A DNA stretch of 64,000 nt from Zunongwangia profunda SM-A87. GTDB lineage: Bacteria; Bacteroidota; Bacteroidia; Flavobacteriales; Flavobacteriaceae. The stretch is taken from positions 434,001-498,000 of the forward strand of contig NC_014041.1 in NCBI RefSeq assembly GCF_000023465.1, read 5' to 3'. Positions 1 through 64,000 of this stretch are shown here, piece after piece (position 1 is the first letter of the stretch; each line of letters opens with the position of its first letter). Made by a program: the position numbers and the translations under genes. The notes beneath the pieces are model-generated. The model worked only from the letters and a program-made list of their open reading frames with translations, was not told the origin of the DNA and ran no database searches.

Positions 1-1855
1 ATCTTGGGAATGCCTGGTCGCGGTCACGTCTTATAGGCTTATAAAGTTTAGAGCCATCTTCCTGTTCAAATTCAGAGAAACGCCATTGATCGTTATGGCG
101 ATCCCAATCACCAATAAGCATATCGGTAAGACGTGCCTTTACCCAAGCCGATTGATCTACCTGGTACTCTTTAGAATCTCTCATATCCAGCAATAAATCG
201 GTACTGGAAATGATATCATCTGGATTTCCGAACTTAGGATTGTCTTTGTTTTCATCGCCAGCATGAACTTCTAGCATATAAAGTTTATCCCCGTAATCTT
301 CGTTAAAGATATTCAGATTTTTTTGCTTGGGCAGGTAATAAATTTTTGGCTCGGCATTATAGATGTTAAGGGTGTCGAGTATGGTATTTAACGCAAAAGG
401 AGCATATGGATGTGCAGTAGTATAAAAATCCTGTACTATTCTTTCTGCAACGGTATTTTGCATATAATCTTCTACGTAGTGATTTTTTATGGCCGATTGG
501 ATAAATCTAACCGCACTTTTTCTTAGTTCCCTTAAGGTGTATTCGTGATCCTTATCATCTTTTATACGGATAGACCTGGATTGATGCCCACCGCCTTCAG
601 AGATGGCTACGGGATTTCCTTCTAATTTGGTTAAATCAAGTACCGGAGCTTCGATCTCTTTACTGTAGACATCGCGGTAATGTGTTCCCCAAAAGAAATT
701 ATATAAACCGCTTTTAGATGTTTCCTCATCGGTATAAATAGAGGCCTTTTTTGTTGCCGGCCAGTTGCTGATATCGTGGTAAGAAACTTCGTCTAAGGTT
801 GTTTGCTGTCTTTTAATCGTTGTGCTGAATAATTTTTCAGGAGTTCCGTTTTCAACTGAATAAAATTCAACTTCAGAGCTGTTATCGTCATACACCGTAA
901 GTCTGGCGAAACCATGATCACTGGACGCAAACTGTCCGTCTTCTTCATCTGCTCTGGCTTTTTTGGTTTTTTTACCTGCAGTTCCACTAATAATTTGTGG
1001 AATTCCGTCATCTGATAAATATTGCAAATTTTGATCACTGGCAGAAACAAAAATCACATCTGGGAACATACTGGCCAGGGTTTCTAAAGTACCTCTTAAT
1101 TGCTTGCGTTGCTGGCTATAGTAATCTTCTTTTTTAAAGCCACCTGTTTTTTCAAAAAATCCTTGTTTTGTATTACTCAATACGGGATGGTGTATCGCAA
1201 CGATCACCGTTTTATTCTGCTCATCCTTAAGATCGTCTTTAAACTTGGTAAAAAAATCGTCACGAGTTTTAAGATCACATTTATTGTTAATATATAAATG
1301 ATTATCCCAATCCTCTAAAAACCATTGAGAATCTACCATTAGCAATTCGATATTCTCTGTGTCCAGATCTTCAATCTCTCGCACGCAACCATCATTTGGC
1401 CAAAATTCCGCTTTACTATTATCCTGGATAAACGATTCCATATCGTCTATATTCTCATGTCCGTTCTTATTCCACTCATTTTTACCTGGGGTGTAGATCA
1501 CACGTCCATTAAAATTCTCCATGGGTTCCATAAGGCTTTTTCGAAGTAATGCTTCTGCCTTTTCTCGATCTTTCTTTTTTGGAGGAAAGCCTTGTTTAGA
1601 GGTAATATTCCCTATGGCCACGAAGGTGGCTTTTTCATCCTTCTGGGACATTTCGTTTATAGCTGAAAGTACCTTTTTGGTGTAATCAGATTCATCAACC
1701 CCGGTATTTCCTGTAAAATAAAAAGTTTGTGATACTTTTCTACCAGATTGCTGCCCGTAAAAATGCGTAGTGCTTATAGCTAGTATAAAGCAAAAAGCGA
1801 AGAATATTTTTTTAAAGCTATATGCAGATTGTTGAAGTAGAAATATATTTATCAT
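1..1855 (-). CDS. Metallophosphoesterase-like surface protein with degenerate active site (3' end outside window)
   Basis: The reading frame is open from the ATG at 1855 to the left edge (618 codons), so the C-terminus is missing. Residues 13-36 look like a signal peptide (FFAFCFILAIS...). Residues 40-280 align by eye with the calcineurin-like phosphoesterase domain of large Bacteroidota surface proteins. However, the metal-binding signatures are altered: GDAG reads GNTG (49-52), GDN reads GNI (82-84), GNHDW reads GKNEW (124-128) and SGHxHNLQ reads SASDQNLQ (271-278). Only the IHHP segment (221-224) is kept. The rest, with RRDRDQAF near the edge, resembles the linker before the usual C-terminal outer-membrane barrel, which is not visible here. 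It is probably a catalytically inactive paralogue exported to the envelope. Family assignment is fairly firm; loss of activity is inferred. Confidence 0.8.
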   Translation of the reverse strand, partial: MINIFLLQQSAYSFKKIFFAFCFILAISTTHFYGQQSGRKVSQTFYFTGNTGVDESDYTKKVLSAINEMSQKDEKATFVAIGNITSKQGFPPKKKDREKAEALLRKSLMEPMENFNGRVIYTPGKNEWNKNGHENIDDMESFIQDNSKAEFWPNDGCVREIEDLDTENIELLMVDSQWFLEDWDNHLYINNKCDLKTRDDFFTKFKDDLKDEQNKTVIVAIHHPVLSNTKQGFFEKTGGFKKEDYYSQQRKQLRGTLETLASMFPDVIFVSASDQNLQYLSDDGIPQIISGTAGKKTKKARADEEDGQFASSDHGFARLTVYDDNSSEVEFYSVENGTPEKLFSTTIKRQQTTLDEVSYHDISNWPATKKASIYTDEETSKSGLYNFFWGTHYRDVYSKEIEAPVLDLTKLEGNPVAISEGGGHQSRSIRIKDDKDHEYTLRELRKSAVRFIQSAIKNHYVEDYMQNTVAERIVQDFYTTAHPYAPFALNTILDTLNIYNAEPKIYYLPKQKNLNIFNEDYGDKLYMLEVHAGDENKDNPKFGNPDDIISSTDLLLDMRDSKEYQVDQSAWVKARLTDMLIGDWDRHNDQWRFSEFEQEDGSKLYKPIRRDRDQAFPR

Positions 1856-2007
1856 GTATTTTCTGTTATGTTGAAATGACCAAATACGCTTGGGCGATGT
1901 GAAATTTCAAAAAAAATCAGAGATGTAAATAAATTTTAACTATCTATAACACTTTTATTTGAACAAGCCTAAAAATTTTCATAAAAACCAATCTACATTA
2001 CCTGAGC

Positions 2008-2457
2008 TTAGTTAAGGTTGCGTTTTTGGATAAAGAATTTTTTGAGCAGCTGGCTGCATTCGTTGGCCATTATTCCCTGGGAAACTTCTGTTTTAGGATG
2101 CAGTTGCACTCCAAATTTTTGATATCCCCGGTGATCGTCTTTGGCCGCAAAGACCAATCGGGAAAGCTGGCTCCAATATAAAGCTCCGGCACACATCTGG
2201 CAGGGCTCTAGAGTAACATACATAGTGCAGCCTTTTAAATATTTACCTCCTAAAAAACTGGCTGCCGCGGTAATGGACTGCATTTCGGCATGGGCCGTTA
2301 CATCGTTTAAAGTTTCGGTAAGGTTGTGCCCACGGGCGATAATACGGTTTTTAATAACCACTACTACACCTACAGGAATTTCTCCTTTTTCAAAAGCAAT
2401 TTGAGCCTCTTCAAAGGCTTTCTTCATGAAGTAGGTATCATCAAAAGGTGTAAGCAC
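2008..2457 (-). CDS. tadA: tRNA-specific adenosine deaminase TadA
   Basis: TadA converts adenosine-34 to inosine in the wobble position of tRNA-Arg(ACG), in the cytoplasm. The zinc-deaminase signature is complete: HAEM (zinc His and proton-shuttle Glu) and PCQMC (two zinc cysteines) in a protein of about 149 residues, a normal length. The frame extends upstream to a TTG at 2475. I prefer the GTG at 2457 because it gives an N-terminus MLTPFDDTYFMKK that matches flavobacterial homologues as I remember them; an ATG at 2427 is a further alternative. It is divergent from dxs, with about 80 bases between the two starts. Confidence 0.93.
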   Translation of the reverse strand: MLTPFDDTYFMKKAFEEAQIAFEKGEIPVGVVVVIKNRIIARGHNLTETLNDVTAHAEMQSITAAASFLGGKYLKGCTMYVTLEPCQMCAGALYWSQLSRLVFAAKDDHRGYQKFGVQLHPKTEVSQGIMANECSQLLKKFFIQKRNLN

Positions 2458-2522
2458 AGCGTAAATTTTTAGCAAGATAAAAAAGGAAGTGATAATTATT
2501 AAAAATAGTTTAAGGATAAAAC

Positions 2523-2530
2523 TAAATTTG
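2523..2530 (+). promoter_or_regulatory. Bacteroidota -7 promoter element of dxs
   Basis: TAAATTTG matches the Bacteroidota housekeeping -7 consensus TAnnTTTG. It lies only 8 bases before the dxs ATG at 2539, so the transcript would start at or within a few bases of the start codon and have almost no leader. No clear -33 TTTG is seen at the usual spacing. Confidence 0.6.
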
Positions 2531-2538
2531 TCTTGATT

Positions 2539-4305
2539 ATGGAATATCAGATTTTAAATAACATAGAAGGGCCGGAAAATTTAAAAGCTTTGTCTTTACA
2601 GGAATTACAGCTTTTGGCTAAAGAATTACGACAGTACATCATAGCGGTTGTTGCGGTAAAAGAAGGGCATTTAGGAGCCAGTTTGGGCGTGGTAGAACTC
2701 ACTATTGCCCTTCATTTTGTATTTGATACTCCCAGGGATCTCCTGGTTTGGGATGTAGGACACCAGGCTTACGGGCATAAAATCTTAACAGGCAGACGCA
2801 AAAAATTTCATACCAATCGGCAATTAGGAGGAATAAGCGGCTTTCCTAAACGAGAAGAAAGCGTTTATGATGCTTTTGGAGTTGGGCATTCCTCCACTTC
2901 CATTTCAGCAGCACTGGGTATGGCGCTGGCTTCAAGATTAAAAGGTGATTTGGATAAACAGCATATTGCGGTTATTGGTGATGCGTCTATTGCAAGTGGG
3001 ATGGCTTTTGAAGGTTTAAACCATGCCGGGGTCACCAATGCCAATTTACTGGTAATACTCAATGATAATGCTATTGGGATCGACCCCAGTGTAGGAGCCT
3101 TAAAAGAATATCTTACCAAAGCTAAAGTGGGCTATAAGCCCAAAGAAAGCAATATTATCGAGGCGCTTAATTTTCGCTATTTTGGCCCTATAGATGGTCA
3201 CGATTTAGAAGGATTAGTATCTATCCTGAAAGAATTAAATGAGATAAAAGGACCAAAGTTTCTACATGTTATCACTAAAAAAGGAAAGGGATTAAAGAAG
3301 GCGGAAGAAGACCAGGTAAAATATCATGCCCCAGGAAAGTTTAAACCGGAAACCGGGGAATTACTTCCAAAAAGTGCCGAAGGCCTACCTTTAAAATATC
3401 AGGATGTCTTTGGTTTAACTTTGGTAGAATTAGCAGAAAAAAATAAGAATATTGTTGGAATTACACCGGCGATGCCAACCGGAAGTTCGCTTAAGTATAT
3501 GATGGAAGCTTTCCCAGAAAGAGCCTTTGATGTAGGAATAGCAGAGCAGCATGCGGTGACCCTGGCGGCAGGTATGGCAACACAGGGAGCCATTGTTTTT
3601 TGCAATATTTATTCTACTTTTTTACAACGAGCATACGATCAGGTAATTCATGATGTCGCTTTGCAAAATCTACACGTAATTTTTTGTTTGGATCGAGCCG
3701 GTTTGGTAGGGGAAGATGGAGCTACACATCATGGCCTTTTTGATTTGGTATATTTACGTGCTATTCCCAATATGATTGTGGTCGCACCGGCAGACGAGAT
3801 TGAACTTAGACAATTGTTATATACCGCTCAATTAGGTTTAACACATCCCATGGCTATACGTTATCCAAGAGGAAGAGGTGTAAACGTAAATTGGCAGCTA
3901 CCTTTTAAAGCTTTGGAAATTGGTAAGGCAGTTTGTGAAAAGGAAGGTGAGAACCTTGCTGTCCTGGTTGTAGGCTCGATTATAAGGAATGCGAAATTAG
4001 CATTACAGGAGTTTAGCGAAGAGATTGGATTATACAATATGAGGTTTGTTAAGCCTTTGGATAAAACGATGCTGCATCAGGTGTTCAAAAAATATAAAAC
4101 GATTCTAACTATAGAAGATGGTGTGATAAGCGGAGGTTTTGGAAGTGCGATATTAGAATTTGCAGCAGCAAATGATTATAGTTTGAAAATAAAGTGTTTG
4201 GGGATTCCAGACGCCTTTATTGAACATGGTGAGATCGGCGAATTACAAGAAATTGCCGGAATTGACGTTAAAACTATAATTAACGAGCTGAAATCTCTGT
4301 TATAA
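2539..4305 (+). CDS. dxs: 1-deoxy-D-xylulose-5-phosphate synthase
   Basis: The enzyme condenses pyruvate with glyceraldehyde 3-phosphate, using thiamine diphosphate, in the first step of the MEP isoprenoid pathway. At 588 residues it is slightly shorter than the E. coli enzyme. The N-terminal thiamine-binding part has GHLGASLG (43-50), WDVGHQAY (71-78) and GDAS...GMAFEGLNHAG (147-164). The central transketolase part has the FDVGIAEQHAV signature, followed by the C-terminal transketolase domain. The ATG at 2539 is preferred over a TTG two codons upstream. In the thiamine motif GDA replaces the GDG of E. coli, which I believe is common in flavobacteria. Confidence 0.96.
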   Translation: MEYQILNNIEGPENLKALSLQELQLLAKELRQYIIAVVAVKEGHLGASLGVVELTIALHFVFDTPRDLLVWDVGHQAYGHKILTGRRKKFHTNRQLGGISGFPKREESVYDAFGVGHSSTSISAALGMALASRLKGDLDKQHIAVIGDASIASGMAFEGLNHAGVTNANLLVILNDNAIGIDPSVGALKEYLTKAKVGYKPKESNIIEALNFRYFGPIDGHDLEGLVSILKELNEIKGPKFLHVITKKGKGLKKAEEDQVKYHAPGKFKPETGELLPKSAEGLPLKYQDVFGLTLVELAEKNKNIVGITPAMPTGSSLKYMMEAFPERAFDVGIAEQHAVTLAAGMATQGAIVFCNIYSTFLQRAYDQVIHDVALQNLHVIFCLDRAGLVGEDGATHHGLFDLVYLRAIPNMIVVAPADEIELRQLLYTAQLGLTHPMAIRYPRGRGVNVNWQLPFKALEIGKAVCEKEGENLAVLVVGSIIRNAKLALQEFSEEIGLYNMRFVKPLDKTMLHQVFKKYKTILTIEDGVISGGFGSAILEFAAANDYSLKIKCLGIPDAFIEHGEIGELQEIAGIDVKTIINELKSLL

Positions 4306-4309
4306 ATTT

Positions 4310-4317
4310 TAATTTTG
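4310..4317 (+). promoter_or_regulatory. Candidate -7 promoter element
   Basis: TAATTTTG fits TAnnTTTG and lies 25 bases before the ATG at 4343, just after the dxs stop codon. It would let the DUF3078 gene be transcribed separately from dxs. Confidence 0.45.
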
Positions 4318-4342
4318 CGAACCCGAATAATCTAAATAACCA

Positions 4343-5341
4343 ATGCAAGTGCGATTAATCATTAGTTTAATTTGTATTTCATTCTATCTAGGTATTTCTT
4401 CTTTATCCATGTGTGCACAAAATCAAACGGCGCAAGACACCACACAGACGCCTCAAGATTCTGCAGATGTCGAGCCGGTAATCATATACTGGTCTGAAAA
4501 AAATGCTGTTGGAGTGAATTTAAGTGAAGTAGCTTTTGTAAACTGGAATGCAGGGGGAAACAACTCCATTTCTGCCTTATTTCATGGACAGTTTGAAAGA
4601 AATTACAAGAAAAAGTTAACCAGCTGGAAAAATTACCTGTCCTTAAGATATGGACTAAACTCCCAAGAGGGACAGGAACTTAGAAAAACCGACGATCAAA
4701 TTCAGTTTAAGACTACTTTTGGTTATCGTAAAGATTCGGTGTCTAACTGGTATTATTCCGGTAATATTGATTTTAGGACCCAATTTGCCAATGGTTATAA
4801 GTATCCTAATACCGATGCCGCAATCTCTAAATTCATGGCTCCGGGATATCTTTTGATAGGTGTGGGTACGCAGTTTTCGCATCCAGATGAAAACTTTAAT
4901 GCGTATATCTCTCCGGTTACCGAAAAATCTACTTTTGTACTCGATCAGCGTTTAGCCAATGAAGGAGCTTTTGGGGTAGACCCGGCAGAATATGATGAGT
5001 TGGGGAATTTAATTGATGAGGGTAATAAAGTACGTTCAGAATTTGGTTTTCTGGTGACCAGTGATTTTAAGAAACAGGTGTTTCCCAATGTGAATATGAA
5101 TACGCAAATAAGCTTATATTCAGATTATCTTCGGGATTTTGGAAATATTGATGTAGACTGGCAATTGGCGTTTGATATGAAGGTAAACGATTTTATAAAA
5201 GCCAATATAGGCTCTCATCTTCTTTATGATAATGATGTAAAATATAAAGAAGATACTAATGGCGATGGGAATCTGGAAACCTTAGGAGCCAGGGTACAGT
5301 GGAAACAGCTTTTAGGGGTTGGTTTTACCTATGTTTTTTAG
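4343..5341 (+). CDS. DUF3078 outer-membrane protein
   Basis: This 332-residue protein has an N-terminal signal peptide (about residues 1-25, ending near CAQN). The remainder is rich in alternating aromatic and polar strands and ends in a C-terminal Phe (VGFTYVF), as outer-membrane beta-barrels do. The segment GVNLSEVAFVNWNAGGNNSI is typical of the DUF3078 family found across Bacteroidota. Its function is unknown; it may be a structural or transport barrel of the outer membrane. It follows dxs by 37 bases but has its own promoter candidate. Confidence 0.85.
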   Translation: MQVRLIISLICISFYLGISSLSMCAQNQTAQDTTQTPQDSADVEPVIIYWSEKNAVGVNLSEVAFVNWNAGGNNSISALFHGQFERNYKKKLTSWKNYLSLRYGLNSQEGQELRKTDDQIQFKTTFGYRKDSVSNWYYSGNIDFRTQFANGYKYPNTDAAISKFMAPGYLLIGVGTQFSHPDENFNAYISPVTEKSTFVLDQRLANEGAFGVDPAEYDELGNLIDEGNKVRSEFGFLVTSDFKKQVFPNVNMNTQISLYSDYLRDFGNIDVDWQLAFDMKVNDFIKANIGSHLLYDNDVKYKEDTNGDGNLETLGARVQWKQLLGVGFTYVF

Positions 5342-5417
5342 GTTAAACTCCTTTTGGAATTAAACAACTAAGCAAATAGGTTCATGTATTTCCCTAAAGT
5401 GTGAAGATATTGAAATA

Positions 5418-6764
5418 TTAAAAACCGGAACCCTGATATCTTTTGAAAGAAGACACCGTAAATCCATCAGTAAGTGATGCGGTATACGAACAAATTTGAA
5501 TAAGTTTTTGGTATACAGAAGTTTCTGCATTTAAATTTTTAAGCTTTGGTACAGACTTTAAGACCAGATCGTTAAAATTCGAATCTAAATCCTGGGTTGC
5601 TGGTAAAAATGCATTGGTATAGGTGTCTAATAAAGTTTCCAGCATTTTATACCCGGCAATTTCTTTATTGATTACTTCTTCGCTTTGGTAAATTTTCTCA
5701 ATGCTTATTTTGATAATATCTTTAATCTGTGCTTCGTATTTGCTTTTGTCGAATAAAGCCTGATGGAACTCTCCTGCAAGAATAGCTTCTTCGTTTGCCA
5801 GGAAGATTTCAGCAGCTTCGCGAATCAAGGTGTTAATCGCTAAAGATCGCAGATAGCTTAAGCGATCTGCCGTACTTTGTAAAGAATTGTATTTAGGTGT
5901 GGATATCGTGTCTTTTACCAGTTTAATTAAATATTCTAATGCATAATCTTCGTCGATCAAACCCAGATTAATACCGTCCTCGAAGTCGATAATTGTATAA
6001 CAAATATCATCTGCAGCTTCTACTAGAAATGCTAGAGGATGTCTTGAAAAACTAATGTCATTTTTGTTTCCAGTTTTGATTAGGCCAAGTTCTTGTGCCA
6101 CATCAAGCATGGTGCCTTTTTCACTTTGGAAAAAGCCGAATTTCTTATCGGCAATATTTTTTGTGGGTTTGTGCGGTAAGGATTCCTTAGGATATTTCAT
6201 AAAAGCACCAAGGGTGGCATAACTTATTCTTAAACCACCGGGAGTACCGGGACGATCCTGGGTAAGAATTTTAAAACCATTGGCATTTCCTTCAAATTTT
6301 ACTAAATCCTGATATTCTTTTTCGCTAAGTTGGGATTGGAATCTTTTGCCGTTTCCATTTAAAAAATATTCGCCTATGGCTTTTTCTCCGGAATGTCCAA
6401 AGGGAGGATTCCCGATATCATGTGCTAAAGCGGCTGCGGCAACGATTGCTCCAAAATCATTCATCTGGTAGCCATGAATAGTGCTAAGATGAGGGTGTTT
6501 TTCCAGGATCTTTTTTCCCGTTAGGCGGCCTAGGGATCGGCCCACTACAGAAACTTCAAGACTATGGGTTAAACGCGTATGTACAAAATCTGTTTTAGAA
6601 AGTGGGATTACCTGGGTCTTATCCTGTAAACTCCTAAAAGCTGAAGAAAAAATAATGCGATCGTAATCTACCTCGAAACCTAAACGGGTTTCATCTTGTT
6701 CTTTACGTAATCTTTTATTGGTATCGCCAGATCTTTTTAGTGATAATAGTTGTTCCCAGTTCAT
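5418..6764 (-). CDS. dgt: dGTP triphosphohydrolase (dGTPase)
   Basis: This HD-superfamily enzyme hydrolyses dGTP (and probably other dNTPs) to the nucleoside and triphosphate, which helps balance the nucleotide pool. The metal-binding residues are visible: THS (H67), the HD pair AHDIGNPPFGHSGE (H115, D116) and a later DD in EAADDICYTIIDFEDG. At 448 residues it has the length of Bacteroidota Dgt proteins. The N-terminus MNWEQLLSLKR is typical of the family. It is transcribed convergently with the DUF3078 gene. Confidence 0.93.
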   Translation of the reverse strand: MNWEQLLSLKRSGDTNKRLRKEQDETRLGFEVDYDRIIFSSAFRSLQDKTQVIPLSKTDFVHTRLTHSLEVSVVGRSLGRLTGKKILEKHPHLSTIHGYQMNDFGAIVAAAALAHDIGNPPFGHSGEKAIGEYFLNGNGKRFQSQLSEKEYQDLVKFEGNANGFKILTQDRPGTPGGLRISYATLGAFMKYPKESLPHKPTKNIADKKFGFFQSEKGTMLDVAQELGLIKTGNKNDISFSRHPLAFLVEAADDICYTIIDFEDGINLGLIDEDYALEYLIKLVKDTISTPKYNSLQSTADRLSYLRSLAINTLIREAAEIFLANEEAILAGEFHQALFDKSKYEAQIKDIIKISIEKIYQSEEVINKEIAGYKMLETLLDTYTNAFLPATQDLDSNFNDLVLKSVPKLKNLNAETSVYQKLIQICSYTASLTDGFTVSSFKRYQGSGF

Positions 6765-6775
6765 GATTTTTATTT

Positions 6776-6868
6776 AGCGTTAGGGATAGAGCAGTTTGTT
6801 TGAGCTCTTGCAAGATGGTACATCCTTGCAAAGCGAGCAGCGAAAGCCCGGCCGAAGGCAACGCCCTA
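6776..6868. repeat. Possible REP-like intergenic element
   Basis: The 90-base spacer between dgt and the DUF3109 gene is more G+C-rich than its surroundings. It contains inverted arms TTGCAAG and CTTGCAA (6808-6830) around GGTAC, followed by GCGAAAGCCCGGCCGAAGGC. Segments of this style recur between genes in flavobacterial genomes. Only one copy is seen in this window, so the repeat status is inferred. Confidence 0.35.
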
Positions 6869-6869
6869 C

Positions 6870-7433
6870 TTATAGTTTTTTAGCTACTTTTTCCAGTTCG
6901 GCATACCAGTCTTCACCAAATTTTCTAATAAGTGCTTCTTTAGTGAATTTATAAATAGGTACACCTAATTCTTCGCCAAGGCTACAGGCGTCATCGCAAA
7001 TATGCCATTGATGGTAGTTGACGGCAGAAAACTCTGAATAATCCTGAACGCGTACCGGATAAAGATGGCATGAAATCGGTTTTTTCCAATCGATTTCTCC
7101 CTGATTATAGGCCTCCTCTATTCCGCAAAGAGCGGTTCCTTTATCATCGAAGGTGACATACGCACAATCGGCACCATCGATAAGCGGGGTTTCGATCTCA
7201 CCAAAATCGTTCGTGATATACCGTCCCTGTGCTTCTATGGCCTCGATTCCTTTTTGCCTTAGAAATGGTTTAACTTTTGGATAAATGCTATCCATGATCT
7301 CTTTCTCATACTCTTCTACGGGAGCACCGGCATCGCCATCTACACAGCATGCCCCTTTACAGGCAGAAAGATTACAAACAAATTCTTTTTTTAGAATTTC
7401 TTCTGAAACTATGGTTTTACCTAACTGAAACAT
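6870..7433 (-). CDS. DUF3109 cysteine-rich protein
   Basis: This 187-residue cytoplasmic protein carries an N-terminal cysteine cluster CNLSACKGACC (C20, C25, C29, C30) and further cysteines in CGIEE, SCHLYPV and CDDAC. This pattern is characteristic of DUF3109, related to the YkgJ CxxCxxxCC families that probably bind an Fe-S cluster or zinc. Its biochemical role is unknown. The assigned ATG is 5 bases from a -7 element, so translation may be from a leaderless mRNA. Confidence 0.88.
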   Translation of the reverse strand: MFQLGKTIVSEEILKKEFVCNLSACKGACCVDGDAGAPVEEYEKEIMDSIYPKVKPFLRQKGIEAIEAQGRYITNDFGEIETPLIDGADCAYVTFDDKGTALCGIEEAYNQGEIDWKKPISCHLYPVRVQDYSEFSAVNYHQWHICDDACSLGEELGVPIYKFTKEALIRKFGEDWYAELEKVAKKL

Positions 7434-7437
7434 ACGG

Positions 7438-7445
7438 CAAAGATA
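7438..7445 (-). promoter_or_regulatory. -7 promoter element of the DUF3109 gene
   Basis: Read on the minus strand this is TATCTTTG, a match to TAnnTTTG, 4 bases upstream of the ATG at 7433. The predicted transcription start coincides with the start codon. Confidence 0.5.
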
Positions 7446-7862
7446 ATTTTAAGATTGATTTTATAAAGAAAAGTGCTTTATTATTTGATGAATCATCGAG
7501 ATTTGAATAGTACGGTTCCTGTTTTACCCAGTAATCGGGATTAAATGCTCATGTCCTTATTTGTCGAGATCGGTAGGTCACGAACTAAAATAAATTTGTA
7601 ACAAATACCTCATTTTACTGTGATAGTTTACGTTAAAAAGGTTTCCTTTTTGTGAGCGGTCGACTTCATTTATACTGCCTGGCAACGTTTGGATATTATT
7701 TTTTGATCTTAAATATATTGCGAATTGGCCTTTTTTGCGCTGCAAAGAGTATCCTGCAAAATTATAAAAGCTATTTCGGTTCCTGCCTCGAAAGCTTTTC
7801 CTAAGTTCTTAATTGTTTAGAAATATTTAAAGTTGAAATGAACTAAAATCGTTATGAAAATT
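7446..7862. other. Intergenic region with one short repeat
   Basis: No coding potential is seen between the divergent DUF3109 and marC genes. The only notable item is a 28-base stretch at 7787-7814 (CTCGAAAGCTTTT then CC, TAAGTTCTTAATT) that recurs almost exactly at 17489-17518. The rest is A+T-rich and without clear hairpins. Confidence 0.5.
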
Positions 7863-7870
7863 TACTTTTG
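7863..7870 (+). promoter_or_regulatory. -7 promoter element of marC
   Basis: TACTTTTG fits TAnnTTTG, 16 bases before the marC ATG at 7887. Confidence 0.45.
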
Positions 7871-7886
7871 CAAAAAATTTTGAGCT

Positions 7887-8468
7887 ATGTTTAATTTGTT
7901 CGACCTCAGGGAGGTGTTTACGGTAGGGATGGTTTTATTTGCGGTAATCGATATTATTGGAAGTATTCCTATTGTATTGGATTTACGTAAAAAAGTAGGG
8001 CATATACAAAGTGAAAAAGCCTCTTTGGTGGCTGGTTTGCTAATGATTGCTTTTTTGTTTTTAGGGAAAGAGATTTTAAACCTTATTGGTATCGATGTAA
8101 ATTCTTTTGCGGTGGCCGGTTCGTTTATTTTATTTTTTCTGGCTTTAGAGATGATCCTGGGGATTAGTTTGTATAAAGATGATGCGCCAGAATCTGCTTC
8201 TGTAGTGCCTTTGGCCTTTCCGTTAATTGCCGGGGCAGGGACGATGACTTCACTTTTATCGTTAAGGGCAGAATATGAAACCATAAATATCATTGTGGCT
8301 ATCATAATCAATATTATCTTTGTATATGTTGTTTTAAAATCTTCAGGTAAAATAGAAAAGGTTTTAGGATCGCAGGGTATAAATGTTATCCGGAAGATAT
8401 TTGGCGTTATTTTACTGGCAATCGCCGTTAAACTTTTTGCCGCAAACATTCAGAGTTTATTTTCATGA
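7887..8468 (+). CDS. MarC family integral membrane protein
   Basis: This 193-residue protein has about six hydrophobic membrane segments. It shows the family features FAVIDIIGSIPIVLDLRKK near the N-terminus and PLAFPLIAGAGTMTSLLSL in the middle (conserved P-x-IAGPGT-like loop). MarC proteins are inner-membrane proteins of unknown transport function; an early link to multiple antibiotic resistance was not upheld for E. coli MarC. It overlaps the next gene by four bases (ATGA), so the two are translationally coupled. Confidence 0.9.
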   Translation: MFNLFDLREVFTVGMVLFAVIDIIGSIPIVLDLRKKVGHIQSEKASLVAGLLMIAFLFLGKEILNLIGIDVNSFAVAGSFILFFLALEMILGISLYKDDAPESASVVPLAFPLIAGAGTMTSLLSLRAEYETINIIVAIIINIIFVYVVLKSSGKIEKVLGSQGINVIRKIFGVILLAIAVKLFAANIQSLFS

Positions 8469-8665
8469 CAAAGTATTTAATCTACACGATCATCTTTTTA
8501 GGAATAGTTGTTATTGGTTTTAATGTGACGATATTAGATTTTAATCGTCTAATGGAAGACGAAAGCGGAACAGCGTTGATCGCTATTGTGGCCAGTCTTT
8601 GCGTGATCGTTTTAATGGGAATCCTTTTAGTATCCAGAGCAATCGCAAAAAAACATAATCAATAA
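8465..8665 (+). CDS. Small hypothetical membrane protein
   Basis: This is a 66-residue protein with two hydrophobic segments (about residues 4-24 and 40-60) and a basic C-terminus (AIAKKHNQ). I do not recognise a family. Its ATG overlaps the marC stop codon, and the next gene begins two bases after its own stop, which supports it as a real gene in a three-gene operon. Confidence 0.75.
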   Translation: MTKYLIYTIIFLGIVVIGFNVTILDFNRLMEDESGTALIAIVASLCVIVLMGILLVSRAIAKKHNQ

Positions 8666-8667
8666 TT

Positions 8668-9279
8668 ATGGAATATGATCTTTTAATTGTTGGCGGAGGA
8701 GCGGCAGGCATGTCCTGTGCATTAGTCGTTGGATCGGGTTTAGAAAAAGAATTTGCTAAGGATAAGAAGGTAGGGATCTTAATGCATCAAAAAACCTCTG
8801 ATCTGCAAAACGCCCTTTTTAATAATGTACTTGGATTACCACCGGCAACTAAAGGTATAGACATACTGAAACAAGGACCTGAACAATTAGAAGAATTATA
8901 TCCAAAAGTAACACAGTTAACAGGAGAGAAACTTCAGCACATTAGCAAAAATGAAAATGGAGTTTTTGAGCTTAAAACCAATAAGGATAATTACTTAGCC
9001 AAAAAGGTAGTGATCGCTATTGGCTATTCCGATAATTTTAGAATAGGCGGAGTAGATGAATATGTTATTCCGCACAAAAAGGCCAAAGCTTCTAAAAATC
9101 GTGTGCAATTAATCAATGAAGACCACCTGGTGGTTCCTAATTTATATGTGGCCGGTTCTCTTGCAGGTTGGCGAAGCCAGTTCTCTATCGCCTGTGGTAG
9201 TGGCGCTGCCGTAGCAACAGATATCCTTACCGATTGGAACGATGGGGAGCATACTAAAGTTCACGACAAATTATCCTAA
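8668..9279 (+). CDS. FAD-dependent oxidoreductase (short, thioredoxin-reductase-like)
   Basis: The N-terminus DLLIVGGGAAGMSCALV is a classic FAD-binding Rossmann motif, and the C-terminus has PNLYVAGSLAGWRSQFSIACGSGAAVA, which matches the second FAD-contact motif of thioredoxin-reductase-like proteins. At 203 residues it lacks the central NAD(P)H-binding domain, and no CxxC redox pair is seen. It may be a minimal flavoprotein; the substrate is unknown. It is the last gene of the marC operon, and its 3' end overlaps the convergent gene by nine bases. Confidence 0.82.
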   Translation: MEYDLLIVGGGAAGMSCALVVGSGLEKEFAKDKKVGILMHQKTSDLQNALFNNVLGLPPATKGIDILKQGPEQLEELYPKVTQLTGEKLQHISKNENGVFELKTNKDNYLAKKVVIAIGYSDNFRIGGVDEYVIPHKKAKASKNRVQLINEDHLVVPNLYVAGSLAGWRSQFSIACGSGAAVATDILTDWNDGEHTKVHDKLS

Positions 9280-9570
9280 AAGGAAACAACTAATTGCAGG
9301 AACTACAGAGCTGATCATCAAGATGATAAAAAAACGATGCACGCTTCGGTAAACTAAAGCTCTTTTTAATTTCTCAGTAAAAACTTTATCCGGATGAGAA
9401 GCGATATGTTTTATGATTGTTTTTTTGGGAACATAGGAAGAGGTTACAATGATCTCCTTTTGAAGTAGCAATAATGCACTATTATCCAGCAGCCTAAAAC
9501 TTACGGCAATCACAAAGAATAATAAGGGGAGGAAAATACAATAACTATCAGATAAATCTTCCGGAACCAT
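9271..9570 (-). CDS. Hypothetical membrane protein
   Basis: This 99-residue protein has a hydrophobic segment near residues 11-35 and another at residues 78-98, with a basic stretch between them. No family is recognised. Its start overlaps the ctp stop (TAATG arrangement), which places it as the last gene of the comEB-ctp operon. Confidence 0.65.
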   Translation of the reverse strand: MVPEDLSDSYCIFLPLLFFVIAVSFRLLDNSALLLLQKEIIVTSSYVPKKTIIKHIASHPDKVFTEKLKRALVYRSVHRFFIILMISSVVPAISCFLLG

Positions 9571-11171
9571 TAATCTTTAAAATTATGCTTTTTTTTAGAT
9601 AATTCCAGTACTTTCTCAATTACAGGATCTCCTTCATTTTTTAATTGTTGAAAGTAAGTGGAACCGAACAGTTGTTGTGCCATCACGGCTTTTAAATACT
9701 GTTTCATGAGCGGCTTATATTCGGTAAGGCGAATGTTTAACTTTTCACTTTTTCCAAAGGCAATAAGTCTATCGATGACTTCATCGGTAATTTCCACTTC
9801 ATTCTCAAATTCTCTTTTGGAAAGTGAGTTATAGTAGGATCGTTTTCGTTCTAATTCCTGAAAAACAAATCGGCTTAAAAAACCGCGATTTAGTAAAATG
9901 CGAATGTGCTCATGTTCAATTTCTATATCTTTAGGGATAAATACATCAGGGATAATTCCGCCTCCGCCGTATACCACTTTTCCACCCGGGGTGACATATT
10001 TTAAAGAGTCGTCTACTTTTATGCTATCTACGCTTTTAAGTTCGCCGTTTTCATAGCGGCGCTCATAATCTCTAAAATAATTATCGTTTCCGTTTTCGTA
10101 AGGTTTTTGTATAGAACGGCCGGTTGGGGTATAATACCTAGCTATAGTTAATCGTACCGCACTGCCGTCGCCAAGATCCATTTCCCGCTGTACCAATCCT
10201 TTACCGTAGGATCGTCTTCCGATAATAGTTCCCACATCGTTATCCTGTAAAGCGCCTGCTACCACTTCGCTTGCCGAAGCCGAATTTTCATTAATTAAAA
10301 CATATACGTGTCCATCCTCAAAGTCGCCTTTACGATTGGCAAAAGTTTTTTCTATAGCACCGCTTTTGTTTTTAGTGAAAAGAATAAGCTTATCGTCTTT
10401 TAAGAACTCATCGGCAATATTAATGGCTTCTGCTAAATATCCGCCTGGATTGTCGCGAAGATCCAGTGCAATCTCTTTAGCGCCCATTAGCTTTAAAGCC
10501 TTTATAGCAGCATCAAACTCCTCATAGGTCGATTCTGCAAAACGATTTATTTTAATGTAGCCTACGGTTTTGTTAAGCATATAAACCGCTTCCACACTTT
10601 TTATAGGCACATGATCGCGCTTTACATTAAAACTAAGAAGATCGTCCTGTCCGGGGCGTTTTACTTTAAGTTCCACATTACTGCCCTGTCGTCCTTTTAA
10701 AAAATGGGTTAAGGAATCGCTGCTTACACCCAGATTGAATAATGCTTTGTCGTTTGCATATAAAATACGGTCACCGCCTCGGATACCAATCTTTTCACTT
10801 GGTCCGCCTTCTAGTGGTTGGATAACCATAATGGTGTCTTCGACTGAATAGAAACTAACACCAATACCCACAAAATCACCTTTCATGTTTTGAGAAACAT
10901 TGTCGTATTCCTGTTCCGGGATATATACCGAATGGGGATCCAGGCCTTTTAATATTGTATTTACGGTAACATCAACAATACTATCTGTATTTACATTATC
11001 AACGTATTCATAATCGATATAGTCGATTAGGCGGTTTAACTTTTCTTTTTTTGGATTAGATGAAAATAACTGATCTGAAGAAGAGTAATTTATTTTACCT
11101 CCCATAAATACGCCAATAGCACAGGCTATTCCTAAAAGGAGTGGGGTATATATGTTTTTTTTATTTTTCAA
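9570..11171 (-). CDS. Carboxy-terminal processing peptidase (S41 family)
   Basis: A periplasmic serine protease of the CtpA/Prc type that trims or degrades proteins from their C-termini. Residues 1-25 form a signal anchor, a PDZ domain spans about 95-170, and the S41 catalytic core follows. The nucleophile is probably S299 in NENSASASE, with the base K324 in SYGKGLVQ. LDLRDNPGG (237-244) is the usual core strand. At 533 residues it is a typical Bacteroidota length. It overlaps comEB by four bases upstream and the small membrane gene by one base downstream. Confidence 0.93.
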   Translation of the reverse strand: MKNKKNIYTPLLLGIACAIGVFMGGKINYSSSDQLFSSNPKKEKLNRLIDYIDYEYVDNVNTDSIVDVTVNTILKGLDPHSVYIPEQEYDNVSQNMKGDFVGIGVSFYSVEDTIMVIQPLEGGPSEKIGIRGGDRILYANDKALFNLGVSSDSLTHFLKGRQGSNVELKVKRPGQDDLLSFNVKRDHVPIKSVEAVYMLNKTVGYIKINRFAESTYEEFDAAIKALKLMGAKEIALDLRDNPGGYLAEAINIADEFLKDDKLILFTKNKSGAIEKTFANRKGDFEDGHVYVLINENSASASEVVAGALQDNDVGTIIGRRSYGKGLVQREMDLGDGSAVRLTIARYYTPTGRSIQKPYENGNDNYFRDYERRYENGELKSVDSIKVDDSLKYVTPGGKVVYGGGGIIPDVFIPKDIEIEHEHIRILLNRGFLSRFVFQELERKRSYYNSLSKREFENEVEITDEVIDRLIAFGKSEKLNIRLTEYKPLMKQYLKAVMAQQLFGSTYFQQLKNEGDPVIEKVLELSKKKHNFKD

Positions 11172-11599
11172 TCGTCTAATTGCGTTATCTGAATTAAATC
11201 GACTCCGGCTTTTTTAAGAAAATCGAGACCGCTATTATCTTTATAATCTACACAATATACCAGTCTGGTTATTCCGGCCTGGTGTATTAATTTGCTACAT
11301 TCCTTACAGGGCGACATGGTTATATATAATGTAGCTCCCTGGCAGGATTGAGTAGATGCGGCAACTTTTAAGATCGCATTCGCTTCGGCATGTAAAACAT
11401 ACCATTTGGTATAGCCTTCTTCATCTTCACAAAAATTCTCAAATCCGCTGGGGGTACCATTGTAGCCATCAGAAATAATCATTCTATCTTTAACAATAAC
11501 TGCACCAACCTGTTTTCTTTTGCAATGGGAAAGTTTGCTCCACTCCCTTGCTATTCTTAAATAGGCTTTGTCGTATTTAAGTTGTTTTTCTTTTTGCAT
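11168..11599 (-). CDS. comEB: dCMP deaminase / ComEB-type cytidylate deaminase
   Basis: A zinc-dependent deaminase converting dCMP to dUMP for dTTP synthesis. The zinc and catalytic residues are present: HAEANAI (H70, E72) and PCKECSKLI (C98, C101). The 143-residue length fits. It is the first gene of a tightly overlapping minus-strand operon with the processing peptidase. The annotation as ComEB follows B. subtilis naming; a competence role is not implied. Confidence 0.9.
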   Translation of the reverse strand: MQKEKQLKYDKAYLRIAREWSKLSHCKRKQVGAVIVKDRMIISDGYNGTPSGFENFCEDEEGYTKWYVLHAEANAILKVAASTQSCQGATLYITMSPCKECSKLIHQAGITRLVYCVDYKDNSGLDFLKKAGVDLIQITQLDD

Positions 11600-11702
11600 G
11601 TGTTATGAAAGGAGATTTATTAAATCTCATATTCTTATAATGTAAGAATCGCTAAATTATTGTAAGCTACAGGTTAAACCAATTTTAACGCGTTAAAGTT
11701 AA

Positions 11703-12289
11703 TTAAATGGCATTAAAATTATCCCTAAGTATAGGTAGAATAATCCCTATAACCAGTGCAGAGACGACCAGCACCCAATCACGTTTAGAGACCTGAAAGA
11801 AATTTTGCGTGATAAACGCCAGGATTAAGACCGATAAAACAATGATTGCCTGTGCACATTCTATCCCTAAAGCAAATTCTAAAAGCGGGAAGATCTTTGA
11901 GGAAAAACCGCTGCTTAGCATTTTAAAATACGTAGAAAAACCAAGGCCGTGAATCACCCCAAAAAAGCAGTGGTAAAATACAGCAATGTTGGGTTGCCTG
12001 ATTTTTCTTTATTGCTAGCGGTAAAAATATTGTAAATGGCAGTAATCATGATTGATACCGGAATTAAAAATTCTACCCAAGCGGTGTCTACAATTACAAT
12101 TTCGTAAGTAGATAAAAATAAGGCAAAGGTGTGACCAATGGTGAAAATGGTCACCAGCCATAGTACCCTTTTCCATGAGGTAAAGGTATATGAGGCTACC
12201 AGGGCGATTAAAAATAGAATATGGTCGTATGCATTCCAATCCAGAACATGCTCCAAACCTAATTTAAGATATAACCAAAACTGCGACAT
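11703..12289 (-). pseudogene. HupE/UreJ family membrane protein, interrupted by a one-base frameshift
   Basis: Two overlapping frames together make one protein of about 195 residues. The 5' part (12289 to 11954) gives HVLDWNAYDHILFLIAL...TAFLG and then stops. The 3' part begins IHGLGFSTYFKML and runs to 11703. Joined, they give TAFFG-VIHGLGFSTYF, the conserved HupE/UreJ segment. The break falls in a run of six T on the coding strand (complement of 11961-11966); seven would restore the frame. The protein would have about six membrane segments and is linked in other bacteria to nickel or metal handling. It may be a sequencing error, a real lesion, or -1 slippage. Confidence 0.82.
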
Positions 12290-12650
12290 AAGGGAAAAAG
12301 GCTAACGTTGCCGAATGTACGACTTCTTAATAAAATCACAAAAGCTAATGCAGTAAACCATGGCTTTATTTGGATTTTTGGGTTAATTAGATATCGAAAA
12401 TAGATGTTTTTCGATCCCATAGTCATAAATGAATTTTAAATTCTAAAATACCTTAGGGTTAATGCAGTCCAAACGTCTCTCAAAGTTTTGATTTATAAAA
12501 TTATAGGTTGTTGTTTTTTTAAAATAAGTCTGATTGAATTATAAATAATTAAGAAAGCTTATTATTTTTGGATTTTATATTAAATAAGTCTAAATAAATA
12601 AATTATTGATCTTGCATTAATTAATTGGGTAAAATAATAATGGAAATTCA
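12290..12650. other. Intergenic region upstream of the PepSY gene, with a direct repeat
   Basis: No coding sequence is seen. AAATAAGTCT occurs twice, at 12522-12531 and 12582-12591, 60 bases apart. A -7-like TATTTTTG lies at 12563-12570 between the two copies. This layout could represent a promoter with flanking regulator sites for the iron-linked PepSY gene, but the assignment is speculative. Confidence 0.4.
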
Positions 12651-13784
12651 ATGAAGAAAAAGAAAAATTACAGTTTACGCGCATTTATAAATGATGTTCA
12701 TTTATGGTTAGGATTAGGCAGCGGGATCATTTTATTTTTGGTTTGTTTTAGCGGAACCATACTTACTTTTGAAGACGAAATAAAAGATCTTTTTGCCGAA
12801 GATTTTACGGTTGAAGGCGGAGATGAAAAATTATCGATAGAACAGTTAATTTCGGTATTAGAAAGTGAAGGGATGGTAAGTTCGGTTACCGTACCGGCTA
12901 AAGACGGCGAAGCTTACGAGTTTAGTGTAAAAGAATCCCCTGAACAACGCCGCGGAACCACCTATTATGTAAATCCTTATTCTGCCGAATTCAGTAAAAA
13001 ACGTGAATCTTCTTTAGATGGCTTTTTCTTTTCTATGTTTAAATTACATCGATGGTTACTGTTAGATTCTTCGATTGGGCGGCCTATTGTTGGTGTTGCT
13101 ACAATTATCTTTTTAATATTATCGATCACTGGGATCGTGCTTTGGTTTCCAAAGAAAAAAATCAACTGGAAAACTTTAAAACCCGGCTTTAAAATTAAAT
13201 TTTCGGCCAGATGGAAACGTATTAACCACGATTTACATAATACCTTAGGATTTTATGCCTGTATCTTTTTAGCTATTATGTCGCTTACCGGTTTGTGTTG
13301 GTCGTTCCAATGGTATCGTGATTTAGGGAGCGAGGTAATGGGCGCTCAAATTTTTGGTGGGCGTGGAGGCCCACGTGTAGAAAGTGAGGCACAAATTGAT
13401 GAAGATGAAATGATATCAATTGCTGCGGTAGAAAAAATCACCGCACAGGAACTAAATTATGAAGGCAAAACATCAATTAGTTTTCCTTCTGGGGACAAGG
13501 GTGTTTATAGCATTAGAAAATATGAATCGGCTAAACTTTCACCACTTATTGCCGACAATCTAATTGTAGATCGAGATGGGAAGGTGCTTAAAAAGGAAGT
13601 TTTTAATGATAAACCTATTAATCTAAGAATAGCTTCTTTAATTAAACCTTTGCATACAGGAAGTATTTATGGAGGTTTCTCTAAGCTCCTTTATTTTTTA
13701 GCCTGTTTGATTGCAACGAGTCTCCCTATTACTGGAACCTTTATCTGGATTCATAAAATGAAAAAGAAACCAAAGAAAGAATAA
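12651..13784 (+). CDS. PepSY-associated transmembrane protein
   Basis: This 377-residue inner-membrane protein has four clear membrane segments: about residues 20-40, 140-165, 195-220 and 340-365. The first is followed by GTILTFEDEI and a PepSY-like periplasmic stretch (EQLISVLESEGMVSSV). LHRWLLLD and DLHNTLGFYACIF carry conserved histidines of the PepSY-TM family. In Bacteroidota such genes commonly accompany TonB siderophore receptors and are thought to reduce or process imported iron chelates. No receptor is adjacent here, so the iron role is inferred from the family. Confidence 0.88.
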   Translation: MKKKKNYSLRAFINDVHLWLGLGSGIILFLVCFSGTILTFEDEIKDLFAEDFTVEGGDEKLSIEQLISVLESEGMVSSVTVPAKDGEAYEFSVKESPEQRRGTTYYVNPYSAEFSKKRESSLDGFFFSMFKLHRWLLLDSSIGRPIVGVATIIFLILSITGIVLWFPKKKINWKTLKPGFKIKFSARWKRINHDLHNTLGFYACIFLAIMSLTGLCWSFQWYRDLGSEVMGAQIFGGRGGPRVESEAQIDEDEMISIAAVEKITAQELNYEGKTSISFPSGDKGVYSIRKYESAKLSPLIADNLIVDRDGKVLKKEVFNDKPINLRIASLIKPLHTGSIYGGFSKLLYFLACLIATSLPITGTFIWIHKMKKKPKKE

Positions 13785-14126
13785 AGCTTAATTTGTTATT
13801 ATTGAAGGAATTTTTAGCCTTGTTTCTCTATTGTTTTGAAAGATTTTTCCCGGTTATAAAGCAAGGGATTTTGTTGATTTTACCGTCTTTTTCCTAACGC
13901 TTAGAAGGTTTGAAAGTTGTTTCTTACAAATGTTTGAAAATGGAATTGGCATCAAACCTGCTTCATGTTGGTAAACACTAAATATAAAACTAGTTAGGCC
14001 GGTTCTTATTAAGAATTATAAGGTATAATGTAGAATTTCTTTGATATTCGATAAAATTGAAGCTTGTTTTTTTGGAGTTGATATATTTCTTATTTTTAAA
14101 AATATGTTAAAACTATAATTTAAAAA
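13785..14126. other. Intergenic region, nothing recognised
   Basis: About 340 bases of A+T-rich DNA before the hypothetical gene at 14127. A short inverted repeat (CTTATTAAGAATTATAAG, near 14006) is the only structure noted. A weak -7-like TATTTTTA lies about 32 bases before the ATG. Confidence 0.4.
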
Positions 14127-14492
14127 ATGAAAGACCCTAACACAGCTCCGCTTTTTTACGTGGATAATTTACAGAAAATCGAAGGAGATAATCAGTACAC
14201 GGTAGATTTACATTTACCCCAAAATTTTAGCAATGCTGGCTATAAAGTAATTGGTAATAGTCCCGCGATTCATGATATTCTAAAAATTGAAATCTATTTA
14301 AGAGGGGATAAAAAGATTACTCCGAGTGATGTGACTATCGTAGAAAAGATCGAGCTAGATTTAAGTAATCAAAACTTTAAATATTTAAAATTTAAAATTA
14401 TCTGGAAGCTAGCTGTAGGACTAGGTGGTGGAGTAGGAGATCCTGAGGACGAAGAAACTGTTGGCGAGAGCGTGTTGAACGGTATGGGGTAA
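14127..14492 (+). CDS. Hypothetical protein upstream of two-component system
   Basis: This 121-residue soluble protein has no recognised family. It has no signal peptide and ends with a glycine-rich and acidic tail (AVGLGGGVGDPEDEETVGES). Its stop codon overlaps the ATG of the histidine kinase (TAATG), so it belongs to the same operon and may act with the two-component system, perhaps as an input or output protein. Confidence 0.7.
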   Translation: MKDPNTAPLFYVDNLQKIEGDNQYTVDLHLPQNFSNAGYKVIGNSPAIHDILKIEIYLRGDKKITPSDVTIVEKIELDLSNQNFKYLKFKIIWKLAVGLGGGVGDPEDEETVGESVLNGMG

Positions 14493-16246
14493 TGAAAAGT
14501 ATCCTGGCTTTTTTTGGATTTTTAACTTTTGGGCTGGTGTCTTGCTTTGCTCAGCAAAACCTTTTAGATAAGGCTGAAGCTTCTAAAGAAGCCGATAACT
14601 ATCAATTATCCTTAAATATCTTATCGAAAATTGACACCAATACCTTATCCATCCCACAAAAAGCCAGGTTTTATTATTTAAAATCTGCCAACTATAAATT
14701 CAGGAAGGAAGATTCAGATGCTTATCCATTATTATTGAAAGCACGTAAGCTTTATACGGCATTGGATAGTCTGGAGAAATTAGCGACCATTAATCTGGAA
14801 CTTTTTCAGGTCGTAAGAAATATTGGTGGTGATCATTTAAACTATGATGAATATATAAAAGCCTATCTGGATTACCATCTTTCTCAGAATGATCCGAAAA
14901 ACCTGCGCAAAGCCTATATTCGGATTGCAGGGAATTTTGCCAGAGAAACAACAGTGGACAGTTCTTTTAACTATTTTAAGAAAGCATTGCAATTAATAAG
15001 AATCGATAAGGATACGCTGGCAGAAGCCCACATGCTAAATAATTTTGGGGTATTGCATAATGAATTTACCTCCTATAAAGATTCCGCTTTATATTATTTT
15101 ACAACTTCTAGAAGATTATATAAAAAGTCTGAATACATACAAGCTAGCTTTCAAAATACGGCCAGTGCTTATAAAAAGTTAGGCGAGTATGATAAAGCGA
15201 TTGAAAATTATCAAAAAGCAGATTCGCTTTTAGGTAAAGAATACAGTAAAGAACGTAAGCGTTTTTTATATGATCTCATGGCCAAAACTTATGAGCTTGC
15301 CGAGAAACCGACAAAAGCTCTGGAGTATTACAAATTAACTCAGGCCTATCAGGATAGTTTAAATCTACAAGAACAGGAAAAGGCGATTTTCGACATCCAA
15401 ACCAAATATGAGGTTCAGAAAAAAGAAAATGAAAACCTGCAATTAAAGCAATCTCGATTTTGGTTAATTTCAGGAGTCATTCTTTTGGTGTTGTTGCTTA
15501 TTGCTACTTATTTGGTGTACCGTACCCGTATTGCCAAAAAGCAATTAGAAGTTAAGCAGTCGGCTTTAGAGAAAAACGAATTAGAAAAGCAGCTTAAGGA
15601 TCAGGAGCTTGCAGGCTTAGATGCTATGATCGAGGGGCAGGAAAAAGAGCGCCAGCGTATTGCCAACGATCTTCATGATAATTTAGGAGGATTGCTGGCT
15701 ACCTTAAAACTGCATTTTCAGAATTTAAAAACCAAGACCGATCGTCTTCGCGACGAGCAGGACGAGTTGTTTAAAACCACCAACTCACTTTTAGATGAAA
15801 CCTATCAGCAGGTTAGAAATTACGCGCACCAGCGTAATGCCGGTCTAAAAACCAGTGAAGGTTTGGTGCCGTCCATAAAGAATTTTGCTTCAAAAGTTTC
15901 TGTAGGGAATAATCTTGTGGTTCAGGTAGAAGCGCATGATATGGATGAGCGCTTAGAAAATAGTGTAGAAATCACGATTTTCAGGATCGTACAGGAATTA
16001 ATTACCAATGTGATTAAACACGCTGAAGCTTCAGAAATTATTGTTCATCTTACTTCTTTTGAAGATCATATCAATATCATGGTAGAGGATAACGGTAAAG
16101 GTTTTGACCCTTCTATTATAAAAGATAACGACGGGATGGGATTGGCTTCGATTATAAAGCGGGTAGAACATCTTGGCGGTAATGTAGATATAGATAGCCA
16201 TTCGGGTAGTGGTACTACTGTCATTTTAAATATTCCCAAATCATGA
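14492..16246 (+). CDS. TPR-containing sensor histidine kinase (HisKA_3 type)
   Basis: This 584-residue membrane kinase has a signal peptide (1-20), periplasmic TPR-like helices from about 25 to 300, one membrane span (324-343), a coiled-coil (345-380) and a HisKA_3 dimerisation domain. The phosphorylated His is H395 in RIANDLHDNLGG. The C-terminal ATPase has the N box QELITNVIKHAE, G1 VEDNGKGFD and G2 GMGLASIIKRV. This is the NarX/NreB/DesK class, which usually signals to LuxR-type regulators, as is the case here: the regulator gene overlaps its stop codon. The stimulus is unknown. Confidence 0.92.
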   Translation: MKSILAFFGFLTFGLVSCFAQQNLLDKAEASKEADNYQLSLNILSKIDTNTLSIPQKARFYYLKSANYKFRKEDSDAYPLLLKARKLYTALDSLEKLATINLELFQVVRNIGGDHLNYDEYIKAYLDYHLSQNDPKNLRKAYIRIAGNFARETTVDSSFNYFKKALQLIRIDKDTLAEAHMLNNFGVLHNEFTSYKDSALYYFTTSRRLYKKSEYIQASFQNTASAYKKLGEYDKAIENYQKADSLLGKEYSKERKRFLYDLMAKTYELAEKPTKALEYYKLTQAYQDSLNLQEQEKAIFDIQTKYEVQKKENENLQLKQSRFWLISGVILLVLLLIATYLVYRTRIAKKQLEVKQSALEKNELEKQLKDQELAGLDAMIEGQEKERQRIANDLHDNLGGLLATLKLHFQNLKTKTDRLRDEQDELFKTTNSLLDETYQQVRNYAHQRNAGLKTSEGLVPSIKNFASKVSVGNNLVVQVEAHDMDERLENSVEITIFRIVQELITNVIKHAEASEIIVHLTSFEDHINIMVEDNGKGFDPSIIKDNDGMGLASIIKRVEHLGGNVDIDSHSGSGTTVILNIPKS

Positions 16247-16860
16247 TTAGAGTGGTAGTTGCCGAAGATCATTTAGCCGTAGCCGATGGGATTTTGGCTT
16301 ATTTCAAATATCACGATAGTATATCGATTATCGGTCACGCCAAAAATGGCGAGGATCTAGTAAAACTGGTAGAAAAAAATATTCCTGATGTTGTACTAAC
16401 CGATGTGAAAATGCCGGTGATGGACGGAATTGAAGCAGCAAAACTGATAAAAGCAAAATTCGACAGGATTGGGATTATTGCCTTTAGCATGTTTGATCAG
16501 GACGAGGCGGTAGATTTAATGTTGCAGGCCGGTGCCACCGGATACTTGCTAAAAAATTCTCCCCTTTCTGAAATGGAAAAAGCAATATTAAAGGTTTCTG
16601 AAGGAAATTTATATTACGATCCCAATTTAAGTCTTGCTACTGAAAACACACCTAACGAGAATACCGGAATTCTTACGAAACGCCAAATTGAAATCTTAAA
16701 ACTGGTAGGTAAAGGTAAAACCAATCAGCAAATAGCGGATGCTTTATTTATCGGAAAAACCACGGTAGAAACTCATCGTAAAAACATGATTAGAAAACTC
16801 GGTTTACATGGCCCGGGAGAATTGCTGCGCTACGCTTTACAGCGCAAATACGATTTTTAA
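16243..16860 (+). CDS. NarL/LuxR-family response regulator
   Basis: A 205-residue DNA-binding response regulator. The receiver domain (1-120) has the acidic pair near residue 9, the phospho-acceptor D54 in VVLTDVKMPVMDG and the conserved Lys in GYLLKNS. The C-terminal LuxR helix-turn-helix is LTKRQIEILKLVGKGKTNQQ to TTVETHRKNMIRKLG. It is the cognate partner of the overlapping kinase gene. The next annotated item downstream is a candidate small RNA. Confidence 0.93.
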   Translation: MIRVVVAEDHLAVADGILAYFKYHDSISIIGHAKNGEDLVKLVEKNIPDVVLTDVKMPVMDGIEAAKLIKAKFDRIGIIAFSMFDQDEAVDLMLQAGATGYLLKNSPLSEMEKAILKVSEGNLYYDPNLSLATENTPNENTGILTKRQIEILKLVGKGKTNQQIADALFIGKTTVETHRKNMIRKLGLHGPGELLRYALQRKYDF

Positions 16861-16903
16861 AATATCCCCTCGTATGGGTATGGTGTTACACAGTTTTATG
16901 AGA

Positions 16904-16911
16904 TATTTTTG
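16904..16911 (+). promoter_or_regulatory. -7 promoter element of candidate small RNA
   Basis: TATTTTTG fits TAnnTTTG, and the expected start is at about 16916, where the 5' arm of the long closing stem begins. No -33 TTTG is seen at standard spacing. Confidence 0.4.
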
Positions 16912-16913
16912 AA

Positions 16914-17107
16914 GTAATAATTCATTTTGCTGGTGGTTCTTAATCCAATTTAATGAAGTATTTCGTTCAATTCCCTTTATAGGGGGCAAGTTCTAAAAAC
17001 TGGCTGGGAAACTTTATTTGTTTTCTACTTCTCAGCGAAGTTAATGAACGTATTCTCGATTTCATTTATGAAATTATACTCCCGATGTAAAGTCGGGAGT
17101 TTTTTGT
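16914..17107 (+). ncRNA. Candidate structured small RNA (possibly 6S-like)
   Basis: No protein frame is seen here, but a transcription unit can be drawn. A TAnnTTTG promoter lies at 16904, and a rho-independent terminator at 17079-17107. The two ends pair: GTAATAATTCAT (16914-16925) with ATGAAATTATAC (17068-17079), 10 of 12 positions. An inner pair, CGTTCA (16964-16969) with TGAACG (17045-17050), and a small CCC/GGG hairpin near 16973-16984 lie inside. A long rod with internal loops and about 190 nt is the general shape of 6S RNA, but I cannot confirm the family. Confidence 0.45.
17079..17107 (+). terminator. Rho-independent terminator
   Basis: Stem CTCCCGA / TCGGGAG (17079-17085 and 17093-17099) with a 7-base loop, followed by TTTTTTG. 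It closes the candidate small RNA or, less likely, a long 3' extension of the response-regulator operon. Confidence 0.85.
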
Positions 17108-17323
17108 TTTCAGTAGTTAGATATGGTAAACAACCTATTCTGAATCACTTACTTCTTTTAGGGTTGTAAATATTTATAAAGCTTCATATTAAGGTAATAT
17201 AGCTAACAATTACTGAAGCTAAATTTTACATTTAGATGAATTGCAGCTAACAGTTTTCTAAGGTTTTTTCTGTTCTTTTGAGATTGATTCAGGTTTGGTG
17301 AAATACATCCAAATTTATGTTAG

Positions 17324-17422
17324 CTTAAAGAGTTTCTCTTTAAGAAAATAACGAGACAGGTTTTGTAAACCTGTTCATTCCTTTTGTTTCTTAAATCCAC
17401 CTCTATCCCGAGGTGGATTTTT
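17324..17422 (+). other. Three consecutive perfect hairpins ending in a terminator
   Basis: Hairpin 1: CTTAAAGAG / CTCTTTAAG with loop TTT (17324-17344). Hairpin 2: ACAGGTTT / AAACCTGT with loop TGT (17356-17374). Hairpin 3: AATCCACCTC / GAGGTGGATT with loop TATCCC, followed by a short T run (17393-17422), a rho-independent terminator. Upstream (17180-17260) further short inverted repeats occur, for example CTAAAT / ATTTAG around 17219-17235. No gene lies immediately upstream, so this may be the 3' end of a second untranslated RNA. Confidence 0.5.
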
Positions 17423-17488
17423 AATCCTTTAGGGGTAATGATCTCTTTTTTAAATCAAGAATACTAACGAAGATTTTTTGATTCAAAT

Positions 17489-17518
17489 CTCGAAAGCTTT
17501 TTCCGAAGTTCTTAATTT
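17489..17518. repeat. Second copy of a 28-30 base intergenic repeat
   Basis: CTCGAAAGCTTTTTCC then GAAGTTCTTAATT matches 7787-7814 with one inserted T and one substitution. Both copies lie in long intergenic regions 50-180 bases upstream of a plus-strand gene (marC and tRNA-Leu). Confidence 0.6.
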
Positions 17519-17638
17519 GCTTTAAATGTAGAGAGATAATTTTCTTTAATGCTTAATGCGTTTAAATTTAGTAAGAAGAATATGTCAACTGAAATCTGAT
17601 TTTTGTAAAAAAAAAGCAGTTGATGTCAAATAATTTTT

Positions 17639-17646
17639 TAATTTTG
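17639..17646 (+). promoter_or_regulatory. -7 promoter element of tRNA-Leu
   Basis: TAATTTTG fits TAnnTTTG and lies 10 bases before the mature 5' end of the tRNA at 17657. Confidence 0.55.
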
Positions 17647-17656
17647 CCGTCCAATT

Positions 17657-17738
17657 GCCTTGGTGGCGGAATTGGTAGACGCGCTGGATTCAAAATCCAG
17701 TTCTTTCGAGAGTGTGGGTTCGATTCCCACCCAAGGTA
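17657..17738 (+). tRNA. tRNA-Leu (anticodon CAA)
   Basis: Acceptor stem GCCTTGG pairs with CCAAGGT (first pair G-U), the D arm contains TTGGTAGA, and the anticodon loop is TTCAAAA, giving CAA (reads UUG). A class-II long variable arm forms TCT-TTCG-AGA, and the T arm is GTGGG-TTCGATT-CCCAC. The discriminator is A; CCA is not encoded. It is the integration target of the adjacent island: its last 51 bases are repeated at 22272-22322. Confidence 0.97.
17688..17738 (+). repeat. Proximal attachment repeat (attL) within tRNA-Leu
   Basis: The 3' 51 bases of tRNA-Leu, from the anticodon loop to the discriminator, match 22272-22322 at 47 of 51 positions. The four differences all lie in the variable arm. 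Confidence 0.85.
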
Positions 17739-17745
17739 CTAGAGA

Positions 17746-17780
17746 GCAAAACCCCTGCAATTACAGGGGTTTTGTTGTTT
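17746..17780 (+). terminator. Rho-independent terminator of tRNA-Leu
   Basis: Stem CAAAACCCCTG / CAGGGGTTTTG with loop CAATTA (17747-17774), followed by TTGTTTTT. It lies between the tRNA and the integrase fragment. Confidence 0.9.
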
Positions 17781-17801
17781 TTAGCCCTCAATATTACTTG
17801 T

Positions 17802-18146
17802 ATGAAAATTGAGGTGAATATCACAAAGGAGCCTACAAAGGAGCCTACAAAGGAGCCTATTTCGTTCGAAATCGTCGATATGAGTAAGAGGAAATATTCC
17901 GAAGTAAAAATTTACATTCCAAAAAAGAAGGGGCGAAAAAGTGTTGCTCCTGGCGATAAATGGTATGCATATTTTTATTGGCGAGATCCCGAAACCGGGA
18001 AGATGAATATTAAATGCAAGTACTATCGCGGCATAAATCAAAAGAAAACCGTTGCAGAGCGTGAAGAAGTAGCGAAGGCTTATCAGCGATCTTATCAAAT
18101 GTTACTGGAGCAAGAATGGTGTTATTACTCATTATGCTTTTCATGA
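17802..18146 (+). pseudogene. Tyrosine integrase, N-terminal fragment
   Basis: From the ATG at 17802 the frame encodes 114 residues before stopping. Residues such as KEPISFEIVDMSKRKYSEVKI and KWYAYFYWRDPETGKM followed by KYYRGINQKKTVAERE are typical of the N-terminal arm-binding and SAM-like region of Bacteroidota phage integrases. The catalytic domain with the R-H-R-Y residues is absent; after LLEQEW the frame runs into unrelated sequence. A 12-base unit ACAAAGGAGCCT is repeated three times near 17825-17860, encoding TKEP repeats. The frame can be extended upstream into the tRNA but the ATG is a better start. Confidence 0.8.
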
Positions 18147-18393
18147 GAAATCTAATGATTCAGTAAGCTTTGCTAAAAAAGTTGATAAAAGGTATGCCAT
18201 CCAATTATTAGAGAATCCTAATAATTCTGCATTTACCTGGATTTTGAATTATAATTTGTGTGGATGGAAAATTGGAGAAGAGGTAAAAGTAGTCAATGGT
18301 GATTCTGGTAAATATTTGAGATCGAATCCAGATAAAACAGAAACCAATAATTTAGAACACTTAATCGATTATGATTGGCTCAGGTATTTATAG
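18112..18393 (+). pseudogene. DUF3892 family protein, C-terminal fragment
   Basis: In a frame shifted from the integrase fragment, an open stretch of 93 codons reads KNGVITHYAFHEK...FAKKVDKRYAIQLLE, then NLCGWKIGEEVKVVNG, GKYLRSNPDKTETNNLEHLI and DYDWLRYL before the stop at 18391. These segments resemble DUF3892 proteins, small Bacteroidota proteins of unknown function. No start codon with an upstream leader is visible because the integrase fragment runs directly into it near 18112. The two fragments therefore appear joined by a deletion. Confidence 0.65.
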
Positions 18394-18523
18394 CAAGTTA
18401 ATGATCATAAAATAAATTGAATGAGAGTTTAATTATGTGGCTTTTGATATTACTTTTTTATTTTTTTTGATTAATCTTTTTATAGTCACGGGCGTTAGAA
18501 GTTTTTTGAATTTGAAAAAATAA

Positions 18524-18531
18524 TATCTTTG
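18524..18531 (+). promoter_or_regulatory. -7 promoter element of the island cargo operon
   Basis: TATCTTTG fits TAnnTTTG, with TTTG at 18505-18508 upstream (spacing 15, shorter than the usual 19). It lies 25 bases before the TTG start at 18557. Confidence 0.55.
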
Positions 18532-18556
18532 TTTATCAATCTTAAGTTATAACCTT

Positions 18557-19408
18557 TTGCAGAACAATAGAATAATAACTAAAATCGATATAGAAGGTAA
18601 CCTCAATACAGATTCAAGAGGGATTAAGAAGTTATTTCAATTTTACAATAAAGCCGTTGGCTATAAAAACCAGGTCATAGAGATCGACATGTATAAAATG
18701 GGATTCTTCGATGCGAATCTTTCCTGTGTTTTATATGCAATATTGTATAAGTTGAATAAGGATAATGGGCTGAAATTTGCACTTGATTTCGAGTATTTGC
18801 AAAAAGAGTACAGTGTGCTTTTTAGAAATGGTTTGTTTATTGAAGGAGAGGCCGTAGATGAGAGAGAGTCCACAATTCAACTTAAATCATTTCAGCCAAA
18901 TGCAGATAACGATGAAGAGTTTGTAAGTTATATTACTAATGATGTTTTGGGTCATAGAGGGATGCCAAATTTTTCAAGAAAAGTAAAATTAGGCATTGCT
19001 CAAGAGCTTACAGAAATATCAAGTAATATTATACAGCATTCGCGGACAAATGATCCATTTTTTGTTTGTGGACAATATTTTCCTAAGAAGAATTTACTTA
19101 ATTTTTCGATAGTAGATATTGGAGTAGGGTTTTTACCTGCAATTAGAGAAAAGGAGTCCAAGATAACAGATCATGGTTCTGCAATTATTTGGGCTTTGGA
19201 AAGTGGAAATACCACAAAAAAAGATGTGCCTGGTGGTCTTGGTTTACATAATTTGCTAAAATACTGTGAAGCTAATAATAGCTATATGCAAATTGTAAGT
19301 GGTGATAAGTTTTGGAACTCTGAGTCTATGCCTGGTTTTACCATGTCTCTGGGATGTGAATTTGCCGGCTCTGTGATTAATTTGCTTTTCTCAGATAAAA
19401 TACGCTAA
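18557..19408 (+). CDS. STAS-like domain fused to GHKL ATPase
   Basis: This 283-residue protein starts with TTG; no ATG precedes MYKMGFFDAN at residue 45, and the promoter at 18524 supports the TTG. Residues 1-105 look STAS-like (VIEIDMYKMGFFDANLSCVL). Residues 140-270 form a histidine-kinase-type ATPase: N box ELTEISSNIIQHS (150-162), G1 DIGVGF (187-192) and G2 GGLGLHNL (226-233). There is no phosphoacceptor His domain or membrane span, so it resembles an anti-sigma-type switch kinase more than a sensor kinase. It is followed by a DUF4325 STAS-like protein and a PIN nuclease, which suggests a partner-switching module. Function is not established. Confidence 0.8.
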   Translation: MQNNRIITKIDIEGNLNTDSRGIKKLFQFYNKAVGYKNQVIEIDMYKMGFFDANLSCVLYAILYKLNKDNGLKFALDFEYLQKEYSVLFRNGLFIEGEAVDERESTIQLKSFQPNADNDEEFVSYITNDVLGHRGMPNFSRKVKLGIAQELTEISSNIIQHSRTNDPFFVCGQYFPKKNLLNFSIVDIGVGFLPAIREKESKITDHGSAIIWALESGNTTKKDVPGGLGLHNLLKYCEANNSYMQIVSGDKFWNSESMPGFTMSLGCEFAGSVINLLFSDKIR

Positions 19409-19413
19409 ATTTG
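19406..19413 (+). promoter_or_regulatory. -7 promoter element before the DUF4325 gene
   Basis: TAAATTTG overlaps the stop codon of the ATPase gene and lies 56 bases before the ATG at 19470. It could give the DUF4325-PIN pair expression independent of the ATPase. Confidence 0.5.
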
Positions 19414-19469
19414 CACGCCTTTTTGCATCGAATTTGTTTTTAAAAGGTTTTATATTTATATTTAAGACT

Positions 19470-19796
19470 ATGAAAATGGAATTAAAAAAAATTTTAGGAT
19501 CATCTTTGGCTACGAACCCTAAACAGGGTAAAAGCTTTTTTAGTAGTTTAAATGAGGCTGCTCAGGGTTCTAATGAAATAGAAATTTCATTTGAAGGTAT
19601 AGAGTTACTTTCTTCTGCCTTTTTAAACGAATCTATAGGTAAATTCGTTATGATGTTCCCTGATAAAGAGTCTAATGTAAAATTTATTTATCCTATCGAT
19701 CAGCCAATATTTGAGACAAAGGTAAACGATGTTTTAGATAACGTAAAGATGGGAGATAAATATGACGAATGGTTGGAAAATGCTCAAACTCATTAA
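19470..19796 (+). CDS. STAS-like DUF4325 protein
   Basis: This is a small soluble protein of about 108 residues. GIELLSSAFLNESIGKFVMM and VKFIYPIDQPIFETKVNDVL are features of DUF4325, which has a STAS-like fold. I chose the ATG at 19470 over an in-frame TTG at 19434 whose product would have an atypical hydrophobic leader; an ATG two codons later is also possible. DUF4325 proteins commonly occur next to GHKL ATPases, as here. The PIN gene begins directly after its stop codon. Confidence 0.82.
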   Translation: MKMELKKILGSSLATNPKQGKSFFSSLNEAAQGSNEIEISFEGIELLSSAFLNESIGKFVMMFPDKESNVKFIYPIDQPIFETKVNDVLDNVKMGDKYDEWLENAQTH

Positions 19797-20390
19797 ATGA
19801 GTGATTATAGTATAGCCAGGCTTACAGATTATGATCTTACGGATCCTCCGAAAAAAAAATTTCTACTTGATGCAAATATTTGGATTAACGTAATTAGATC
19901 CAGCAATAAGAATAGAAAGAAAGCTAATTTATACAGAGAATTCTTTTTTGATCTTGTGGACTGCAAGGGGGCTAATATAATTTTACCCGCCTTAGTGGTT
20001 TCTGAAGTAATGAATAGATTATTAAGAGAAGTTTATTTAAAGAAATTTATTGAGAGAATTGGTGCAAAAGAACCATTAGCTAGTAGATTCTATAAAGAGC
20101 AATTTCGACCTTCTAAAGAGTATCGTTCTGGTTGTATGCTAATCGCTGATGAATTTAAGACGTACTTAGAGAGTGTAGAGCTTAAAAATGATGAGTTTGG
20201 TAAAAATATAAAATATAAGCATGTTCTTTCTAAATTTGATTTTGGCTTAGATTTCAACGATAGTTTTCTTTTTTACTTAGCAAAAAAGAATAATTATATA
20301 ATCGTAACAGATGATGGTGATTTTTTCGTTAAAGGAGTCGAAGTACTTACTTTAAATCAAGAGCTTTTGGAAAAAAGCTCTAAAATGTAA
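19797..20390 (+). CDS. PIN-domain protein (predicted RNase)
   Basis: This 197-residue protein has the acidic metal-binding residues of PIN nucleases: D25 in FLLDANIW, E70 in VVSEVMNRLL, D155 in DFNDSFLFYLA and the TDDGDFF cluster (171-177). PIN domains cleave RNA and are often toxins or defence effectors. No adjacent VapB-like antitoxin is seen; instead it directly follows the DUF4325 gene without spacing, so control by the STAS/GHKL pair is a reasonable hypothesis. At 197 residues it is longer than VapC toxins (about 130). Confidence 0.85.
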   Translation: MSDYSIARLTDYDLTDPPKKKFLLDANIWINVIRSSNKNRKKANLYREFFFDLVDCKGANIILPALVVSEVMNRLLREVYLKKFIERIGAKEPLASRFYKEQFRPSKEYRSGCMLIADEFKTYLESVELKNDEFGKNIKYKHVLSKFDFGLDFNDSFLFYLAKKNNYIIVTDDGDFFVKGVEVLTLNQELLEKSSKM

Positions 20391-20408
20391 TCTTGATAAT
20401 ATTTAAAA

Positions 20409-21008
20409 ATGAAGGATATAGATATTAGATTAGAGTTACATTCTAATTACCTTTCCAGCTTTTATAAGCATGATCCTGATTCAGTTATAATTGATGAACT
20501 AGGTATTTGTCAAGGATCTTCTAAAATAGATATTGCTGTTGTGAATGGTCACTTGTGGGGATGGGAGATCAAAAGTGAAAAAGATAATTTAAAGCGGTTA
20601 CCTTTACAAATCCAATATTATAATAAGGTTTTCGATTATGTTACTATAGTAGTTGGGAGAAATCACTTGGAGGAAGTGAAAGAAATGGTTCCTGAGTTTT
20701 GGGGTATTATGGAGGCTAAGAATCAGAAGGGAAATAGCTTGTCCATAAAGAGTGTTAGGCACTGCAAGTTAAATCCAAAGATTGAAGCAATATCGTTGGC
20801 TCAACTATTATGGAAAAATGAGACCTTAGAGATCCTAGAAAGATTAGGGAAAGATAGGGGATACAAAAGTAAACCGAGACGTGCATTATGGCAAAGGTTA
20901 ACTGAGGTTCTTTCCCTTGAAGAATTAAACTCTGAGGTTAGATCTTATCTTAAGAATCGAAAGGGATGGAGGACAACTGATCAACAACTAGTTCTAAGTG
21001 GTGGTTAG
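20409..21008 (+). CDS. sce7726 family protein (PD-(D/E)xK-like)
   Basis: This 199-residue protein contains SSKIDIAVVNGHLWGWEIKS and EKDNLKRL, then QYYNKVFDYVTIVVG. This arrangement (D41, E53-x-K55 and a following helix) fits a restriction-endonuclease-like fold and is the hallmark of the sce7726 family. Such proteins are predicted nucleases of unknown role, often found with Beta-family proteins in mobile or defence islands. It follows the PIN gene by 18 bases. Its last 59 bases overlap the convergent Beta-family gene. Confidence 0.8.
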   Translation: MKDIDIRLELHSNYLSSFYKHDPDSVIIDELGICQGSSKIDIAVVNGHLWGWEIKSEKDNLKRLPLQIQYYNKVFDYVTIVVGRNHLEEVKEMVPEFWGIMEAKNQKGNSLSIKSVRHCKLNPKIEAISLAQLLWKNETLEILERLGKDRGYKSKPRRALWQRLTEVLSLEELNSEVRSYLKNRKGWRTTDQQLVLSGG

Positions 21009-22026
21009 TGCCAATTTGTCGCCAGGTCGTAGCATTACCAGTACCTCCTATTTGACGAGATTTTTCTAATATTTCATTATCTCCCCAGCTGAAGTCTTCT
21101 CCATAAAATTCTCCGGAATGATTAACTAGTTGATCGCATAGACCGTAGAATTGATCATATCCAAATCTCTTAGCATCTCTTCCTTTTAAAATTAACCAAT
21201 CATTAGCTATGGTGTATCTAAGGTTTACACTCATTCTTATCGTTCTAGGATCCATTTCAAACAATTCTGGATTAGCAATGGCATAGTCTCCAAATTCTGG
21301 TTTACGTTTTATCTTTGATGCAATTATATTCTTCCAGATTTTAAATTCAGATCTAGGTATTTTTTCCATAGAATCTCCACTTATCCCGGAAAGATTTTCG
21401 GGAAATGCTGTTAGAGAAAGTATAATTTTATTATAATCATTCAGAAACGGAAGCGAATTAACCATTAACTTTGAAAATTGACTTAGCATAGATTCTTGTT
21501 CGTTACGGAGGAATCCAAAATCTAATACGATATCAATTTGATTTAGATTTATTTCCAAAACTTCGATTATTCTTTCTATTTCTACTTGTAAATCAAAATC
21601 CTCAAAGTCATCTTGTGTAAGTCTTACGCAAATTCTTTTAGAATTATTTTGAATTTCATGTTTTAATTCGTTTAAATAATCATTGTCAAATTTTAGCCTG
21701 ATAACCGGTATTCCAAATTCTCTTTTCTCTCTCAAGTTTTCTAAAAGAGAGAGTAAAATGTATTTATTTCTTATTTTAATTTCATCTAACAATTCAACAT
21801 CAATATAACATGGGAATTGCCTTCTTCCTGTACCAGATATGCCGTTAATTATAGTCTGTAGGTGTTTCTCAATCGTTTTCGAAGGTTTCTCGTTGACATA
21901 ATCATAAGTTATTGGTGGGATTTCGAAAAGTGGAGTGAGATTCTCTCTTGTTTCAATCTTAAGCTTTTTTAAGGCTTTAAATTCTCCAGATTTTGCTTTC
22001 AAAATTGGTGTGTAGTGACTATTCAT
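20950..22026 (-). CDS. Beta family protein
   Basis: This 358-residue protein begins YTPILKAKSGEFKALKKL and contains NLTPLFEIPP, CYIDVELLD, IDIVLDFG and ISGDSMEKIPRSEFKIWKNI, features of the Beta protein family (named from phage Beta-type proteins). The family probably folds as a TIM-like barrel and has no known activity; it often occurs beside sce7726 proteins. Here the two genes face each other with overlapping 3' ends, which makes their co-inheritance likely. It is the last gene of the island before attR. Confidence 0.75.
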   Translation of the reverse strand: MNSHYTPILKAKSGEFKALKKLKIETRENLTPLFEIPPITYDYVNEKPSKTIEKHLQTIINGISGTGRRQFPCYIDVELLDEIKIRNKYILLSLLENLREKREFGIPVIRLKFDNDYLNELKHEIQNNSKRICVRLTQDDFEDFDLQVEIERIIEVLEINLNQIDIVLDFGFLRNEQESMLSQFSKLMVNSLPFLNDYNKIILSLTAFPENLSGISGDSMEKIPRSEFKIWKNIIASKIKRKPEFGDYAIANPELFEMDPRTIRMSVNLRYTIANDWLILKGRDAKRFGYDQFYGLCDQLVNHSGEFYGEDFSWGDNEILEKSRQIGGTGNATTWRQIGTNHHLELVVDQLSSIPFDS

Positions 22027-22271
22027 AATTAAGTTTTTAAAAGTTAAAATTTAAATTTAGATAATTTTAACAAATTAAGTTAGGGGAAATTTCCCCTTTA
22101 TAGAATAGCTTTAGAGGTTTATATTGCGACGCTAAAAGAAATTATGAAGGAAAGTTTTTTTGATTTTTTGCAAGCCTATAGCGGAGCCTATAAAGATGAT
22201 TTTAGTGTGAAAGGTAAAAAAAAATAATCTGAAAATTAAAGGGTTAGGTTTTAGTATAGGGTAGGAATAAA

Positions 22272-22322
22272 ATTCAAAATCCAGTTTCTTCGGAAGTGTG
22301 GGTTCGATTCCCACCCAAGGTA
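22272..22322 (+). repeat. Distal attachment repeat (attR): partial tRNA-Leu copy
   Basis: ATTCAAAATCCAG followed by the variable arm and the complete T arm and acceptor 3' half of tRNA-Leu. Against 17688-17738 it differs at four bases, all in the variable arm; they form two compensated pair changes, so the stem becomes TTC-TTCG-GAA. There is no 5' half, so it is not a functional tRNA. Confidence 0.85.
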
Positions 22323-22328
22323 CAAGGG

Positions 22329-22357
22329 AAAGCTGAGATAAATGTCTCAGCTTTTTT
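22329..22357 (+). terminator. Rho-independent terminator beyond attR
   Basis: Stem AAAGCTGAGA / TCTCAGCTTT with loop TAAATG, followed by TTTT. It is probably the original terminator of the host tRNA-Leu gene, displaced when the island inserted. Confidence 0.85.
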
Positions 22358-22653
22358 ATTTTCAGGTATAACATAGGTACAACATTTCCTTATATTTTAT
22401 AAAATTATATTTTTTGATTTAAAAAGGTATGATTTGATGCTGAGCAAAGATTAATAGAAACTAGTAATTATCTGTAAGGCTATTGTAGAGGGGCGGTATC
22501 CGCCACATGCCATAAACTTTCTTTTACTAATGATGAATTACTAGCCAAGCTCATCTACCTGTCTACATGAAAAATTGAGAAGGAATGGAATGCTATATGA
22601 TAAAATTGTACTCTTTTCCACAATTTATGGTCAATATCGTTAGTTATAAATCT
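22358..22653. other. Intergenic region, nothing recognised
   Basis: About 300 bases between the island and the candidate immunity gene. No coding sequence or clear promoter is seen, apart from the palindrome that follows. Confidence 0.4.
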
Positions 22654-22683
22654 AATTCCTCTGGGGCTAGCCCCAGAGGAATT
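22654..22683. terminator. Perfect 30-base palindrome, probable terminator
   Basis: Arms AATTCCTCTGGGGCT and AGCCCCAGAGGAATT are perfectly complementary with no spacer. It lies nine bases after the stop codon of the minus-strand gene at 22693, so a transcription terminator for the toxin-immunity unit is likely, although no T run follows on that strand. Confidence 0.6.
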
Positions 22684-22692
22684 GAACAAAGT

Positions 22693-23337
22693 TTATTTTA
22701 CAGATCCATTGCCTCTTTTTTTTATTTTACTAATAGCTTTATTGATATCCCGATGTACATGAGTAGCATCATAGTGGCGGTTCAACTTATTTTCTAAAAA
22801 TGGAATATCCTCTAATTCTCCAATTTTACCCAATGCTTCTGGAGTTACTCTATAATTATGATCAAAACCTTCTCTCAAAATTTCTCTAGCTTGATCTTTT
22901 GGAAACATTTTTATTATTGCTAGCGGAAGAATTCCTATTTCGGAGTAGCTATAGGTTTTGGATAAATATATAGATTTAACCCAATCGTTAATATTCAAAG
23001 GTGGGTTTTTAACAATCGCTGAACAAATTCGCCAACGATCCGCTGTATCAGCTTCGTTAAATATTGGAATTATAATGCTACCATCATATTTAATATCAGT
23101 CTTAGCAATCAATAATAGACCACCTGTTTTATATTCTATTTTAGGTAGCCATTTTTTTATAATTTCAATATATGTTTCTAAGTCATAATTTCCATTTTTT
23201 AAAACTTTTATGTAATCATTATTATTCCCATATTTCTTAATATCAGGATAGCCTGCTCGACTTAATTCCTCATACATTGCCTTAAAATTTTTAAATGTCG
23301 AGGTTGATTCATTTTTTTCGCTCATATTCATATTCAA
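22693..23337 (-). CDS. Candidate immunity protein of the Rhs toxin
   Basis: This 214-residue cytoplasmic protein has no family I can name. Its C-terminal part (YRVTPEALGKIGELEDIPFL, then HVHRDINKAISKIKKR) is like a HEAT-type helical repeat. It begins five bases after the toxin fragment, which is the standard position of an immunity gene in Rhs/polymorphic toxin loci. The alternating ATG codons at the start (MNMNMSEK) leave the exact start open. Confidence 0.6.
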   Translation of the reverse strand: MNMNMSEKNESTSTFKNFKAMYEELSRAGYPDIKKYGNNNDYIKVLKNGNYDLETYIEIIKKWLPKIEYKTGGLLLIAKTDIKYDGSIIIPIFNEADTADRWRICSAIVKNPPLNINDWVKSIYLSKTYSYSEIGILPLAIIKMFPKDQAREILREGFDHNYRVTPEALGKIGELEDIPFLENKLNRHYDATHVHRDINKAISKIKKRGNGSVK

Positions 23338-23342
23338 TAAGT

Positions 23343-23651
23343 TTACCTAGTGTATCTAACGATTTTCAATAAAGAAGAACTATTAATTGCTTCTTGCAGT
23401 GGCTTAGATATATTTACGCCATTCGGAACATATAAATTAAATTTAATTTGATGTTGGTTTGCATACGTAATAAAATCTTGTAATTGTTTTGTATAGCTAA
23501 CAGTTCGGTTTAGAGCATAATGTTTTACCTCTCCAATTTGTTGCACAACATCAAACTCATCAACTATCATTTCATCTGGGATTCGGTAATTTGCTGTTTT
23601 ATTTAGTGATTCAATATGTTCAGTATTTTGTTTAATATTATTAAGTTTCAA
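23343..23651 (-). CDS. Rhs C-terminal toxin domain (restriction-endonuclease fold, Tox-REase-7-like)
   Basis: The last open part of the Rhs reading frame after the second stop codon. IPDEMIVDEFDVV, GEVKHYALNRTVSYTKQLQD and FNLYVPNG match the REase-7 type of polymorphic toxin tails. D31/D34, E41-x-K43 and Q57 make a PD-(D/E)xK-like active site, so the domain would cut nucleic acid. It could be made alone only if the TTG at 23651 is used; more likely it is a silent remnant protected by the downstream immunity gene. Confidence 0.6.
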   Translation of the reverse strand: MKLNNIKQNTEHIESLNKTANYRIPDEMIVDEFDVVQQIGEVKHYALNRTVSYTKQLQDFITYANQHQIKFNLYVPNGVNISKPLQEAINSSSLLKIVRYTR

Positions 23652-24628
23652 GCCTTCTTGACCTTTATCATAAGGTTTTAAAGATGGTACAGGAGCTATT
23701 TGAGGTCTTCCTAATACATCTCCATTCTAAAAATTACGACCGTTCAGAGCAGCTATTCCTCCATTCACTATTCCCCCAGTAACACCACCGATTGCTATGC
23801 CCGTAATATACTGCTTTGGAGTCATTAATGGATCACCAAAATATAAGTGATTTCCTAAATTTTGGACTGGAGAAGCAAAAGCCGTACCAGCAAGGCCTCC
23901 AGCTAAAAATCCTCCCACACTCCTCCTGCAGCACCTCCTGCCATTGTAAAAGCACCTCCACCAGTTGTCGCTCCAATAGCTCCTGCTGCAGTACCTATAC
24001 CAAATGCTACAAAACCATCTTTCCAATTATGAATTTTCCCTTGAACGGCTTTCACAGCCAGATTAACTAATCCACCAACGACTGCTCCGATTACTATATG
24101 CCAGAATTCACCATTTACATCTATATAGATTAGAGGATTATTAAGTACATAGGAATATCGGTTAAAATTTAGGGGATTGGATGGATCCTGCACATAATTA
24201 TCGGGACTTAAGAACCGGTGGAGCATGGCATCATATAAACGCCCGTTCATATGAATGATCCCTACCCACATTAAGTGCTCGTGTCCGGTATACCCCCGGT
24301 CCTATATGTTAAAACTGGTAAGGTTGTTGTTATTGCCATCAGTAAGTTTTACAATTTTTCCCCAGGCATCAAAATGTCGCTTTTTCTTAAAATTACCATT
24401 GCTATCGGTGATCGATAAGATACTTCCCAGATAATCCCTGTGCAGGTAAAAATAATTGGAGACCGTACTGCTTCCTTTTTCTTCATGGAATATTAAAGGG
24501 GCGGAATAGGCATCACCACCAATATAGGTCACAAAGGTGGTTTTGTTCGATTGGGAATCAAATTTAACCTCCATTTTACCATTGGCCGAATAATGCTTTT
24601 GATAGCGCCTTTGGTTTTTATTACTCTA
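23343..24628 (-). pseudogene. Rhs/YD-repeat protein, truncated and with several stops
   Basis: Joining the frames gives YQKHYSANGKMEVKFDS, YFYLHRDYLGSILSITDSNG, RGYTGHEHL, MNGRLYDAMLHRFLSPDNYV and NPLNFNRYSYVLNNPL, the RHS repeat core. A glycine-rich segment and the toxin domain follow. Lesions: an amber codon at 24302-24304 (between SFNI and DRGYTGHEH), a frameshift near 23918, and a second amber at 23727-23729 after GRNF. The 5' end is cut off near 24628, just before the IS3 fragment. Complete Rhs proteins have thousands of residues and are surface or secretion-delivered toxins; this copy is dead as a whole. Confidence 0.85.
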
Positions 24629-24705
24629 TGTCCCTCCTGGAGTTACTACTTTTATTCGGACACAAAATTTAAGACCGTTTTTTACTAAACAAATATCTTA
24701 GAACC

Positions 24706-25035
24706 ATGAAAAAACCATATTACAATCCGGAATTAAAGGAGCAAGCAGTTCGTTTAAGTTACCAGCGCGAGAATATAAAAGAATTAGCAGATGAACTAGG
24801 CATAGAAGTCCAAAGGATCTACAAATGGCGCAAGGCAGCTAAAACAGCTACATTGCCTAAGCCTGAAAAACCAATAACCGATCATACTTTAGCGCTTGAA
24901 AGAATTCGCAATGCTCTTAAAGAAAAGGAACTTGAACTTGAAATATTAAAAAAGGCCGTGCACATCTTCTCCAAGAGTGATGGGAAATCTATGGATTTAT
25001 ATCCGATAGAGAGGCTGTGCAGGTTTTTAAAATAA
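24706..25035 (+). CDS. IS3-family transposase OrfA
   Basis: 109 residues: YYNPELKEQAVRLSYQ with the helix-turn-helix ELADELGIEVQRIYKWRK, then a leucine-zipper region KEKELELEILKKAVHIFSK. This is the DNA-binding OrfA of an IS3-type element. The ATG is at 24706 and the frame overlaps OrfB by 19 bases, the usual arrangement for frameshift production of the OrfAB transposase. Confidence 0.88.
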   Translation: MKKPYYNPELKEQAVRLSYQRENIKELADELGIEVQRIYKWRKAAKTATLPKPEKPITDHTLALERIRNALKEKELELEILKKAVHIFSKSDGKSMDLYPIERLCRFLK

Positions 25036-25265
25036 GTAGGAGTAGTTTTTATAGGTGGTACACAGCTGGCCCTTCAAAGCGAGCATTGGAACATAGCCTT
25101 ACAGATTTAATAAAAAAGGAACTTGACCTGAGTAAACAGCGTTATGGCGCTACACGAATAGCAGAAAAACTTAAACGTGAAGGTTACTGTATATCCAGAT
25201 GTAGAGTGACTAAAATTATGAGAGCGAACCATTGGGTAAGCAAACACAAATGGAAGTTTAATTAA
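25017..25265 (+). pseudogene. IS3-family transposase OrfB, N-terminal fragment
   Basis: The fragment reads VFKISRSSFYRWYTAGPSKR, then KELDLSKQRYGATRIAEKLK and VTKIMRANHWVSKHKWKFN, the N-terminal HTH_21 region of an IS3 OrfB. It stops after about 82 residues; the DDE catalytic core (about 200 more residues) is missing. The element is therefore a dead remnant. Confidence 0.85.
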
Positions 25266-25377
25266 GGCTATCACAGATTCCAAACTCCAAAAGAAAGTGC
25301 AAGTTCTAACCAACACTGCTGAAAAATTCAATTTAAGTGAAAGATCTATTTATTCGATCATTAGAAAAATGAAATAA
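25266..25377 (+). pseudogene. Unidentified gene tail fused after the IS fragment
   Basis: In another frame, AITDSKLQKKVQVLTNTAEK and FNLSERSIYSIIRKMK precede a stop at 25375-25377. It looks like the C-terminal helix-turn-helix of an unknown small DNA-binding protein cut by the IS deletion. Confidence 0.35.
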
Positions 25378-25403
25378 AAAAGACGCCGATTAAAGCGTCT
25401 TTC
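25378..25403. terminator. Bidirectional terminator
   Basis: Stem AAAGACGC / GCGTCTTT with loop CGATTAAA (25379-25402). It lies between the plus-strand remnant and the minus-strand hicB and can serve both. Confidence 0.75.
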
Positions 25404-25426
25404 AAATGAAGTCCTGTTTTAAGGGG

Positions 25427-25840
25427 TTAAAGCGAAACTGATATTAATTCTTGTCCTAATTCGTGAATAGCGTTTTCTATAATCTTTGCTCTCTCTTCTG
25501 AAGCATTAGCTTTACCAGAAGCATATTGACGCATCAAAGATTCATTTATTCCTGCCTTTTTGGCTATGGATGATATTTTTAATTCAGGTAATAACTTAAA
25601 TAATGAAGGGATGTTCATTACATATTCTACACGTTCTATCGATTTTACTTCATCGATCCAATCTTCATCTAAATCTTCAGCTATCTCTAAATAATCATTA
25701 AATGCTGAAGTAAAACTTTCTTTTAACTCTTCTAAAGAATTTCCGTAAGCAGTTACTCCTCCAGGGAGATTTTGGGTACTACCCCAATAAGTTCCGTCGT
25801 CTGCCTTCTCGACGAAAACTCGAATTACTTCTTGTGCCAT
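25427..25840 (-). CDS. hicB: HicB-type antitoxin
   Basis: 137 residues from the ATG at 25840. The N-terminal HicB fold is VIRVFVEKADDGTYWGSTQN with LPGGVTAYGNSLEELKES; the C-terminal helix-turn-helix is ISSIAKKAGINESLMRQYAS. It would bind HicA and repress the operon. A longer upstream extension of the same frame overlaps hicA and is not expected to be translated. Confidence 0.88.
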   Translation of the reverse strand: MAQEVIRVFVEKADDGTYWGSTQNLPGGVTAYGNSLEELKESFTSAFNDYLEIAEDLDEDWIDEVKSIERVEYVMNIPSLFKLLPELKISSIAKKAGINESLMRQYASGKANASEERAKIIENAIHELGQELISVSL

Positions 25841-25899
25841 TGTTTTGTTTTTGTACGATCTATCTGCTATTCTTTGATAGAAAAGACGGGGGAGGGTGG

Positions 25900-26082
25900 T
25901 TAGTCCAACCCCGCCTGTTTTAAAATCGACTTTACCGTTCCTATAGGTACATCTTTTTTTGGATGTGGTATTGTAACGATCCCCCTTTTTGAAGGATGCT
26001 TGAAATGATGGTGACTTCCTTTTGTTCGAACTTTGTACCAACCATCGCTTTCAACCAGCCTTATCAAAGAACTAGACTTCAT
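25900..26082 (-). CDS. hicA: HicA-type mRNA interferase toxin
   Basis: 60 residues from the ATG at 26082 (MKSSSLIRLVESDGWYKVR). The conserved GSHHHFKHP motif with the catalytic His and VTIPHPKKDVPIGTVKSILK are diagnostic of HicA, a double-stranded-RNA-binding-fold RNase that cleaves mRNA. It is first in the hicA-hicB operon; hicB starts 59 bases after its stop codon. Confidence 0.9.
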   Translation of the reverse strand: MKSSSLIRLVESDGWYKVRTKGSHHHFKHPSKRGIVTIPHPKKDVPIGTVKSILKQAGLD

Positions 26083-26086
26083 AATA

Positions 26087-26094
26087 CAAAGATA
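26087..26094 (-). promoter_or_regulatory. -7 promoter element of hicAB
   Basis: On the minus strand TATCTTTG, with ATTG at 26114-26117 exactly 19 bases upstream, which fits the Bacteroidota -33/-7 layout (TTTG-N19-TAnnTTTG) with one mismatch. The transcript would start at the hicA ATG, without a leader. Confidence 0.65.
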
Positions 26095-26110
26095 TAACAT
26101 TTTAGTTATG

Positions 26111-26124
26111 TAACAATATTGTTA
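26111..26124. promoter_or_regulatory. Probable HicB operator
   Basis: The perfect 14-base palindrome TAACAATATTGTTA covers the -33 element of the hicAB promoter, as expected for autorepression by the HicB helix-turn-helix. Confidence 0.55.
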
Positions 26125-26784
26125 TATATTTTTTATACTGTGATATAAATTAATATAAAAAAAGCCACCGCAAAACCGATGGCTCTCAAAAGGTAAAAAA
26201 GTTTAATACATCAAAATTAGAGTGTACTCAACGATAAGGATTTATCTATCGTATTTCCATTTATTACACGAAAAAAGCCACTTGTATGTAATAGCTTTTC
26301 CGATTTAACCCAATAAATTTAAAATGTTTTAACCCTTAGTAAGGATACATGAATTAACTGTATAAGGGCTGATTTTATAAACTGACTTCGACAATTTAAA
26401 CCGTAGCTATAGGTGTTTACTGTCAGCTTCCGGAGCTCTCGGTTTTTCTTACTTGCTCTCCATTCAGCGAATTTTGCTGCTGTTTCTAACCGTAGCAACA
26501 ATAAATGTATTTCGCATCCAACGCAAAAAAACTGCTCGTAGTCAATGGCTTTTATAATCGATAAGAGTTTATATCCTTACTATATAGTTAAACAAAAAAC
26601 TCATTGTTCTTTGCGGCTCTTAAAACATGAGTATTTCATAATTATCTTTTTTAGGTAATAGGTTTCCTAATGTACTGGTGCTATATAAATAGAGCCATGC
26701 ACCCCATAATGTCTACTTAAATGCTTTTCTGCTTATCTATTTGAGTTCATTTTCTCATTCAGACTGTAATGAGTTCTTTTTTAG
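26125..26784. other. Intergenic region with two minus-strand terminator-like hairpins
   Basis: No convincing gene is seen in about 660 bases. A stem AGCCA / TGGCT (26163-26184) with an A run at 26155-26162, and a second at about 26274-26300 (AAAAGC / GCTTTT), would both terminate minus-strand transcripts. A 60-codon minus-strand frame at 26319-26501 has no recognisable product. The region may hold gene remnants or a small minus-strand RNA. Confidence 0.35.
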
Positions 26785-26796
26785 TAAAACGTTTTA
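26785..26796. promoter_or_regulatory. LacI-type operator upstream of the regulator
   Basis: TAAAACGTTTTA (within GTAAAACGTTTTAT), the same palindromic core with central CG as the two operators before susC. It lies 69 bases before the lacI-type gene, which implies autoregulation. Confidence 0.75.
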
Positions 26797-26865
26797 TATT
26801 GCATTTATCTTTCGTAAATTTACTTACTTTTCGAAGCTGGGAATCCTATTACTTATCATCAAAAA

Positions 26866-27909
26866 ATGAAAAAGAAGCAAAGAGTATCCATTAAAGATAT
26901 TTCAAAAGAGTTGGGGATCTCAATTACTACAATCTCTTTTATTATTAACAAAAAAGCCAAGAACCGAATTAGTGATGAAGTAATAAAAAAGGTTGAAGAT
27001 TACATTGAGAAAGTTGGCTATGAGCCAAATACTTCTGCTCAGACCCTCCGAACGGGGAAAACCAAAACTATAGTATTTATGGCAGAGGATATTTCTGACC
27101 CCTTTTTTTCAGCTGTAGCCAAGGAAATGGAAGAAATTGCCTATAAAAATGGATATAAGATCATTTACTGTAGTACCGAAAACAATAAGGATAGAGCCGC
27201 TGAACTCATTTCTTTATTTCAAAATAGACAGGTCGATGCTTTTATAATTACTCCTCCCGAAAATTTCGAAAAAGAAATACAGGAATTAATTACTCAAAAA
27301 AATGAGGTTATCATGCTTTTTGACCGCCGTTATACTTCTACAGAGCATAATTATGTAATACTTGATAATTTTAATGGAGCTAAAATGGCAGTTAACAAGT
27401 TAATTTCATCAGGATGCAAAAATATTGCTTACGTAGGATTGAAATCAGATTTCAGCTGTATGAGTGAGCGGCTTGAAGGGTACAAAGACGCCATCAAAGA
27501 TCACCAATCCCAGCCAATTTCATTGCTTCTTCCATTTAAAGATGTTAAAACAAAAGCAGGTCGTATCCAATTTGAAAAATTCATCAATAAACATACAGCT
27601 GTCGATGGTATCCTGTTTGCCACCAATGGTTTAGCTATTAATGGACTAAAAGGATTAAAAGAATTACATAAGAATATACCTGATGAGTTAGCTGTAATCA
27701 CATTTGACGACAGAGATTTATTTGAACTACACACCCCTTCCATTAGTGTTTTATCACAACCTGTACCTGCCATGGCAACCGAGTTAATCAAGGGTACACT
27801 CGAACTTCTAAGGGCGAAAAACGATAAAAACGAAATTTTTCAAAAAATTCTTCCCGGAAATTTAATCACCAGAGATTCCTGTAAATTAACTATTTACGAT
27901 AAAAAATAG
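26866..27909 (+). CDS. LacI-family transcriptional regulator
   Basis: 347 residues. The N-terminal HTH reads VSIKDISKELGISITTISFI with the hinge helix motif GYEPNTSAQTLRTGKTKTI. A periplasmic-binding-like effector domain follows (VFMAEDISDPFFSAVAKEME, GCKNIAYVG and ITFDDRDLFELHTPSISV). It sits divergent-free, directly upstream of the SusC/D operon, and the palindrome GTAAAACGTTTTAC found in both promoters is its probable binding site. The effector is likely the imported sugar of this locus. Confidence 0.93.
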   Translation: MKKKQRVSIKDISKELGISITTISFIINKKAKNRISDEVIKKVEDYIEKVGYEPNTSAQTLRTGKTKTIVFMAEDISDPFFSAVAKEMEEIAYKNGYKIIYCSTENNKDRAAELISLFQNRQVDAFIITPPENFEKEIQELITQKNEVIMLFDRRYTSTEHNYVILDNFNGAKMAVNKLISSGCKNIAYVGLKSDFSCMSERLEGYKDAIKDHQSQPISLLLPFKDVKTKAGRIQFEKFINKHTAVDGILFATNGLAINGLKGLKELHKNIPDELAVITFDDRDLFELHTPSISVLSQPVPAMATELIKGTLELLRAKNDKNEIFQKILPGNLITRDSCKLTIYDKK

Positions 27910-27959
27910 CTTTTTGTAGGGTGTGAAATTTTAAAATTATCCTTACAAATTAATAATAT

Positions 27960-27973
27960 GTAAAACGTTTTAC
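27960..27973. promoter_or_regulatory. LacI-type operator 1 of the sus operon
   Basis: Perfect palindrome GTAAAACGTTTTAC. It directly abuts the -7 element TAAATTTG at 27974-27981, so a bound repressor would block the polymerase. Confidence 0.8.
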
Positions 27974-27981
27974 TAAATTTG
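27974..27981 (+). promoter_or_regulatory. -7 promoter element of the sus operon
   Basis: TAAATTTG, matching TAnnTTTG, between the two operators. The leader to the susC ATG at 28232 would be about 245 bases, leaving room for other control. Confidence 0.6.
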
Positions 27982-28015
27982 ATTATATTAGTACTGTATT
28001 TTTTAAATTCATCAT

Positions 28016-28029
28016 GTAAAACGTTTTAC
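28016..28029. promoter_or_regulatory. LacI-type operator 2 of the sus operon
   Basis: A second perfect GTAAAACGTTTTAC, 56 bases centre to centre from operator 1 and downstream of the predicted transcription start, as in looping or roadblock repression. Confidence 0.8.
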
Positions 28030-28231
28030 TATATCGTTGTAGATGCCAAAATGATAAAATTACAATTGGAAACTTATGAGATGGTCATTTCTATGGGAGC
28101 ATTTTTATAGGCCTAACATGAGTACTATTAGGTTTTAATTCCTCAGAAGGAATTGAATCAAAGGAAATAGATTCCGAGAGCGAATTCGGATAATAATCGC
28201 AGTTCTTATATTAATCTTTGAATACTTAATT

Positions 28232-31200
28232 ATGATAACACAAAAAAGCGTTTCCTGCCTCTTATTCGTATGGGCGATCTGTGCGGGAAGTATAGCTTAC
28301 TCACAAACAATTACAGGTACTGTAAAAGATGCTCGTGGTCCATTGCCTGGGGTTTCTATCAGTGAAAAAGGTACTGAAAATGGTACCGTTTCAGACTTTG
28401 ACGGGAAATACGAAATCGATGTTTCTAGTCAAGATGTAACTCTTGTATTCTCTTATTTAGGCTATGTGACTAGGGAGATACCGTGGAATGGTGAAAATAA
28501 CGTAGAAGTGGTACTGCAGGAAAGTACAGAGCAGCTCGATGAACTGGTTATAGTAGGTTATCAATCCCAAAAAGAGTCAACCATCACTGGGGCCGTATCA
28601 TCTGTTAATGTCAAACAATTAGAATCCCGCAGAGTTCCGGGCGTAACTCAGGCATTACAGGGGCAGGTTGCGGGAGTAAATATTACTCAAAGTACGGGTG
28701 CCCCGGGCGAAGAAGTGGAAGTCCGAATACGGGGTAACGGAACGATAGGCAATAATAATCCCTTATATATTATTGACGGTGTTCCCAGTAGAGAAATCTC
28801 TTTCCTAAATCCTTCCGATATAAAGTCTATGTCGGTCTTAAAAGATGCGGCAGCTGCCTCCATTTACGGTTCAAGGGCTGCTGGTGGAGTTATTGTTATA
28901 GAAACCAAAAGTGGTTCTGATCGCAGCGGTTTTCAAATAGATTATTTCGGAGGCTTGCAAAAAGTCACCAATTTGCCTAATATGCTTAATGCGGATCAAT
29001 ACCTAAATACCGTGACCACTGCCTGGAATAATGCGGGCTATTCCGGAACCAATCCCTATCTCGCCGATGCTGGTAGATCCGATTTCGCTGACGTAGACTA
29101 TTTAGATGAACTATTTGAATTGGGAAAAACAAATAGTGTACAACTCTCCACATCCGGAGGTAATGAAAAAACAAATTTCTTCTTAAGTGCTGGATATTAC
29201 GGGCAAGACGGAATTGTAGTCTACGACAATGATAAATTTAACCGTCTAAACCTGCGTAGCAATATAAATTCCAATGTCACCAATCGCATTAAAGTGGGGG
29301 CGAATGTTCAAATATCATATGAACAGCAGGATAAAATTTCTTCGAAAGGGGATGCACCAGGAATCATACGTCATGCTTTTCTGCGCCCTCCCATTATACC
29401 GGTTTATAAAAATCCTTCAGATCCTACATATTCAGAAGAAGACCCTTTTACAGACTTGCCTTTTTATGTTGATCCTGATAATTTTGAAAGCAATAAATAT
29501 GAATATTCTCAAAACCCTATAGCGCTTGCCTATTTTACCGATAACACGACTAGAACTTTTAAAACGTTTGGAAATTTATTCGCTGAATATCAGATCCTGT
29601 CAGATAACTCCTTGAAATTCAAAACAAATTTCGGAGCAGATATAAACTTTGGTCATCAAAAGGCTTTTAATCCTAATTATGGAGATGACGATGGTCAGGG
29701 GGCAGAAATTGATAGCGGTCTGGGACGCCAAAATCGTCCTACCAATCTATCTGAATCCAGGTATGAAGACATGACCTTTACATGGAATAATAGCTTTATG
29801 TACAATAAAGAAATTGGAGACCATGATATAAATGCACTGGCTGGAATTGAATTTATAAAAAATAATTCTTCCGGAATAAATGCTTCAAGACAACGATTTG
29901 ATTATACCGAACCTAATTTCAGATATCTCGACTTTGGTGGGACCGATCGGGACATATGGAATGGGGGGCTGGCCGAAGAATGGGCGTTATTCTCCTATTT
30001 TGGTTCTGCTACCTATTCCTACCAGGATAAATATTTAATCACTGCTAATCTTCGAGCCGATGCTTCTTCGAGGTTTTCAAAAGATAATCGCTGGGGATAC
30101 TTCCCTTCGATTTCAGCGGGTTGGACTATTTCGAAGGAAAACTTTATGGATAATTTAGATTGGTTGAACCAACTGAAGTTGCGAGCCAGTTGGGGGCAGC
30201 TTGGAAATCAGGAGATACCCAATTACGCCTATTTAACCTTATACCGAAGAGATGCCGATCGTTACCTGATTAGTCGTTACGGGAATCCTGATTTAAAGTG
30301 GGAAACTACAGCACAAGTGAACATAGGGATCGATTTTGGATTGTATAGTAACAAACTCTCTGGAAGTATTGATTATTTCGAGAAAACTACTTCGGATATA
30401 CTCCTTCCAATTTCTCTCCCCAAGTTTGTAGGTGATGTTTCGGCCACTTATCTTAATTCAGGCGAGGTGCAGAATTCCGGGCTGGAATTTGGATTATCTT
30501 ACAGGAATTATGAGAATCCTTTAAAATTTCAAATTAGTGGGAATTTGTCCACACTAAAGAATGTGGTGAATTCCTTGCACCCTAACTTACCTTATCTTAC
30601 AGGGAATGTCACCAGAACCCAGGAGGGCCATCCGCTAAATGCATATTATGGTTTTGTTCAAGAGGGGATTTACCAAAATCAGACGGAAGTTTCTGAACAT
30701 CTATATGGAACTAATAATCCGCCACAACAACCGGGGGATATTAAATTTAAAGATTTAGATGGAAACGGAGTAATAAATGACAATGATCGTGATTTTATAG
30801 GAAATCCAAATCCAAAATTATCGTATGGTCTGAATGTTTCCATGAATTACATGAGTTTTGATTTTAATTTTCTTTTTCAGGGGGTTGAGGGTGTTGACCG
30901 CTATAATGATTTAAAGAAAATTATCGATTATGATACCAGGCCATTCAATTATACGGATCGTGTACTGGGCGCCTGGGATGGGGAAGGTTCAACCAATACA
31001 ATACCCAGAGTAAGTTTTACCGATAATGGAAGCAGTAGAGTCTCTGATATCTTTGTGGAGGATGCTTCCTATCTAAGACTTAAGAATGTAGAGCTGGGAT
31101 ATACTTTTGATGTGGAAAAAGTGGGGAATTTCAGAATATATACCTCCGGTCAGAACTTACTTACTTTTACCGATTATTCCGGTTTAGATCCTGAATCTAC

Positions 31201-31270
31201 CGATTTAATCGATTTCGGAACATATCCGCAATCATTAACCATATTGTTTGGAGTTCATGCAAACTTCTAA
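28232..31270 (+). CDS. SusC/RagA-type TonB-dependent outer-membrane transporter
   Basis: This 1012-residue protein has a signal peptide (cleavage near AYSQT, about residue 25), an N-terminal carboxypeptidase-D-like regulatory domain (ITGTVKDARGPLPGVSISE), the linker ELVIVGYQSQKESTITGAV and a plug domain with RIRGNGTIGNNNPLYIIDGV. The barrel ends with LTILFGVHANF, with Phe at the end. It forms the outer-membrane gate of a glycan importer with the downstream SusD protein. Two LacI operators precede it. The substrate is probably a mannose-containing oligosaccharide, inferred from the GH130-like neighbour. Confidence 0.95.
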   Translation: MITQKSVSCLLFVWAICAGSIAYSQTITGTVKDARGPLPGVSISEKGTENGTVSDFDGKYEIDVSSQDVTLVFSYLGYVTREIPWNGENNVEVVLQESTEQLDELVIVGYQSQKESTITGAVSSVNVKQLESRRVPGVTQALQGQVAGVNITQSTGAPGEEVEVRIRGNGTIGNNNPLYIIDGVPSREISFLNPSDIKSMSVLKDAAAASIYGSRAAGGVIVIETKSGSDRSGFQIDYFGGLQKVTNLPNMLNADQYLNTVTTAWNNAGYSGTNPYLADAGRSDFADVDYLDELFELGKTNSVQLSTSGGNEKTNFFLSAGYYGQDGIVVYDNDKFNRLNLRSNINSNVTNRIKVGANVQISYEQQDKISSKGDAPGIIRHAFLRPPIIPVYKNPSDPTYSEEDPFTDLPFYVDPDNFESNKYEYSQNPIALAYFTDNTTRTFKTFGNLFAEYQILSDNSLKFKTNFGADINFGHQKAFNPNYGDDDGQGAEIDSGLGRQNRPTNLSESRYEDMTFTWNNSFMYNKEIGDHDINALAGIEFIKNNSSGINASRQRFDYTEPNFRYLDFGGTDRDIWNGGLAEEWALFSYFGSATYSYQDKYLITANLRADASSRFSKDNRWGYFPSISAGWTISKENFMDNLDWLNQLKLRASWGQLGNQEIPNYAYLTLYRRDADRYLISRYGNPDLKWETTAQVNIGIDFGLYSNKLSGSIDYFEKTTSDILLPISLPKFVGDVSATYLNSGEVQNSGLEFGLSYRNYENPLKFQISGNLSTLKNVVNSLHPNLPYLTGNVTRTQEGHPLNAYYGFVQEGIYQNQTEVSEHLYGTNNPPQQPGDIKFKDLDGNGVINDNDRDFIGNPNPKLSYGLNVSMNYMSFDFNFLFQGVEGVDRYNDLKKIIDYDTRPFNYTDRVLGAWDGEGSTNTIPRVSFTDNGSSRVSDIFVEDASYLRLKNVELGYTFDVEKVGNFRIYTSGQNLLTFTDYSGLDPESTDLIDFGTYPQSLTILFGVHANF

Positions 31271-31289
31271 ATGTCTAAAGATTTCAATT

Positions 31290-32780
31290 ATGAAAAAATC
31301 AATATTAAAATTTCTTACAGTGGTATGTTTTATAGCGTTTTCAGGCTGTGATTCCTACCTGGATGAAGATCCTATCGGTTTAATTACCAAGGATCGAATA
31401 GACACCGAGCCAACCGCTGCTTCTATTATCTCCTCGGTTAACTCAACTTATCAATTACTCTCCAGAACTCTCAATGTTATTGGACAATGGAATTGGGATC
31501 AGGGGACCATTACCAGAAATGATTTCTTACTTCAGGATATCGCTTCGGGCGATATGCAAAAGAAATGGAATCCTGATGGTGACCAGGCATGGATGGATGA
31601 AGTTGCGGCATTTAATTTTACTTCTATGAATCCCGGTTTCAATGGAATCTGGAGTTATGATTATGAAGGGATCTCACGCGCAAATCAGGCAATAACTACG
31701 CTTAATAACTCAGAGGTCATGTCTTCCGTTGATATGGATGGAGCTACAAAAGATCGCTTGTTGGGAGAAGTATATTTCTTGAGAGCCTTCTATTATTTTG
31801 ACCTGGTCAACAATTTTGGAGGTGTGCCTTTGCTTACAGAGCCTTTACAGGATTTTTCAGATGCTTACCAGGTAGCCAAACGCAGTACGCAACAGGAGAT
31901 TTGGGCTCAAATAACTGCAGATCTTCAGGAATCGGTTTCCTTACTGGCCGAACAAAAATATTCCAGCAATGCTGAACCGTGGAGGGTTTCTATCGGAGCG
32001 GCAATTGCCATGCAGGCAAAGGTGAATTTGTTTCAGCAAAATTGGAATGAAGTGATTAATAAAGTGAATCAATTGCAGGGGTATAACTTTTATTCTCTGG
32101 ATAATAATTATTTTGATCCTTTCGATGTAAACAAAGAGTACCAGGAAAATGAAGTAATTTTCTCATATGATCATGTTTCAGGACTCACCCCCTCAAAAGG
32201 GAATGGTCTTTCAGCATTAATGGGCTGGGGGTTTTTGGCACCAACCCAGAACTTTTTAGATGCATTTGAAGAAAATGATCCAAGACTGGAATATACGGTT
32301 CAGGTAGCCCAGCAACAACAACATAAACTACTGGGGACTACCGATGGAAGATATAAGGGCAATGAAGATTCTCCGGGAAATAAAGTATATATCCGTTATG
32401 CTGACGTGCTGCTGTGGAAAGCCGAAGCATTCATTGAGAACGGAGAGATAGAGAAAGGTTTGGCAATTATCGATCAGATTCGTACCCGAGCACGTAATAC
32501 TCCAAAGATTGATGGCAGCGCTACCCCTTCCAATGCATTGCCTAATTATGCCGGCACAGGGGTTTCCAAGGCCGAAGCTCTACAGATTTTGCGTCATGAA
32601 AGACGGGTGGAGTTGGGCTTTGAATCACAAAGATTTAATGATCTAAAACGTTGGGGTATTGCGGAGGATGTATTGACCAACCTGGGAAAAAATTACCAAA
32701 GTTATAACAGCCTTTATCCTATTCCACAAGGAGAAATAGATCGTTCTGGAGGACAGATAGAACAAAATCCCGGATACTAA
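31290..32780 (+). CDS. SusD/RagB-family glycan-binding lipoprotein
   Basis: 496 residues. The lipobox is FIAFSGC at about residues 13-19, so the Cys is lipidated. A TPR-like helical fold follows (SRANQAITTLNNSE, EVYFLRAFYYFDLVNNFGGV) and the C-terminal half has YIRYADVLLWKAEAFIENGE and RHERRVELGFESQRFNDLKR, standard SusD segments. It caps the SusC transporter on the cell surface. The ATG at 31290 is used; a longer frame from 31248 would overlap susC. It lies 20 bases after susC. Confidence 0.95.
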   Translation: MKKSILKFLTVVCFIAFSGCDSYLDEDPIGLITKDRIDTEPTAASIISSVNSTYQLLSRTLNVIGQWNWDQGTITRNDFLLQDIASGDMQKKWNPDGDQAWMDEVAAFNFTSMNPGFNGIWSYDYEGISRANQAITTLNNSEVMSSVDMDGATKDRLLGEVYFLRAFYYFDLVNNFGGVPLLTEPLQDFSDAYQVAKRSTQQEIWAQITADLQESVSLLAEQKYSSNAEPWRVSIGAAIAMQAKVNLFQQNWNEVINKVNQLQGYNFYSLDNNYFDPFDVNKEYQENEVIFSYDHVSGLTPSKGNGLSALMGWGFLAPTQNFLDAFEENDPRLEYTVQVAQQQQHKLLGTTDGRYKGNEDSPGNKVYIRYADVLLWKAEAFIENGEIEKGLAIIDQIRTRARNTPKIDGSATPSNALPNYAGTGVSKAEALQILRHERRVELGFESQRFNDLKRWGIAEDVLTNLGKNYQSYNSLYPIPQGEIDRSGGQIEQNPGY

Positions 32781-32801
32781 TCAATAAAAAATGTGTAATC
32801 A

Positions 32802-33956
32802 ATGATAAATTTTAAATTAAAGTATATGGCGCTATGCCTAATAGGTATAGCCACCGCATGTCATACGGATACTAAAAAAGGTGAATCCGTTAAAGAGCGT
32901 AACAAAGTAAGCACTGCCGAAGCGTCATGGATGATAGGACCTTTTGAGCGTCCACAAAATGCGCAGCCCATCATACAACGGGATACTATGGCTACTTTTA
33001 ATGACCCGATGAGCGGGCAAGAAGTAGTCTGGCAGTCTATGGCTACTTTCAATCCTGCTGCCATTGTAAAAGATGGAAAAATAAATGTTTTGTACAGGGC
33101 GGAGCAGGACCGACATACCGATACCATTGGAGGACATACCTCTAGAATAGGATTGGCCACTTCAGAAGATGGAAGCATCTATAAAAGAGCAGATGAGCCT
33201 ATTTTTTATCCTGATAACGATGACCAGAAAGAATTTGAATGGACCGGAGGTACCGAAGATCCCAGGATTGTAGAGAGTGAAGACGGAACTTACGTTCTGA
33301 CCTATACCCAGTGGAATAGAAAAACCCCGAGGCTGGCTTTGGCCACCTCGAAAGATTTGAAAAACTGGACCAAACACGGACCTGTTTTCCAAGATTTTAA
33401 GAATGGTAAATATCACGATAAGGAGACCAAGTCCGGAGCAATAGTTACTCAATTAAAGGGCGGGAAACTGGTTGCGGCAAAGATAAAGGGCAAGTATTAT
33501 ATGTATTATGGGGTGCCTCATATTTGGCTTGCAACTTCTACGGACCTTATCAATTGGGAACCTGTAGAAGACTATGCCGGAAATCTTGCTCCTGTTTTAA
33601 ATCCGCGTCCCGGATATTTTGATTCCTGGCTCGTGGAGGCCGGACCGCCACCTGTCTTAACAGAAAATGGTATTGTAGTACTTTATAATGCAGGTAATTC
33701 GAAAAATATTGGTGTGGAAGAGCTGGGCAATCGTGTCTATACCAGTGGTCAAGCATTGTTTGATGCCAATGAGCCTTGGAAGTTGATCGACCGTTCGGAT
33801 GAACCCTACCTCAAACCAGAGTTGCCTTTTGAAAAATCCGGACAGTATAAAGATGGAACCACCTTCGTAGAAGGATTAACCTTTTTTAAGGGGAAATGGT
33901 ATTTGTATTACGGGACGGCAGATAGTATGGTAGGAATGGCCACAGCAGAACCGTAA
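32802..33956 (+). CDS. GH130-like glycoside hydrolase/phosphorylase lipoprotein
   Basis: 384 residues. The N-terminus has a lipobox (LCLIGIATAC), so it is exported and lipidated. The five-bladed propeller shows WTGGTEDPRIV, SMATFNPAAIVKDGKINVLY and GNLAPVLNPRPGYFDSWLVE, GH130 signatures. GH130 includes mannosyl-phosphorylases and beta-1,2-mannosidases; exported members are usually hydrolases because inorganic phosphate is scarce outside the cytoplasm, but this is inference. GH43-type arabinan enzymes share the fold and are the main alternative. It follows susD by 21 bases in the operon. Confidence 0.82.
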   Translation: MINFKLKYMALCLIGIATACHTDTKKGESVKERNKVSTAEASWMIGPFERPQNAQPIIQRDTMATFNDPMSGQEVVWQSMATFNPAAIVKDGKINVLYRAEQDRHTDTIGGHTSRIGLATSEDGSIYKRADEPIFYPDNDDQKEFEWTGGTEDPRIVESEDGTYVLTYTQWNRKTPRLALATSKDLKNWTKHGPVFQDFKNGKYHDKETKSGAIVTQLKGGKLVAAKIKGKYYMYYGVPHIWLATSTDLINWEPVEDYAGNLAPVLNPRPGYFDSWLVEAGPPPVLTENGIVVLYNAGNSKNIGVEELGNRVYTSGQALFDANEPWKLIDRSDEPYLKPELPFEKSGQYKDGTTFVEGLTFFKGKWYLYYGTADSMVGMATAEP

Positions 33957-33969
33957 TAATCTTTCTATT

Positions 33970-35280
33970 ATGCAATTAAAAAGGAAATTACTTATTGGGG
34001 CTGTGGTATCCAGCCTTGGAGGATTGTTATTCGGATTTGATACGGCAGTAATTTCCGGTGCAGAACAAGGCCTGAAAGCGTTTTATCTGCTCGATAATTT
34101 CGCCCATGGATTTACCAATTCTATTGCCTTAATCGGAACCATTATCGGAGCTATATTTGCTTTTTCTCCTGCACAGCACCTGGGGAGAAAGAAGTCACTT
34201 TCCATTATAGGACTTTTTTTTGGATTATCTGCTTTAGGATGTGGTTTGACGGATAATTGGTATCTTTTTCTTTTTTGGAGATTTTTAGGTGGCCTTGGAG
34301 TTGGCGCATCATCTGTAATCGCTCCCATGTATATTTCTGAAATTTCACCTTCTGATTATCGTGGAAGGTTAGTGGGGCTTTTTCAATTCAGCATCGTTTT
34401 TGGAATTCTGTTAGCCTTTATTTCAAATTACTTTTTGAAAATTAATATGAGCAGCGACTCCTGGCGCTGGATGCTTGGAGTAGAAGCCATTCCTGCGTTT
34501 ATTTTTTTCGGTTTGGTATTTTTAATTCCTAAAAGTCCTCGCTGGCTTGTTTTTCGAAAAAGATACGAAGAAAGTTTCGTTATTTTGAAAGCACTGGGAG
34601 AGGCAAACCCGGAAGAAAGACTGCAAACCATTAAAGGGTCCTTTGAGCAAAAGAAGGAGCAGGAAAAATTATTTCAAAGGAAATATTTAAAACCATTAAT
34701 TCTGGTATTCCTTATGGCTACCTTTAATCAGTTTTCCGGGATCAATGCTATTATGTACTATGCCCCCAGAATATTTGAAGCGGCTGGAATTACGAAAGAC
34801 AGTGCATTTTTACAAGCAGCCTCCGTTGGTTTTGTGAATATGCTATTTACCATCGGGGCCATGGTATTGATAGATAAGGTTGGGCGGCGCAAATTGATGA
34901 TCATAGGCTCCGTAGGAATGATTTTAAGTTTATTGGCTACGACCTATTTACTTAATAATCGAGAGTTAGGTGTAAGCTTTCTCATCGTCCCTGTGCTATT
35001 TTTTATAGCTAGTTTTGCATTCTCGCAAGGAGCCGTAATTTGGGTTTTTATCTCCGAGGTCTTTCCTAATAAGGTTCGTGCTGCTGGACAATCCTTTGGA
35101 ACTTTTATCCACTGGTGCTGGGCGGCTGCTTTAACCTGGTTATTCCCGGTGGTTGCAGGCCTGGCTAACGGAATCACCTACGCTTTTGGTTTTTTTGCAC
35201 TTACTATGATATTGCAATTAATATTTGCAATAAAATTTTTCCCGGAGACAAAAGGCAAATCATTAGAAGAGGATATCTGA
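33970..35280 (+). CDS. MFS sugar porter (sugar transporter family)
   Basis: 436 residues with twelve membrane segments. Signatures of the SP family: GFDTAVISGAEQ, GRKKSL after helix 2, FWRFLGGLGVG with ISPSDYRGRLVG, PKSPRWL, QFSGINAIMYYAPRIFE, VDKVGRRKL-like IDKVGRRKL and PETKGKSLEE. It imports a monosaccharide, probably with protons, across the inner membrane. It is the last gene of the glycan operon, so it likely takes up the sugar released by the GH130-like enzyme. Confidence 0.93.
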   Translation: MQLKRKLLIGAVVSSLGGLLFGFDTAVISGAEQGLKAFYLLDNFAHGFTNSIALIGTIIGAIFAFSPAQHLGRKKSLSIIGLFFGLSALGCGLTDNWYLFLFWRFLGGLGVGASSVIAPMYISEISPSDYRGRLVGLFQFSIVFGILLAFISNYFLKINMSSDSWRWMLGVEAIPAFIFFGLVFLIPKSPRWLVFRKRYEESFVILKALGEANPEERLQTIKGSFEQKKEQEKLFQRKYLKPLILVFLMATFNQFSGINAIMYYAPRIFEAAGITKDSAFLQAASVGFVNMLFTIGAMVLIDKVGRRKLMIIGSVGMILSLLATTYLLNNRELGVSFLIVPVLFFIASFAFSQGAVIWVFISEVFPNKVRAAGQSFGTFIHWCWAAALTWLFPVVAGLANGITYAFGFFALTMILQLIFAIKFFPETKGKSLEEDI

Positions 35281-35316
35281 AAAAGAGAAATTACCACGAT
35301 GTTTTATAAGAACTAT

Positions 35317-35351
35317 AAAACCGCTGCACAGAACGTGTAGCGGTTTTTTTT
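35317..35351 (+). terminator. Rho-independent terminator of the glycan operon
   Basis: Stem AAAACCGCT / AGCGGTTTT (inner CAC / GTG) followed by TTTT at 35317-35351, 37 bases after the sugar-porter stop codon. Confidence 0.85.
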
Positions 35352-35624
35352 ACACGAAAATACAACTACAGGTTAATCTGGGGTATCCTTATTTGTGGAT
35401 TTCAATAATTGGCATAGTGAAGTGATAGGGAATGCCATATATGTTTTAATTGATCGAGGTGGGGGGTGCTTCTTTAAATCCTAAAGATCATCTATAGTTT
35501 CTTTTGGTTATGAAATTTTTATTTAAATGAGGCGTTAATATAATGATAATTAGGAAACATTTATTAATTAAAAAATTCCTGAAGTTTAAATAATTTATAA
35601 TTTGTGCCCCCCAAAGCTATCTTT
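35352..35624. other. Intergenic region, nothing recognised
   Basis: A+T-rich spacer between the glycan operon and the barrel protein. It has no clear promoter match; a run GGTGGGGGGTGC near 35459 is out of character with the rest. Confidence 0.4.
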
Positions 35625-36296
35625 ATGAAACGTATTTTATTTATATTAATTTTTATTAATACTTCTTTTCTATGTGCACAAGAATCCAAGTTTGGAGTGA
35701 CAGTAGGTGTAAATTATCCTTGGCAATCTAAAAATGGAGAATTAGTTGCAGCGCCAAACCTGAGTTTATTTCCAAATCCTGTGATCGGCGGGCAGGCAGG
35801 AGTATTCTATGAAAGAGATTTTAATAAATTTTTGATTCGGCCTCAGGTTCTTTTTTACCGCTCCAGGGGGAAGTATGATTTTCCAAATACAAATCCGATT
35901 TATACCCTTGATAAAGTTAATTTAGAATTGTTGTTTGGTTACGAAATCATTGATAAGTTTTCCATATTAGCAGGTCCGGCCTATCAATTTATTGTTAGGA
36001 ATGATTTTGATACCAGAGAAGAGGACTTACGGGATAATATGAATGCCATCAATATTCCATTTGGCATTAAATATGAAATTAGTGATCGACTTGAGGCCAG
36101 TTTGATGTACAATTATACTTTAGAGTCGGATGAATATCAAAGACCTTTACTGCCTTACGATGGAGGCTTTCAATCGTTTATTTTAGATGATGCAAAGATT
36201 GATGTTATTTCTTTGAATATTAGTTTTAGTGTGTTTACTTCTAAAAACAGTCGCAATAGAAGAGCAAAAAGTGGAAGCCGCGGTTGTTATTTCTAA
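35625..36296 (+). CDS. Outer-membrane beta-barrel protein (PorT/OMP_b-brl type)
   Basis: 223 residues from the ATG at 35625, which directly begins a signal peptide (MKRILFILIFINTSFLCAQE); a GTG seven codons upstream is less likely. Repeated strands such as SKFGVTVGVNYPW, AGVFYERDFNKFLIRPQVLF and GIKYEISDRLEASLMYNYTL fit an eight-stranded barrel. The C-terminus ends in a basic tail (NRRAKSGSRGCYF) rather than directly in a barrel strand, which is unusual. Function unknown. Confidence 0.75.
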   Translation: MKRILFILIFINTSFLCAQESKFGVTVGVNYPWQSKNGELVAAPNLSLFPNPVIGGQAGVFYERDFNKFLIRPQVLFYRSRGKYDFPNTNPIYTLDKVNLELLFGYEIIDKFSILAGPAYQFIVRNDFDTREEDLRDNMNAINIPFGIKYEISDRLEASLMYNYTLESDEYQRPLLPYDGGFQSFILDDAKIDVISLNISFSVFTSKNSRNRRAKSGSRGCYF

Positions 36297-36374
36297 AATG
36301 ACTCATCAGTGTTGTGTTGTTTCAAAGCTGCAAATAGAATTCGTATTTGAAGTTCTTAACAAAGAATTAATTTC

Positions 36375-36382
36375 TAAATTTG
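36375..36382 (+). promoter_or_regulatory. -7 promoter element of prs
   Basis: TAAATTTG, 49 bases before the prs ATG. The leader contains several copies of AACACAAC. Confidence 0.6.
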
Positions 36383-36431
36383 CATCGCACCTATAAATTA
36401 AAATTAAACAACACAACTAAATAACACAACA

Positions 36432-37373
36432 ATGAGCACTTCTTTAACCGAAGCTAAGATTTTTAGCTGTACCCAAAGCCGGGATCTTGCAGAGAAAATT
36501 GCTGCTTCGTACGGTATCAAGCTTGGTAATGTAATCACTTCTACCTATAGTGACGGTGAATATCAGCCATCGTTCGAGGAATCTGTACGTGGGGCACGAT
36601 TATTTATCATTGGTTCAACTAATCCGGGCGCAGATAACCTGATGGAAATGCTTTTAATGCTCGATGCAGCGAAACGTGCTTCTGCAAGGCATATCACTGC
36701 AGTAATGCCTTATTTTGGTTGGGCAAGACAGGATAGGAAAGATAAACCTCGTGTACCTATTGCTGCAAAAATGATAGCCAGTATTCTGGAAACAGCCGGA
36801 GCAACCCGGATCATAACCATGGATTTGCACGCCGATCAAATTCAGGGATTTTTTGAAAAGCCGGTAGATCATTTATTTGCATCCACTGTTTTCTTGCCTT
36901 ATTTAAGAAGTCTTAAGCTAGAAGATTTAACCATCGCTTCCCCAGATATGGGAGGTTCTAAGCGAGCTTATGCGTATTCAAAGGAACTAGAAAGTGACGT
37001 GGTAATTTGTTATAAGCAAAGAGAAAAAGCTAATGTTATTTCGCATATGGAATTAATTGGTGATGTGACCGGTAAAAATGTGGTATTGGTTGATGATATG
37101 GTAGATACTGCTGGCACCTTAACCAAAGCCGCCGATCTTATGATTGAACGTGGAGCAAAAAGCGTACGAGCTATTTGTACACATCCGGTACTTTCAGGTG
37201 GAGCATACGAGCGTGTAGAGAATTCTAAACTTTCGGAGCTTATTGTGACCGATTCTATTCCGCTTAGACAAAAGTGTGATAAGATTAGGGTCGTAAGCTG
37301 TGCCGAACTTTTTGCAGATGTTATGCAACGGGTACATGGCAACCGCTCCATCAGCTCTAAATTTTTAATGTAA
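36432..37373 (+). CDS. prs: Ribose-phosphate pyrophosphokinase
   Basis: 313 residues. It makes phosphoribosyl pyrophosphate from ribose 5-phosphate and ATP for nucleotide, His and Trp synthesis. Signatures: YSDGEYQPSFEESVRGA, MPYFGWARQDRKDKPRVPI (flexible loop), MDLHADQIQGFF, SPDMGGSKRA and the PRPP-binding loop VVLVDDMVDTAGTL. It is followed after 85 bases by rplY, an order common in Bacteroidota. Confidence 0.97.
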   Translation: MSTSLTEAKIFSCTQSRDLAEKIAASYGIKLGNVITSTYSDGEYQPSFEESVRGARLFIIGSTNPGADNLMEMLLMLDAAKRASARHITAVMPYFGWARQDRKDKPRVPIAAKMIASILETAGATRIITMDLHADQIQGFFEKPVDHLFASTVFLPYLRSLKLEDLTIASPDMGGSKRAYAYSKELESDVVICYKQREKANVISHMELIGDVTGKNVVLVDDMVDTAGTLTKAADLMIERGAKSVRAICTHPVLSGGAYERVENSKLSELIVTDSIPLRQKCDKIRVVSCAELFADVMQRVHGNRSISSKFLM

Positions 37374-37458
37374 CGCTATTCTGCTAAAAAATTTAGTATC
37401 AGGCTTTAATATTTCAGCAAAATGTTGCAATTTTGCACTCCTTAAAAATAAATAAGAA

Positions 37459-38100
37459 ATGAAGTCAATTACGATCAAAGGATCTAAAAGAGAAAGCGTA
37501 GGTAAAAAAGCTACTAAAGCGCTACGTAATGCTGGCCAGGTTCCTTGTGTATTGTACGGTGGTGATGCAGAGCCATTACACTTTACAACCGAGGAAATTT
37601 CATTCCAGCACTTAGTGTACACGCCTGATGTACACACAGTAGTAATCGAGTTGAAGAGTGGAGAAAAGTACAATGCGATTCTTCAGGATATTCAGTTTCA
37701 CCCTGTAACTGATAATATTCTTCATGTTGATTTCTATGAGATATTTGATAACAAACCAATCACTATGGAAATTCCAATCCATACTGTAGGTGTTGCCCGT
37801 GGTGTTAAAAATGGTGGTGTATTAAGGTATAACCTACGTCGTCTAAAAGTACGTGGTTTACCAGGAGTACTTCCAGATTATATCGAGGCAGATGTTACAA
37901 AACTTAAAATTGGTCAGAAATTATATGTAACTGCTGTAGAAAGCGAAGATTACAAAATTCAGCACCCAGATAACACTGTAATTTGTCAGGTTAGAACTTC
38001 TCGTAATATCGTTGCGCTTGATGACGATGATGAGGATGAAGATGATCCACAAGATGTGCCATCTACAGAAACTGATGATGTTGCAGCAGTAAAAGAATAG
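37459..38100 (+). CDS. rplY: Large-subunit ribosomal protein L25/Ctc
   Basis: 213 residues, the long CTC form. It binds 5S rRNA. The N-terminal domain starts [18 protein letters not shown] with [14 protein letters not shown], followed by the beta domain [20 protein letters not shown] and a strongly acidic tail ([11 protein letters not shown]). It starts 85 bases after prs and ends just before a strong terminator. Confidence 0.95.
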
Positions 38101-38126
38101 TCTTTTAAAAAGTATTATTTTTATAT

Positions 38127-38163
38127 CATATCCCGTATCAACACGATACGGGATATTTTTTTG
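38127..38163 (+). terminator. Rho-independent terminator after rplY
   Basis: Stem ATATCCCGTATC / GATACGGGATAT with a 5-base loop, followed by a run of T. Confidence 0.92.
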
Positions 38164-38232
38164 TAAGAACTTTAGCATCACTGTTATTAAAAGCGCAGTG
38201 AAAATTTTATCTTTACCGAAAGAAATAAAAAA

Positions 38233-38862
38233 ATGCTGTCGTTCTTCGGAAGAATTTTAAAAACAAAGAAAACTGCAGAAGAAGTAACTGATCCCATGAA
38301 AAAGTTTTTAATCGCGGGCCTGGGGAATATTGGTCCAAAATATGAAAATACGCGCCATAATATTGGTTTTAAAATTCTGGATGAATTAGCAGCGAAACAA
38401 GAGGCTGTTTTTACTACACAAAAGCTGGGCGATATAGCTCAATTTCGATATAAGGGAAGAACTTTTGTATTGCTGAAACCAAGTACTTACATGAATCTTA
38501 GTGGGAAGGCTGTTAATTATTGGCTTCAGAAAGAAAAAATCGCTGTAGAAAATTTACTGGTGGTCACAGACGATCTTAACCTGCCTTTTGGGACTTTACG
38601 TCTTAAAACAAAAGGTAGTGATGGTGGGCATAACGGATTAAAAGATATTCAGGCACAGCTGAATACCACAAAATATAACCGGTTTAGATTTGGTATAAGT
38701 GCCGAGTTTTCTAAAGGGCAGCAAATCGATTATGTGTTGGGGGAATGGAGTGAGGAAGAACTTAAAGAGCTTCCCGGACGCCTTAAAATTTCGGCTGAAT
38801 TGATTGAGTCTTTCGCGACCGCAGGTGTTTCTAATACAATGAATTCATTTAACGGAAAATAA
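38233..38862 (+). CDS. pth: Peptidyl-tRNA hydrolase
   Basis: 209 residues. It recycles peptidyl-tRNAs released from stalled ribosomes. The catalytic region is AGLGNIGPKYENTRHNIGF (Asn and His), with a conserved Asp in VVTDDLNLPFGTLRL and GSDGGHNGLKDI. A 21-residue N-terminal extension (MLSFFGRILKTKK...) precedes the usual MKKFLI start; I recall similar extensions in flavobacteria and keep the first ATG, although MKK at 38296 is possible. Confidence 0.95.
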   Translation: MLSFFGRILKTKKTAEEVTDPMKKFLIAGLGNIGPKYENTRHNIGFKILDELAAKQEAVFTTQKLGDIAQFRYKGRTFVLLKPSTYMNLSGKAVNYWLQKEKIAVENLLVVTDDLNLPFGTLRLKTKGSDGGHNGLKDIQAQLNTTKYNRFRFGISAEFSKGQQIDYVLGEWSEEELKELPGRLKISAELIESFATAGVSNTMNSFNGK

Positions 38863-38868
38863 AAAGCC

Positions 38869-39807
38869 TTGGAAATACACAAAGGAGCAAGTGCATTTAA
38901 AAGTGATAAACCAACAGTAGTAACTATTGGTACTTTTGACGGAGTGCATGCAGGGCATCAAAAAATAATAAAACGTTTGGTAGATAGTGCCCGGGCTAAT
39001 AATTTAGAATCGGTGATACTTACTTTTTTTCCTCATCCAAGAATGGTTTTGCAGAAAGAAAGTGGAATTAAATTAATTAATACCATAGAAGAACGTACTG
39101 ATATCCTGGAACAATCTGGTATTGATCATTTGGTAATCCATCCATTTACCATGCAATTTTCACGACTTACCGCAAGGGAATTTGTAAAAGAAATACTGGT
39201 AGAAAAATTAAGGGCCAAAAAGGTAATTATTGGTTATGATCATCGCTTCGGCAGAAATCGTACTGCGAATATCAATGACCTTAAAAAGTTTGGGGAAGAA
39301 TTTGATTTTGAAGTCGAAGAAATTACCCGTCAGGATATTGAAGAAGTAGCTGTAAGTTCGACTAAAATAAGAACCGCACTTGAAGAAGGGCGAGTAGAAA
39401 AGGCTAATAATTACTTAAGGCATCCATTTTCCTTAAAAGGTGAAGTGGTTAAAGGAAGAGGGCTTGGAAAAGAATTTAATTATCCAACGGCAAATATTAA
39501 TATTGCTGAAGATTATAAGCTTATTCCTAAAAATGGCGTTTATGTAGTGCGATCTGTTATCGAAGGGGAAACCTATTTTGGCATGATGAGTATTGGGACA
39601 AACCCAACCGTAGGCGGTACGTCAAGAACGATCGAAAGTTTTTTCTTTAAACTGGATAAAGATCTTTATGGAAAACGCTTAAAAATCGACCTTTTAATTA
39701 GAATAAGGGACGAAAAGAAATTCAATTCGGTGGAAGAATTAAAACTTGCCATGAAACAGGACGAGGCTTTTTCAAAACAATATATAAAAGATAATTATGT
39801 GGAATAG
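38869..39807 (+). CDS. ribF: Bifunctional riboflavin kinase / FMN adenylyltransferase
   Basis: 312 residues. It makes FMN and FAD from riboflavin. The N-terminal adenylyltransferase domain has GTFDGVHAGHQKII and VIIGYDHRFGRNR with SSTKIR; the C-terminal kinase domain has GEVVKGRGLGKEFNYPTANI and the GVYVV strand. The start is a TTG at 38869, six bases after pth; no nearby ATG would keep the first strand. It overlaps the next gene by 11 bases. Confidence 0.94.
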   Translation: MEIHKGASAFKSDKPTVVTIGTFDGVHAGHQKIIKRLVDSARANNLESVILTFFPHPRMVLQKESGIKLINTIEERTDILEQSGIDHLVIHPFTMQFSRLTAREFVKEILVEKLRAKKVIIGYDHRFGRNRTANINDLKKFGEEFDFEVEEITRQDIEEVAVSSTKIRTALEEGRVEKANNYLRHPFSLKGEVVKGRGLGKEFNYPTANINIAEDYKLIPKNGVYVVRSVIEGETYFGMMSIGTNPTVGGTSRTIESFFFKLDKDLYGKRLKIDLLIRIRDEKKFNSVEELKLAMKQDEAFSKQYIKDNYVE

Positions 39808-41119
39808 ATGGCTTTTTAAGCGTGTAGATAATTCAGCTTTAATATTCTTTAGAATAGCTTTTGGATTGTTAATTGCGCTTGAAGCTATTGGAGGGATTTT
39901 TACGGGCTGGGTGAGGAGAACCCTTGTAGAACCAGATTTCACCTTCAACTTTATAGGATTCGAATTTTTACAGCCGCTCCCCGGGGACCTTATGTATTAT
40001 TATTATGCTGTAATGGGAATTTTTGGGATCCTGGTGATGATTGGTTTTAAATATCGATTTTCGATGTTTTGCTATACACTTATGTGGGCAGCGGTCTATT
40101 TAATGCAAAAATCGTCTTATAACAATCACTATTACCTTTTAATGTTGCTTTGCTTTATTATGATTTTTTTACCGGCACATAAAGCATTGTCTTATGACGC
40201 CTGGAAAAATAAAGCTATACGAGCTATCGCTATGCCGCGCTGGGTGTGGCTTTTTATAGTGATTCAGTTATGGATTGTATATAGTTATGCGTCTATAGCA
40301 AAACTGTATCCGGACTGGCTTGATGGCACAGTGCCCGAACTGTTAATGCGGGGAAAACGAAATTACTGGCTCGTTGGCGAGTTTCTTCAGCAACCATGGA
40401 TAAAATGGGTGATCGCTTATTTTGGATTGATCTTCGATTTATTAATCGTCCCTATGTTGTTGTGGCGACGAACCCGGGTTCCATTTTTTATTTTGGCGAT
40501 ATTTTTTCATCTATTTAATAGTTTTGTTTTTCATATCGGGATATTTCCTTACTTGTCTTTGGCGTTTTGTGTCTTCTTTTTTCCTACTCAAAAAGTCAAC
40601 AAATACTTACTGCGTAATAAAAAACCGTATTACGATGGGGAAGAAGTGGTCGTGCCGGATCACGATAGAATCTTAAAATTTGCGATTATTGTATGGTTTA
40701 TCATCCAGGTTTCGCTACCGTTAAGACACTGGGTGATTAAGGATAATGTGCTGTGGACGGAGGAAGGTCACCGCTTAAGCTGGCGTATGATGTTAAGAAC
40801 CAAAAGCGGAAGATCTACCTTTAAAGTAGTAGAGAAAGGAACTACAGATACCATAATGGTTCAAAAAAACAAATACCTCTCTAACAAACAACGCAGGATA
40901 ATAAGTACTAAACCCGATGTGATTTGGCAATTTGCACAGCGATTAAAACAGGAATATGCAAGAGAAGGTAAAGATATTCAGGTTTTTGTGGAGGCAAAGG
41001 TTTCGGTTAATGGCAGACCTTACGAGAGATTAATCGATCCTCAGGTTGATATTGCAAACGAACAATGGAATTATTTTGCTCATCATGATTGGATTTTGCC
41101 TTCTAATTTAGAAGAATAA
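39797..41119 (+). CDS. HTTM domain membrane protein (vitamin-K-carboxylase-like)
   Basis: 440 residues with several membrane segments in the first 300 (FRIAFGLLIALEAIGGIF, YNNHYYLLMLLCFIMIFLP, WLFIVIQLWIVYSYASIAKL) and a soluble C-terminal domain. SSYNNHYYL and AKLYPDWL are typical of HTTM proteins, homologues of the vitamin-K-dependent gamma-carboxylase. The bacterial function is unknown. It overlaps the ribF stop by 11 bases, so the two are coupled. Confidence 0.85.
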   Translation: MWNRWLFKRVDNSALIFFRIAFGLLIALEAIGGIFTGWVRRTLVEPDFTFNFIGFEFLQPLPGDLMYYYYAVMGIFGILVMIGFKYRFSMFCYTLMWAAVYLMQKSSYNNHYYLLMLLCFIMIFLPAHKALSYDAWKNKAIRAIAMPRWVWLFIVIQLWIVYSYASIAKLYPDWLDGTVPELLMRGKRNYWLVGEFLQQPWIKWVIAYFGLIFDLLIVPMLLWRRTRVPFFILAIFFHLFNSFVFHIGIFPYLSLAFCVFFFPTQKVNKYLLRNKKPYYDGEEVVVPDHDRILKFAIIVWFIIQVSLPLRHWVIKDNVLWTEEGHRLSWRMMLRTKSGRSTFKVVEKGTTDTIMVQKNKYLSNKQRRIISTKPDVIWQFAQRLKQEYAREGKDIQVFVEAKVSVNGRPYERLIDPQVDIANEQWNYFAHHDWILPSNLEE

Positions 41120-41135
41120 ATAGTCCTGCTTTTAT

Positions 41136-41143
41136 TACATTTG
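41136..41143 (+). promoter_or_regulatory. -7 promoter element of serS
   Basis: TACATTTG fits TAnnTTTG, 43 bases before the serS ATG. Confidence 0.5.
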
Positions 41144-41186
41144 CGGATTCAAATTATTATTAACGGCAATAAAATTAATTGGCCTT

Positions 41187-42458
41187 ATGTTACAAGTTAA
41201 CAACATCAGAGAGCATAAAGATGCTTATATCGAAGCGTTAAAGAAGAGAAATTTTGATGCTGAATCTATTTTTGATGAGGTATTGAGTTTAGACGAAACC
41301 CGTCGATCTACTCAGTCCAGACTTGATGATACTTTGGCCGAATCCAATAAACTATCAAAGCAAATTGGATTGATGTTTAAAAACGGAGAACATCAAAAAG
41401 CCAATCTTTTAAAAGAGAAAACAGGTAAATTAAAAGAAGATTCCAGGAATTATTCTGAGGTTTTAGCCACTACTATCGCAGATTTAGAAAAACTGCTGTA
41501 TACCATTCCTAACGTGCCAAATGAAGTTGTTCCCGCCGGAACTTCTGAAGATGATAATGAAGAGATTTATAAGGAAGGGGATGTTCCTGTTTTAGCGGAA
41601 GGATCATTACCACACTGGGAACTGGCAAAGAAATATGATATTATCGATTTTGAACTGGGAAATAAAGTAACCGGGGCAGGTTTTCCTATTTATAAAGGAA
41701 AAGGCGCCAGATTGCAGCGTGCTTTAGTTTCTTATTTCTTGGATAAAGCAGTAGAAGCCGGCTATTCAGAATATCAGTTGCCCTTAATGGTAAATGAGGC
41801 ATCAGGTTACGGTACAGGGCAATTGCCAGATAAAGAAGGGCAAATGTATCACATCACTGCAGATGATCTTTATATGATCCCAACCGCCGAGGTGCCAATT
41901 ACCAATATGTACCGCGATAATCTTTTGACAGATAAAGATTTTCCTATTGCCTGTACGGGGTACACCCCTTGTTTTAGGCGAGAAGCAGGTTCCTATGGAG
42001 CTCATGTACGTGGTTTAAACCGCCTGCATCAATTTGATAAAGTAGAATTGGTAAGAATCGAAAAACCAGAAGATTCATATGCGGCTTTAGAGGGAATGGT
42101 AGATCATGTAAAAGTATTACTAAAGGAGCTAAAACTACCTTATCGTATCTTAAGACTATGTGGCGGCGATTTGGGCTTTACCTCTGCCTTAACTTACGAT
42201 TTCGAAGTTTTTTCTACCGCCCAGGATCGATGGTTAGAAATTAGTTCGGTTTCAAATTTTGAGACTTTTCAGGCAAATCGCCTTAAATTACGTTATAAAA
42301 ATAAAGAAGGGAAGAAAGAGTTGGTACATACTCTTAACGGAAGTGCTTTGGCGCTACCCCGTGTATTAGCGGGAATCTTGGAAAATTATCAGACAGAAAA
42401 CGGAATTAAAATTCCGGATGTACTGGTACCTTATACAGGTTTCGATATGATCGATTAA
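41187..42458 (+). CDS. serS: Seryl-tRNA synthetase
   Basis: 423 residues. It charges tRNA-Ser. The N-terminal coiled-coil arm spans about residues 30-100. The class-II core has motif 2, CFRREAGSYGAHVRGLNRLH with QFDKVE, and motif 3, LNGSALALPRVLAGILENYQ. The length and start (MLQVNNIREHKDAYIEALKK) are typical for the family. Confidence 0.97.
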   Translation: MLQVNNIREHKDAYIEALKKRNFDAESIFDEVLSLDETRRSTQSRLDDTLAESNKLSKQIGLMFKNGEHQKANLLKEKTGKLKEDSRNYSEVLATTIADLEKLLYTIPNVPNEVVPAGTSEDDNEEIYKEGDVPVLAEGSLPHWELAKKYDIIDFELGNKVTGAGFPIYKGKGARLQRALVSYFLDKAVEAGYSEYQLPLMVNEASGYGTGQLPDKEGQMYHITADDLYMIPTAEVPITNMYRDNLLTDKDFPIACTGYTPCFRREAGSYGAHVRGLNRLHQFDKVELVRIEKPEDSYAALEGMVDHVKVLLKELKLPYRILRLCGGDLGFTSALTYDFEVFSTAQDRWLEISSVSNFETFQANRLKLRYKNKEGKKELVHTLNGSALALPRVLAGILENYQTENGIKIPDVLVPYTGFDMID

Positions 42459-42480
42459 CAAGATAATAATCACTAATAAG

Positions 42481-42516
42481 AAGCGCATTTTGTTATATTT
42501 ACATTATGCGCTTTTT
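42481..42516 (+). terminator. serS terminator hairpin that includes the next gene's start codon
   Basis: Arms AAGCGCAT (42481-42488) and ATGCGCTT (42506-42513), followed by TTTT. The 3' arm is the start of the next gene, ATG CGC TTT TTT, so the hairpin would both stop serS transcription and hide the start codon. Confidence 0.6.
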
Positions 42517-44290
42517 TATTTTAATCATAGTAGTTTTTCTTAGTTCGGTTGTCGTGGATGCACAGTCATTGCAACTGGCAGAAAACTTTTTTGCTAAAGG
42601 GGAATACGAAAAGGCGCTATCCTATTATCAAAAAACACTGGAGCAACAAAATAATAATCCGCGTGCTTTTCAGGGAGTGATTAGTTCTTTACAGCAGTTA
42701 GAGCGCTTTGATAAGGCAGAAGAGATGCTTCTACGTCAATTAGAAAGTTCTCCAAAAAATTCTACCATATTAATTGATATAGGTCATAATTTCGCTTTAC
42801 AAAGAAACGAAGCAAAAGCAGAGCAATACTATCAAAAGGCCTTGGCTTTACTGGAAGAAGATCCAAGACAAGCCTTTGGGATAGGCTTAAAATTTGAAAA
42901 TTACATTCTTCTGGATTACGCGGCTAACGCCTATAAAAAAGCCAATCAATTAATGCCTAATGCCGGCCTCGAATTAAAACTGGCCAGGCTTTACGGCGAG
43001 CAGGGGGAGCTTCAGCAAATGTTTGAAAGTTACCTGGATTTAGTCATTAAAGATGAGAAGTATTTTCCTTACGCTAATAGGGAGTTTGGAGAATTTATTA
43101 CTAAAGATGCTTCGGCCGAACCTAATACCTTGCTTAGAAATACCTTGTTAAAACGCCTGCAAACCAATCCAGATCCTTTTTATAATGAGATGCTAAGCTG
43201 GTTATATATACAGCAAAAAGAATACAATAAAGCGCTTATTCAGGAAAAAGCTATTTATCGGCGATCTGAAGTGCCGAATTTAAATCGCATCATGAACTTG
43301 GCTTATGCCGCGAAAAGGTCAGGAGATCTGGAAGCTGCAAAAGCGGTAACCGATTTTATTATTGAAGAAGCCCCGGCTTCTTTAAAACTACGGGCAAAAC
43401 AGTTGAAAATCAGTTTGCAGGTAGCCACGGCAATACCTTCAGCATATCCTGAAATTGAAGAAAATTTTCGCAGTGTTATCAAAGAATATGGAGATTCTCC
43501 AGAAACCATTCCGCTACAAATCGATTTTGGTCAGTTTTTAGCTTTTAAATCTGGGAAAGTTACTGAAGCCGAGAATCTTCTTAAAAATTTGCTCGTTAAA
43601 GCGATAAATGACTATGAGAAGGCCAGAATAAAAATGGCGCTTGCCGATGTTTTGGTGTTACAGGAAAAATTTAATGAAGCGCTTATTACCTACACCCAGG
43701 TGCAAAAAATGGTGAAAAACGATCAAATTGCTCAGGATGCACAATTTAAGGTTGCCAAAACCAGCTATTATAAAGGGGATTTTGAATGGGCACAAACACA
43801 GCTGGATGTCCTTAAAAAATCAACTTCTCAATTGATCGCAAATGACGCGATGGAACTTAGCCTGATGATTAAAGATAATACTTTAGAGGACTCTACCCAG
43901 ATAGCGCTTAAAAAGTATGCACATGCCGATTTACTGGCCTATCAGGGGAAAAATAAACAGGCAATTACCGAGTTGACACAATTATTACAGGACCATATAG
44001 GTGAGAAAATTGAAGATGAAGCACTATATAAACAGGCGCAGCTATACGAATTAGAAGAACAGTATCCTTTAGCCGAAAAAAACTATTTGGCGATATTGGA
44101 TAACTACGGGCAGGATTTATTGGCCGATAATGCCGCATGGAATCTGGCCCAGATGTATACTAATAAACTAAACCTGCCTGAGAAAGCCCGACAATATTAC
44201 GAGAAGATTTTATTTAATTTTGAGGATAGTATTTATTTTATCGAATCCCGAAAGAAGTACAGATCGCTTAGAGGCGATGCTATAGAATGA
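42506..44290 (+). CDS. TPR-repeat protein, exported
   Basis: 594 residues, signal peptide 1-19 (FILIIVVFLSSVVVDAQS). Tetratricopeptide repeats fill the protein, for example AENFFAKGEYEKALSYYQKT, RFDKAEEMLLRQLE, KVTEAENLLKNLL, KFNEALITYTQVQ and QYPLAEKNYLAIL. It probably acts as a periplasmic or outer-membrane-associated scaffold; partner unknown. Its stop overlaps the next gene (ATGA). Confidence 0.85.
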   Translation: MRFFILIIVVFLSSVVVDAQSLQLAENFFAKGEYEKALSYYQKTLEQQNNNPRAFQGVISSLQQLERFDKAEEMLLRQLESSPKNSTILIDIGHNFALQRNEAKAEQYYQKALALLEEDPRQAFGIGLKFENYILLDYAANAYKKANQLMPNAGLELKLARLYGEQGELQQMFESYLDLVIKDEKYFPYANREFGEFITKDASAEPNTLLRNTLLKRLQTNPDPFYNEMLSWLYIQQKEYNKALIQEKAIYRRSEVPNLNRIMNLAYAAKRSGDLEAAKAVTDFIIEEAPASLKLRAKQLKISLQVATAIPSAYPEIEENFRSVIKEYGDSPETIPLQIDFGQFLAFKSGKVTEAENLLKNLLVKAINDYEKARIKMALADVLVLQEKFNEALITYTQVQKMVKNDQIAQDAQFKVAKTSYYKGDFEWAQTQLDVLKKSTSQLIANDAMELSLMIKDNTLEDSTQIALKKYAHADLLAYQGKNKQAITELTQLLQDHIGEKIEDEALYKQAQLYELEEQYPLAEKNYLAILDNYGQDLLADNAAWNLAQMYTNKLNLPEKARQYYEKILFNFEDSIYFIESRKKYRSLRGDAIE

Positions 44291-44718
44291 GAGAGCTATT
44301 ATCAAAATCCTATAAATTATTCTGGGTGCTTATCCCGTTTGTGTTTATGTATGGTTTGTTTCATAAGGAATATTTTGCCAGTGTAAATATTGGGGCTACC
44401 TTCTACGTTTTTAGTGATCTTACTTTTTCGGTAGTAATTGTTATCCTTTTTGCCGTATTTGGACTTGGTTACTGGTTGATGGACATTTTTCAAAAGCAAT
44501 TAATTACCTGGATGATCGCTTATCATGTTTATATCAGTGTGTTTGGAATGTTAATTTTGTTGGTTTTTTATGGCTATTTTCAGCAATTAGAGATCGATTA
44601 TGCTTTTTCGCAAACCATCATGATGTTAATGTTTATTATTGCGGCTATTACCATTGCCGCGCAATTATTATTTCCACTTAATTTTATTGTTTCTTTTCTT
44701 CGGAAGAAAAAGCGCTGA
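44287..44718 (+). CDS. Hypothetical four-span membrane protein
   Basis: 143 residues with four hydrophobic segments (about 11-28, 38-62, 77-98 and 110-135) and a basic tail (FLRKKKR). No family recognised. It is translationally coupled to the TPR gene by a four-base overlap, which suggests a joint function in the envelope. Confidence 0.7.
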   Translation: MRELLSKSYKLFWVLIPFVFMYGLFHKEYFASVNIGATFYVFSDLTFSVVIVILFAVFGLGYWLMDIFQKQLITWMIAYHVYISVFGMLILLVFYGYFQQLEIDYAFSQTIMMLMFIIAAITIAAQLLFPLNFIVSFLRKKKR

Positions 44719-44796
44719 ATTTCAAACTAACCTGAAATGCTTATACTTGGTTTTAGTATTGGTGGCATATAGACTTGTATCAAGGTTTTTGATTTG

Positions 44797-44804
44797 TATT
44801 TTTG
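44797..44804 (+). promoter_or_regulatory. Promoter of the DUF4286 gene
   Basis: TATTTTTG (-7) with CTTG at 44774-44777 exactly 19 bases upstream, fitting TTTG-N19-TAnnTTTG with one mismatch. It lies 25 bases before the ATG at 44830. Confidence 0.6.
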
Positions 44805-44829
44805 CAAATTCAGTACAAAATTTAAAAAA

Positions 44830-45138
44830 ATGGTGATTTATAATGTAACAACAAATGTGCAGGAAGAGGCGCATGCAGATTGGCTGAAATGGATGAAGGA
44901 GGAATATATTCCTGCAATGCTCGATACTGGTAAATTTACCAAGGCTTTAATGACCAAAGTACTTAGCAAGGAGCCTATGGGAGGGATCACCTATTCGGTA
45001 CAGTATACTGCCGAAAGTATGGCCTATCTCAAAACTTTTTATGTAGAGGATCATGCAAATATGGTTGCTAAAACCACAATATTTAAGGGGAAGATCGTAG
45101 AGTTTTCTACAGAACTTCAGGTGATGGACGAACAATAA
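44830..45138 (+). CDS. DUF4286 family protein
   Basis: 102 residues, soluble. VIYNVTTNVQEEAHADWLKW and EEYIPAMLDTGKFTKALMTK match DUF4286, which resembles ferredoxin-like dimeric alpha-beta barrels. Function unknown. The ATG at 44830 is preferred to a frame opening at 44794 that overlaps the promoter. It is followed by rsmA after 21 bases, an arrangement I have seen often in Bacteroidota. Confidence 0.85.
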   Translation: MVIYNVTTNVQEEAHADWLKWMKEEYIPAMLDTGKFTKALMTKVLSKEPMGGITYSVQYTAESMAYLKTFYVEDHANMVAKTTIFKGKIVEFSTELQVMDEQ

Positions 45139-45159
45139 TTTGTTTTAAAAACAAAAAGT

Positions 45160-45999
45160 ATGAGCAAGAAGAAATTTAAGAAAGACTATAAACCACCCCG
45201 CCGGGAAGATCAAAATGGGCAGGTAAGGGCTAAAAAACATCTTGGTCAGCATTTTCTTAAAGACGAGAATATAGCTAAAAAGATTGGCGATACCCTGTCG
45301 CTTTCCGGCTACGATTATGTGCTGGAAATTGGCCCGGGGATGGGTGTCCTCACCAAATTCTTGCTTCAAAAAGATACTGAAGTTCATGTCGTTGAAATAG
45401 ATGCCGAAAGTGTCGACTATCTAAATGCCAATTATCTTCAGCTTCATGGTAGGATTCACGAACAGGACTTTTTAAAATATGATCTTACACAAGTTTTTGG
45501 TCATAAGCCTTTTGCGGTTACGGGTAATTTTCCTTACAACATTTCTTCCCAAATCGTTTTTAAGGTATTAGAGATGAGAGATCAGATCCCGGAATTTTCT
45601 GGGATGTTTCAAAAAGAAGTAGCCCAACGTATATGTGAAAAAGAAGGCAGTAAAACTTATGGTATTCTTTCAGTATTAACCCAGGCATATTATGATGCCG
45701 AATATTTGTTTACTGTACCGCCTTCAGTATTTAATCCACCTCCAAAAGTAGATAGTGGCGTACTTAAGTTAACCCGAAAAAAAGACTATCATTTAAAGTG
45801 TAATGAAGCCTTGTTTTTTAGAATTGTTAAAATGGGCTTTCAACAGCGACGTAAAACCTTAAGAAATAGTTTAAAAAGTCTTAATTTACCCGATACTTTA
45901 AGGGAAGATGCTATCTTTGGCAAGCGGCCAGAGCAGCTCAGTACGCAGGATTTTATTTCACTTACCTTAAATATCGAGCCTTATGCAGTTTCAAATTAG
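45160..45999 (+). CDS. rsmA: 16S rRNA dimethyladenosine transferase
   Basis: 279 residues. It dimethylates the two adjacent adenosines in helix 45 of 16S rRNA using S-adenosylmethionine. Signatures: [30 protein letters not shown] (SAM binding), [11 protein letters not shown] (catalytic N-x-P-Y) and [11 protein letters not shown]. The C-terminal domain has [14 protein letters not shown]. It overlaps mgtE by 17 bases. Confidence 0.96.
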
Positions 46000-47338
46000 C
46001 ACCGAACTAATTGAAAAAATTCAATTCCTTATTGAACAAAGGAATGATGAAGAATTGCTATTGCATTTAGAGGATGTGCACCACGCAGATATCGCTGAAA
46101 TTATTACCGAGCTTAGCCTTGATGACGCAACTTACCTGGTAAGACTGCTTGATAGTGGGAAAACTTCTGAAGCTATAATGGAGCTTGAGGAGGGCGTTAG
46201 AGAACGTATTTTAGAAACCTTATCGGCCAAAGAGATCGCAGATGAGTTGGTAGAAATGGATACCGATGATGCTGCCGATATCATGAACGAGCTTTCGCCT
46301 GAGTTGCAGAAGCAGGTGATTTCTGAAATTCAGGACGAACAACATGCTGAAGATATTGTAGAGTTGTTGCGTTACCCAGAAGACTCTGCCGGTGGTTTGA
46401 TGGCAAAAGAGCTAGTGAAAGTTAATGAAAACTGGAGTGTTACCGGTTGTATGACCGAGATGCGTGCCCAGGCAGAAAATGTAACCCGCGTACATTCTAT
46501 TTATGTGGTAGACGATAAAAATCGCTTAAAAGGAAGACTGTCCTTAAAAGATTTACTTACCGCTGCGAGCAACGAGAATATTAGGGATGTTTATATCCCC
46601 AATGTAGATTATGTAAATGTACATACCGAAGGAGAAGAGGTTGCCAGGATCATGCAAAAATATGATTTAGAAGCCATTCCTGTAATCGATGAGATGGGAC
46701 GTTTGGTAGGTAGAATTACTATTGATGATATTGTAGACTTTATAAAAGAGGAAGCCGAACGTGACTACCAAATGGCGGCCGGTATTTCTGAAGGTGTAGA
46801 AGCCGATGATAATATCTTTAAACAAACAAGGGCACGTTTACCCTGGCTTTTAATAGGGATGTTTGGAGGACTGGGAGCGGCAGGAATTATTAGCGGATTT
46901 CAGGGGGCTATGGCGGTTTTTCCCAAATTATTGCTTTTTGTGCCTTTAATTCAGGCAACTGCAGGTAATGTAGGAGTGCAATCCAGCGCCATAGTAGTGC
47001 AGGGGCTAGCAAATGGAAGTTTAAAGGGAAATATTATCGCAAAGCGGTTATTAAAAGAAACTTCCCTGGCGTTGGTAAACGGAATTTCGATTGCGATGAT
47101 CGTGTTTATTATAAGTAGTGTTTGGTTTGACACCAGTTATATGGAATCCTTAAGCATTGGAGTGGCCTTAATTTCTGTAATATTACTGGCGGCGATGATA
47201 GGAACAGTGATCCCCATTGTTTTAGATAAAAATAATATTGATCCCGCAGTAGCCACAGGACCGTTTATAACAACCAGTAATGATGTTTTTGGGATTCTTA
47301 CCTATTTTTTAATCGCTAAAGTCATATTGGGCTTCTAA
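45983..47338 (+). CDS. mgtE: Magnesium transporter MgtE
   Basis: 451 residues. The N-terminal MgtE_N helical superhelix (1-130) is followed by two CBS domains (about 130-255, with [20 protein letters not shown] and [19 protein letters not shown]) and five membrane helices carrying the pore sequence [20 protein letters not shown]. It is an inner-membrane, Mg-gated channel. The gene starts inside rsmA, so they are coupled. Confidence 0.95.
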
Positions 47339-47613
47339 GAAATTGGTTTATTTTTTCTTCATATTCCCAGCTTTGTTTAAATTTGTGGGTTATTGTAGCG
47401 GTTGAATATGACACTTTTCACTTTTCAACGATTAAATTTAGAAAGCGGTTGATCCCCTTTATCTTCGGGGAATTCAGCTTCACATTCAGATGATATCTTT
47501 GTTAGAATAAATATTGAGCAGGTAGGTATCTGGTTTTCTAAGCTTAACCGGTTAAAGGAAAGGTGTGTTTCAGCTAAAAATCACAAATTATATATTAATA
47601 AAAATCGATTAAA

Positions 47614-48591
47614 ATGATCATTTTACACGCCGATACGAATCACTCGAAGTTGATTGAGCTATTGGCAGATGCCGGGCATCACAATATTGAAGGATTTACA
47701 CAAAGCAGGGAAGAAACTTTGCAAAACCAGCATTTATATGATGGAATTGTAATAAGGAGCAGGTATACAATAGACAAAGATTTTCTTGATGCAGCACCAA
47801 ATCTAAAGTTTATTGCAAGGGTAGGAGCCGGTCTGGAAAATATCGATGTAGCATATGCAAAAGAAAGTGGAGTACAATTATTCTCGGCTCCCGAAGGTAA
47901 CCGAAATGCGGTAGGAGAGCATACGTTAGGCATGTTGTTATCCCTTTTCAATAAATTGAATAAAGCTGATAGAGAAGTTAGAGAAGGGCTTTGGAACCGT
48001 GAAGATAATCGCGGAATCGAGCTGGATGGAAAAACCGTGGGAATTATTGGTTACGGAAATATGGGAAAGGCTTTTGCTAAAAAATTAAGAGGTTTTGATG
48101 TAGAAGTACTTTGCTATGATATTAAAGATGATGTAGACGATAGTAATGCAACCCAGGTAAATTGGGAAGAGTTTACCGAAAAATGCGATGTGGTAAGTTT
48201 ACATACACCCTGGACCAAGGAAACCGATAAAATGGTTAATACAGCATTTATCGAATCTTTTGCAAAGCCTTTCTGGTTTATCAATACGGCACGTGGTAAG
48301 AACGTAGTGACAGAGGATTTAGTTTATGCACTACGATCAGGACAGGTTTTAGGCGCAGGGTTAGATGTTTTGGAATACGAAAAATCATCTTTTGAGAGCT
48401 TGTTTGCAAACAAGAAAAACGTAGCTGTTAGCGCTGCCGAGCCATTACCGGAAGCTATGCGTGAACTTATGTTTATGCCCAATACAATTTTGAGTCCGCA
48501 TATAGCAGGTTGGACGGTAGAGTCGCATGAAAAGTTAGCCACAGTAATTGCCAATAAAATTATTAAGCAATTTGGTAAAGGCGAAGAATAA
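47614..48591 (+). CDS. D-2-hydroxyacid dehydrogenase (SerA-like)
   Basis: 325 residues, NAD-dependent. RVGAGLENIDVAYAKESGV and the Rossmann motif GIIGYGNMGKAFAKKL are clear. The catalytic Arg is in NTARGKNVV, the Glu in LDVLEYE and the His in LSPHIAGWT. It resembles phosphoglycerate dehydrogenase but lacks the C-terminal ACT domain, and no serC is beside it, so the substrate is not certain. A TATCTTTG -7 candidate lies at 47494-47501. Confidence 0.88.
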   Translation: MIILHADTNHSKLIELLADAGHHNIEGFTQSREETLQNQHLYDGIVIRSRYTIDKDFLDAAPNLKFIARVGAGLENIDVAYAKESGVQLFSAPEGNRNAVGEHTLGMLLSLFNKLNKADREVREGLWNREDNRGIELDGKTVGIIGYGNMGKAFAKKLRGFDVEVLCYDIKDDVDDSNATQVNWEEFTEKCDVVSLHTPWTKETDKMVNTAFIESFAKPFWFINTARGKNVVTEDLVYALRSGQVLGAGLDVLEYEKSSFESLFANKKNVAVSAAEPLPEAMRELMFMPNTILSPHIAGWTVESHEKLATVIANKIIKQFGKGEE

Positions 48592-48611
48592 GCCTAATCC
48601 TATAAATTTTA

Positions 48612-48646
48612 AAAAGCTGTCTGAAATATTATCAGGCAGCTTTTTT
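48612..48646 (+). terminator. Rho-independent terminator
   Basis: Stem AAAAGCTGTCTGA / TCAGGCAGCTTTT with loop AATATTA and a T run, 21 bases after the dehydrogenase stop codon. Confidence 0.88.
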
Positions 48647-48783
48647 ATTTTTGCTGTTTTGTGTTTCCCACTATTTCATAAGCCTAAAGAACTGTTTAAT
48701 ATCTTACCTAAAGGCATCAGCATTTCCAAATTCGAAAAATGTAAAAGAGCTAACTCAATTTAGATAAAATAAATTTAGAGTTC

Positions 48784-49152
48784 ATGAAAAACAGAGTAAC
48801 AGGTATAGGCGGTATCTTTTTCAAATCTGAAGATCCGAATGAAGCAAAAGCTTGGTATAAAAAACATCTTGGTTTAAATACCGATGATTATGGTTGCACT
48901 TTTTGGTGGAAGATAAAGATAGCAACGACTGTGCTACACAATGGAGCCTTATAGATAGACAAACAGGTTATTTTGCAGCTTCTAAAAAGTAGTTTATGAT
49001 AAATTTTGGGGTTGAAAATTTAGATGAATTATTAAAAACACTAACCGCTGAAGTTGTAAGTGTACTTGGAGAACCTAAAAATTATGATATGGGAAATTTG
49101 GATGGATTTTAGATGCGGAGGCAATAAAATTGAACTCTGGGAATCTATATAA
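48784..49152 (+). pseudogene. VOC (glyoxalase-like) protein, broken
   Basis: The ATG at 48784 starts MKNRVTGIGGIFFKSEDPNE, AKAWYKKHLGLN, DDYGCTFWWK, typical of small VOC-superfamily metalloproteins. The frame then breaks near 48912. Continuing in the next frame gives EDKDSNDCATQWSLIDRQ, an in-frame TAG, FMINFGVENLDELLKTL and finally, after another shift, WILDAE and NKIELWESI. With two frameshifts and a stop the gene cannot make a full protein of about 125 residues. Confidence 0.85.
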
Positions 49153-49288
49153 AGTTTTTCTTAAATAGCCTAATACTTAACATTACGGAAACAGGAAATC
49201 TGTTGTAGCTTATTATTTTAGTAAAACTCACAATTTTTTATCGTTTTTAGCGCTCTAATTGCTAAAAGTTTATCGTGAAAATAAGCTT

Positions 49289-49705
49289 ATGAAAAACATT
49301 CTCGTGTTATGTAGGGGAAATTCATGCCGTAGTCAGATCGCTCACGGATACTTAAATTATTTTGCATTTAAAAAAGCTAAGGTCTATAGTGCGGGAATAG
49401 AAACGCATGGAGTAAACCCACGTGCCATCGCTGCAATGCAGGAAGATGGTATTGATATTAAAACGCATACCAGCAATCTGATAGCGGAATATAAGCATAT
49501 TGATTTTGACTATATCATTAGTGTTTGCGATCATGTAAAATCACATTGTTCCATTAGATTTTCATCCAGTGCCGTTAGAATACATCAGCATTTTAGAGAC
49601 CCATCGGCGGTAAAGGGTAATAATAGAAAGATCCATGAAGCTTTTGAAGTTACCAGGCTTGGGATTAAACATTTTTGCAGGGCCTTTGTAAAACAATATT
49701 TATAA
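49289..49705 (+). CDS. Low-molecular-weight phosphatase / ArsC-like protein
   Basis: 138 residues from the ATG at 49289. The P-loop CRGNSCRS (C-x5-R-S) and the HFRDPSA loop carrying the general-acid Asp fit the low-molecular-weight tyrosine-phosphatase fold. A CDHVKSHC pair, with seven-residue spacing, resembles the two resolving cysteines of thioredoxin-coupled arsenate reductase ArsC. It may therefore be an arsenate reductase, although no ars genes are nearby. Other LMW phosphatases lack that second pair. Confidence 0.82.
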   Translation: MKNILVLCRGNSCRSQIAHGYLNYFAFKKAKVYSAGIETHGVNPRAIAAMQEDGIDIKTHTSNLIAEYKHIDFDYIISVCDHVKSHCSIRFSSSAVRIHQHFRDPSAVKGNNRKIHEAFEVTRLGIKHFCRAFVKQYL

Positions 49706-49755
49706 AAAAAGGATGGCAACTGCCATCCTAATAAGTCTAAGAATAAGTGGTGGAA

Positions 49756-50406
49756 TTATCCAATTCCGCTTAGTTCTATTAGTGCTTGTTTTACAGGAGT
49801 TTCTCCTTCCAGGGCTTCAAAACTCATATTTTTAGTTAATGGGTCTGCTAAAGACATGACCATTAAAAAGGCAACATCGTCACGGGCAATTTCGCCATAT
49901 TCACCAAGTTTCTCTGCAACTTTTACGCGAGCCCGGCCAAGTTCATCGCTTAGACTTCCTGGTTGTACAATTGTAAAAGGAACGCCACTTTCGCGAAGAT
50001 GATCGTCTGCTTTTTTCTTTGCTCGTAAATAATGTTCCAGATCTCCGCCATCTTCAGGATTGTCTGTCCCCATAGAACTTAACATAACAAACTTTTTTAT
50101 ATTGTTTGCTTTTGCAGCATCAATCATTTTTATGGCGCCTTCTTCGTCTATAGCAGTTGTTTTTTCTGGGCCGGTACTTCCGCCAGAACCTGCAGCAAAT
50201 ATCACTTTATCTACTCCTTCAAAAGCATGTTTTACCTCACCTTCAAGATCGGCAAGTACACTTTCAACGCCCATATCATCAAAAATCTGTTTTTGCTCTT
50301 CCTTCCTTATCATCGCTACAGGATTAAAATTTTGAGAGCTATTGAGTATTTCAATAATTCTTTTTCCTGTTTGTCCGGTTGCTCCGGCAATTAATATTTT
50401 TTCCAT
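49756..50406 (-). CDS. NmrA-like NAD(P)-binding protein (SDR-related)
   Basis: 216 residues. ILIAGATGQTGKRIIEIL is the Rossmann G-x-x-G-x-x-G signature, followed by DKVIFAAGSGGSTGPEKTTA, FVMLSSMGTDNP and a SDR-like VPFTIVQPGSL. It belongs to the YwnB/YhfK/NmrA-like group of small atypical short-chain dehydrogenases; many act as redox sensors or have unknown substrates. A 17-base palindrome lies about 47 bases upstream of its start. Confidence 0.85.
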   Translation of the reverse strand: MEKILIAGATGQTGKRIIEILNSSQNFNPVAMIRKEEQKQIFDDMGVESVLADLEGEVKHAFEGVDKVIFAAGSGGSTGPEKTTAIDEEGAIKMIDAAKANNIKKFVMLSSMGTDNPEDGGDLEHYLRAKKKADDHLRESGVPFTIVQPGSLSDELGRARVKVAEKLGEYGEIARDDVAFLMVMSLADPLTKNMSFEALEGETPVKQALIELSGIG

Positions 50407-50452
50407 TTTTGTTTGCTGTTTTCAGGTAATATAATAATCGATATAAAAATGG

Positions 50453-50469
50453 CCTAAGCCTGGCTTAGG
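50453..50469. promoter_or_regulatory. Palindrome, candidate operator of the NmrA-like gene
   Basis: CCTAAGCC-T-GGCTTAGG, a perfect 17-base inverted repeat centred 55 bases from the gene's ATG. Near copies of the half site occur close by (CCTAGGCTTGGCTTA near 50532). The one-base centre suits a dimeric regulator better than a hairpin. Confidence 0.45.
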
Positions 50470-50592
50470 TATAACACTAAATTAACAGGTATGGTTTGCC
50501 TGTCTTACCATATAATCTAGATGAAACACTCCTAGGCTTGGCTTAAAATCAGCAATTTCTGAAAATGCTTCTCGGGCTCGCCTTTAGGTAGT

Positions 50593-52395
50593 TTAATGAC
50601 TGTTCTGATGTTTCTCTTCCAGTTCTTTCTGGAATTCCTCCATAACCGGTTTTACGGTACTTTCAGGAAGATCAGCGATCCTTATATACATTAAGCCATC
50701 TACTGCATTGTTAAACAAAGGGTCTACATTAAAAGCCACTACTTTGGCATTTTGCTTAATGTATTTTTTAATTAATACCGGTAATCGTAGATTTTCAGGT
50801 TCTATTTCATCTATAATTTTATCGAATTTATTTAAATCGGCTTCACTTTTATCAAAAACAATGTCTTTGTCGGCATCTTCAAGCTTTACTTTAAATTCTT
50901 TTTTTGGTCGAATATACTGTGCGACATAAGGATCATAATAATTAGAGCGCATAAATTCGATCATCAGGGATTTAGAGAAGTTAGAAAACTTATTACTAAT
51001 ACTTACTCCTCCAATTAGATATTTATGTTCTGGGAAACGAAGTGTACAATGCACGATACCTTTCCATAGTAAAAATAGCGGCATTGGTTTTTGCTGGTAT
51101 TCTTTAATGATAAAAGCTCTACCCATTTCGATAGATTTGCTCATCATTTTATACAATTCAGGCTCAAATCTAAAGAGATCCTGTAGATAAAAACCATTGA
51201 TGCCATGGTCTTTAAAAATTTCGGCCCCCATTCCCATTCGGTATGCCCCGGCTACTTTATTGGTCTCGTTATCCCAAAGAAAAAGGTGGTAATAATAATC
51301 ATCAAAAGGATCTAAATCTACCGGGTTATTGGTGCCTTCACCAATTTCTCTAAATGTGATTTCACGCAATCGTCCAAGTTCCTGTACTATATTTGGAATT
51401 ATTTCCCGTTTAGCCAGAAAAACCTCATAGTTTTTAGAAATGAGCAGACGTTTATCTAACTCACGGCAATTTTCAACTTCAGCCTCCATAAGCTCAGATT
51501 TCATTTCTGTCGCGATCTTTTTAGGAGCTTTTGGAAGCTTTAAAGTATGCGGGATTTTTTCAAAAAGTTTCTTCTTTTCAAAAACATTGGCCAGCATATA
51601 GGTTTTTCGCCGTAAATAGGCAGTAAAGGATTCTAGATCCTTAAACTCGGATTGATCTTCTACAGATATTGGATTTCCTATGCGTACATTTATTTTTCGG
51701 CGTTTCTGGGAGAGCATTTCACTTGGTAGTTTTGCCGTTCGTAAGACATCGCTCATCGAGGCTAAACGATAGAAAAAAGTACTGTTTTTAGCGTGAAAAT
51801 AAATGGGTACAACAGGAACTTTGGCTTTTTGTATTAAACGCATGGCGACCGGTTCCCAGGGTTTATCTACAATTAGTTTTTCGTCTTTATAAGTGGAAAC
51901 TTCACCCGCGGGAAACATTCCCAGCCCGTGACCCTCGCGCAAATGCGCAATAGCTTCTTTAATCCCTCCAACGCTTGATTTTGCATCTTTGTGTGTCTCA
52001 AAAGGATTTACCGGCATAATATACGGTCGTAAGGGGTCCAGTCGATGTAATAAAAAATTAGCTATTATTTTATAATCTTCCCTTTGTTCTAATAAAAGTT
52101 TCATCAAAATCATTCCATCGATACCGCCAAGTGGATGGTTAGAAATGGTTATAAAGGGACCGCTCTTTGGGATACGTTTTAGGTCTTTTTCCGGGATATC
52201 AAACTGAATTTCGAAACCTTCAAGTATAGAATCGATAAAGGCTACACCTTTAAGGTTTTTTCGTTGTTGATATTCTTTATTTAACCTGGAAAGCTTGGTG
52301 GTTCTTAATACCACCCAGCCTACTGTGGTTCCCAGAAAACCCATTTTGTCGAGATTCATTACTCGAGCTACTTCTTTGGCGCTTACAAATCCCAT
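50593..52395 (-). CDS. Two-domain acyltransferase (PlsC-like plus GNAT-type N-acyltransferase)
   Basis: About 600 residues. The N-terminal half is a PlsC-type O-acyltransferase: TISNHPLGGIDGMILM (a variant of NHxxxxD) and MFPAGEVSTYK. The C-terminal half resembles the OlsB/hemolysin-like GNAT family: LGRLREITFREIGEGTNNPV, DLDPFDDYYYHLFLWDN and VAGAYRMGMG. This two-domain pair fits proteins that make aminolipids (glycine or ornithine lipids) in Bacteroidota, acylating the amino group then the hydroxyl. A frame start ten codons upstream exists, but the ATG at 52395 (MGFVSAKEVARV) fits the promoter at 52414. Confidence 0.85.
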   Translation of the reverse strand: MGFVSAKEVARVMNLDKMGFLGTTVGWVVLRTTKLSRLNKEYQQRKNLKGVAFIDSILEGFEIQFDIPEKDLKRIPKSGPFITISNHPLGGIDGMILMKLLLEQREDYKIIANFLLHRLDPLRPYIMPVNPFETHKDAKSSVGGIKEAIAHLREGHGLGMFPAGEVSTYKDEKLIVDKPWEPVAMRLIQKAKVPVVPIYFHAKNSTFFYRLASMSDVLRTAKLPSEMLSQKRRKINVRIGNPISVEDQSEFKDLESFTAYLRRKTYMLANVFEKKKLFEKIPHTLKLPKAPKKIATEMKSELMEAEVENCRELDKRLLISKNYEVFLAKREIIPNIVQELGRLREITFREIGEGTNNPVDLDPFDDYYYHLFLWDNETNKVAGAYRMGMGAEIFKDHGINGFYLQDLFRFEPELYKMMSKSIEMGRAFIIKEYQQKPMPLFLLWKGIVHCTLRFPEHKYLIGGVSISNKFSNFSKSLMIEFMRSNYYDPYVAQYIRPKKEFKVKLEDADKDIVFDKSEADLNKFDKIIDEIEPENLRLPVLIKKYIKQNAKVVAFNVDPLFNNAVDGLMYIRIADLPESTVKPVMEEFQKELEEKHQNSH

Positions 52396-52413
52396 TGGTT
52401 GATTGGTTTTAAA

Positions 52414-52421
52414 CAAATATA
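52414..52421 (-). promoter_or_regulatory. -7 promoter element of the acyltransferase gene
   Basis: On the minus strand TATATTTG, a TAnnTTTG match, 18 bases upstream of the ATG at 52395. It supports choosing that start over an in-frame codon at 52425. Confidence 0.55.
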
Positions 52422-52444
52422 GCAAACAAAAAACATTATGGTCT

Positions 52445-53701
52445 TTAACCGGCGGTAACCATCTGTACCGTGTTATGAGTAAGCTGCTTTAATAATACTT
52501 TTTTGCCCTTTTCTACTGAATTTATTGCCGATTCATTAAAATGTCGAATGGTATATAATGAAACTCCGGTTTGATATTCAACGCGAAATTTTGCTTTTAA
52601 GTGCTGAATTAATTTTTCGAGTTGGTTAAACTTGTTGTCCACACACACTGAAAAGCTGATGGCCGAATTTTGTATAAGATCAACTTTCATCTGATATTGA
52701 TGAAAAAGCTGAAATACTTCGCTAATATTTTCTTCTACCATAAACGAAAAATCCCGGGAAGATAAAGAAATTAATGCCTGATTTTTCTTGACAATAAAAC
52801 AGGGTAATTGCGGAATTACCGCACAACCGTTACCCCGGCACACTTTTGTGCCTTCATTTTCGGGGTGGAAAAAAGACTTTACAAAAAGTGGAATTTCCTT
52901 TCGCTGTAATGGCTGTAAGGTTTTTGGATGAATCACCGATGCGCCATAAAAAGCCAGTTCTATCGCTTCTTCATAAGAAATCTGCTGTAATAAAGTAGTC
53001 GTTTTAAATTCACGGGGATCAGCGTTTAACACGCCTGGAACATCTTTCCAGATTGTTACACTCTCGGCATTTAAGCAGTATGCGAAGATCCCTGCGGTAT
53101 AATCACTGCCTTCGCGCCCCAGGCTGGTGGTAAAATTATTAGAGTCTGAACCAATAAAACCCTGTGTAATACTAATGGTTCCCGGATTAATTGCTGCAAT
53201 AATTTTTTTCTGAGTGGTTTCCCAGTCTACTTTTGCATCACGATAGGTGCTATCGGTTTTTATAACATCGCGAACATCGATCCAGGTATTTCTTATTCCG
53301 TTTCTCGATAAAAATTCACTTACGATAGTGGTAGAAATCAACTCTCCAAAACCTATAATTTGATCGTAAACAAAATCGTATTGTTTCGATTTATTATGTT
53401 CAAGAAAGTTTCTGAGAATAGTAAAAAACTGATTGATTTTTTCGAAAACCGCAGCTTTCTTATGTTCAAAAAGTCCGTTCATGATTTCTACATGAAACAG
53501 CCTTAAGTGTTCAATTTCAGCTTCAGGAGATTGTTCTGCCAAATATTTCTGAATAATAACTTCCAGCGCATTGGTGGTTTTTCCCATGGCTGAAATCACA
53601 ATCAATTTATCCGGATTGTTGTGCTTTTGCAGTACCTTTAGCACATTCTTTACACCTGCCGTATCTTTTACAGAAGCTCCACCAAATTTGAAGACTTTCA
53701 T
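52445..53701 (-). CDS. lysC: Aspartate kinase
   Basis: 418 residues. It phosphorylates aspartate at the head of Lys, Thr, Met and diaminopimelate synthesis. KVFKFGGASVKDTAGVKNVL is the ATP-binding start, LGREGSDYTAG is the substrate region, and DPREFKTTTLLQQISYEEAI with FYGASVIHPKTLQPLQRKEI are highly conserved. The C-terminal ACT domains (about 300-400) would bind a feedback amino acid. It is a monofunctional enzyme; no homoserine dehydrogenase is fused. It starts three bases after the upstream GNAT gene. Confidence 0.94.
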   Translation of the reverse strand: MKVFKFGGASVKDTAGVKNVLKVLQKHNNPDKLIVISAMGKTTNALEVIIQKYLAEQSPEAEIEHLRLFHVEIMNGLFEHKKAAVFEKINQFFTILRNFLEHNKSKQYDFVYDQIIGFGELISTTIVSEFLSRNGIRNTWIDVRDVIKTDSTYRDAKVDWETTQKKIIAAINPGTISITQGFIGSDSNNFTTSLGREGSDYTAGIFAYCLNAESVTIWKDVPGVLNADPREFKTTTLLQQISYEEAIELAFYGASVIHPKTLQPLQRKEIPLFVKSFFHPENEGTKVCRGNGCAVIPQLPCFIVKKNQALISLSSRDFSFMVEENISEVFQLFHQYQMKVDLIQNSAISFSVCVDNKFNQLEKLIQHLKAKFRVEYQTGVSLYTIRHFNESAINSVEKGKKVLLKQLTHNTVQMVTAG

Positions 53702-53704
53702 TCG

Positions 53705-54178
53705 TTATTTTTCAATATTCTTTTTAATAACGTTTTCATTCATATGTACAGTATACCAGTTCTTTTTAATATCGGCTCCGGTATTTTCGTAAAATTCTAT
53801 CGCATTTTTATTTCCTTCAGAGACTACCCACTCTACGCGTTTAACCCCATGTTCATATCCATATTTTACAACCTGGTTATATAAAGCACCTCCTAAACCG
53901 GTACCTCGCATACTCTCGGTAACGATGAGGTCTTCTAGATGTACGGTGCGTCCCTTCCAGGTAGAGAACCTAAAGTAAACCAGGGCCATCCCGGCAAGTT
54001 TGCCGTCTACATCGGCTACAAAACATTTAAAATTACCATTGTTAAAACCTTCGGTTTCCAAGTCTTTTACAGAAATTTCAACCTGATCTTCCGCATTTTC
54101 ATGTTTTGCCAGTTCCATTATTAATTCAAGGACTTTTGGCATGTCCTCTCTTTTAGCTTCGCGTATCTGATATTCCAT
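53705..54178 (-). CDS. GNAT N-acetyltransferase (paralogue A)
   Basis: 157 residues, GNAT fold. YFRFSTWKGRTVHLEDLIV and the acetyl-CoA loop RGTGLGGALYNQVVKYG are like spermidine/diamine acetyltransferases. GNKNAIEFYENTGADIKKNW is the family's C-terminal motif. It is followed by lysC within three bases, so both may share a transcript. It is about half identical by eye to paralogue B. Confidence 0.9.
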   Translation of the reverse strand: MEYQIREAKREDMPKVLELIMELAKHENAEDQVEISVKDLETEGFNNGNFKCFVADVDGKLAGMALVYFRFSTWKGRTVHLEDLIVTESMRGTGLGGALYNQVVKYGYEHGVKRVEWVVSEGNKNAIEFYENTGADIKKNWYTVHMNENVIKKNIEK

Positions 54179-54361
54179 GTTTTTTTATTTACTTATTTAT
54201 CGAGGAATTATTTCTTGCTCCCGATGTTTGTCGAGATTTCTAAAAATTAAAAAAGATATTCCGGATTGTACCTTGTGGCCCTATCCCAGAAATTGTTGAT
54301 TTTAACAAAAATAGGAATATGCTTTTAGAACTTTTGTTATTTTTAAGGACTTAGCTTAATC

Positions 54362-54844
54362 TTAACGGGTTTTATCGCAAAAGGAGTCCATTGCGGCTTC
54401 ATCCATTTGTACGGTTCGCCATTCATCAAAAACTGTAGCGCCACTGTTTTTATAAAATTCAACGGCATTGGTATTCCAGTCTAAAACTACCCATTCTGTG
54501 CGCTTACAACCTTGCTGCTTGGAATATTGGATAACCTTGGTATATAATGCCTTTCCGAGTCCTTTTCCGCGAAAGGCTTCGCTTACTACCAAATCTTCAA
54601 GATGAACTGTTTTTCCTTTCCATGTGGAATAACGATAGTAGAACAATGCCATCCCTTCGATAGTGTCATTAGCTTCTGCTACGAAGCATTCAAATAATGG
54701 GCGATCTCCAAAACCATCATTTTCTAAATCCTTTACGGTAATTTCCACCGCATCAGGTTCGTTCTCAAATTTAGCCAGTTCATTAATGAGTTTAAGAACC
54801 GCTGGCATATCTTGTTTTGTAGCTTTTCTTACTTCTATATTCAT
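54362..54844 (-). CDS. GNAT N-acetyltransferase (paralogue B)
   Basis: 160 residues, with YYRYSTWKGKTVHLEDLVVS and RGKGLGKALYTKVIQY as acetyl-CoA motifs and NTNAVEFYKNSGATVFDEWR at the end. It belongs to the same diamine acetyltransferase-like group as its neighbour 183 bases downstream. Tandem duplication is the simplest origin. The substrate is unknown. Confidence 0.9.
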   Translation of the reverse strand: MNIEVRKATKQDMPAVLKLINELAKFENEPDAVEITVKDLENDGFGDRPLFECFVAEANDTIEGMALFYYRYSTWKGKTVHLEDLVVSEAFRGKGLGKALYTKVIQYSKQQGCKRTEWVVLDWNTNAVEFYKNSGATVFDEWRTVQMDEAAMDSFCDKTR

Positions 54845-54920
54845 TTTGAAAGATTTTTAAGTGAAATTTTAAATTTTGTTAAAAAGTTTCCGAAAACGAT
54901 GTAAAACGGCATTTTTTCAA

Positions 54921-54928
54921 TAAATTTG
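54921..54928 (+). promoter_or_regulatory. -7 promoter element of fbp
   Basis: TAAATTTG, 23 bases before the fbp ATG. Confidence 0.6.
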
Positions 54929-54951
54929 ATAACAAACTACTCTTAATTAAA

Positions 54952-55962
54952 ATGACTAAAACCAGACCCACGCTCGGTGAGTTTATCATCGATAATCAAC
55001 AGGATTTCCCGTATTCTACAGGAGAATTATCCAGATTAATACGTTCTATTCGTTTAGCTGCAAAAGTAGTAAATCACGAAGTAAATAAAGCAGGACTTGT
55101 GGATATTACCGGTGCAGCCGGGGAACAAAACATTCAGGGGGAAGATCAGCAAAAATTAGATGTATTCGCAAATAATATATTTATTCAAACCCTAACCAAT
55201 AGAGAAATCGTTTGCGGGATCGCTTCTGAAGAAAACGACGATTTTATCACGATTGCCGGAAGCCGTAATGATCATAAAAATAAATATGTGGTGCTTATGG
55301 ATCCTTTGGATGGAAGTTCTAATATCGATGTAAATGTATCGGTAGGCACGATTTTTTCAATTTATCGAAGGGTTACTCCGCTTGGGACACCGGTTACTTC
55401 AGAAGATTTTCTACAGCCTGGAAATTTACAGGTTGCCGCAGGATATATTATCTACGGGACATCAACAATGTTAGTATATACCACAGGACATGGCGTAAAC
55501 GGATTTACATTAAATCCGGCGCTGGGCTCCTGGTACCTTTCGCATCCTGATATGAAATTCCCAGAAAACGGAAATATTTATTCTATTAACGAAGGAAATT
55601 ATGCGCATTTTCCAACCGGCGTCAAAAAATATATAAAATACTGCCAGGAAGAAGAAGGTGACCGCCCTTATACCTCGCGATATATTGGTTCGATGGTTTC
55701 AGACATCCACCGGAATATGATTAAAGGCGGTATTTATATTTATCCAAAAAGTACGAAATATGACAAAGGAAAACTTCGTTTATTATACGAATGCAATCCT
55801 ATGGCATTTATCGTTGAGCAGGCAGGAGGTAAAGCCAGCGACGGGTATCAACGCGTGATGGATATAATGCCTACAGAACTTCACGAGCGATCTGCCATTT
55901 TTTGCGGAAGCAAAAAAATGGTCGAAAAAGCAGAAGCCTTTATGAAAGAATTTGGAGATTAA
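54952..55962 (+). CDS. fbp: Class I fructose-1,6-bisphosphatase
   Basis: 336 residues. It removes the 1-phosphate of fructose 1,6-bisphosphate in gluconeogenesis. Metal-site signatures: [28 protein letters not shown] (DPLDGSSN) and [20 protein letters not shown]. Residue [20 protein letters not shown] carries substrate-binding groups. Its stop codon overlaps that of the convergent TerB-like gene. Confidence 0.97.
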
Positions 55963-56387
55963 TTCTCTTTCTCTAACAAATACTGATAATCTTCAAAAGA
56001 AATCTGTCCACCAAAAATCTGTACAGATCTTTTGATAATCTTTTCGGAAGCCTGACTGGAAAAACCAAGCCCAATGGCATAACGTTTTATCAGTTCGGCT
56101 TCTTCGTCATCAATAAGATGATCTGCAAAAATAATTCTAAATAGGTCATGAAGTCGTTCTAAGCGTCTTTCTGTATCATGAGAAGGAGTTAATGGATATC
56201 CTTTAGGATTCTCCAGTACCTTGTTATATTCACTTTCGGTAATATCCAGTTTTCTGGCAAAACGTCTTAATAGGTTTTCTTCGGCCTCATTAATAGCGCC
56301 GTCTACGGCAGCAAGATTCACAATTGCTGCAAAATGACTTAAATTTCTTAAATGCTCTCCCGAGCCGAATAAATCTGAAAATGACAT
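55959..56387 (-). CDS. TerB-like (tellurite resistance B) domain protein
   Basis: 142 residues from the ATG at 56387. Helical TerB signature: [29 protein letters not shown] and [20 protein letters not shown]. TerB domains bind metals and membrane-associated complexes, but single-domain forms like this have no known task; no other ter genes are near. The start seven codons upstream of this ATG lies across the promoter, so it is rejected. Confidence 0.85.
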
Positions 56388-56405
56388 GTTAAGGGATTTT
56401 GGCTG

Positions 56406-56413
56406 CAAATATA
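56406..56413 (-). promoter_or_regulatory. -7 promoter element of the TerB-like gene
   Basis: On the minus strand TATATTTG, 18 bases upstream of the ATG at 56387. Confidence 0.55.
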
Positions 56414-56553
56414 AATAATGATGAGAAAATTTAATTTAAAATTGAAGAAATTTAAATTTAATAACATTCGCTAATCTTTTCTTAATCCCTTTTGTAGCCT
56501 TTCTATTTTGCCTAATTTCATCACAATTGCTGCTAATTCAATAAGCTTTACAA

Positions 56554-57570
56554 ATGAAAACTCCCTTGCTGGCATTTAATGATAAAGGAATTTACTGCGC
56601 CCAGGCAGATGTTTATCTGGATCCCTGGCGGCCGGTAGATAAAGCGATTATTTCGCATGGCCATGCAGATCATTCGCGCTGGGGACACAAAAAATATATT
56701 ACGCATCATAGTAACATTCCTATAATAAACCACCGGTTAGGAGAAATTAATGTAAGTGGTAAGAACTGGAATGAGACCTTTATGATCAATAATGTGCAAT
56801 TTTCATTTCATCCCGCCGGGCATATTATTGGTTCAGCACAAATAAGAGTAGAATATAAAGGCGAAGTTTGGGTGTTTACCGGCGATTACAAAACTGAAGA
56901 TGATGGCGTAGCTACGCCATATGAGCCTGTAAAATGTCACACCTTTATAACAGAATGTACTTTTGGTTTGCCTGCTTTTAAATGGCAACCGCAAGACGAA
57001 GTTTTCGCAGAAATAAATAACTGGTGGCAACAAAATCAGTCGGATGGAAGAACCTCCGTGATTTTTGGATATTCTTTGGGAAAAGCACAGCGATTACTGA
57101 AATATTTAGATACCTCTATCGGGAAAATTTATACCCATGGTGCGATAGAAAATATGACCGAAGTTTTGCGACCTCAACTAAAAATGCCAAAAACAACACG
57201 AATCACCCGAGATATAAAAAAAGAAGAAATTAAAGGAAATATTGTGGTAGCACCACCAAGTGCACATGGCACACCCTGGATCAAAAAAATGGTGCCTTAT
57301 GTTACAGCATCGGCAAGTGGTTGGATGACTTTTCGGGGCGCAAGGAGGCGCCGGGCTATCGATCGTGGATTTGTACTTTCGGATCATTGCGACTGGCAGG
57401 GCCTTCTTTCTTCGATAAAAGAAACCGGAGCCGAAAAAATAATTTGTACGCATGGGTATACCGATATTTTTTCAAGATATCTACGTGAAATTGGTTACGA
57501 TGCCCGCACCGAGCAAACGCAATATGAAGAAGAAAATGCCGAGCAAACTTCTAAACCCGAGGATGAATGA
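56554..57570 (+). CDS. Ligase-associated DNA exonuclease (metallo-beta-lactamase fold)
   Basis: 338 residues of the SNM1/Artemis-like MBL group. The metal motif is SHGHADHSRWGH (H35, H37, D39, H40), then HPAGHIIGSAQIRV, FTGDYKTEDDG and TECTFGLP. VLSDHCDWQGL and CTHGYTDIFSRYL lie in the C-terminal beta-CASP region. It is the first of the DNA-repair set MBL exonuclease, ATP-dependent ligase and helicase. Its stop overlaps the ligase start by four bases. Confidence 0.93.
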   Translation: MKTPLLAFNDKGIYCAQADVYLDPWRPVDKAIISHGHADHSRWGHKKYITHHSNIPIINHRLGEINVSGKNWNETFMINNVQFSFHPAGHIIGSAQIRVEYKGEVWVFTGDYKTEDDGVATPYEPVKCHTFITECTFGLPAFKWQPQDEVFAEINNWWQQNQSDGRTSVIFGYSLGKAQRLLKYLDTSIGKIYTHGAIENMTEVLRPQLKMPKTTRITRDIKKEEIKGNIVVAPPSAHGTPWIKKMVPYVTASASGWMTFRGARRRRAIDRGFVLSDHCDWQGLLSSIKETGAEKIICTHGYTDIFSRYLREIGYDARTEQTQYEEENAEQTSKPEDE

Positions 57571-59159
57571 GACAGTTTGCAGAACTTATAAAAACGCTGG
57601 ATAGCACAAACAAAACCACGCTAAAAGTTGAAGCATTAACAAAATACTTTAACAATGCGCCAGATCGTGATAAGGTTTGGACCATAGCCATTCTTTCTCA
57701 TCGCCGTCCGCCGCGGCCGGTAAATACTACTTTAATGCGGTTATGGGCTTCAGAGATTGCGAATATTCCCTTGTGGTTATTTGAAGAGTCCTATCATATT
57801 GTGGGGGATCTGGCAGAAACGATTGCTTTGGTTATTCCTCCTTCGTCGGCATCTTCAGAAAAAAGTCTGAGTCAGTTTCTTCAGGAGATTATCGATCTAA
57901 AGCCAAAGTCTGAAGAAGAGAAAAAAGAATATTTAAAAGAGAATTGGCTCAGTTTAAATTATTACGAACGTTTTGTATTTACCAAGCTTATAACCGGAAG
58001 TTTTAGGATTGGTGTAAGTCAGAAGCTAATGACACGTGCGCTTTCTAAAGCTACCGATATCGATGAGGATATTTTAGCTTACAAGATGATGGGAGATTGG
58101 AATGCGGCAAAAACCACCTACACTAAACTGATATTAGAAGAAAATGAAGAGGATTTTTTATCGAAACCTTATCCTTTTTATCTGGCTTATGCAATAGAAG
58201 ATCAACCGGAAGATCTGGGTGACGTAAACCAGTGGAGCGCCGAACATAAATGGGATGGCATACGTTCACAGGTAATTATTAGAAATAACGAATTGTTTGT
58301 TTGGAGCCGGGGGGAAGAACTGGTTACTGATAAATATCCGGAATTTGAGAAGTTTGTGGGCGTGATCCCAAATGGGACGGTGATCGACGGTGAGATTTTA
58401 CCATTTCCAAAAGGCGAAATAGGGACATTTAAAGATTTACAAACCCGTATTGGTCGAAAAACCGTCTCCAAAAATTTACTTAAAAAAACACCGGTAATTT
58501 TGAAAGCTTATGATGTTTTGGAATGGCATGGAGAGGATATAAGACAAAAAGCATTTAAGGACCGCAGAGCGATTTTAGAGAAATTATATACTGAAGTGAA
58601 ATCTGACGGACTTCCATTACATTTATCGTACACCATTCAGTTTAAAAGTTGGGAGGAAGCGGCAGAAGAGAGGGAACGATCCCGAGAAGTAAAATCTGAA
58701 GGCTTAATGCTGAAACGATTAGATTCACCATATCTGGTTGGCCGGAAAAAAGGCGACTGGTGGAAATGGAAGGTCGATCCGCTTACTATAGATGCGGTAC
58801 TTACCTACGCTATGCGTGGTCATGGTAGGCGAAGCAATTTATTTACAGATTATACTTTTGGATTGTGGGATGAGAAAAAGGAAGAGCTGGTCACTTTTGC
58901 AAAAGCCTATAGTGGTTTAACCGATGCGGAATTCAGAAAATTAGATGCCTGGATCAAAAAAAATACATTAGAGCGTTTTGGGCCGGTAAGAAGTGTGACA
59001 CCTCATCATGTTTTTGAGGTGGCTTTTGAAGGTATAGCTGAATCTAAAAGGCATAAAAGTGGGGTGGCCACCAGGTTCCCTCGAATTCTACGCTGGCGTA
59101 CCGATAAAAAAATTGAAGAAGCGAATACCCTTGAAGATCTAAAGGCATTAATCCCTTGA
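57567..59159 (+). CDS. ATP-dependent DNA ligase (ligase-associated repair group)
   Basis: 530 residues. An N-terminal DNA-binding domain (1-200) precedes the nucleotidyltransferase core with the adenylated lysine K228 in EHKWDGIRSQV, then VIDGEILPF, SEGLMLKRLDSPYLVGRK and WWKWKVDP. The OB fold is at the C-terminus. This is an accessory ligase; NAD-dependent LigA would do replication. It is translationally coupled to the MBL exonuclease. Confidence 0.94.
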   Translation: MRQFAELIKTLDSTNKTTLKVEALTKYFNNAPDRDKVWTIAILSHRRPPRPVNTTLMRLWASEIANIPLWLFEESYHIVGDLAETIALVIPPSSASSEKSLSQFLQEIIDLKPKSEEEKKEYLKENWLSLNYYERFVFTKLITGSFRIGVSQKLMTRALSKATDIDEDILAYKMMGDWNAAKTTYTKLILEENEEDFLSKPYPFYLAYAIEDQPEDLGDVNQWSAEHKWDGIRSQVIIRNNELFVWSRGEELVTDKYPEFEKFVGVIPNGTVIDGEILPFPKGEIGTFKDLQTRIGRKTVSKNLLKKTPVILKAYDVLEWHGEDIRQKAFKDRRAILEKLYTEVKSDGLPLHLSYTIQFKSWEEAAEERERSREVKSEGLMLKRLDSPYLVGRKKGDWWKWKVDPLTIDAVLTYAMRGHGRRSNLFTDYTFGLWDEKKEELVTFAKAYSGLTDAEFRKLDAWIKKNTLERFGPVRSVTPHHVFEVAFEGIAESKRHKSGVATRFPRILRWRTDKKIEEANTLEDLKALIP

Positions 59160-59270
59160 TTGGGCATAGAATTTTACAAATTTTTTAATGTCAGTTTTGA
59201 AAATTTGGTATTCAAATTGCTTAAAATCAGATGTTATTTTTAACTGATTATAAATTTAAAATGTGTAACA

Positions 59271-59795
59271 ATGAGAACATCAATCGTAATGTTGGCATTA
59301 GCAGTTTTAGGGTTTACCGGCTGCAACGCACAGGAAAAAAAGACTGACGAGAATAGTAATTTGGGGTTAAGTACCAAAACTAACAATGAAAAGCCAAAAG
59401 GAAATTGGACGGTAAACAAAGAGTTTGATGAAAACGGTAATCTAAAAAGTTACGACTCTACCTATACCTACAGTTATGGCAGTGTAAATGGAGATACCAT
59501 TACCGGTAGCAAAGAAATTAGACAGCATTTTCAGCAGCTTTTCGGTGATGATAAGATGTCTTCAGCGATGATGCAAGGTTTTTTTAACGATTCCACTTCT
59601 TTGCGGAATGATTTCTTTAGAGACGATGTAATGGGAAGTGATTTCTTTTCAACCGGCAATTTTCCGAAAGAATTTCAGCAGCAAATAAGGAAAATGGATT
59701 CTATACATCAGCAAATGCTGAAGAATAATTATCCGCAGTTGTTTACAAAAGAAGAAGAGCAAAAACTTCCTTCAAACAAGAAAACAAACATGTAA
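59271..59795 (+). CDS. Hypothetical lipoprotein
   Basis: 174 residues. LALAVLGFTGCNAQEKK is a lipobox (Cys about residue 18). The rest is a low-complexity, Asn/Ser/Lys-rich protein with an acidic middle and repeated FFNDS / FFRDD-like segments; no family recognised. It lies between the ligase and helicase genes, is about 110 bases from the ligase, and ends just before a terminator, so it probably has its own transcript. Confidence 0.7.
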   Translation: MRTSIVMLALAVLGFTGCNAQEKKTDENSNLGLSTKTNNEKPKGNWTVNKEFDENGNLKSYDSTYTYSYGSVNGDTITGSKEIRQHFQQLFGDDKMSSAMMQGFFNDSTSLRNDFFRDDVMGSDFFSTGNFPKEFQQQIRKMDSIHQQMLKNNYPQLFTKEEEQKLPSNKKTNM

Positions 59796-59803
59796 AGCAT
59801 TTA

Positions 59804-59842
59804 AAAAAGCCTTTTTAAAGCATCTATTTATAAAGGCTTTTA
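59804..59842 (+). terminator. Terminator between lipoprotein and helicase genes
   Basis: Stem AAAAGCCTTT / AAAGGCTTTT (59804-59813 and 59831-59840) with a 17-base loop. It lies 20 bases before the helicase ATG and would uncouple the helicase from the upstream genes. Confidence 0.6.
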
Positions 59843-59861
59843 ATATAGATAGCAGTTTAAA

Positions 59862-62330
59862 ATGACAAGACAGGAACTTTTGAAAATAGCCCAAAGCTGG
59901 TTTACCGAGCAGGGTTGGAAACCTTTTAAATTTCAGAAGGATACCTGGAAAGCTTACTTACAAAAGAAAAATGGACTCCTAAATGCACCTACCGGAAGCG
60001 GGAAAACTTACGCCCTTTGGGTACCTATCGTTCTAAATTACATTAAAAATAATCCCGATTATAAAACCAGGTCCAAAAAAGGATTAAAAGCAATTTGGAT
60101 TACGCCATTACGCGCCCTTTCTGTAGAAATAGAACAGGCTGCAGAACGTTTTGCAAGAGGATTGGGGACGAACCTTACCGTAGGGATTAGAACTGGTGAT
60201 ACTTCACAAAAAGAACGGGCGGCACAAAAGAAATCGATGCCGGACTTGCTCATTACCACTCCAGAGAGTTTGCAACTGTTATTATCTTCAAAAAACTACG
60301 ATAAAACCTTCGAAAACCTGGAGGCCATTGTCGTAGATGAATGGCATGAACTTCTGGGAAGCAAACGCGGTGTACAGGTAGAGCTGGCATTGTCACGATT
60401 AAAAACAGTGTCAAAAAATCTCCGGATTTGGGGAATTTCAGCGACTATAGGAAATCTTCAGCAGGCCAGGGAAGTACTGCTAGGGCCTAAATCCGAAGCG
60501 CTTCAGAATTCTGAATTGATTCGCGCCAATCTTAAGAAGAAAATAAAAGTAAAGTCCATAATCCCAGAGACAATGGAAAAATTTCCGTGGAGAGGACACA
60601 TGGGATTGCATTTGCTGGATGAAGTGGTACCGATTATTAAAAGCTCAAAAACAACTTTACTTTTTACCAATACTCGTTCACAATGTGAGTTATGGTTTCA
60701 GAAGATTATTTCAAAATATCCGGAATTTGCCGGGGAATTGGCAATGCATCATGGAAGCATTAATAAAGAAACACGATTATGGGTAGAACAGGCCATTAGA
60801 AACGAAAGTTTAAAAGCAGTGGTATGTACCTCGAGTTTAGATTTGGGAGTGGATTTTGCGCCGGTAGAAACCATTATTCAGATTGGAGGACCAAAAGGGG
60901 TTGCGCGATTTTTACAACGAGCAGGACGTAGCGGTCACCAGCCAGGAAAAGAAAGTGTGATCTATTTTTTACCAACTCACGCAATCGAATTGATTGAGGC
61001 TTCTGCATTACAGAAAGCAGTTGAGAAAAAAGCGGTAGAAGATCGAATACCGTATTTGTTGAGTTTCGATGTTTTGGTACAGTATTTAACCACTTTAGCT
61101 GTTTCAAACGGATTTTTCCCAAAGGATATTTATCCGGAAATAAAATCAACCTTTTGTTTTCAGGCCATGACCGAAGATGACTGGTGTTGGCTGCTTAATT
61201 TTATTACCAAAGGCAGTCAGAGTCTGCAGGCATATGACGAATATAAAAAAGTAGAAATTGAAGAAGATGGCAGGTTTAAAGTAAATCATCGGGGTGTTGC
61301 CATGCGCCATCGCTTACAAATCGGGACCATTGTAAGTGATGCAATGCTCAGCGTAAAATACATGAAAGGTGGATATATAGGTACGATTGAGGAATGGTTT
61401 ATTTCCAAATTAACTCCGGGTGATATCTTTACTTTTGCCGGTAGAAACCTTGAGTTGGTACGTATTAAAAACATGCAGGTACTTGTAAAAAAGTCGAAGA
61501 AAAAAACTGCTAAAGTTCCCAGTTGGATGGGGGGACGCATGACTTTTTCGGCACAAATGAGTGAATTATTACGGGAGGAAATGTATTTGGCGTCTGAATA
61601 TGATGCTACTTCCGGTAAGTCTGAAGAACTCTCTGCTTTAACCGGGATCTTTGACCGACAAAAAAAAGAATCGGTGATTCCTAAAAGTGATGAATTTCTA
61701 ATTGAAACCTTTAAAACCAGAGAAGGATATCATGCTATTTTTTATCCCTTTGAAGGCCGATTTGTACACGAAGCTTTAGGAAGTTTGCTGGCTTACCGGG
61801 TTAGTTTATTGTCGCCAATTTCATTTTCTATCGCTTTTAATGATTATGGGTTTGAATTGCTAAGCGATCAGGAAATCGATATGCAACAGGTACTGGATAA
61901 TAACTTATTTTCTGCGGAATTTTTGATGGATGATCTTTATAAAAGTTTAAATGCTACCGAAATGGCGCGTAGAAAATTTCGTGATATCGCAGTAATCGCC
62001 GGACTCGTTTTTACGGGTTATCCCAACAAGCTGGTAAAAAGTAAACATTTGCAATCCAGTTCACAGCTGCTGTTTAGTGTTTTTAGGGATTACGAAGAGG
62101 ATAATTTATTGTATTTACAATCTTTTAGAGAAACTTTTGAGCATCAGCTCGAAGAAGGAAGGTTGCGACAGGCTTTGGAGCGAATTAATAATCAAAAAAT
62201 GATCTGGCGAAATTGTGAAAAGCCTACACCTTTTTCTTTTCCAATTATCACCGATCGATTACGTGAGAAATTATCCTCGGAAAAACTGGAAGATCGTATC
62301 CGGAAAATGATGAAAAGCCTGGATAGTTAG
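59862..62330 (+). CDS. Ligase-associated DEXH-box DNA helicase (Lhr-type)
   Basis: 822 residues. Walker A is LLNAPTGSGKTYALW (K48) and motif II is VVDEWHELLGSKRG (DEWH). Motif III SAT is in WGISATIGNL and motifs V-VI are TSSLDLGVDFAPVE and FLQRAGRSGHQPG. A long C-terminal Lhr-like region follows. It is the third member of the ligase-associated repair group; the expected endonuclease gene is not found after it in this window. Confidence 0.94.
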   Translation: MTRQELLKIAQSWFTEQGWKPFKFQKDTWKAYLQKKNGLLNAPTGSGKTYALWVPIVLNYIKNNPDYKTRSKKGLKAIWITPLRALSVEIEQAAERFARGLGTNLTVGIRTGDTSQKERAAQKKSMPDLLITTPESLQLLLSSKNYDKTFENLEAIVVDEWHELLGSKRGVQVELALSRLKTVSKNLRIWGISATIGNLQQAREVLLGPKSEALQNSELIRANLKKKIKVKSIIPETMEKFPWRGHMGLHLLDEVVPIIKSSKTTLLFTNTRSQCELWFQKIISKYPEFAGELAMHHGSINKETRLWVEQAIRNESLKAVVCTSSLDLGVDFAPVETIIQIGGPKGVARFLQRAGRSGHQPGKESVIYFLPTHAIELIEASALQKAVEKKAVEDRIPYLLSFDVLVQYLTTLAVSNGFFPKDIYPEIKSTFCFQAMTEDDWCWLLNFITKGSQSLQAYDEYKKVEIEEDGRFKVNHRGVAMRHRLQIGTIVSDAMLSVKYMKGGYIGTIEEWFISKLTPGDIFTFAGRNLELVRIKNMQVLVKKSKKKTAKVPSWMGGRMTFSAQMSELLREEMYLASEYDATSGKSEELSALTGIFDRQKKESVIPKSDEFLIETFKTREGYHAIFYPFEGRFVHEALGSLLAYRVSLLSPISFSIAFNDYGFELLSDQEIDMQQVLDNNLFSAEFLMDDLYKSLNATEMARRKFRDIAVIAGLVFTGYPNKLVKSKHLQSSSQLLFSVFRDYEEDNLLYLQSFRETFEHQLEEGRLRQALERINNQKMIWRNCEKPTPFSFPIITDRLREKLSSEKLEDRIRKMMKSLDS

Positions 62331-62390
62331 ACACTAGATATTAGATCGCTACGCTGTTAGCATAAGAAAGTCCAGATAAAAAATTCAGGA

Positions 62391-62426
62391 ATCAGGATAA
62401 AATTTTGAGTTTTTAATGTGGAATTT
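62391..62426 (+). repeat. Core of intergenic repeat, copy 1
   Basis: 36 bases identical to 62649-62684; the surrounding 75 bases are similar. Confidence 0.85.
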
Positions 62427-62648
62427 TGAATGACTGCAAACTGTATAATGTATTGTGAAAACGGACTTCTCGATACAACAAATTTCTCCATTTCATTTTC
62501 GAAATCTGTCACTCGAAGTGACATCATCTAATTTTCAGTTCAAGTGATTTTGAGGGACGAAAAATTGTATCAAAAACTAGAAAGCGCTTCGCTGTTATAA
62601 GATAGAATATGGAAAAGCGATAAGAGAGCCCAGATAAAAGGTTCAAGG

Positions 62649-62684
62649 ATCAGGATAAAATTTTGAGTTTTTAATGTGGAATTT
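62649..62684 (+). repeat. Core of intergenic repeat, copy 2
   Basis: 36 bases identical to 62391-62426, 258 bases away in the same orientation. Confidence 0.85.
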
Positions 62685-62773
62685 CGAGTGGCTGTAAACT
62701 GTAAACTTTTTTGAATATTGAATCTTTTTAAGCTGATGGCCGACTGCTGAATGCTATGTGCTGTTAGTTTAAG

Positions 62774-63277
62774 CTATTTTTTCAATCTTTGATTCACCTT
62801 ATTTCTTACCAACTCGGTTGTGATTCCAAATAAAACATGAGCGATGAGCTCATTTGCTTGCATTTTTATGGGCACATCTGTAGGTTTATCTTTAAGACCT
62901 AAAATAGGTAAAGAGGTTTGATGAGTAGAAATCCAGGTTGAGGTTCCCATAATAATTCCTTGGGCAAGATTCAATTCATCTTTATCTTTTTTTCCATAGC
63001 CATAGGCCGCACCTGCACTGGCGCCTACTGGAAAGTTCACCAGTTGCTCAGCTAGTTCCTCGTTTTGTACACTTATGGGGGTTCCAGTGATTTTAGTGGA
63101 AAGATGATCCAAAATTTTAAGCTGTGCGCTTCGATTTTCAGCTTTTCTAACCGGTAAAAAATATTCTACCAAACCCTTTACCGCGCCACCTGCTAATCCG
63201 CCAATAGCACCGGCGATCAAACTTCGGGTAGTTTTATTATTGATTGTAGGATTGCTTTTTAAGTGTTCTAAAAACAT
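62774..63277 (-). CDS. YagU/DUF1440-like membrane protein
   Basis: 167 residues from the ATG at 63277 (a TTG lies three codons upstream). SLIAGAIGGLAGGAVKGLVE, LPVRKAENR, GIIMGTSTWISTHQTSLPIL and ELIAHVLFGITTELVRNKVN resemble the DUF1440/YagU family, inner-membrane proteins of unknown function linked in E. coli to acid resistance. The match is by eye and moderate. Confidence 0.6.
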   Translation of the reverse strand: MFLEHLKSNPTINNKTTRSLIAGAIGGLAGGAVKGLVEYFLPVRKAENRSAQLKILDHLSTKITGTPISVQNEELAEQLVNFPVGASAGAAYGYGKKDKDELNLAQGIIMGTSTWISTHQTSLPILGLKDKPTDVPIKMQANELIAHVLFGITTELVRNKVNQRLKK

Positions 63278-63376
63278 AGATTCCAATTTATATTAAAGCT
63301 ATTTAATATTGAACGCTTCTGCAATCATTTAACAATCATTTGACAGGAACTTAAAAAAATAAACTATTTTTAAAAT

Positions 63377-64000
63377 ATGAGTACACCACCAAATTTAAAA
63401 GTAGCGATTATTCAGGCCAATTTAAAATGGGAAGATGCCAACGCAAACCGAAGTTTTTTCAGTAAAGAAATAGCGGCTTTAAGCGATGCTGTAGAGCTTA
63501 TTGTGTTGCCCGAGATGTTTACCACAGGTTTTAGTATGAATGCTGAAAATCTTGCCGAAAAGAAACAGGGTCAAACATTACTATGGATGCAGGAGCAGGC
63601 AAAACTGAAAAATGCAGCGATCACGGGAAGTGTAATTGTTACTGAAAATGGGCAGTTCTACAATCGCTTATTTTTTGTCTTTCCAGACGGTACGGTGCAG
63701 AAATATGATAAGCGGCATACATTTACTTTGGCTAAGGAAGATCAAACGTATACGGCAGGAACAAAGCGTTTAATTGTAAATTATAGAGGCTGGAAAATTT
63801 GTCCGCTTATTTGTTATGACCTTAGATTTCCTGTTTGGGCTAGAAACACAGAGGAGTATGATCTCTTGATTTATGTGGCCAACTGGCCTAAAAAGCGGGT
63901 TGCCGCATGGGATGCCTTATTAAAAGCAAGAGCAATTGAAAACATGAGTTTTTGTATTGGTGTAAACCGCGTAGGTGAAGATGGTGATGGATATGTTTAT
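63377..64000 (+). CDS. Omega-amidase (nitrilase superfamily, YafV-like), partial
   Basis: The frame starts at the ATG at 63377 and stays open to the right edge (208 codons). The catalytic triad is visible: E46 in VLPEMFTTGF, K112 in YDKRHTFTL and C146 in ICYDLRFPVWAR. RHTFTLAKED and NWPKKRVAAWDALLKARAIE are typical of the YafV/Nit2 omega-amidases, which hydrolyse alpha-ketoglutaramate and similar keto-amides. The C-terminal 50 or so residues are outside the window. Confidence 0.92.
   Translation, partial: MSTPPNLKVAIIQANLKWEDANANRSFFSKEIAALSDAVELIVLPEMFTTGFSMNAENLAEKKQGQTLLWMQEQAKLKNAAITGSVIVTENGQFYNRLFFVFPDGTVQKYDKRHTFTLAKEDQTYTAGTKRLIVNYRGWKICPLICYDLRFPVWARNTEEYDLLIYVANWPKKRVAAWDALLKARAIENMSFCIGVNRVGEDGDGYVY

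Follow-up and report, generated by a model that had tools for sequence, protein, structure and literature searches.

Three of the four adjacent genes that we followed up in Zunongwangia profunda SM-A87 very probably constitute a vapKSC operon, a toxin–antitoxin system of the abortive-infection kind, and the sce7726 gene behind them forms, with a convergent beta gene, an independent second module carried on the same insert (Table 1). The original prediction had presented the four genes as a candidate undescribed system; because the trio was published as vapKSC in June 2026 (Chambers et al., EMBO J 2026; PMC13373217; PDB 9z7o) and genes 1–3 match that named system, this part of the claim does not hold. 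According to that report, which covers 289 instances and a crystal structure of the VapS2–VapC2 pair, Escherichia VapC is toxic and VapS neutralises its toxicity, and the Escherichia operon gives approximately 2-log protection against one phage, which is abolished by VapC D28A, VapS S48A or VapK F54A; the ssDNA step of Escherichia VapK is based there on a predicted complex and one mutant (PMC13373217). The trio described here resembles vapKSC in its domains and in the order of its genes, keeps the conserved Ser/Thr, the acidic residues of catalysis and intact kinase boxes, and differs from it by low identity to the Escherichia proteins and by the sce7726 and beta genes alongside.

Table 1. Features of the locus. 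Coordinates are positions in the window, that is, the whole stretch of 64,000 nucleotides analysed.
Feature	Coordinates	Strand	Description
tRNA-Leu (CAA)	17657–17739	+	Site of insertion
Left att-like repeat	17688–17745	+	3' end of tRNA-Leu
Short ORF	17712–18146	+	Likely integrase N-terminal remnant; N-terminal residues common with the Z. mangrovi integrase
vapK	18557–19408	+	283 aa; TTG start; STAS-like N-terminus and SpoIIAB-type GHKL kinase domain
vapS	19470–19796	+	108 aa; ATG start; DUF4325/STAS antitoxin; likely phospho-acceptor Ser49
vapC	19797–20390	+	197 aa; PIN-domain nuclease toxin; acidic D25, E70, D152, D155, D173, D175
sce7726 family protein (P4 cII-like)	20409–21008	+	199 aa; second module, outside vapKSC
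beta family protein	20950–22026	-	358 aa; second module, convergent with sce7726
Right att-like repeat	22272–22329	+	90% identity to left copy

All four open reading frames were recovered on one strand and in the predicted order, with 61, 0 and 18 bases between successive genes, as the predicted range of 0–61 had it. The frame of vapK is open from 18524 and its first usual start codon is the TTG at 18557, so 18524 marks only the edge of the open frame. In the list of open reading frames vapS begins at a TTG at 19434; its ATG start lies at 19470. Pfam bears out the predicted DUF4325 and PIN genes (PF14213, E 6e-12, for VapS; PF01850, E 4e-8, for VapC), and NCBIfam recognises the sce7726 protein (NF033832, E 3e-55), in which the predicted D, E-x-K pattern is legible as D41 and E53-x-K55; Pfam gave no match above its cut-off for VapK or the sce7726 protein. 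The predicted gene set stopped at 21008 and thus overlooked the beta gene, which overlaps sce7726 on the opposite strand.

VapS and VapC of the window are detectable homologs of the crystallised Escherichia pair. Against the VapS chain of PDB 9z7o, the family profile scored E 1.7e-25 and the window protein alone E 0.011; the corresponding values for VapC were 1e-13 and 1.2e-4. Ser49 of VapS pairs with residue 66 of the 9z7o chain, which is S48 if the chain has an 18-residue tag, and its column holds serine in 45 and threonine in 34 of 79 homologs; Ser49 is the likely phospho-acceptor. D25 of VapC pairs with residue 28 of the 9z7o VapC, D28 being the catalytic acidic residue in Escherichia. The acidic residues of the PIN domain, predicted to be intact, are indeed kept in 77–79 of the 79 homologs (D25 in 79, E70 and D155 in 78 each, and D152, D173 and D175 in 77 each).

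VapK was modelled by AlphaFold2 with a pLDDT of 93.1 as a STAS-like domain followed by a SpoIIAB-like GHKL domain, and the nearest structure to its ATPase domain is SpoIIAB. N-box residues E153, N157 and H161 are kept in 79/79 homologs. STAS domains, which SLC26 proteins also contain, rank first for the N-terminus by VIA-align, whereas Foldseek, hhalign and Pfam are weak or negative, and hhalign finds no sequence relation between this N-terminus and VapS (probability 0.3%). The GHKL part of the predicted gene product was thereby confirmed, and its STAS-like part stands at the level of fold only. F50 is phenylalanine or tryptophan in 74 of 79 homologs, and we infer its pairing with Escherichia F54 without an alignment to the Escherichia sequence. 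PADLOC gave VapK a partial match to DrmA (approximately 105 of 1750 model positions, E 8e-9), and three related VapKs have the same partial match; we take these matches to reflect GHKL sequence in common. DISARM, with its DrmA-type helicase, was ruled out: VapK is by its model a 283-aa kinase, and those 105 residues of a 1750-position model are its sole PADLOC match.

Two other kinds of switch with STAS and GHKL partners are among the closest known systems. CapK and CapS, regulators of immune operons, have in common with the window trio a STAS–GHKL kinase and a STAS substrate; as described in PMC13373217, CapK carries an N-terminal HTH and CapS, a transcription repressor, a C-terminal winged HTH. 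The window trio has neither DNA-binding domain, and a PIN nuclease follows instead: the VapK model starts directly at the STAS-like domain, and in the 108 residues of VapS Pfam places DUF4325 across most of the middle and finds no other domain, on which grounds we rejected membership in this group. The SpoIIAB/SpoIIAA and RsbW/RsbV partner switches differ in their target: the window trio has no sigma factor, and its antitoxin would bind a PIN toxin.

The association of the three genes is far from peculiar to this genome. VapK was scanned against one genome per species (84,980 species), with the best 80 of 96 relatives kept. Among 296 Bacteroidota genomes, 24 have a match when that of the window is counted, and window VapK also matches one plasmid-collection record and two phage-collection records, with two relatives in a viral scan. 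Related trios were found in Chlorobiota, several Proteobacteria, Elusimicrobiota, an archaeal MAG and a Deinococcus plasmid, where the trio is independently annotated as ATP-binding, STAS-like and PIN proteins. Among 93 distinct VapK-family loci (L027–L128, with duplicates merged and GHKL ORFs below 180 aa left out), 79 carry the kinase, a VapS-type gene and a PIN gene in the same order and on the same strand, with median gaps of 11 and -11 nt for ORFs taken from their first start; the profiles for the trio were iterated over all ORFs of L047–L128 rather than over neighbours alone. This association is above chance. The predicted gene order is therefore conserved elsewhere for vapK–vapS–vapC but not for sce7726.

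The full trio is missing from 14 of the 93 loci, six of which lie at a contig edge with at most 598 bp left. In the other eight (L034, L036, L041, L043, L044, L045, L046 and L048), contig remains but PIN, STAS or both went undetected. Among ten proteins from five of the eight (L034, L036, L043, L045 and L046) and L048, Pfam identified DUF4325 or STAS proteins but no effector domain. A metallopeptidase-like protein (Pfam) is encoded upstream in L043, and the third gene of L034, which belongs to no Pfam family, matches the window PIN protein at a phmmer E of 8e-4.

Each component of the proposed switch has support from sequence and fold. At rest, the STAS antitoxin VapS would be bound to the PIN nuclease VapC and keep it blocked. 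Infection or DNA damage would activate VapK, by analogy with Escherichia through ssDNA between its STAS and GHKL domains; active VapK would phosphorylate VapS on Ser49, phosphorylated VapS would release VapC, and free VapC would cut RNA, bringing growth to a stop. For the window copy, the kinase activity, the ssDNA trigger and the RNA target are those expected by analogy. The SpoIIAB/SpoIIAA-type switch releasing a PIN RNase that was originally predicted thus survives for the trio, in line with what is reported for vapKSC and with the diagnostic residues present, but without sce7726 as a member.

Both modules sit on a 4.6-kb insert at tRNA-Leu, whose 3' end recurs as a 58-nt direct repeat (90%) on both sides of the block. 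We compared the tRNA stretches of five genomes of the same genus (G296–G300). The site is empty in G298 and G300, where the tRNA is followed at once by what lies to the right of the second repeat in the window (86-bp matches, 94% and 91%), which identifies 17740–22323 as an insertion; in G297 and G299 the insert is absent within the stretch compared. At the same tRNA, G296 instead carries an element of approximately 34 kb with an uninterrupted integrase, endolysin-like and anti-restriction-type genes and, at its far end, the same cargo as the window insert. Positions 17601–18112 match sequence beside the Z. mangrovi tRNA, where the integrase is uninterrupted at 463 aa, and the short ORF of the window, which has no PHROG match, is by this comparison the likely N-terminal remnant of an integrase. 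The window insert may be a shortened derivative of the longer element, or the order of events may be the reverse. Between 17500 and 22500, no Rfam family other than tRNA-Leu was found. Promoter and terminator counts around the locus are near chance; a Bacteroidota-type promoter pattern occurs 4 times vs 4.9 in shuffles, with none just before vapK.

The beta protein matches PF14350 (E 7e-69) in Pfam and, in PADLOC, PD-Lambda-2_C at E 5e-57 and, more weakly, 'beta' at E 9e-8; PADLOC names the sce7726 protein 'cll' (E 1e-32). Protection from both lambda and P1 phages is reported for P4 gop-beta-cII (PMC9122126), and PD-lambda-2C is reported to be needed for defence by its system (PMC9519451). Given these names and roles, sce7726 and beta probably form a defence-related module of their own, sce7726 resembling cII and beta resembling beta and PD-lambda-2C; the D41, E53-x-K55 pattern suggests a nuclease role for sce7726. 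The P4 system comprises three genes, including the gop toxin; none of the seven window proteins scanned matched gop in PADLOC, whose library may lack a gop model. The window pair differs in being convergent and overlapping.

It seems most improbable to us that sce7726, with or without beta, serves the vapKSC switch of this lineage as an additional sensor or effector, within one system of four or five genes. Such a system would account for the start of sce7726 only 18 bp after vapC ends and in the same orientation, an arrangement that the window shares with Z. mangrovi and L050, and for the presence of both modules on a single insert. Against this, only 2 of 82 loci have sce7726 no more than 5 kb from the kinase gene, and both are of or near the window genus: one is Z. 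mangrovi (92% identical), the other a contig from a MAG with 99.98% identity to the window. In L069, a relative of sce7726 lies approximately 6 kb from the kinase gene. Across the 296 Bacteroidota genomes, sce7726 has 16 matches in 14 genomes; 15 of the matches are outside the window, and we opened 13 of these. PF14350 beta genes occur in four of the 296, counting that of the window, and each of the four lies tail-to-tail with sce7726, with a 59-bp overlap in the window; the three others (G148, G105 and G101), where the two genes are adjacent and convergent, have no trio gene within the 4 kb examined, and the other opened sce7726 loci have no PF14350 neighbour. On plasmids, 48 records match sce7726, with beta under the same match in 9 of the 15 listed. 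The pair is convergent with a 32–47-bp overlap in 4/4 cases opened, namely three of three plasmids (E. coli, Rhodococcus and Sinorhizobium) and the one beta-bearing phage, Rac-SA53, where it is annotated as beta and 'CII phage-like protein'; no STAS-like or PIN annotation stands near it there, although the plasmid gene tables are incomplete. A scan of viral contigs with sce7726 found no relatives. On these neighbourhoods in Bacteroidota, plasmids and a phage we rejected the single four-gene system of the original prediction: hardly any other vapKSC locus that we examined has sce7726, which pairs instead with a convergent beta gene, in a phage- and plasmid-associated module independent of vapKSC.

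Relatives of the trio are also found inside larger defence operons. Among the 79 trios, nine are enclosed by HmaA and HmaB and five by PglX on one side and BrxH or a second PglX on the other, always on the same strand and 0–3566 bp from the nearer core genes; two further trios come immediately after a type III restriction gene, at 3 and 49 bp. Nesting was called by comparison with PADLOC-checked representatives, and 59 of the 79 trios have 3 kb or more on either side; the figure of 14/79 is a raw count from the best 80 of 96 relatives, any background clustering of defence genes included. In the VapK tree, a supported group of 19 rows contains the five BREX-nested copies along with 14 others, and the Hma-nested copies (ten, one with a single flank) lie outside it, so that a few events may explain the nesting. 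This nesting is possibly new: the text of PMC13373217 that is available does not mention it, although the supplement may list such cases. PIN RNases have been described as back-up effectors of BREX (PMC12839542), where, as in the nested relatives, PIN genes lie inside BREX-type operons, and the accessible part of that paper makes no mention of STAS and GHKL partners. The window trio itself lies outside BREX.

Nesting also bears on whether the trio kills at all. It could be a non-killing stress regulator in which the kinase–STAS switch tunes RNA turnover by the PIN protein on general damage to DNA, with phage defence as a side effect; PMC13373217 calls the boundary between immune and stress pathways fuzzy, and by its count 103 of 289 vapKSC have another immune gene inside 10 kb, so most do not. 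We regard this as unlikely in view of the toxicity of Escherichia VapC and the phage protection by its operon (PMC13373217), the 14 of 79 trios inside Hma or BREX operons and the position of the window copy on a mobile insert. With vapKSC read as an abortive-infection operon, we tentatively suggest, at somewhat less than even odds, that it is a portable, DNA-damage-triggered kill switch built into large DNA-modifying defence operons as a back-up for when the front line is blocked or overrun and ssDNA accumulates, and that vapKSC with sce7726/beta in Zunongwangia is a further case of such stacking.

Overall, this work assigns a Bacteroidota locus to the very recently named vapKSC and sets apart from it sce7726/beta, a widespread convergent pair. 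The remaining interest lies in that pair and in the nesting of vapKSC in Hma and BREX operons; if the nesting is functional, there would be a defined control circuit for the PIN effectors noted in BREX, one that could be tested by the published design.

The cargo, vapKSC (the STAS-GHKL kinase, DUF4325 antitoxin and PIN nuclease genes) together with the sce7726/beta pair, is carried in the window on a 4.6-kb insert that lies between two att-like repeats, both with the 3' end of tRNA-Leu in the same orientation (table below). Two same-genus genomes, G298 and G300, have an empty insertion site at this tRNA-Leu, and in Z. mangrovi the same cargo rides on an element of ~34 kb. Because the adjoining ~13 kb of the window is unmatched at tRNA-Leu in Z. 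mangrovi, G298 and G300, the site looks, from sequence comparison, like an insertion hotspot. A small ORF in this flank contains Tox-REase-7 (PF15649, E 9e-10), and the ORFs adjoining it resemble, by eye, RHS-type fragments. The contig L050, from a MAG named Planctomycetota (CPC9), shares 99.98% identity with the window across 5547 bp and is most likely misbinned.

Elsewhere, vapKSC lies between core genes of Hma or BREX operons, on the same strand, at 14 loci. The convergent, overlapping beta/sce7726 arrangement recurs in four distant records, with overlaps of 32–47 bp.

VapK-like genes also occur in viral and phage DNA. In Streptococcus phage Javan172 (L165), a VapK-like ATPase gene and, after it, a 114-aa gene lie close to the integrase, and PIN is absent from the annotation of this region. 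On the viral contig L048, the VapK-like gene precedes a gene for a 408-aa protein, which had no Pfam matches, and then a DUF4325 gene; no PIN was detected near the VapK-like gene, and another effector possibly takes its place.

Features and loci of the insert, its flank and vapKSC relatives
Feature	Record	Position or loci	Remark
att-like repeats	window	17688-17745; 22272-22329	
beta-family gene	window	20950-22026	convergent with sce7726, 59 bp overlap
Unmatched flank	window	22358-35510	
Tox-REase-7 ORF	window	23343-23651	
Hma-nested vapKSC		L073, L084, L096, L097, L114, L119, L120, L122, L126	
BREX-nested vapKSC		L088, L090, L104, L112, L124	
VapK-like region	L048	1087-3632	viral contig
VapK-like region	L165	2869-4147	phage Javan172
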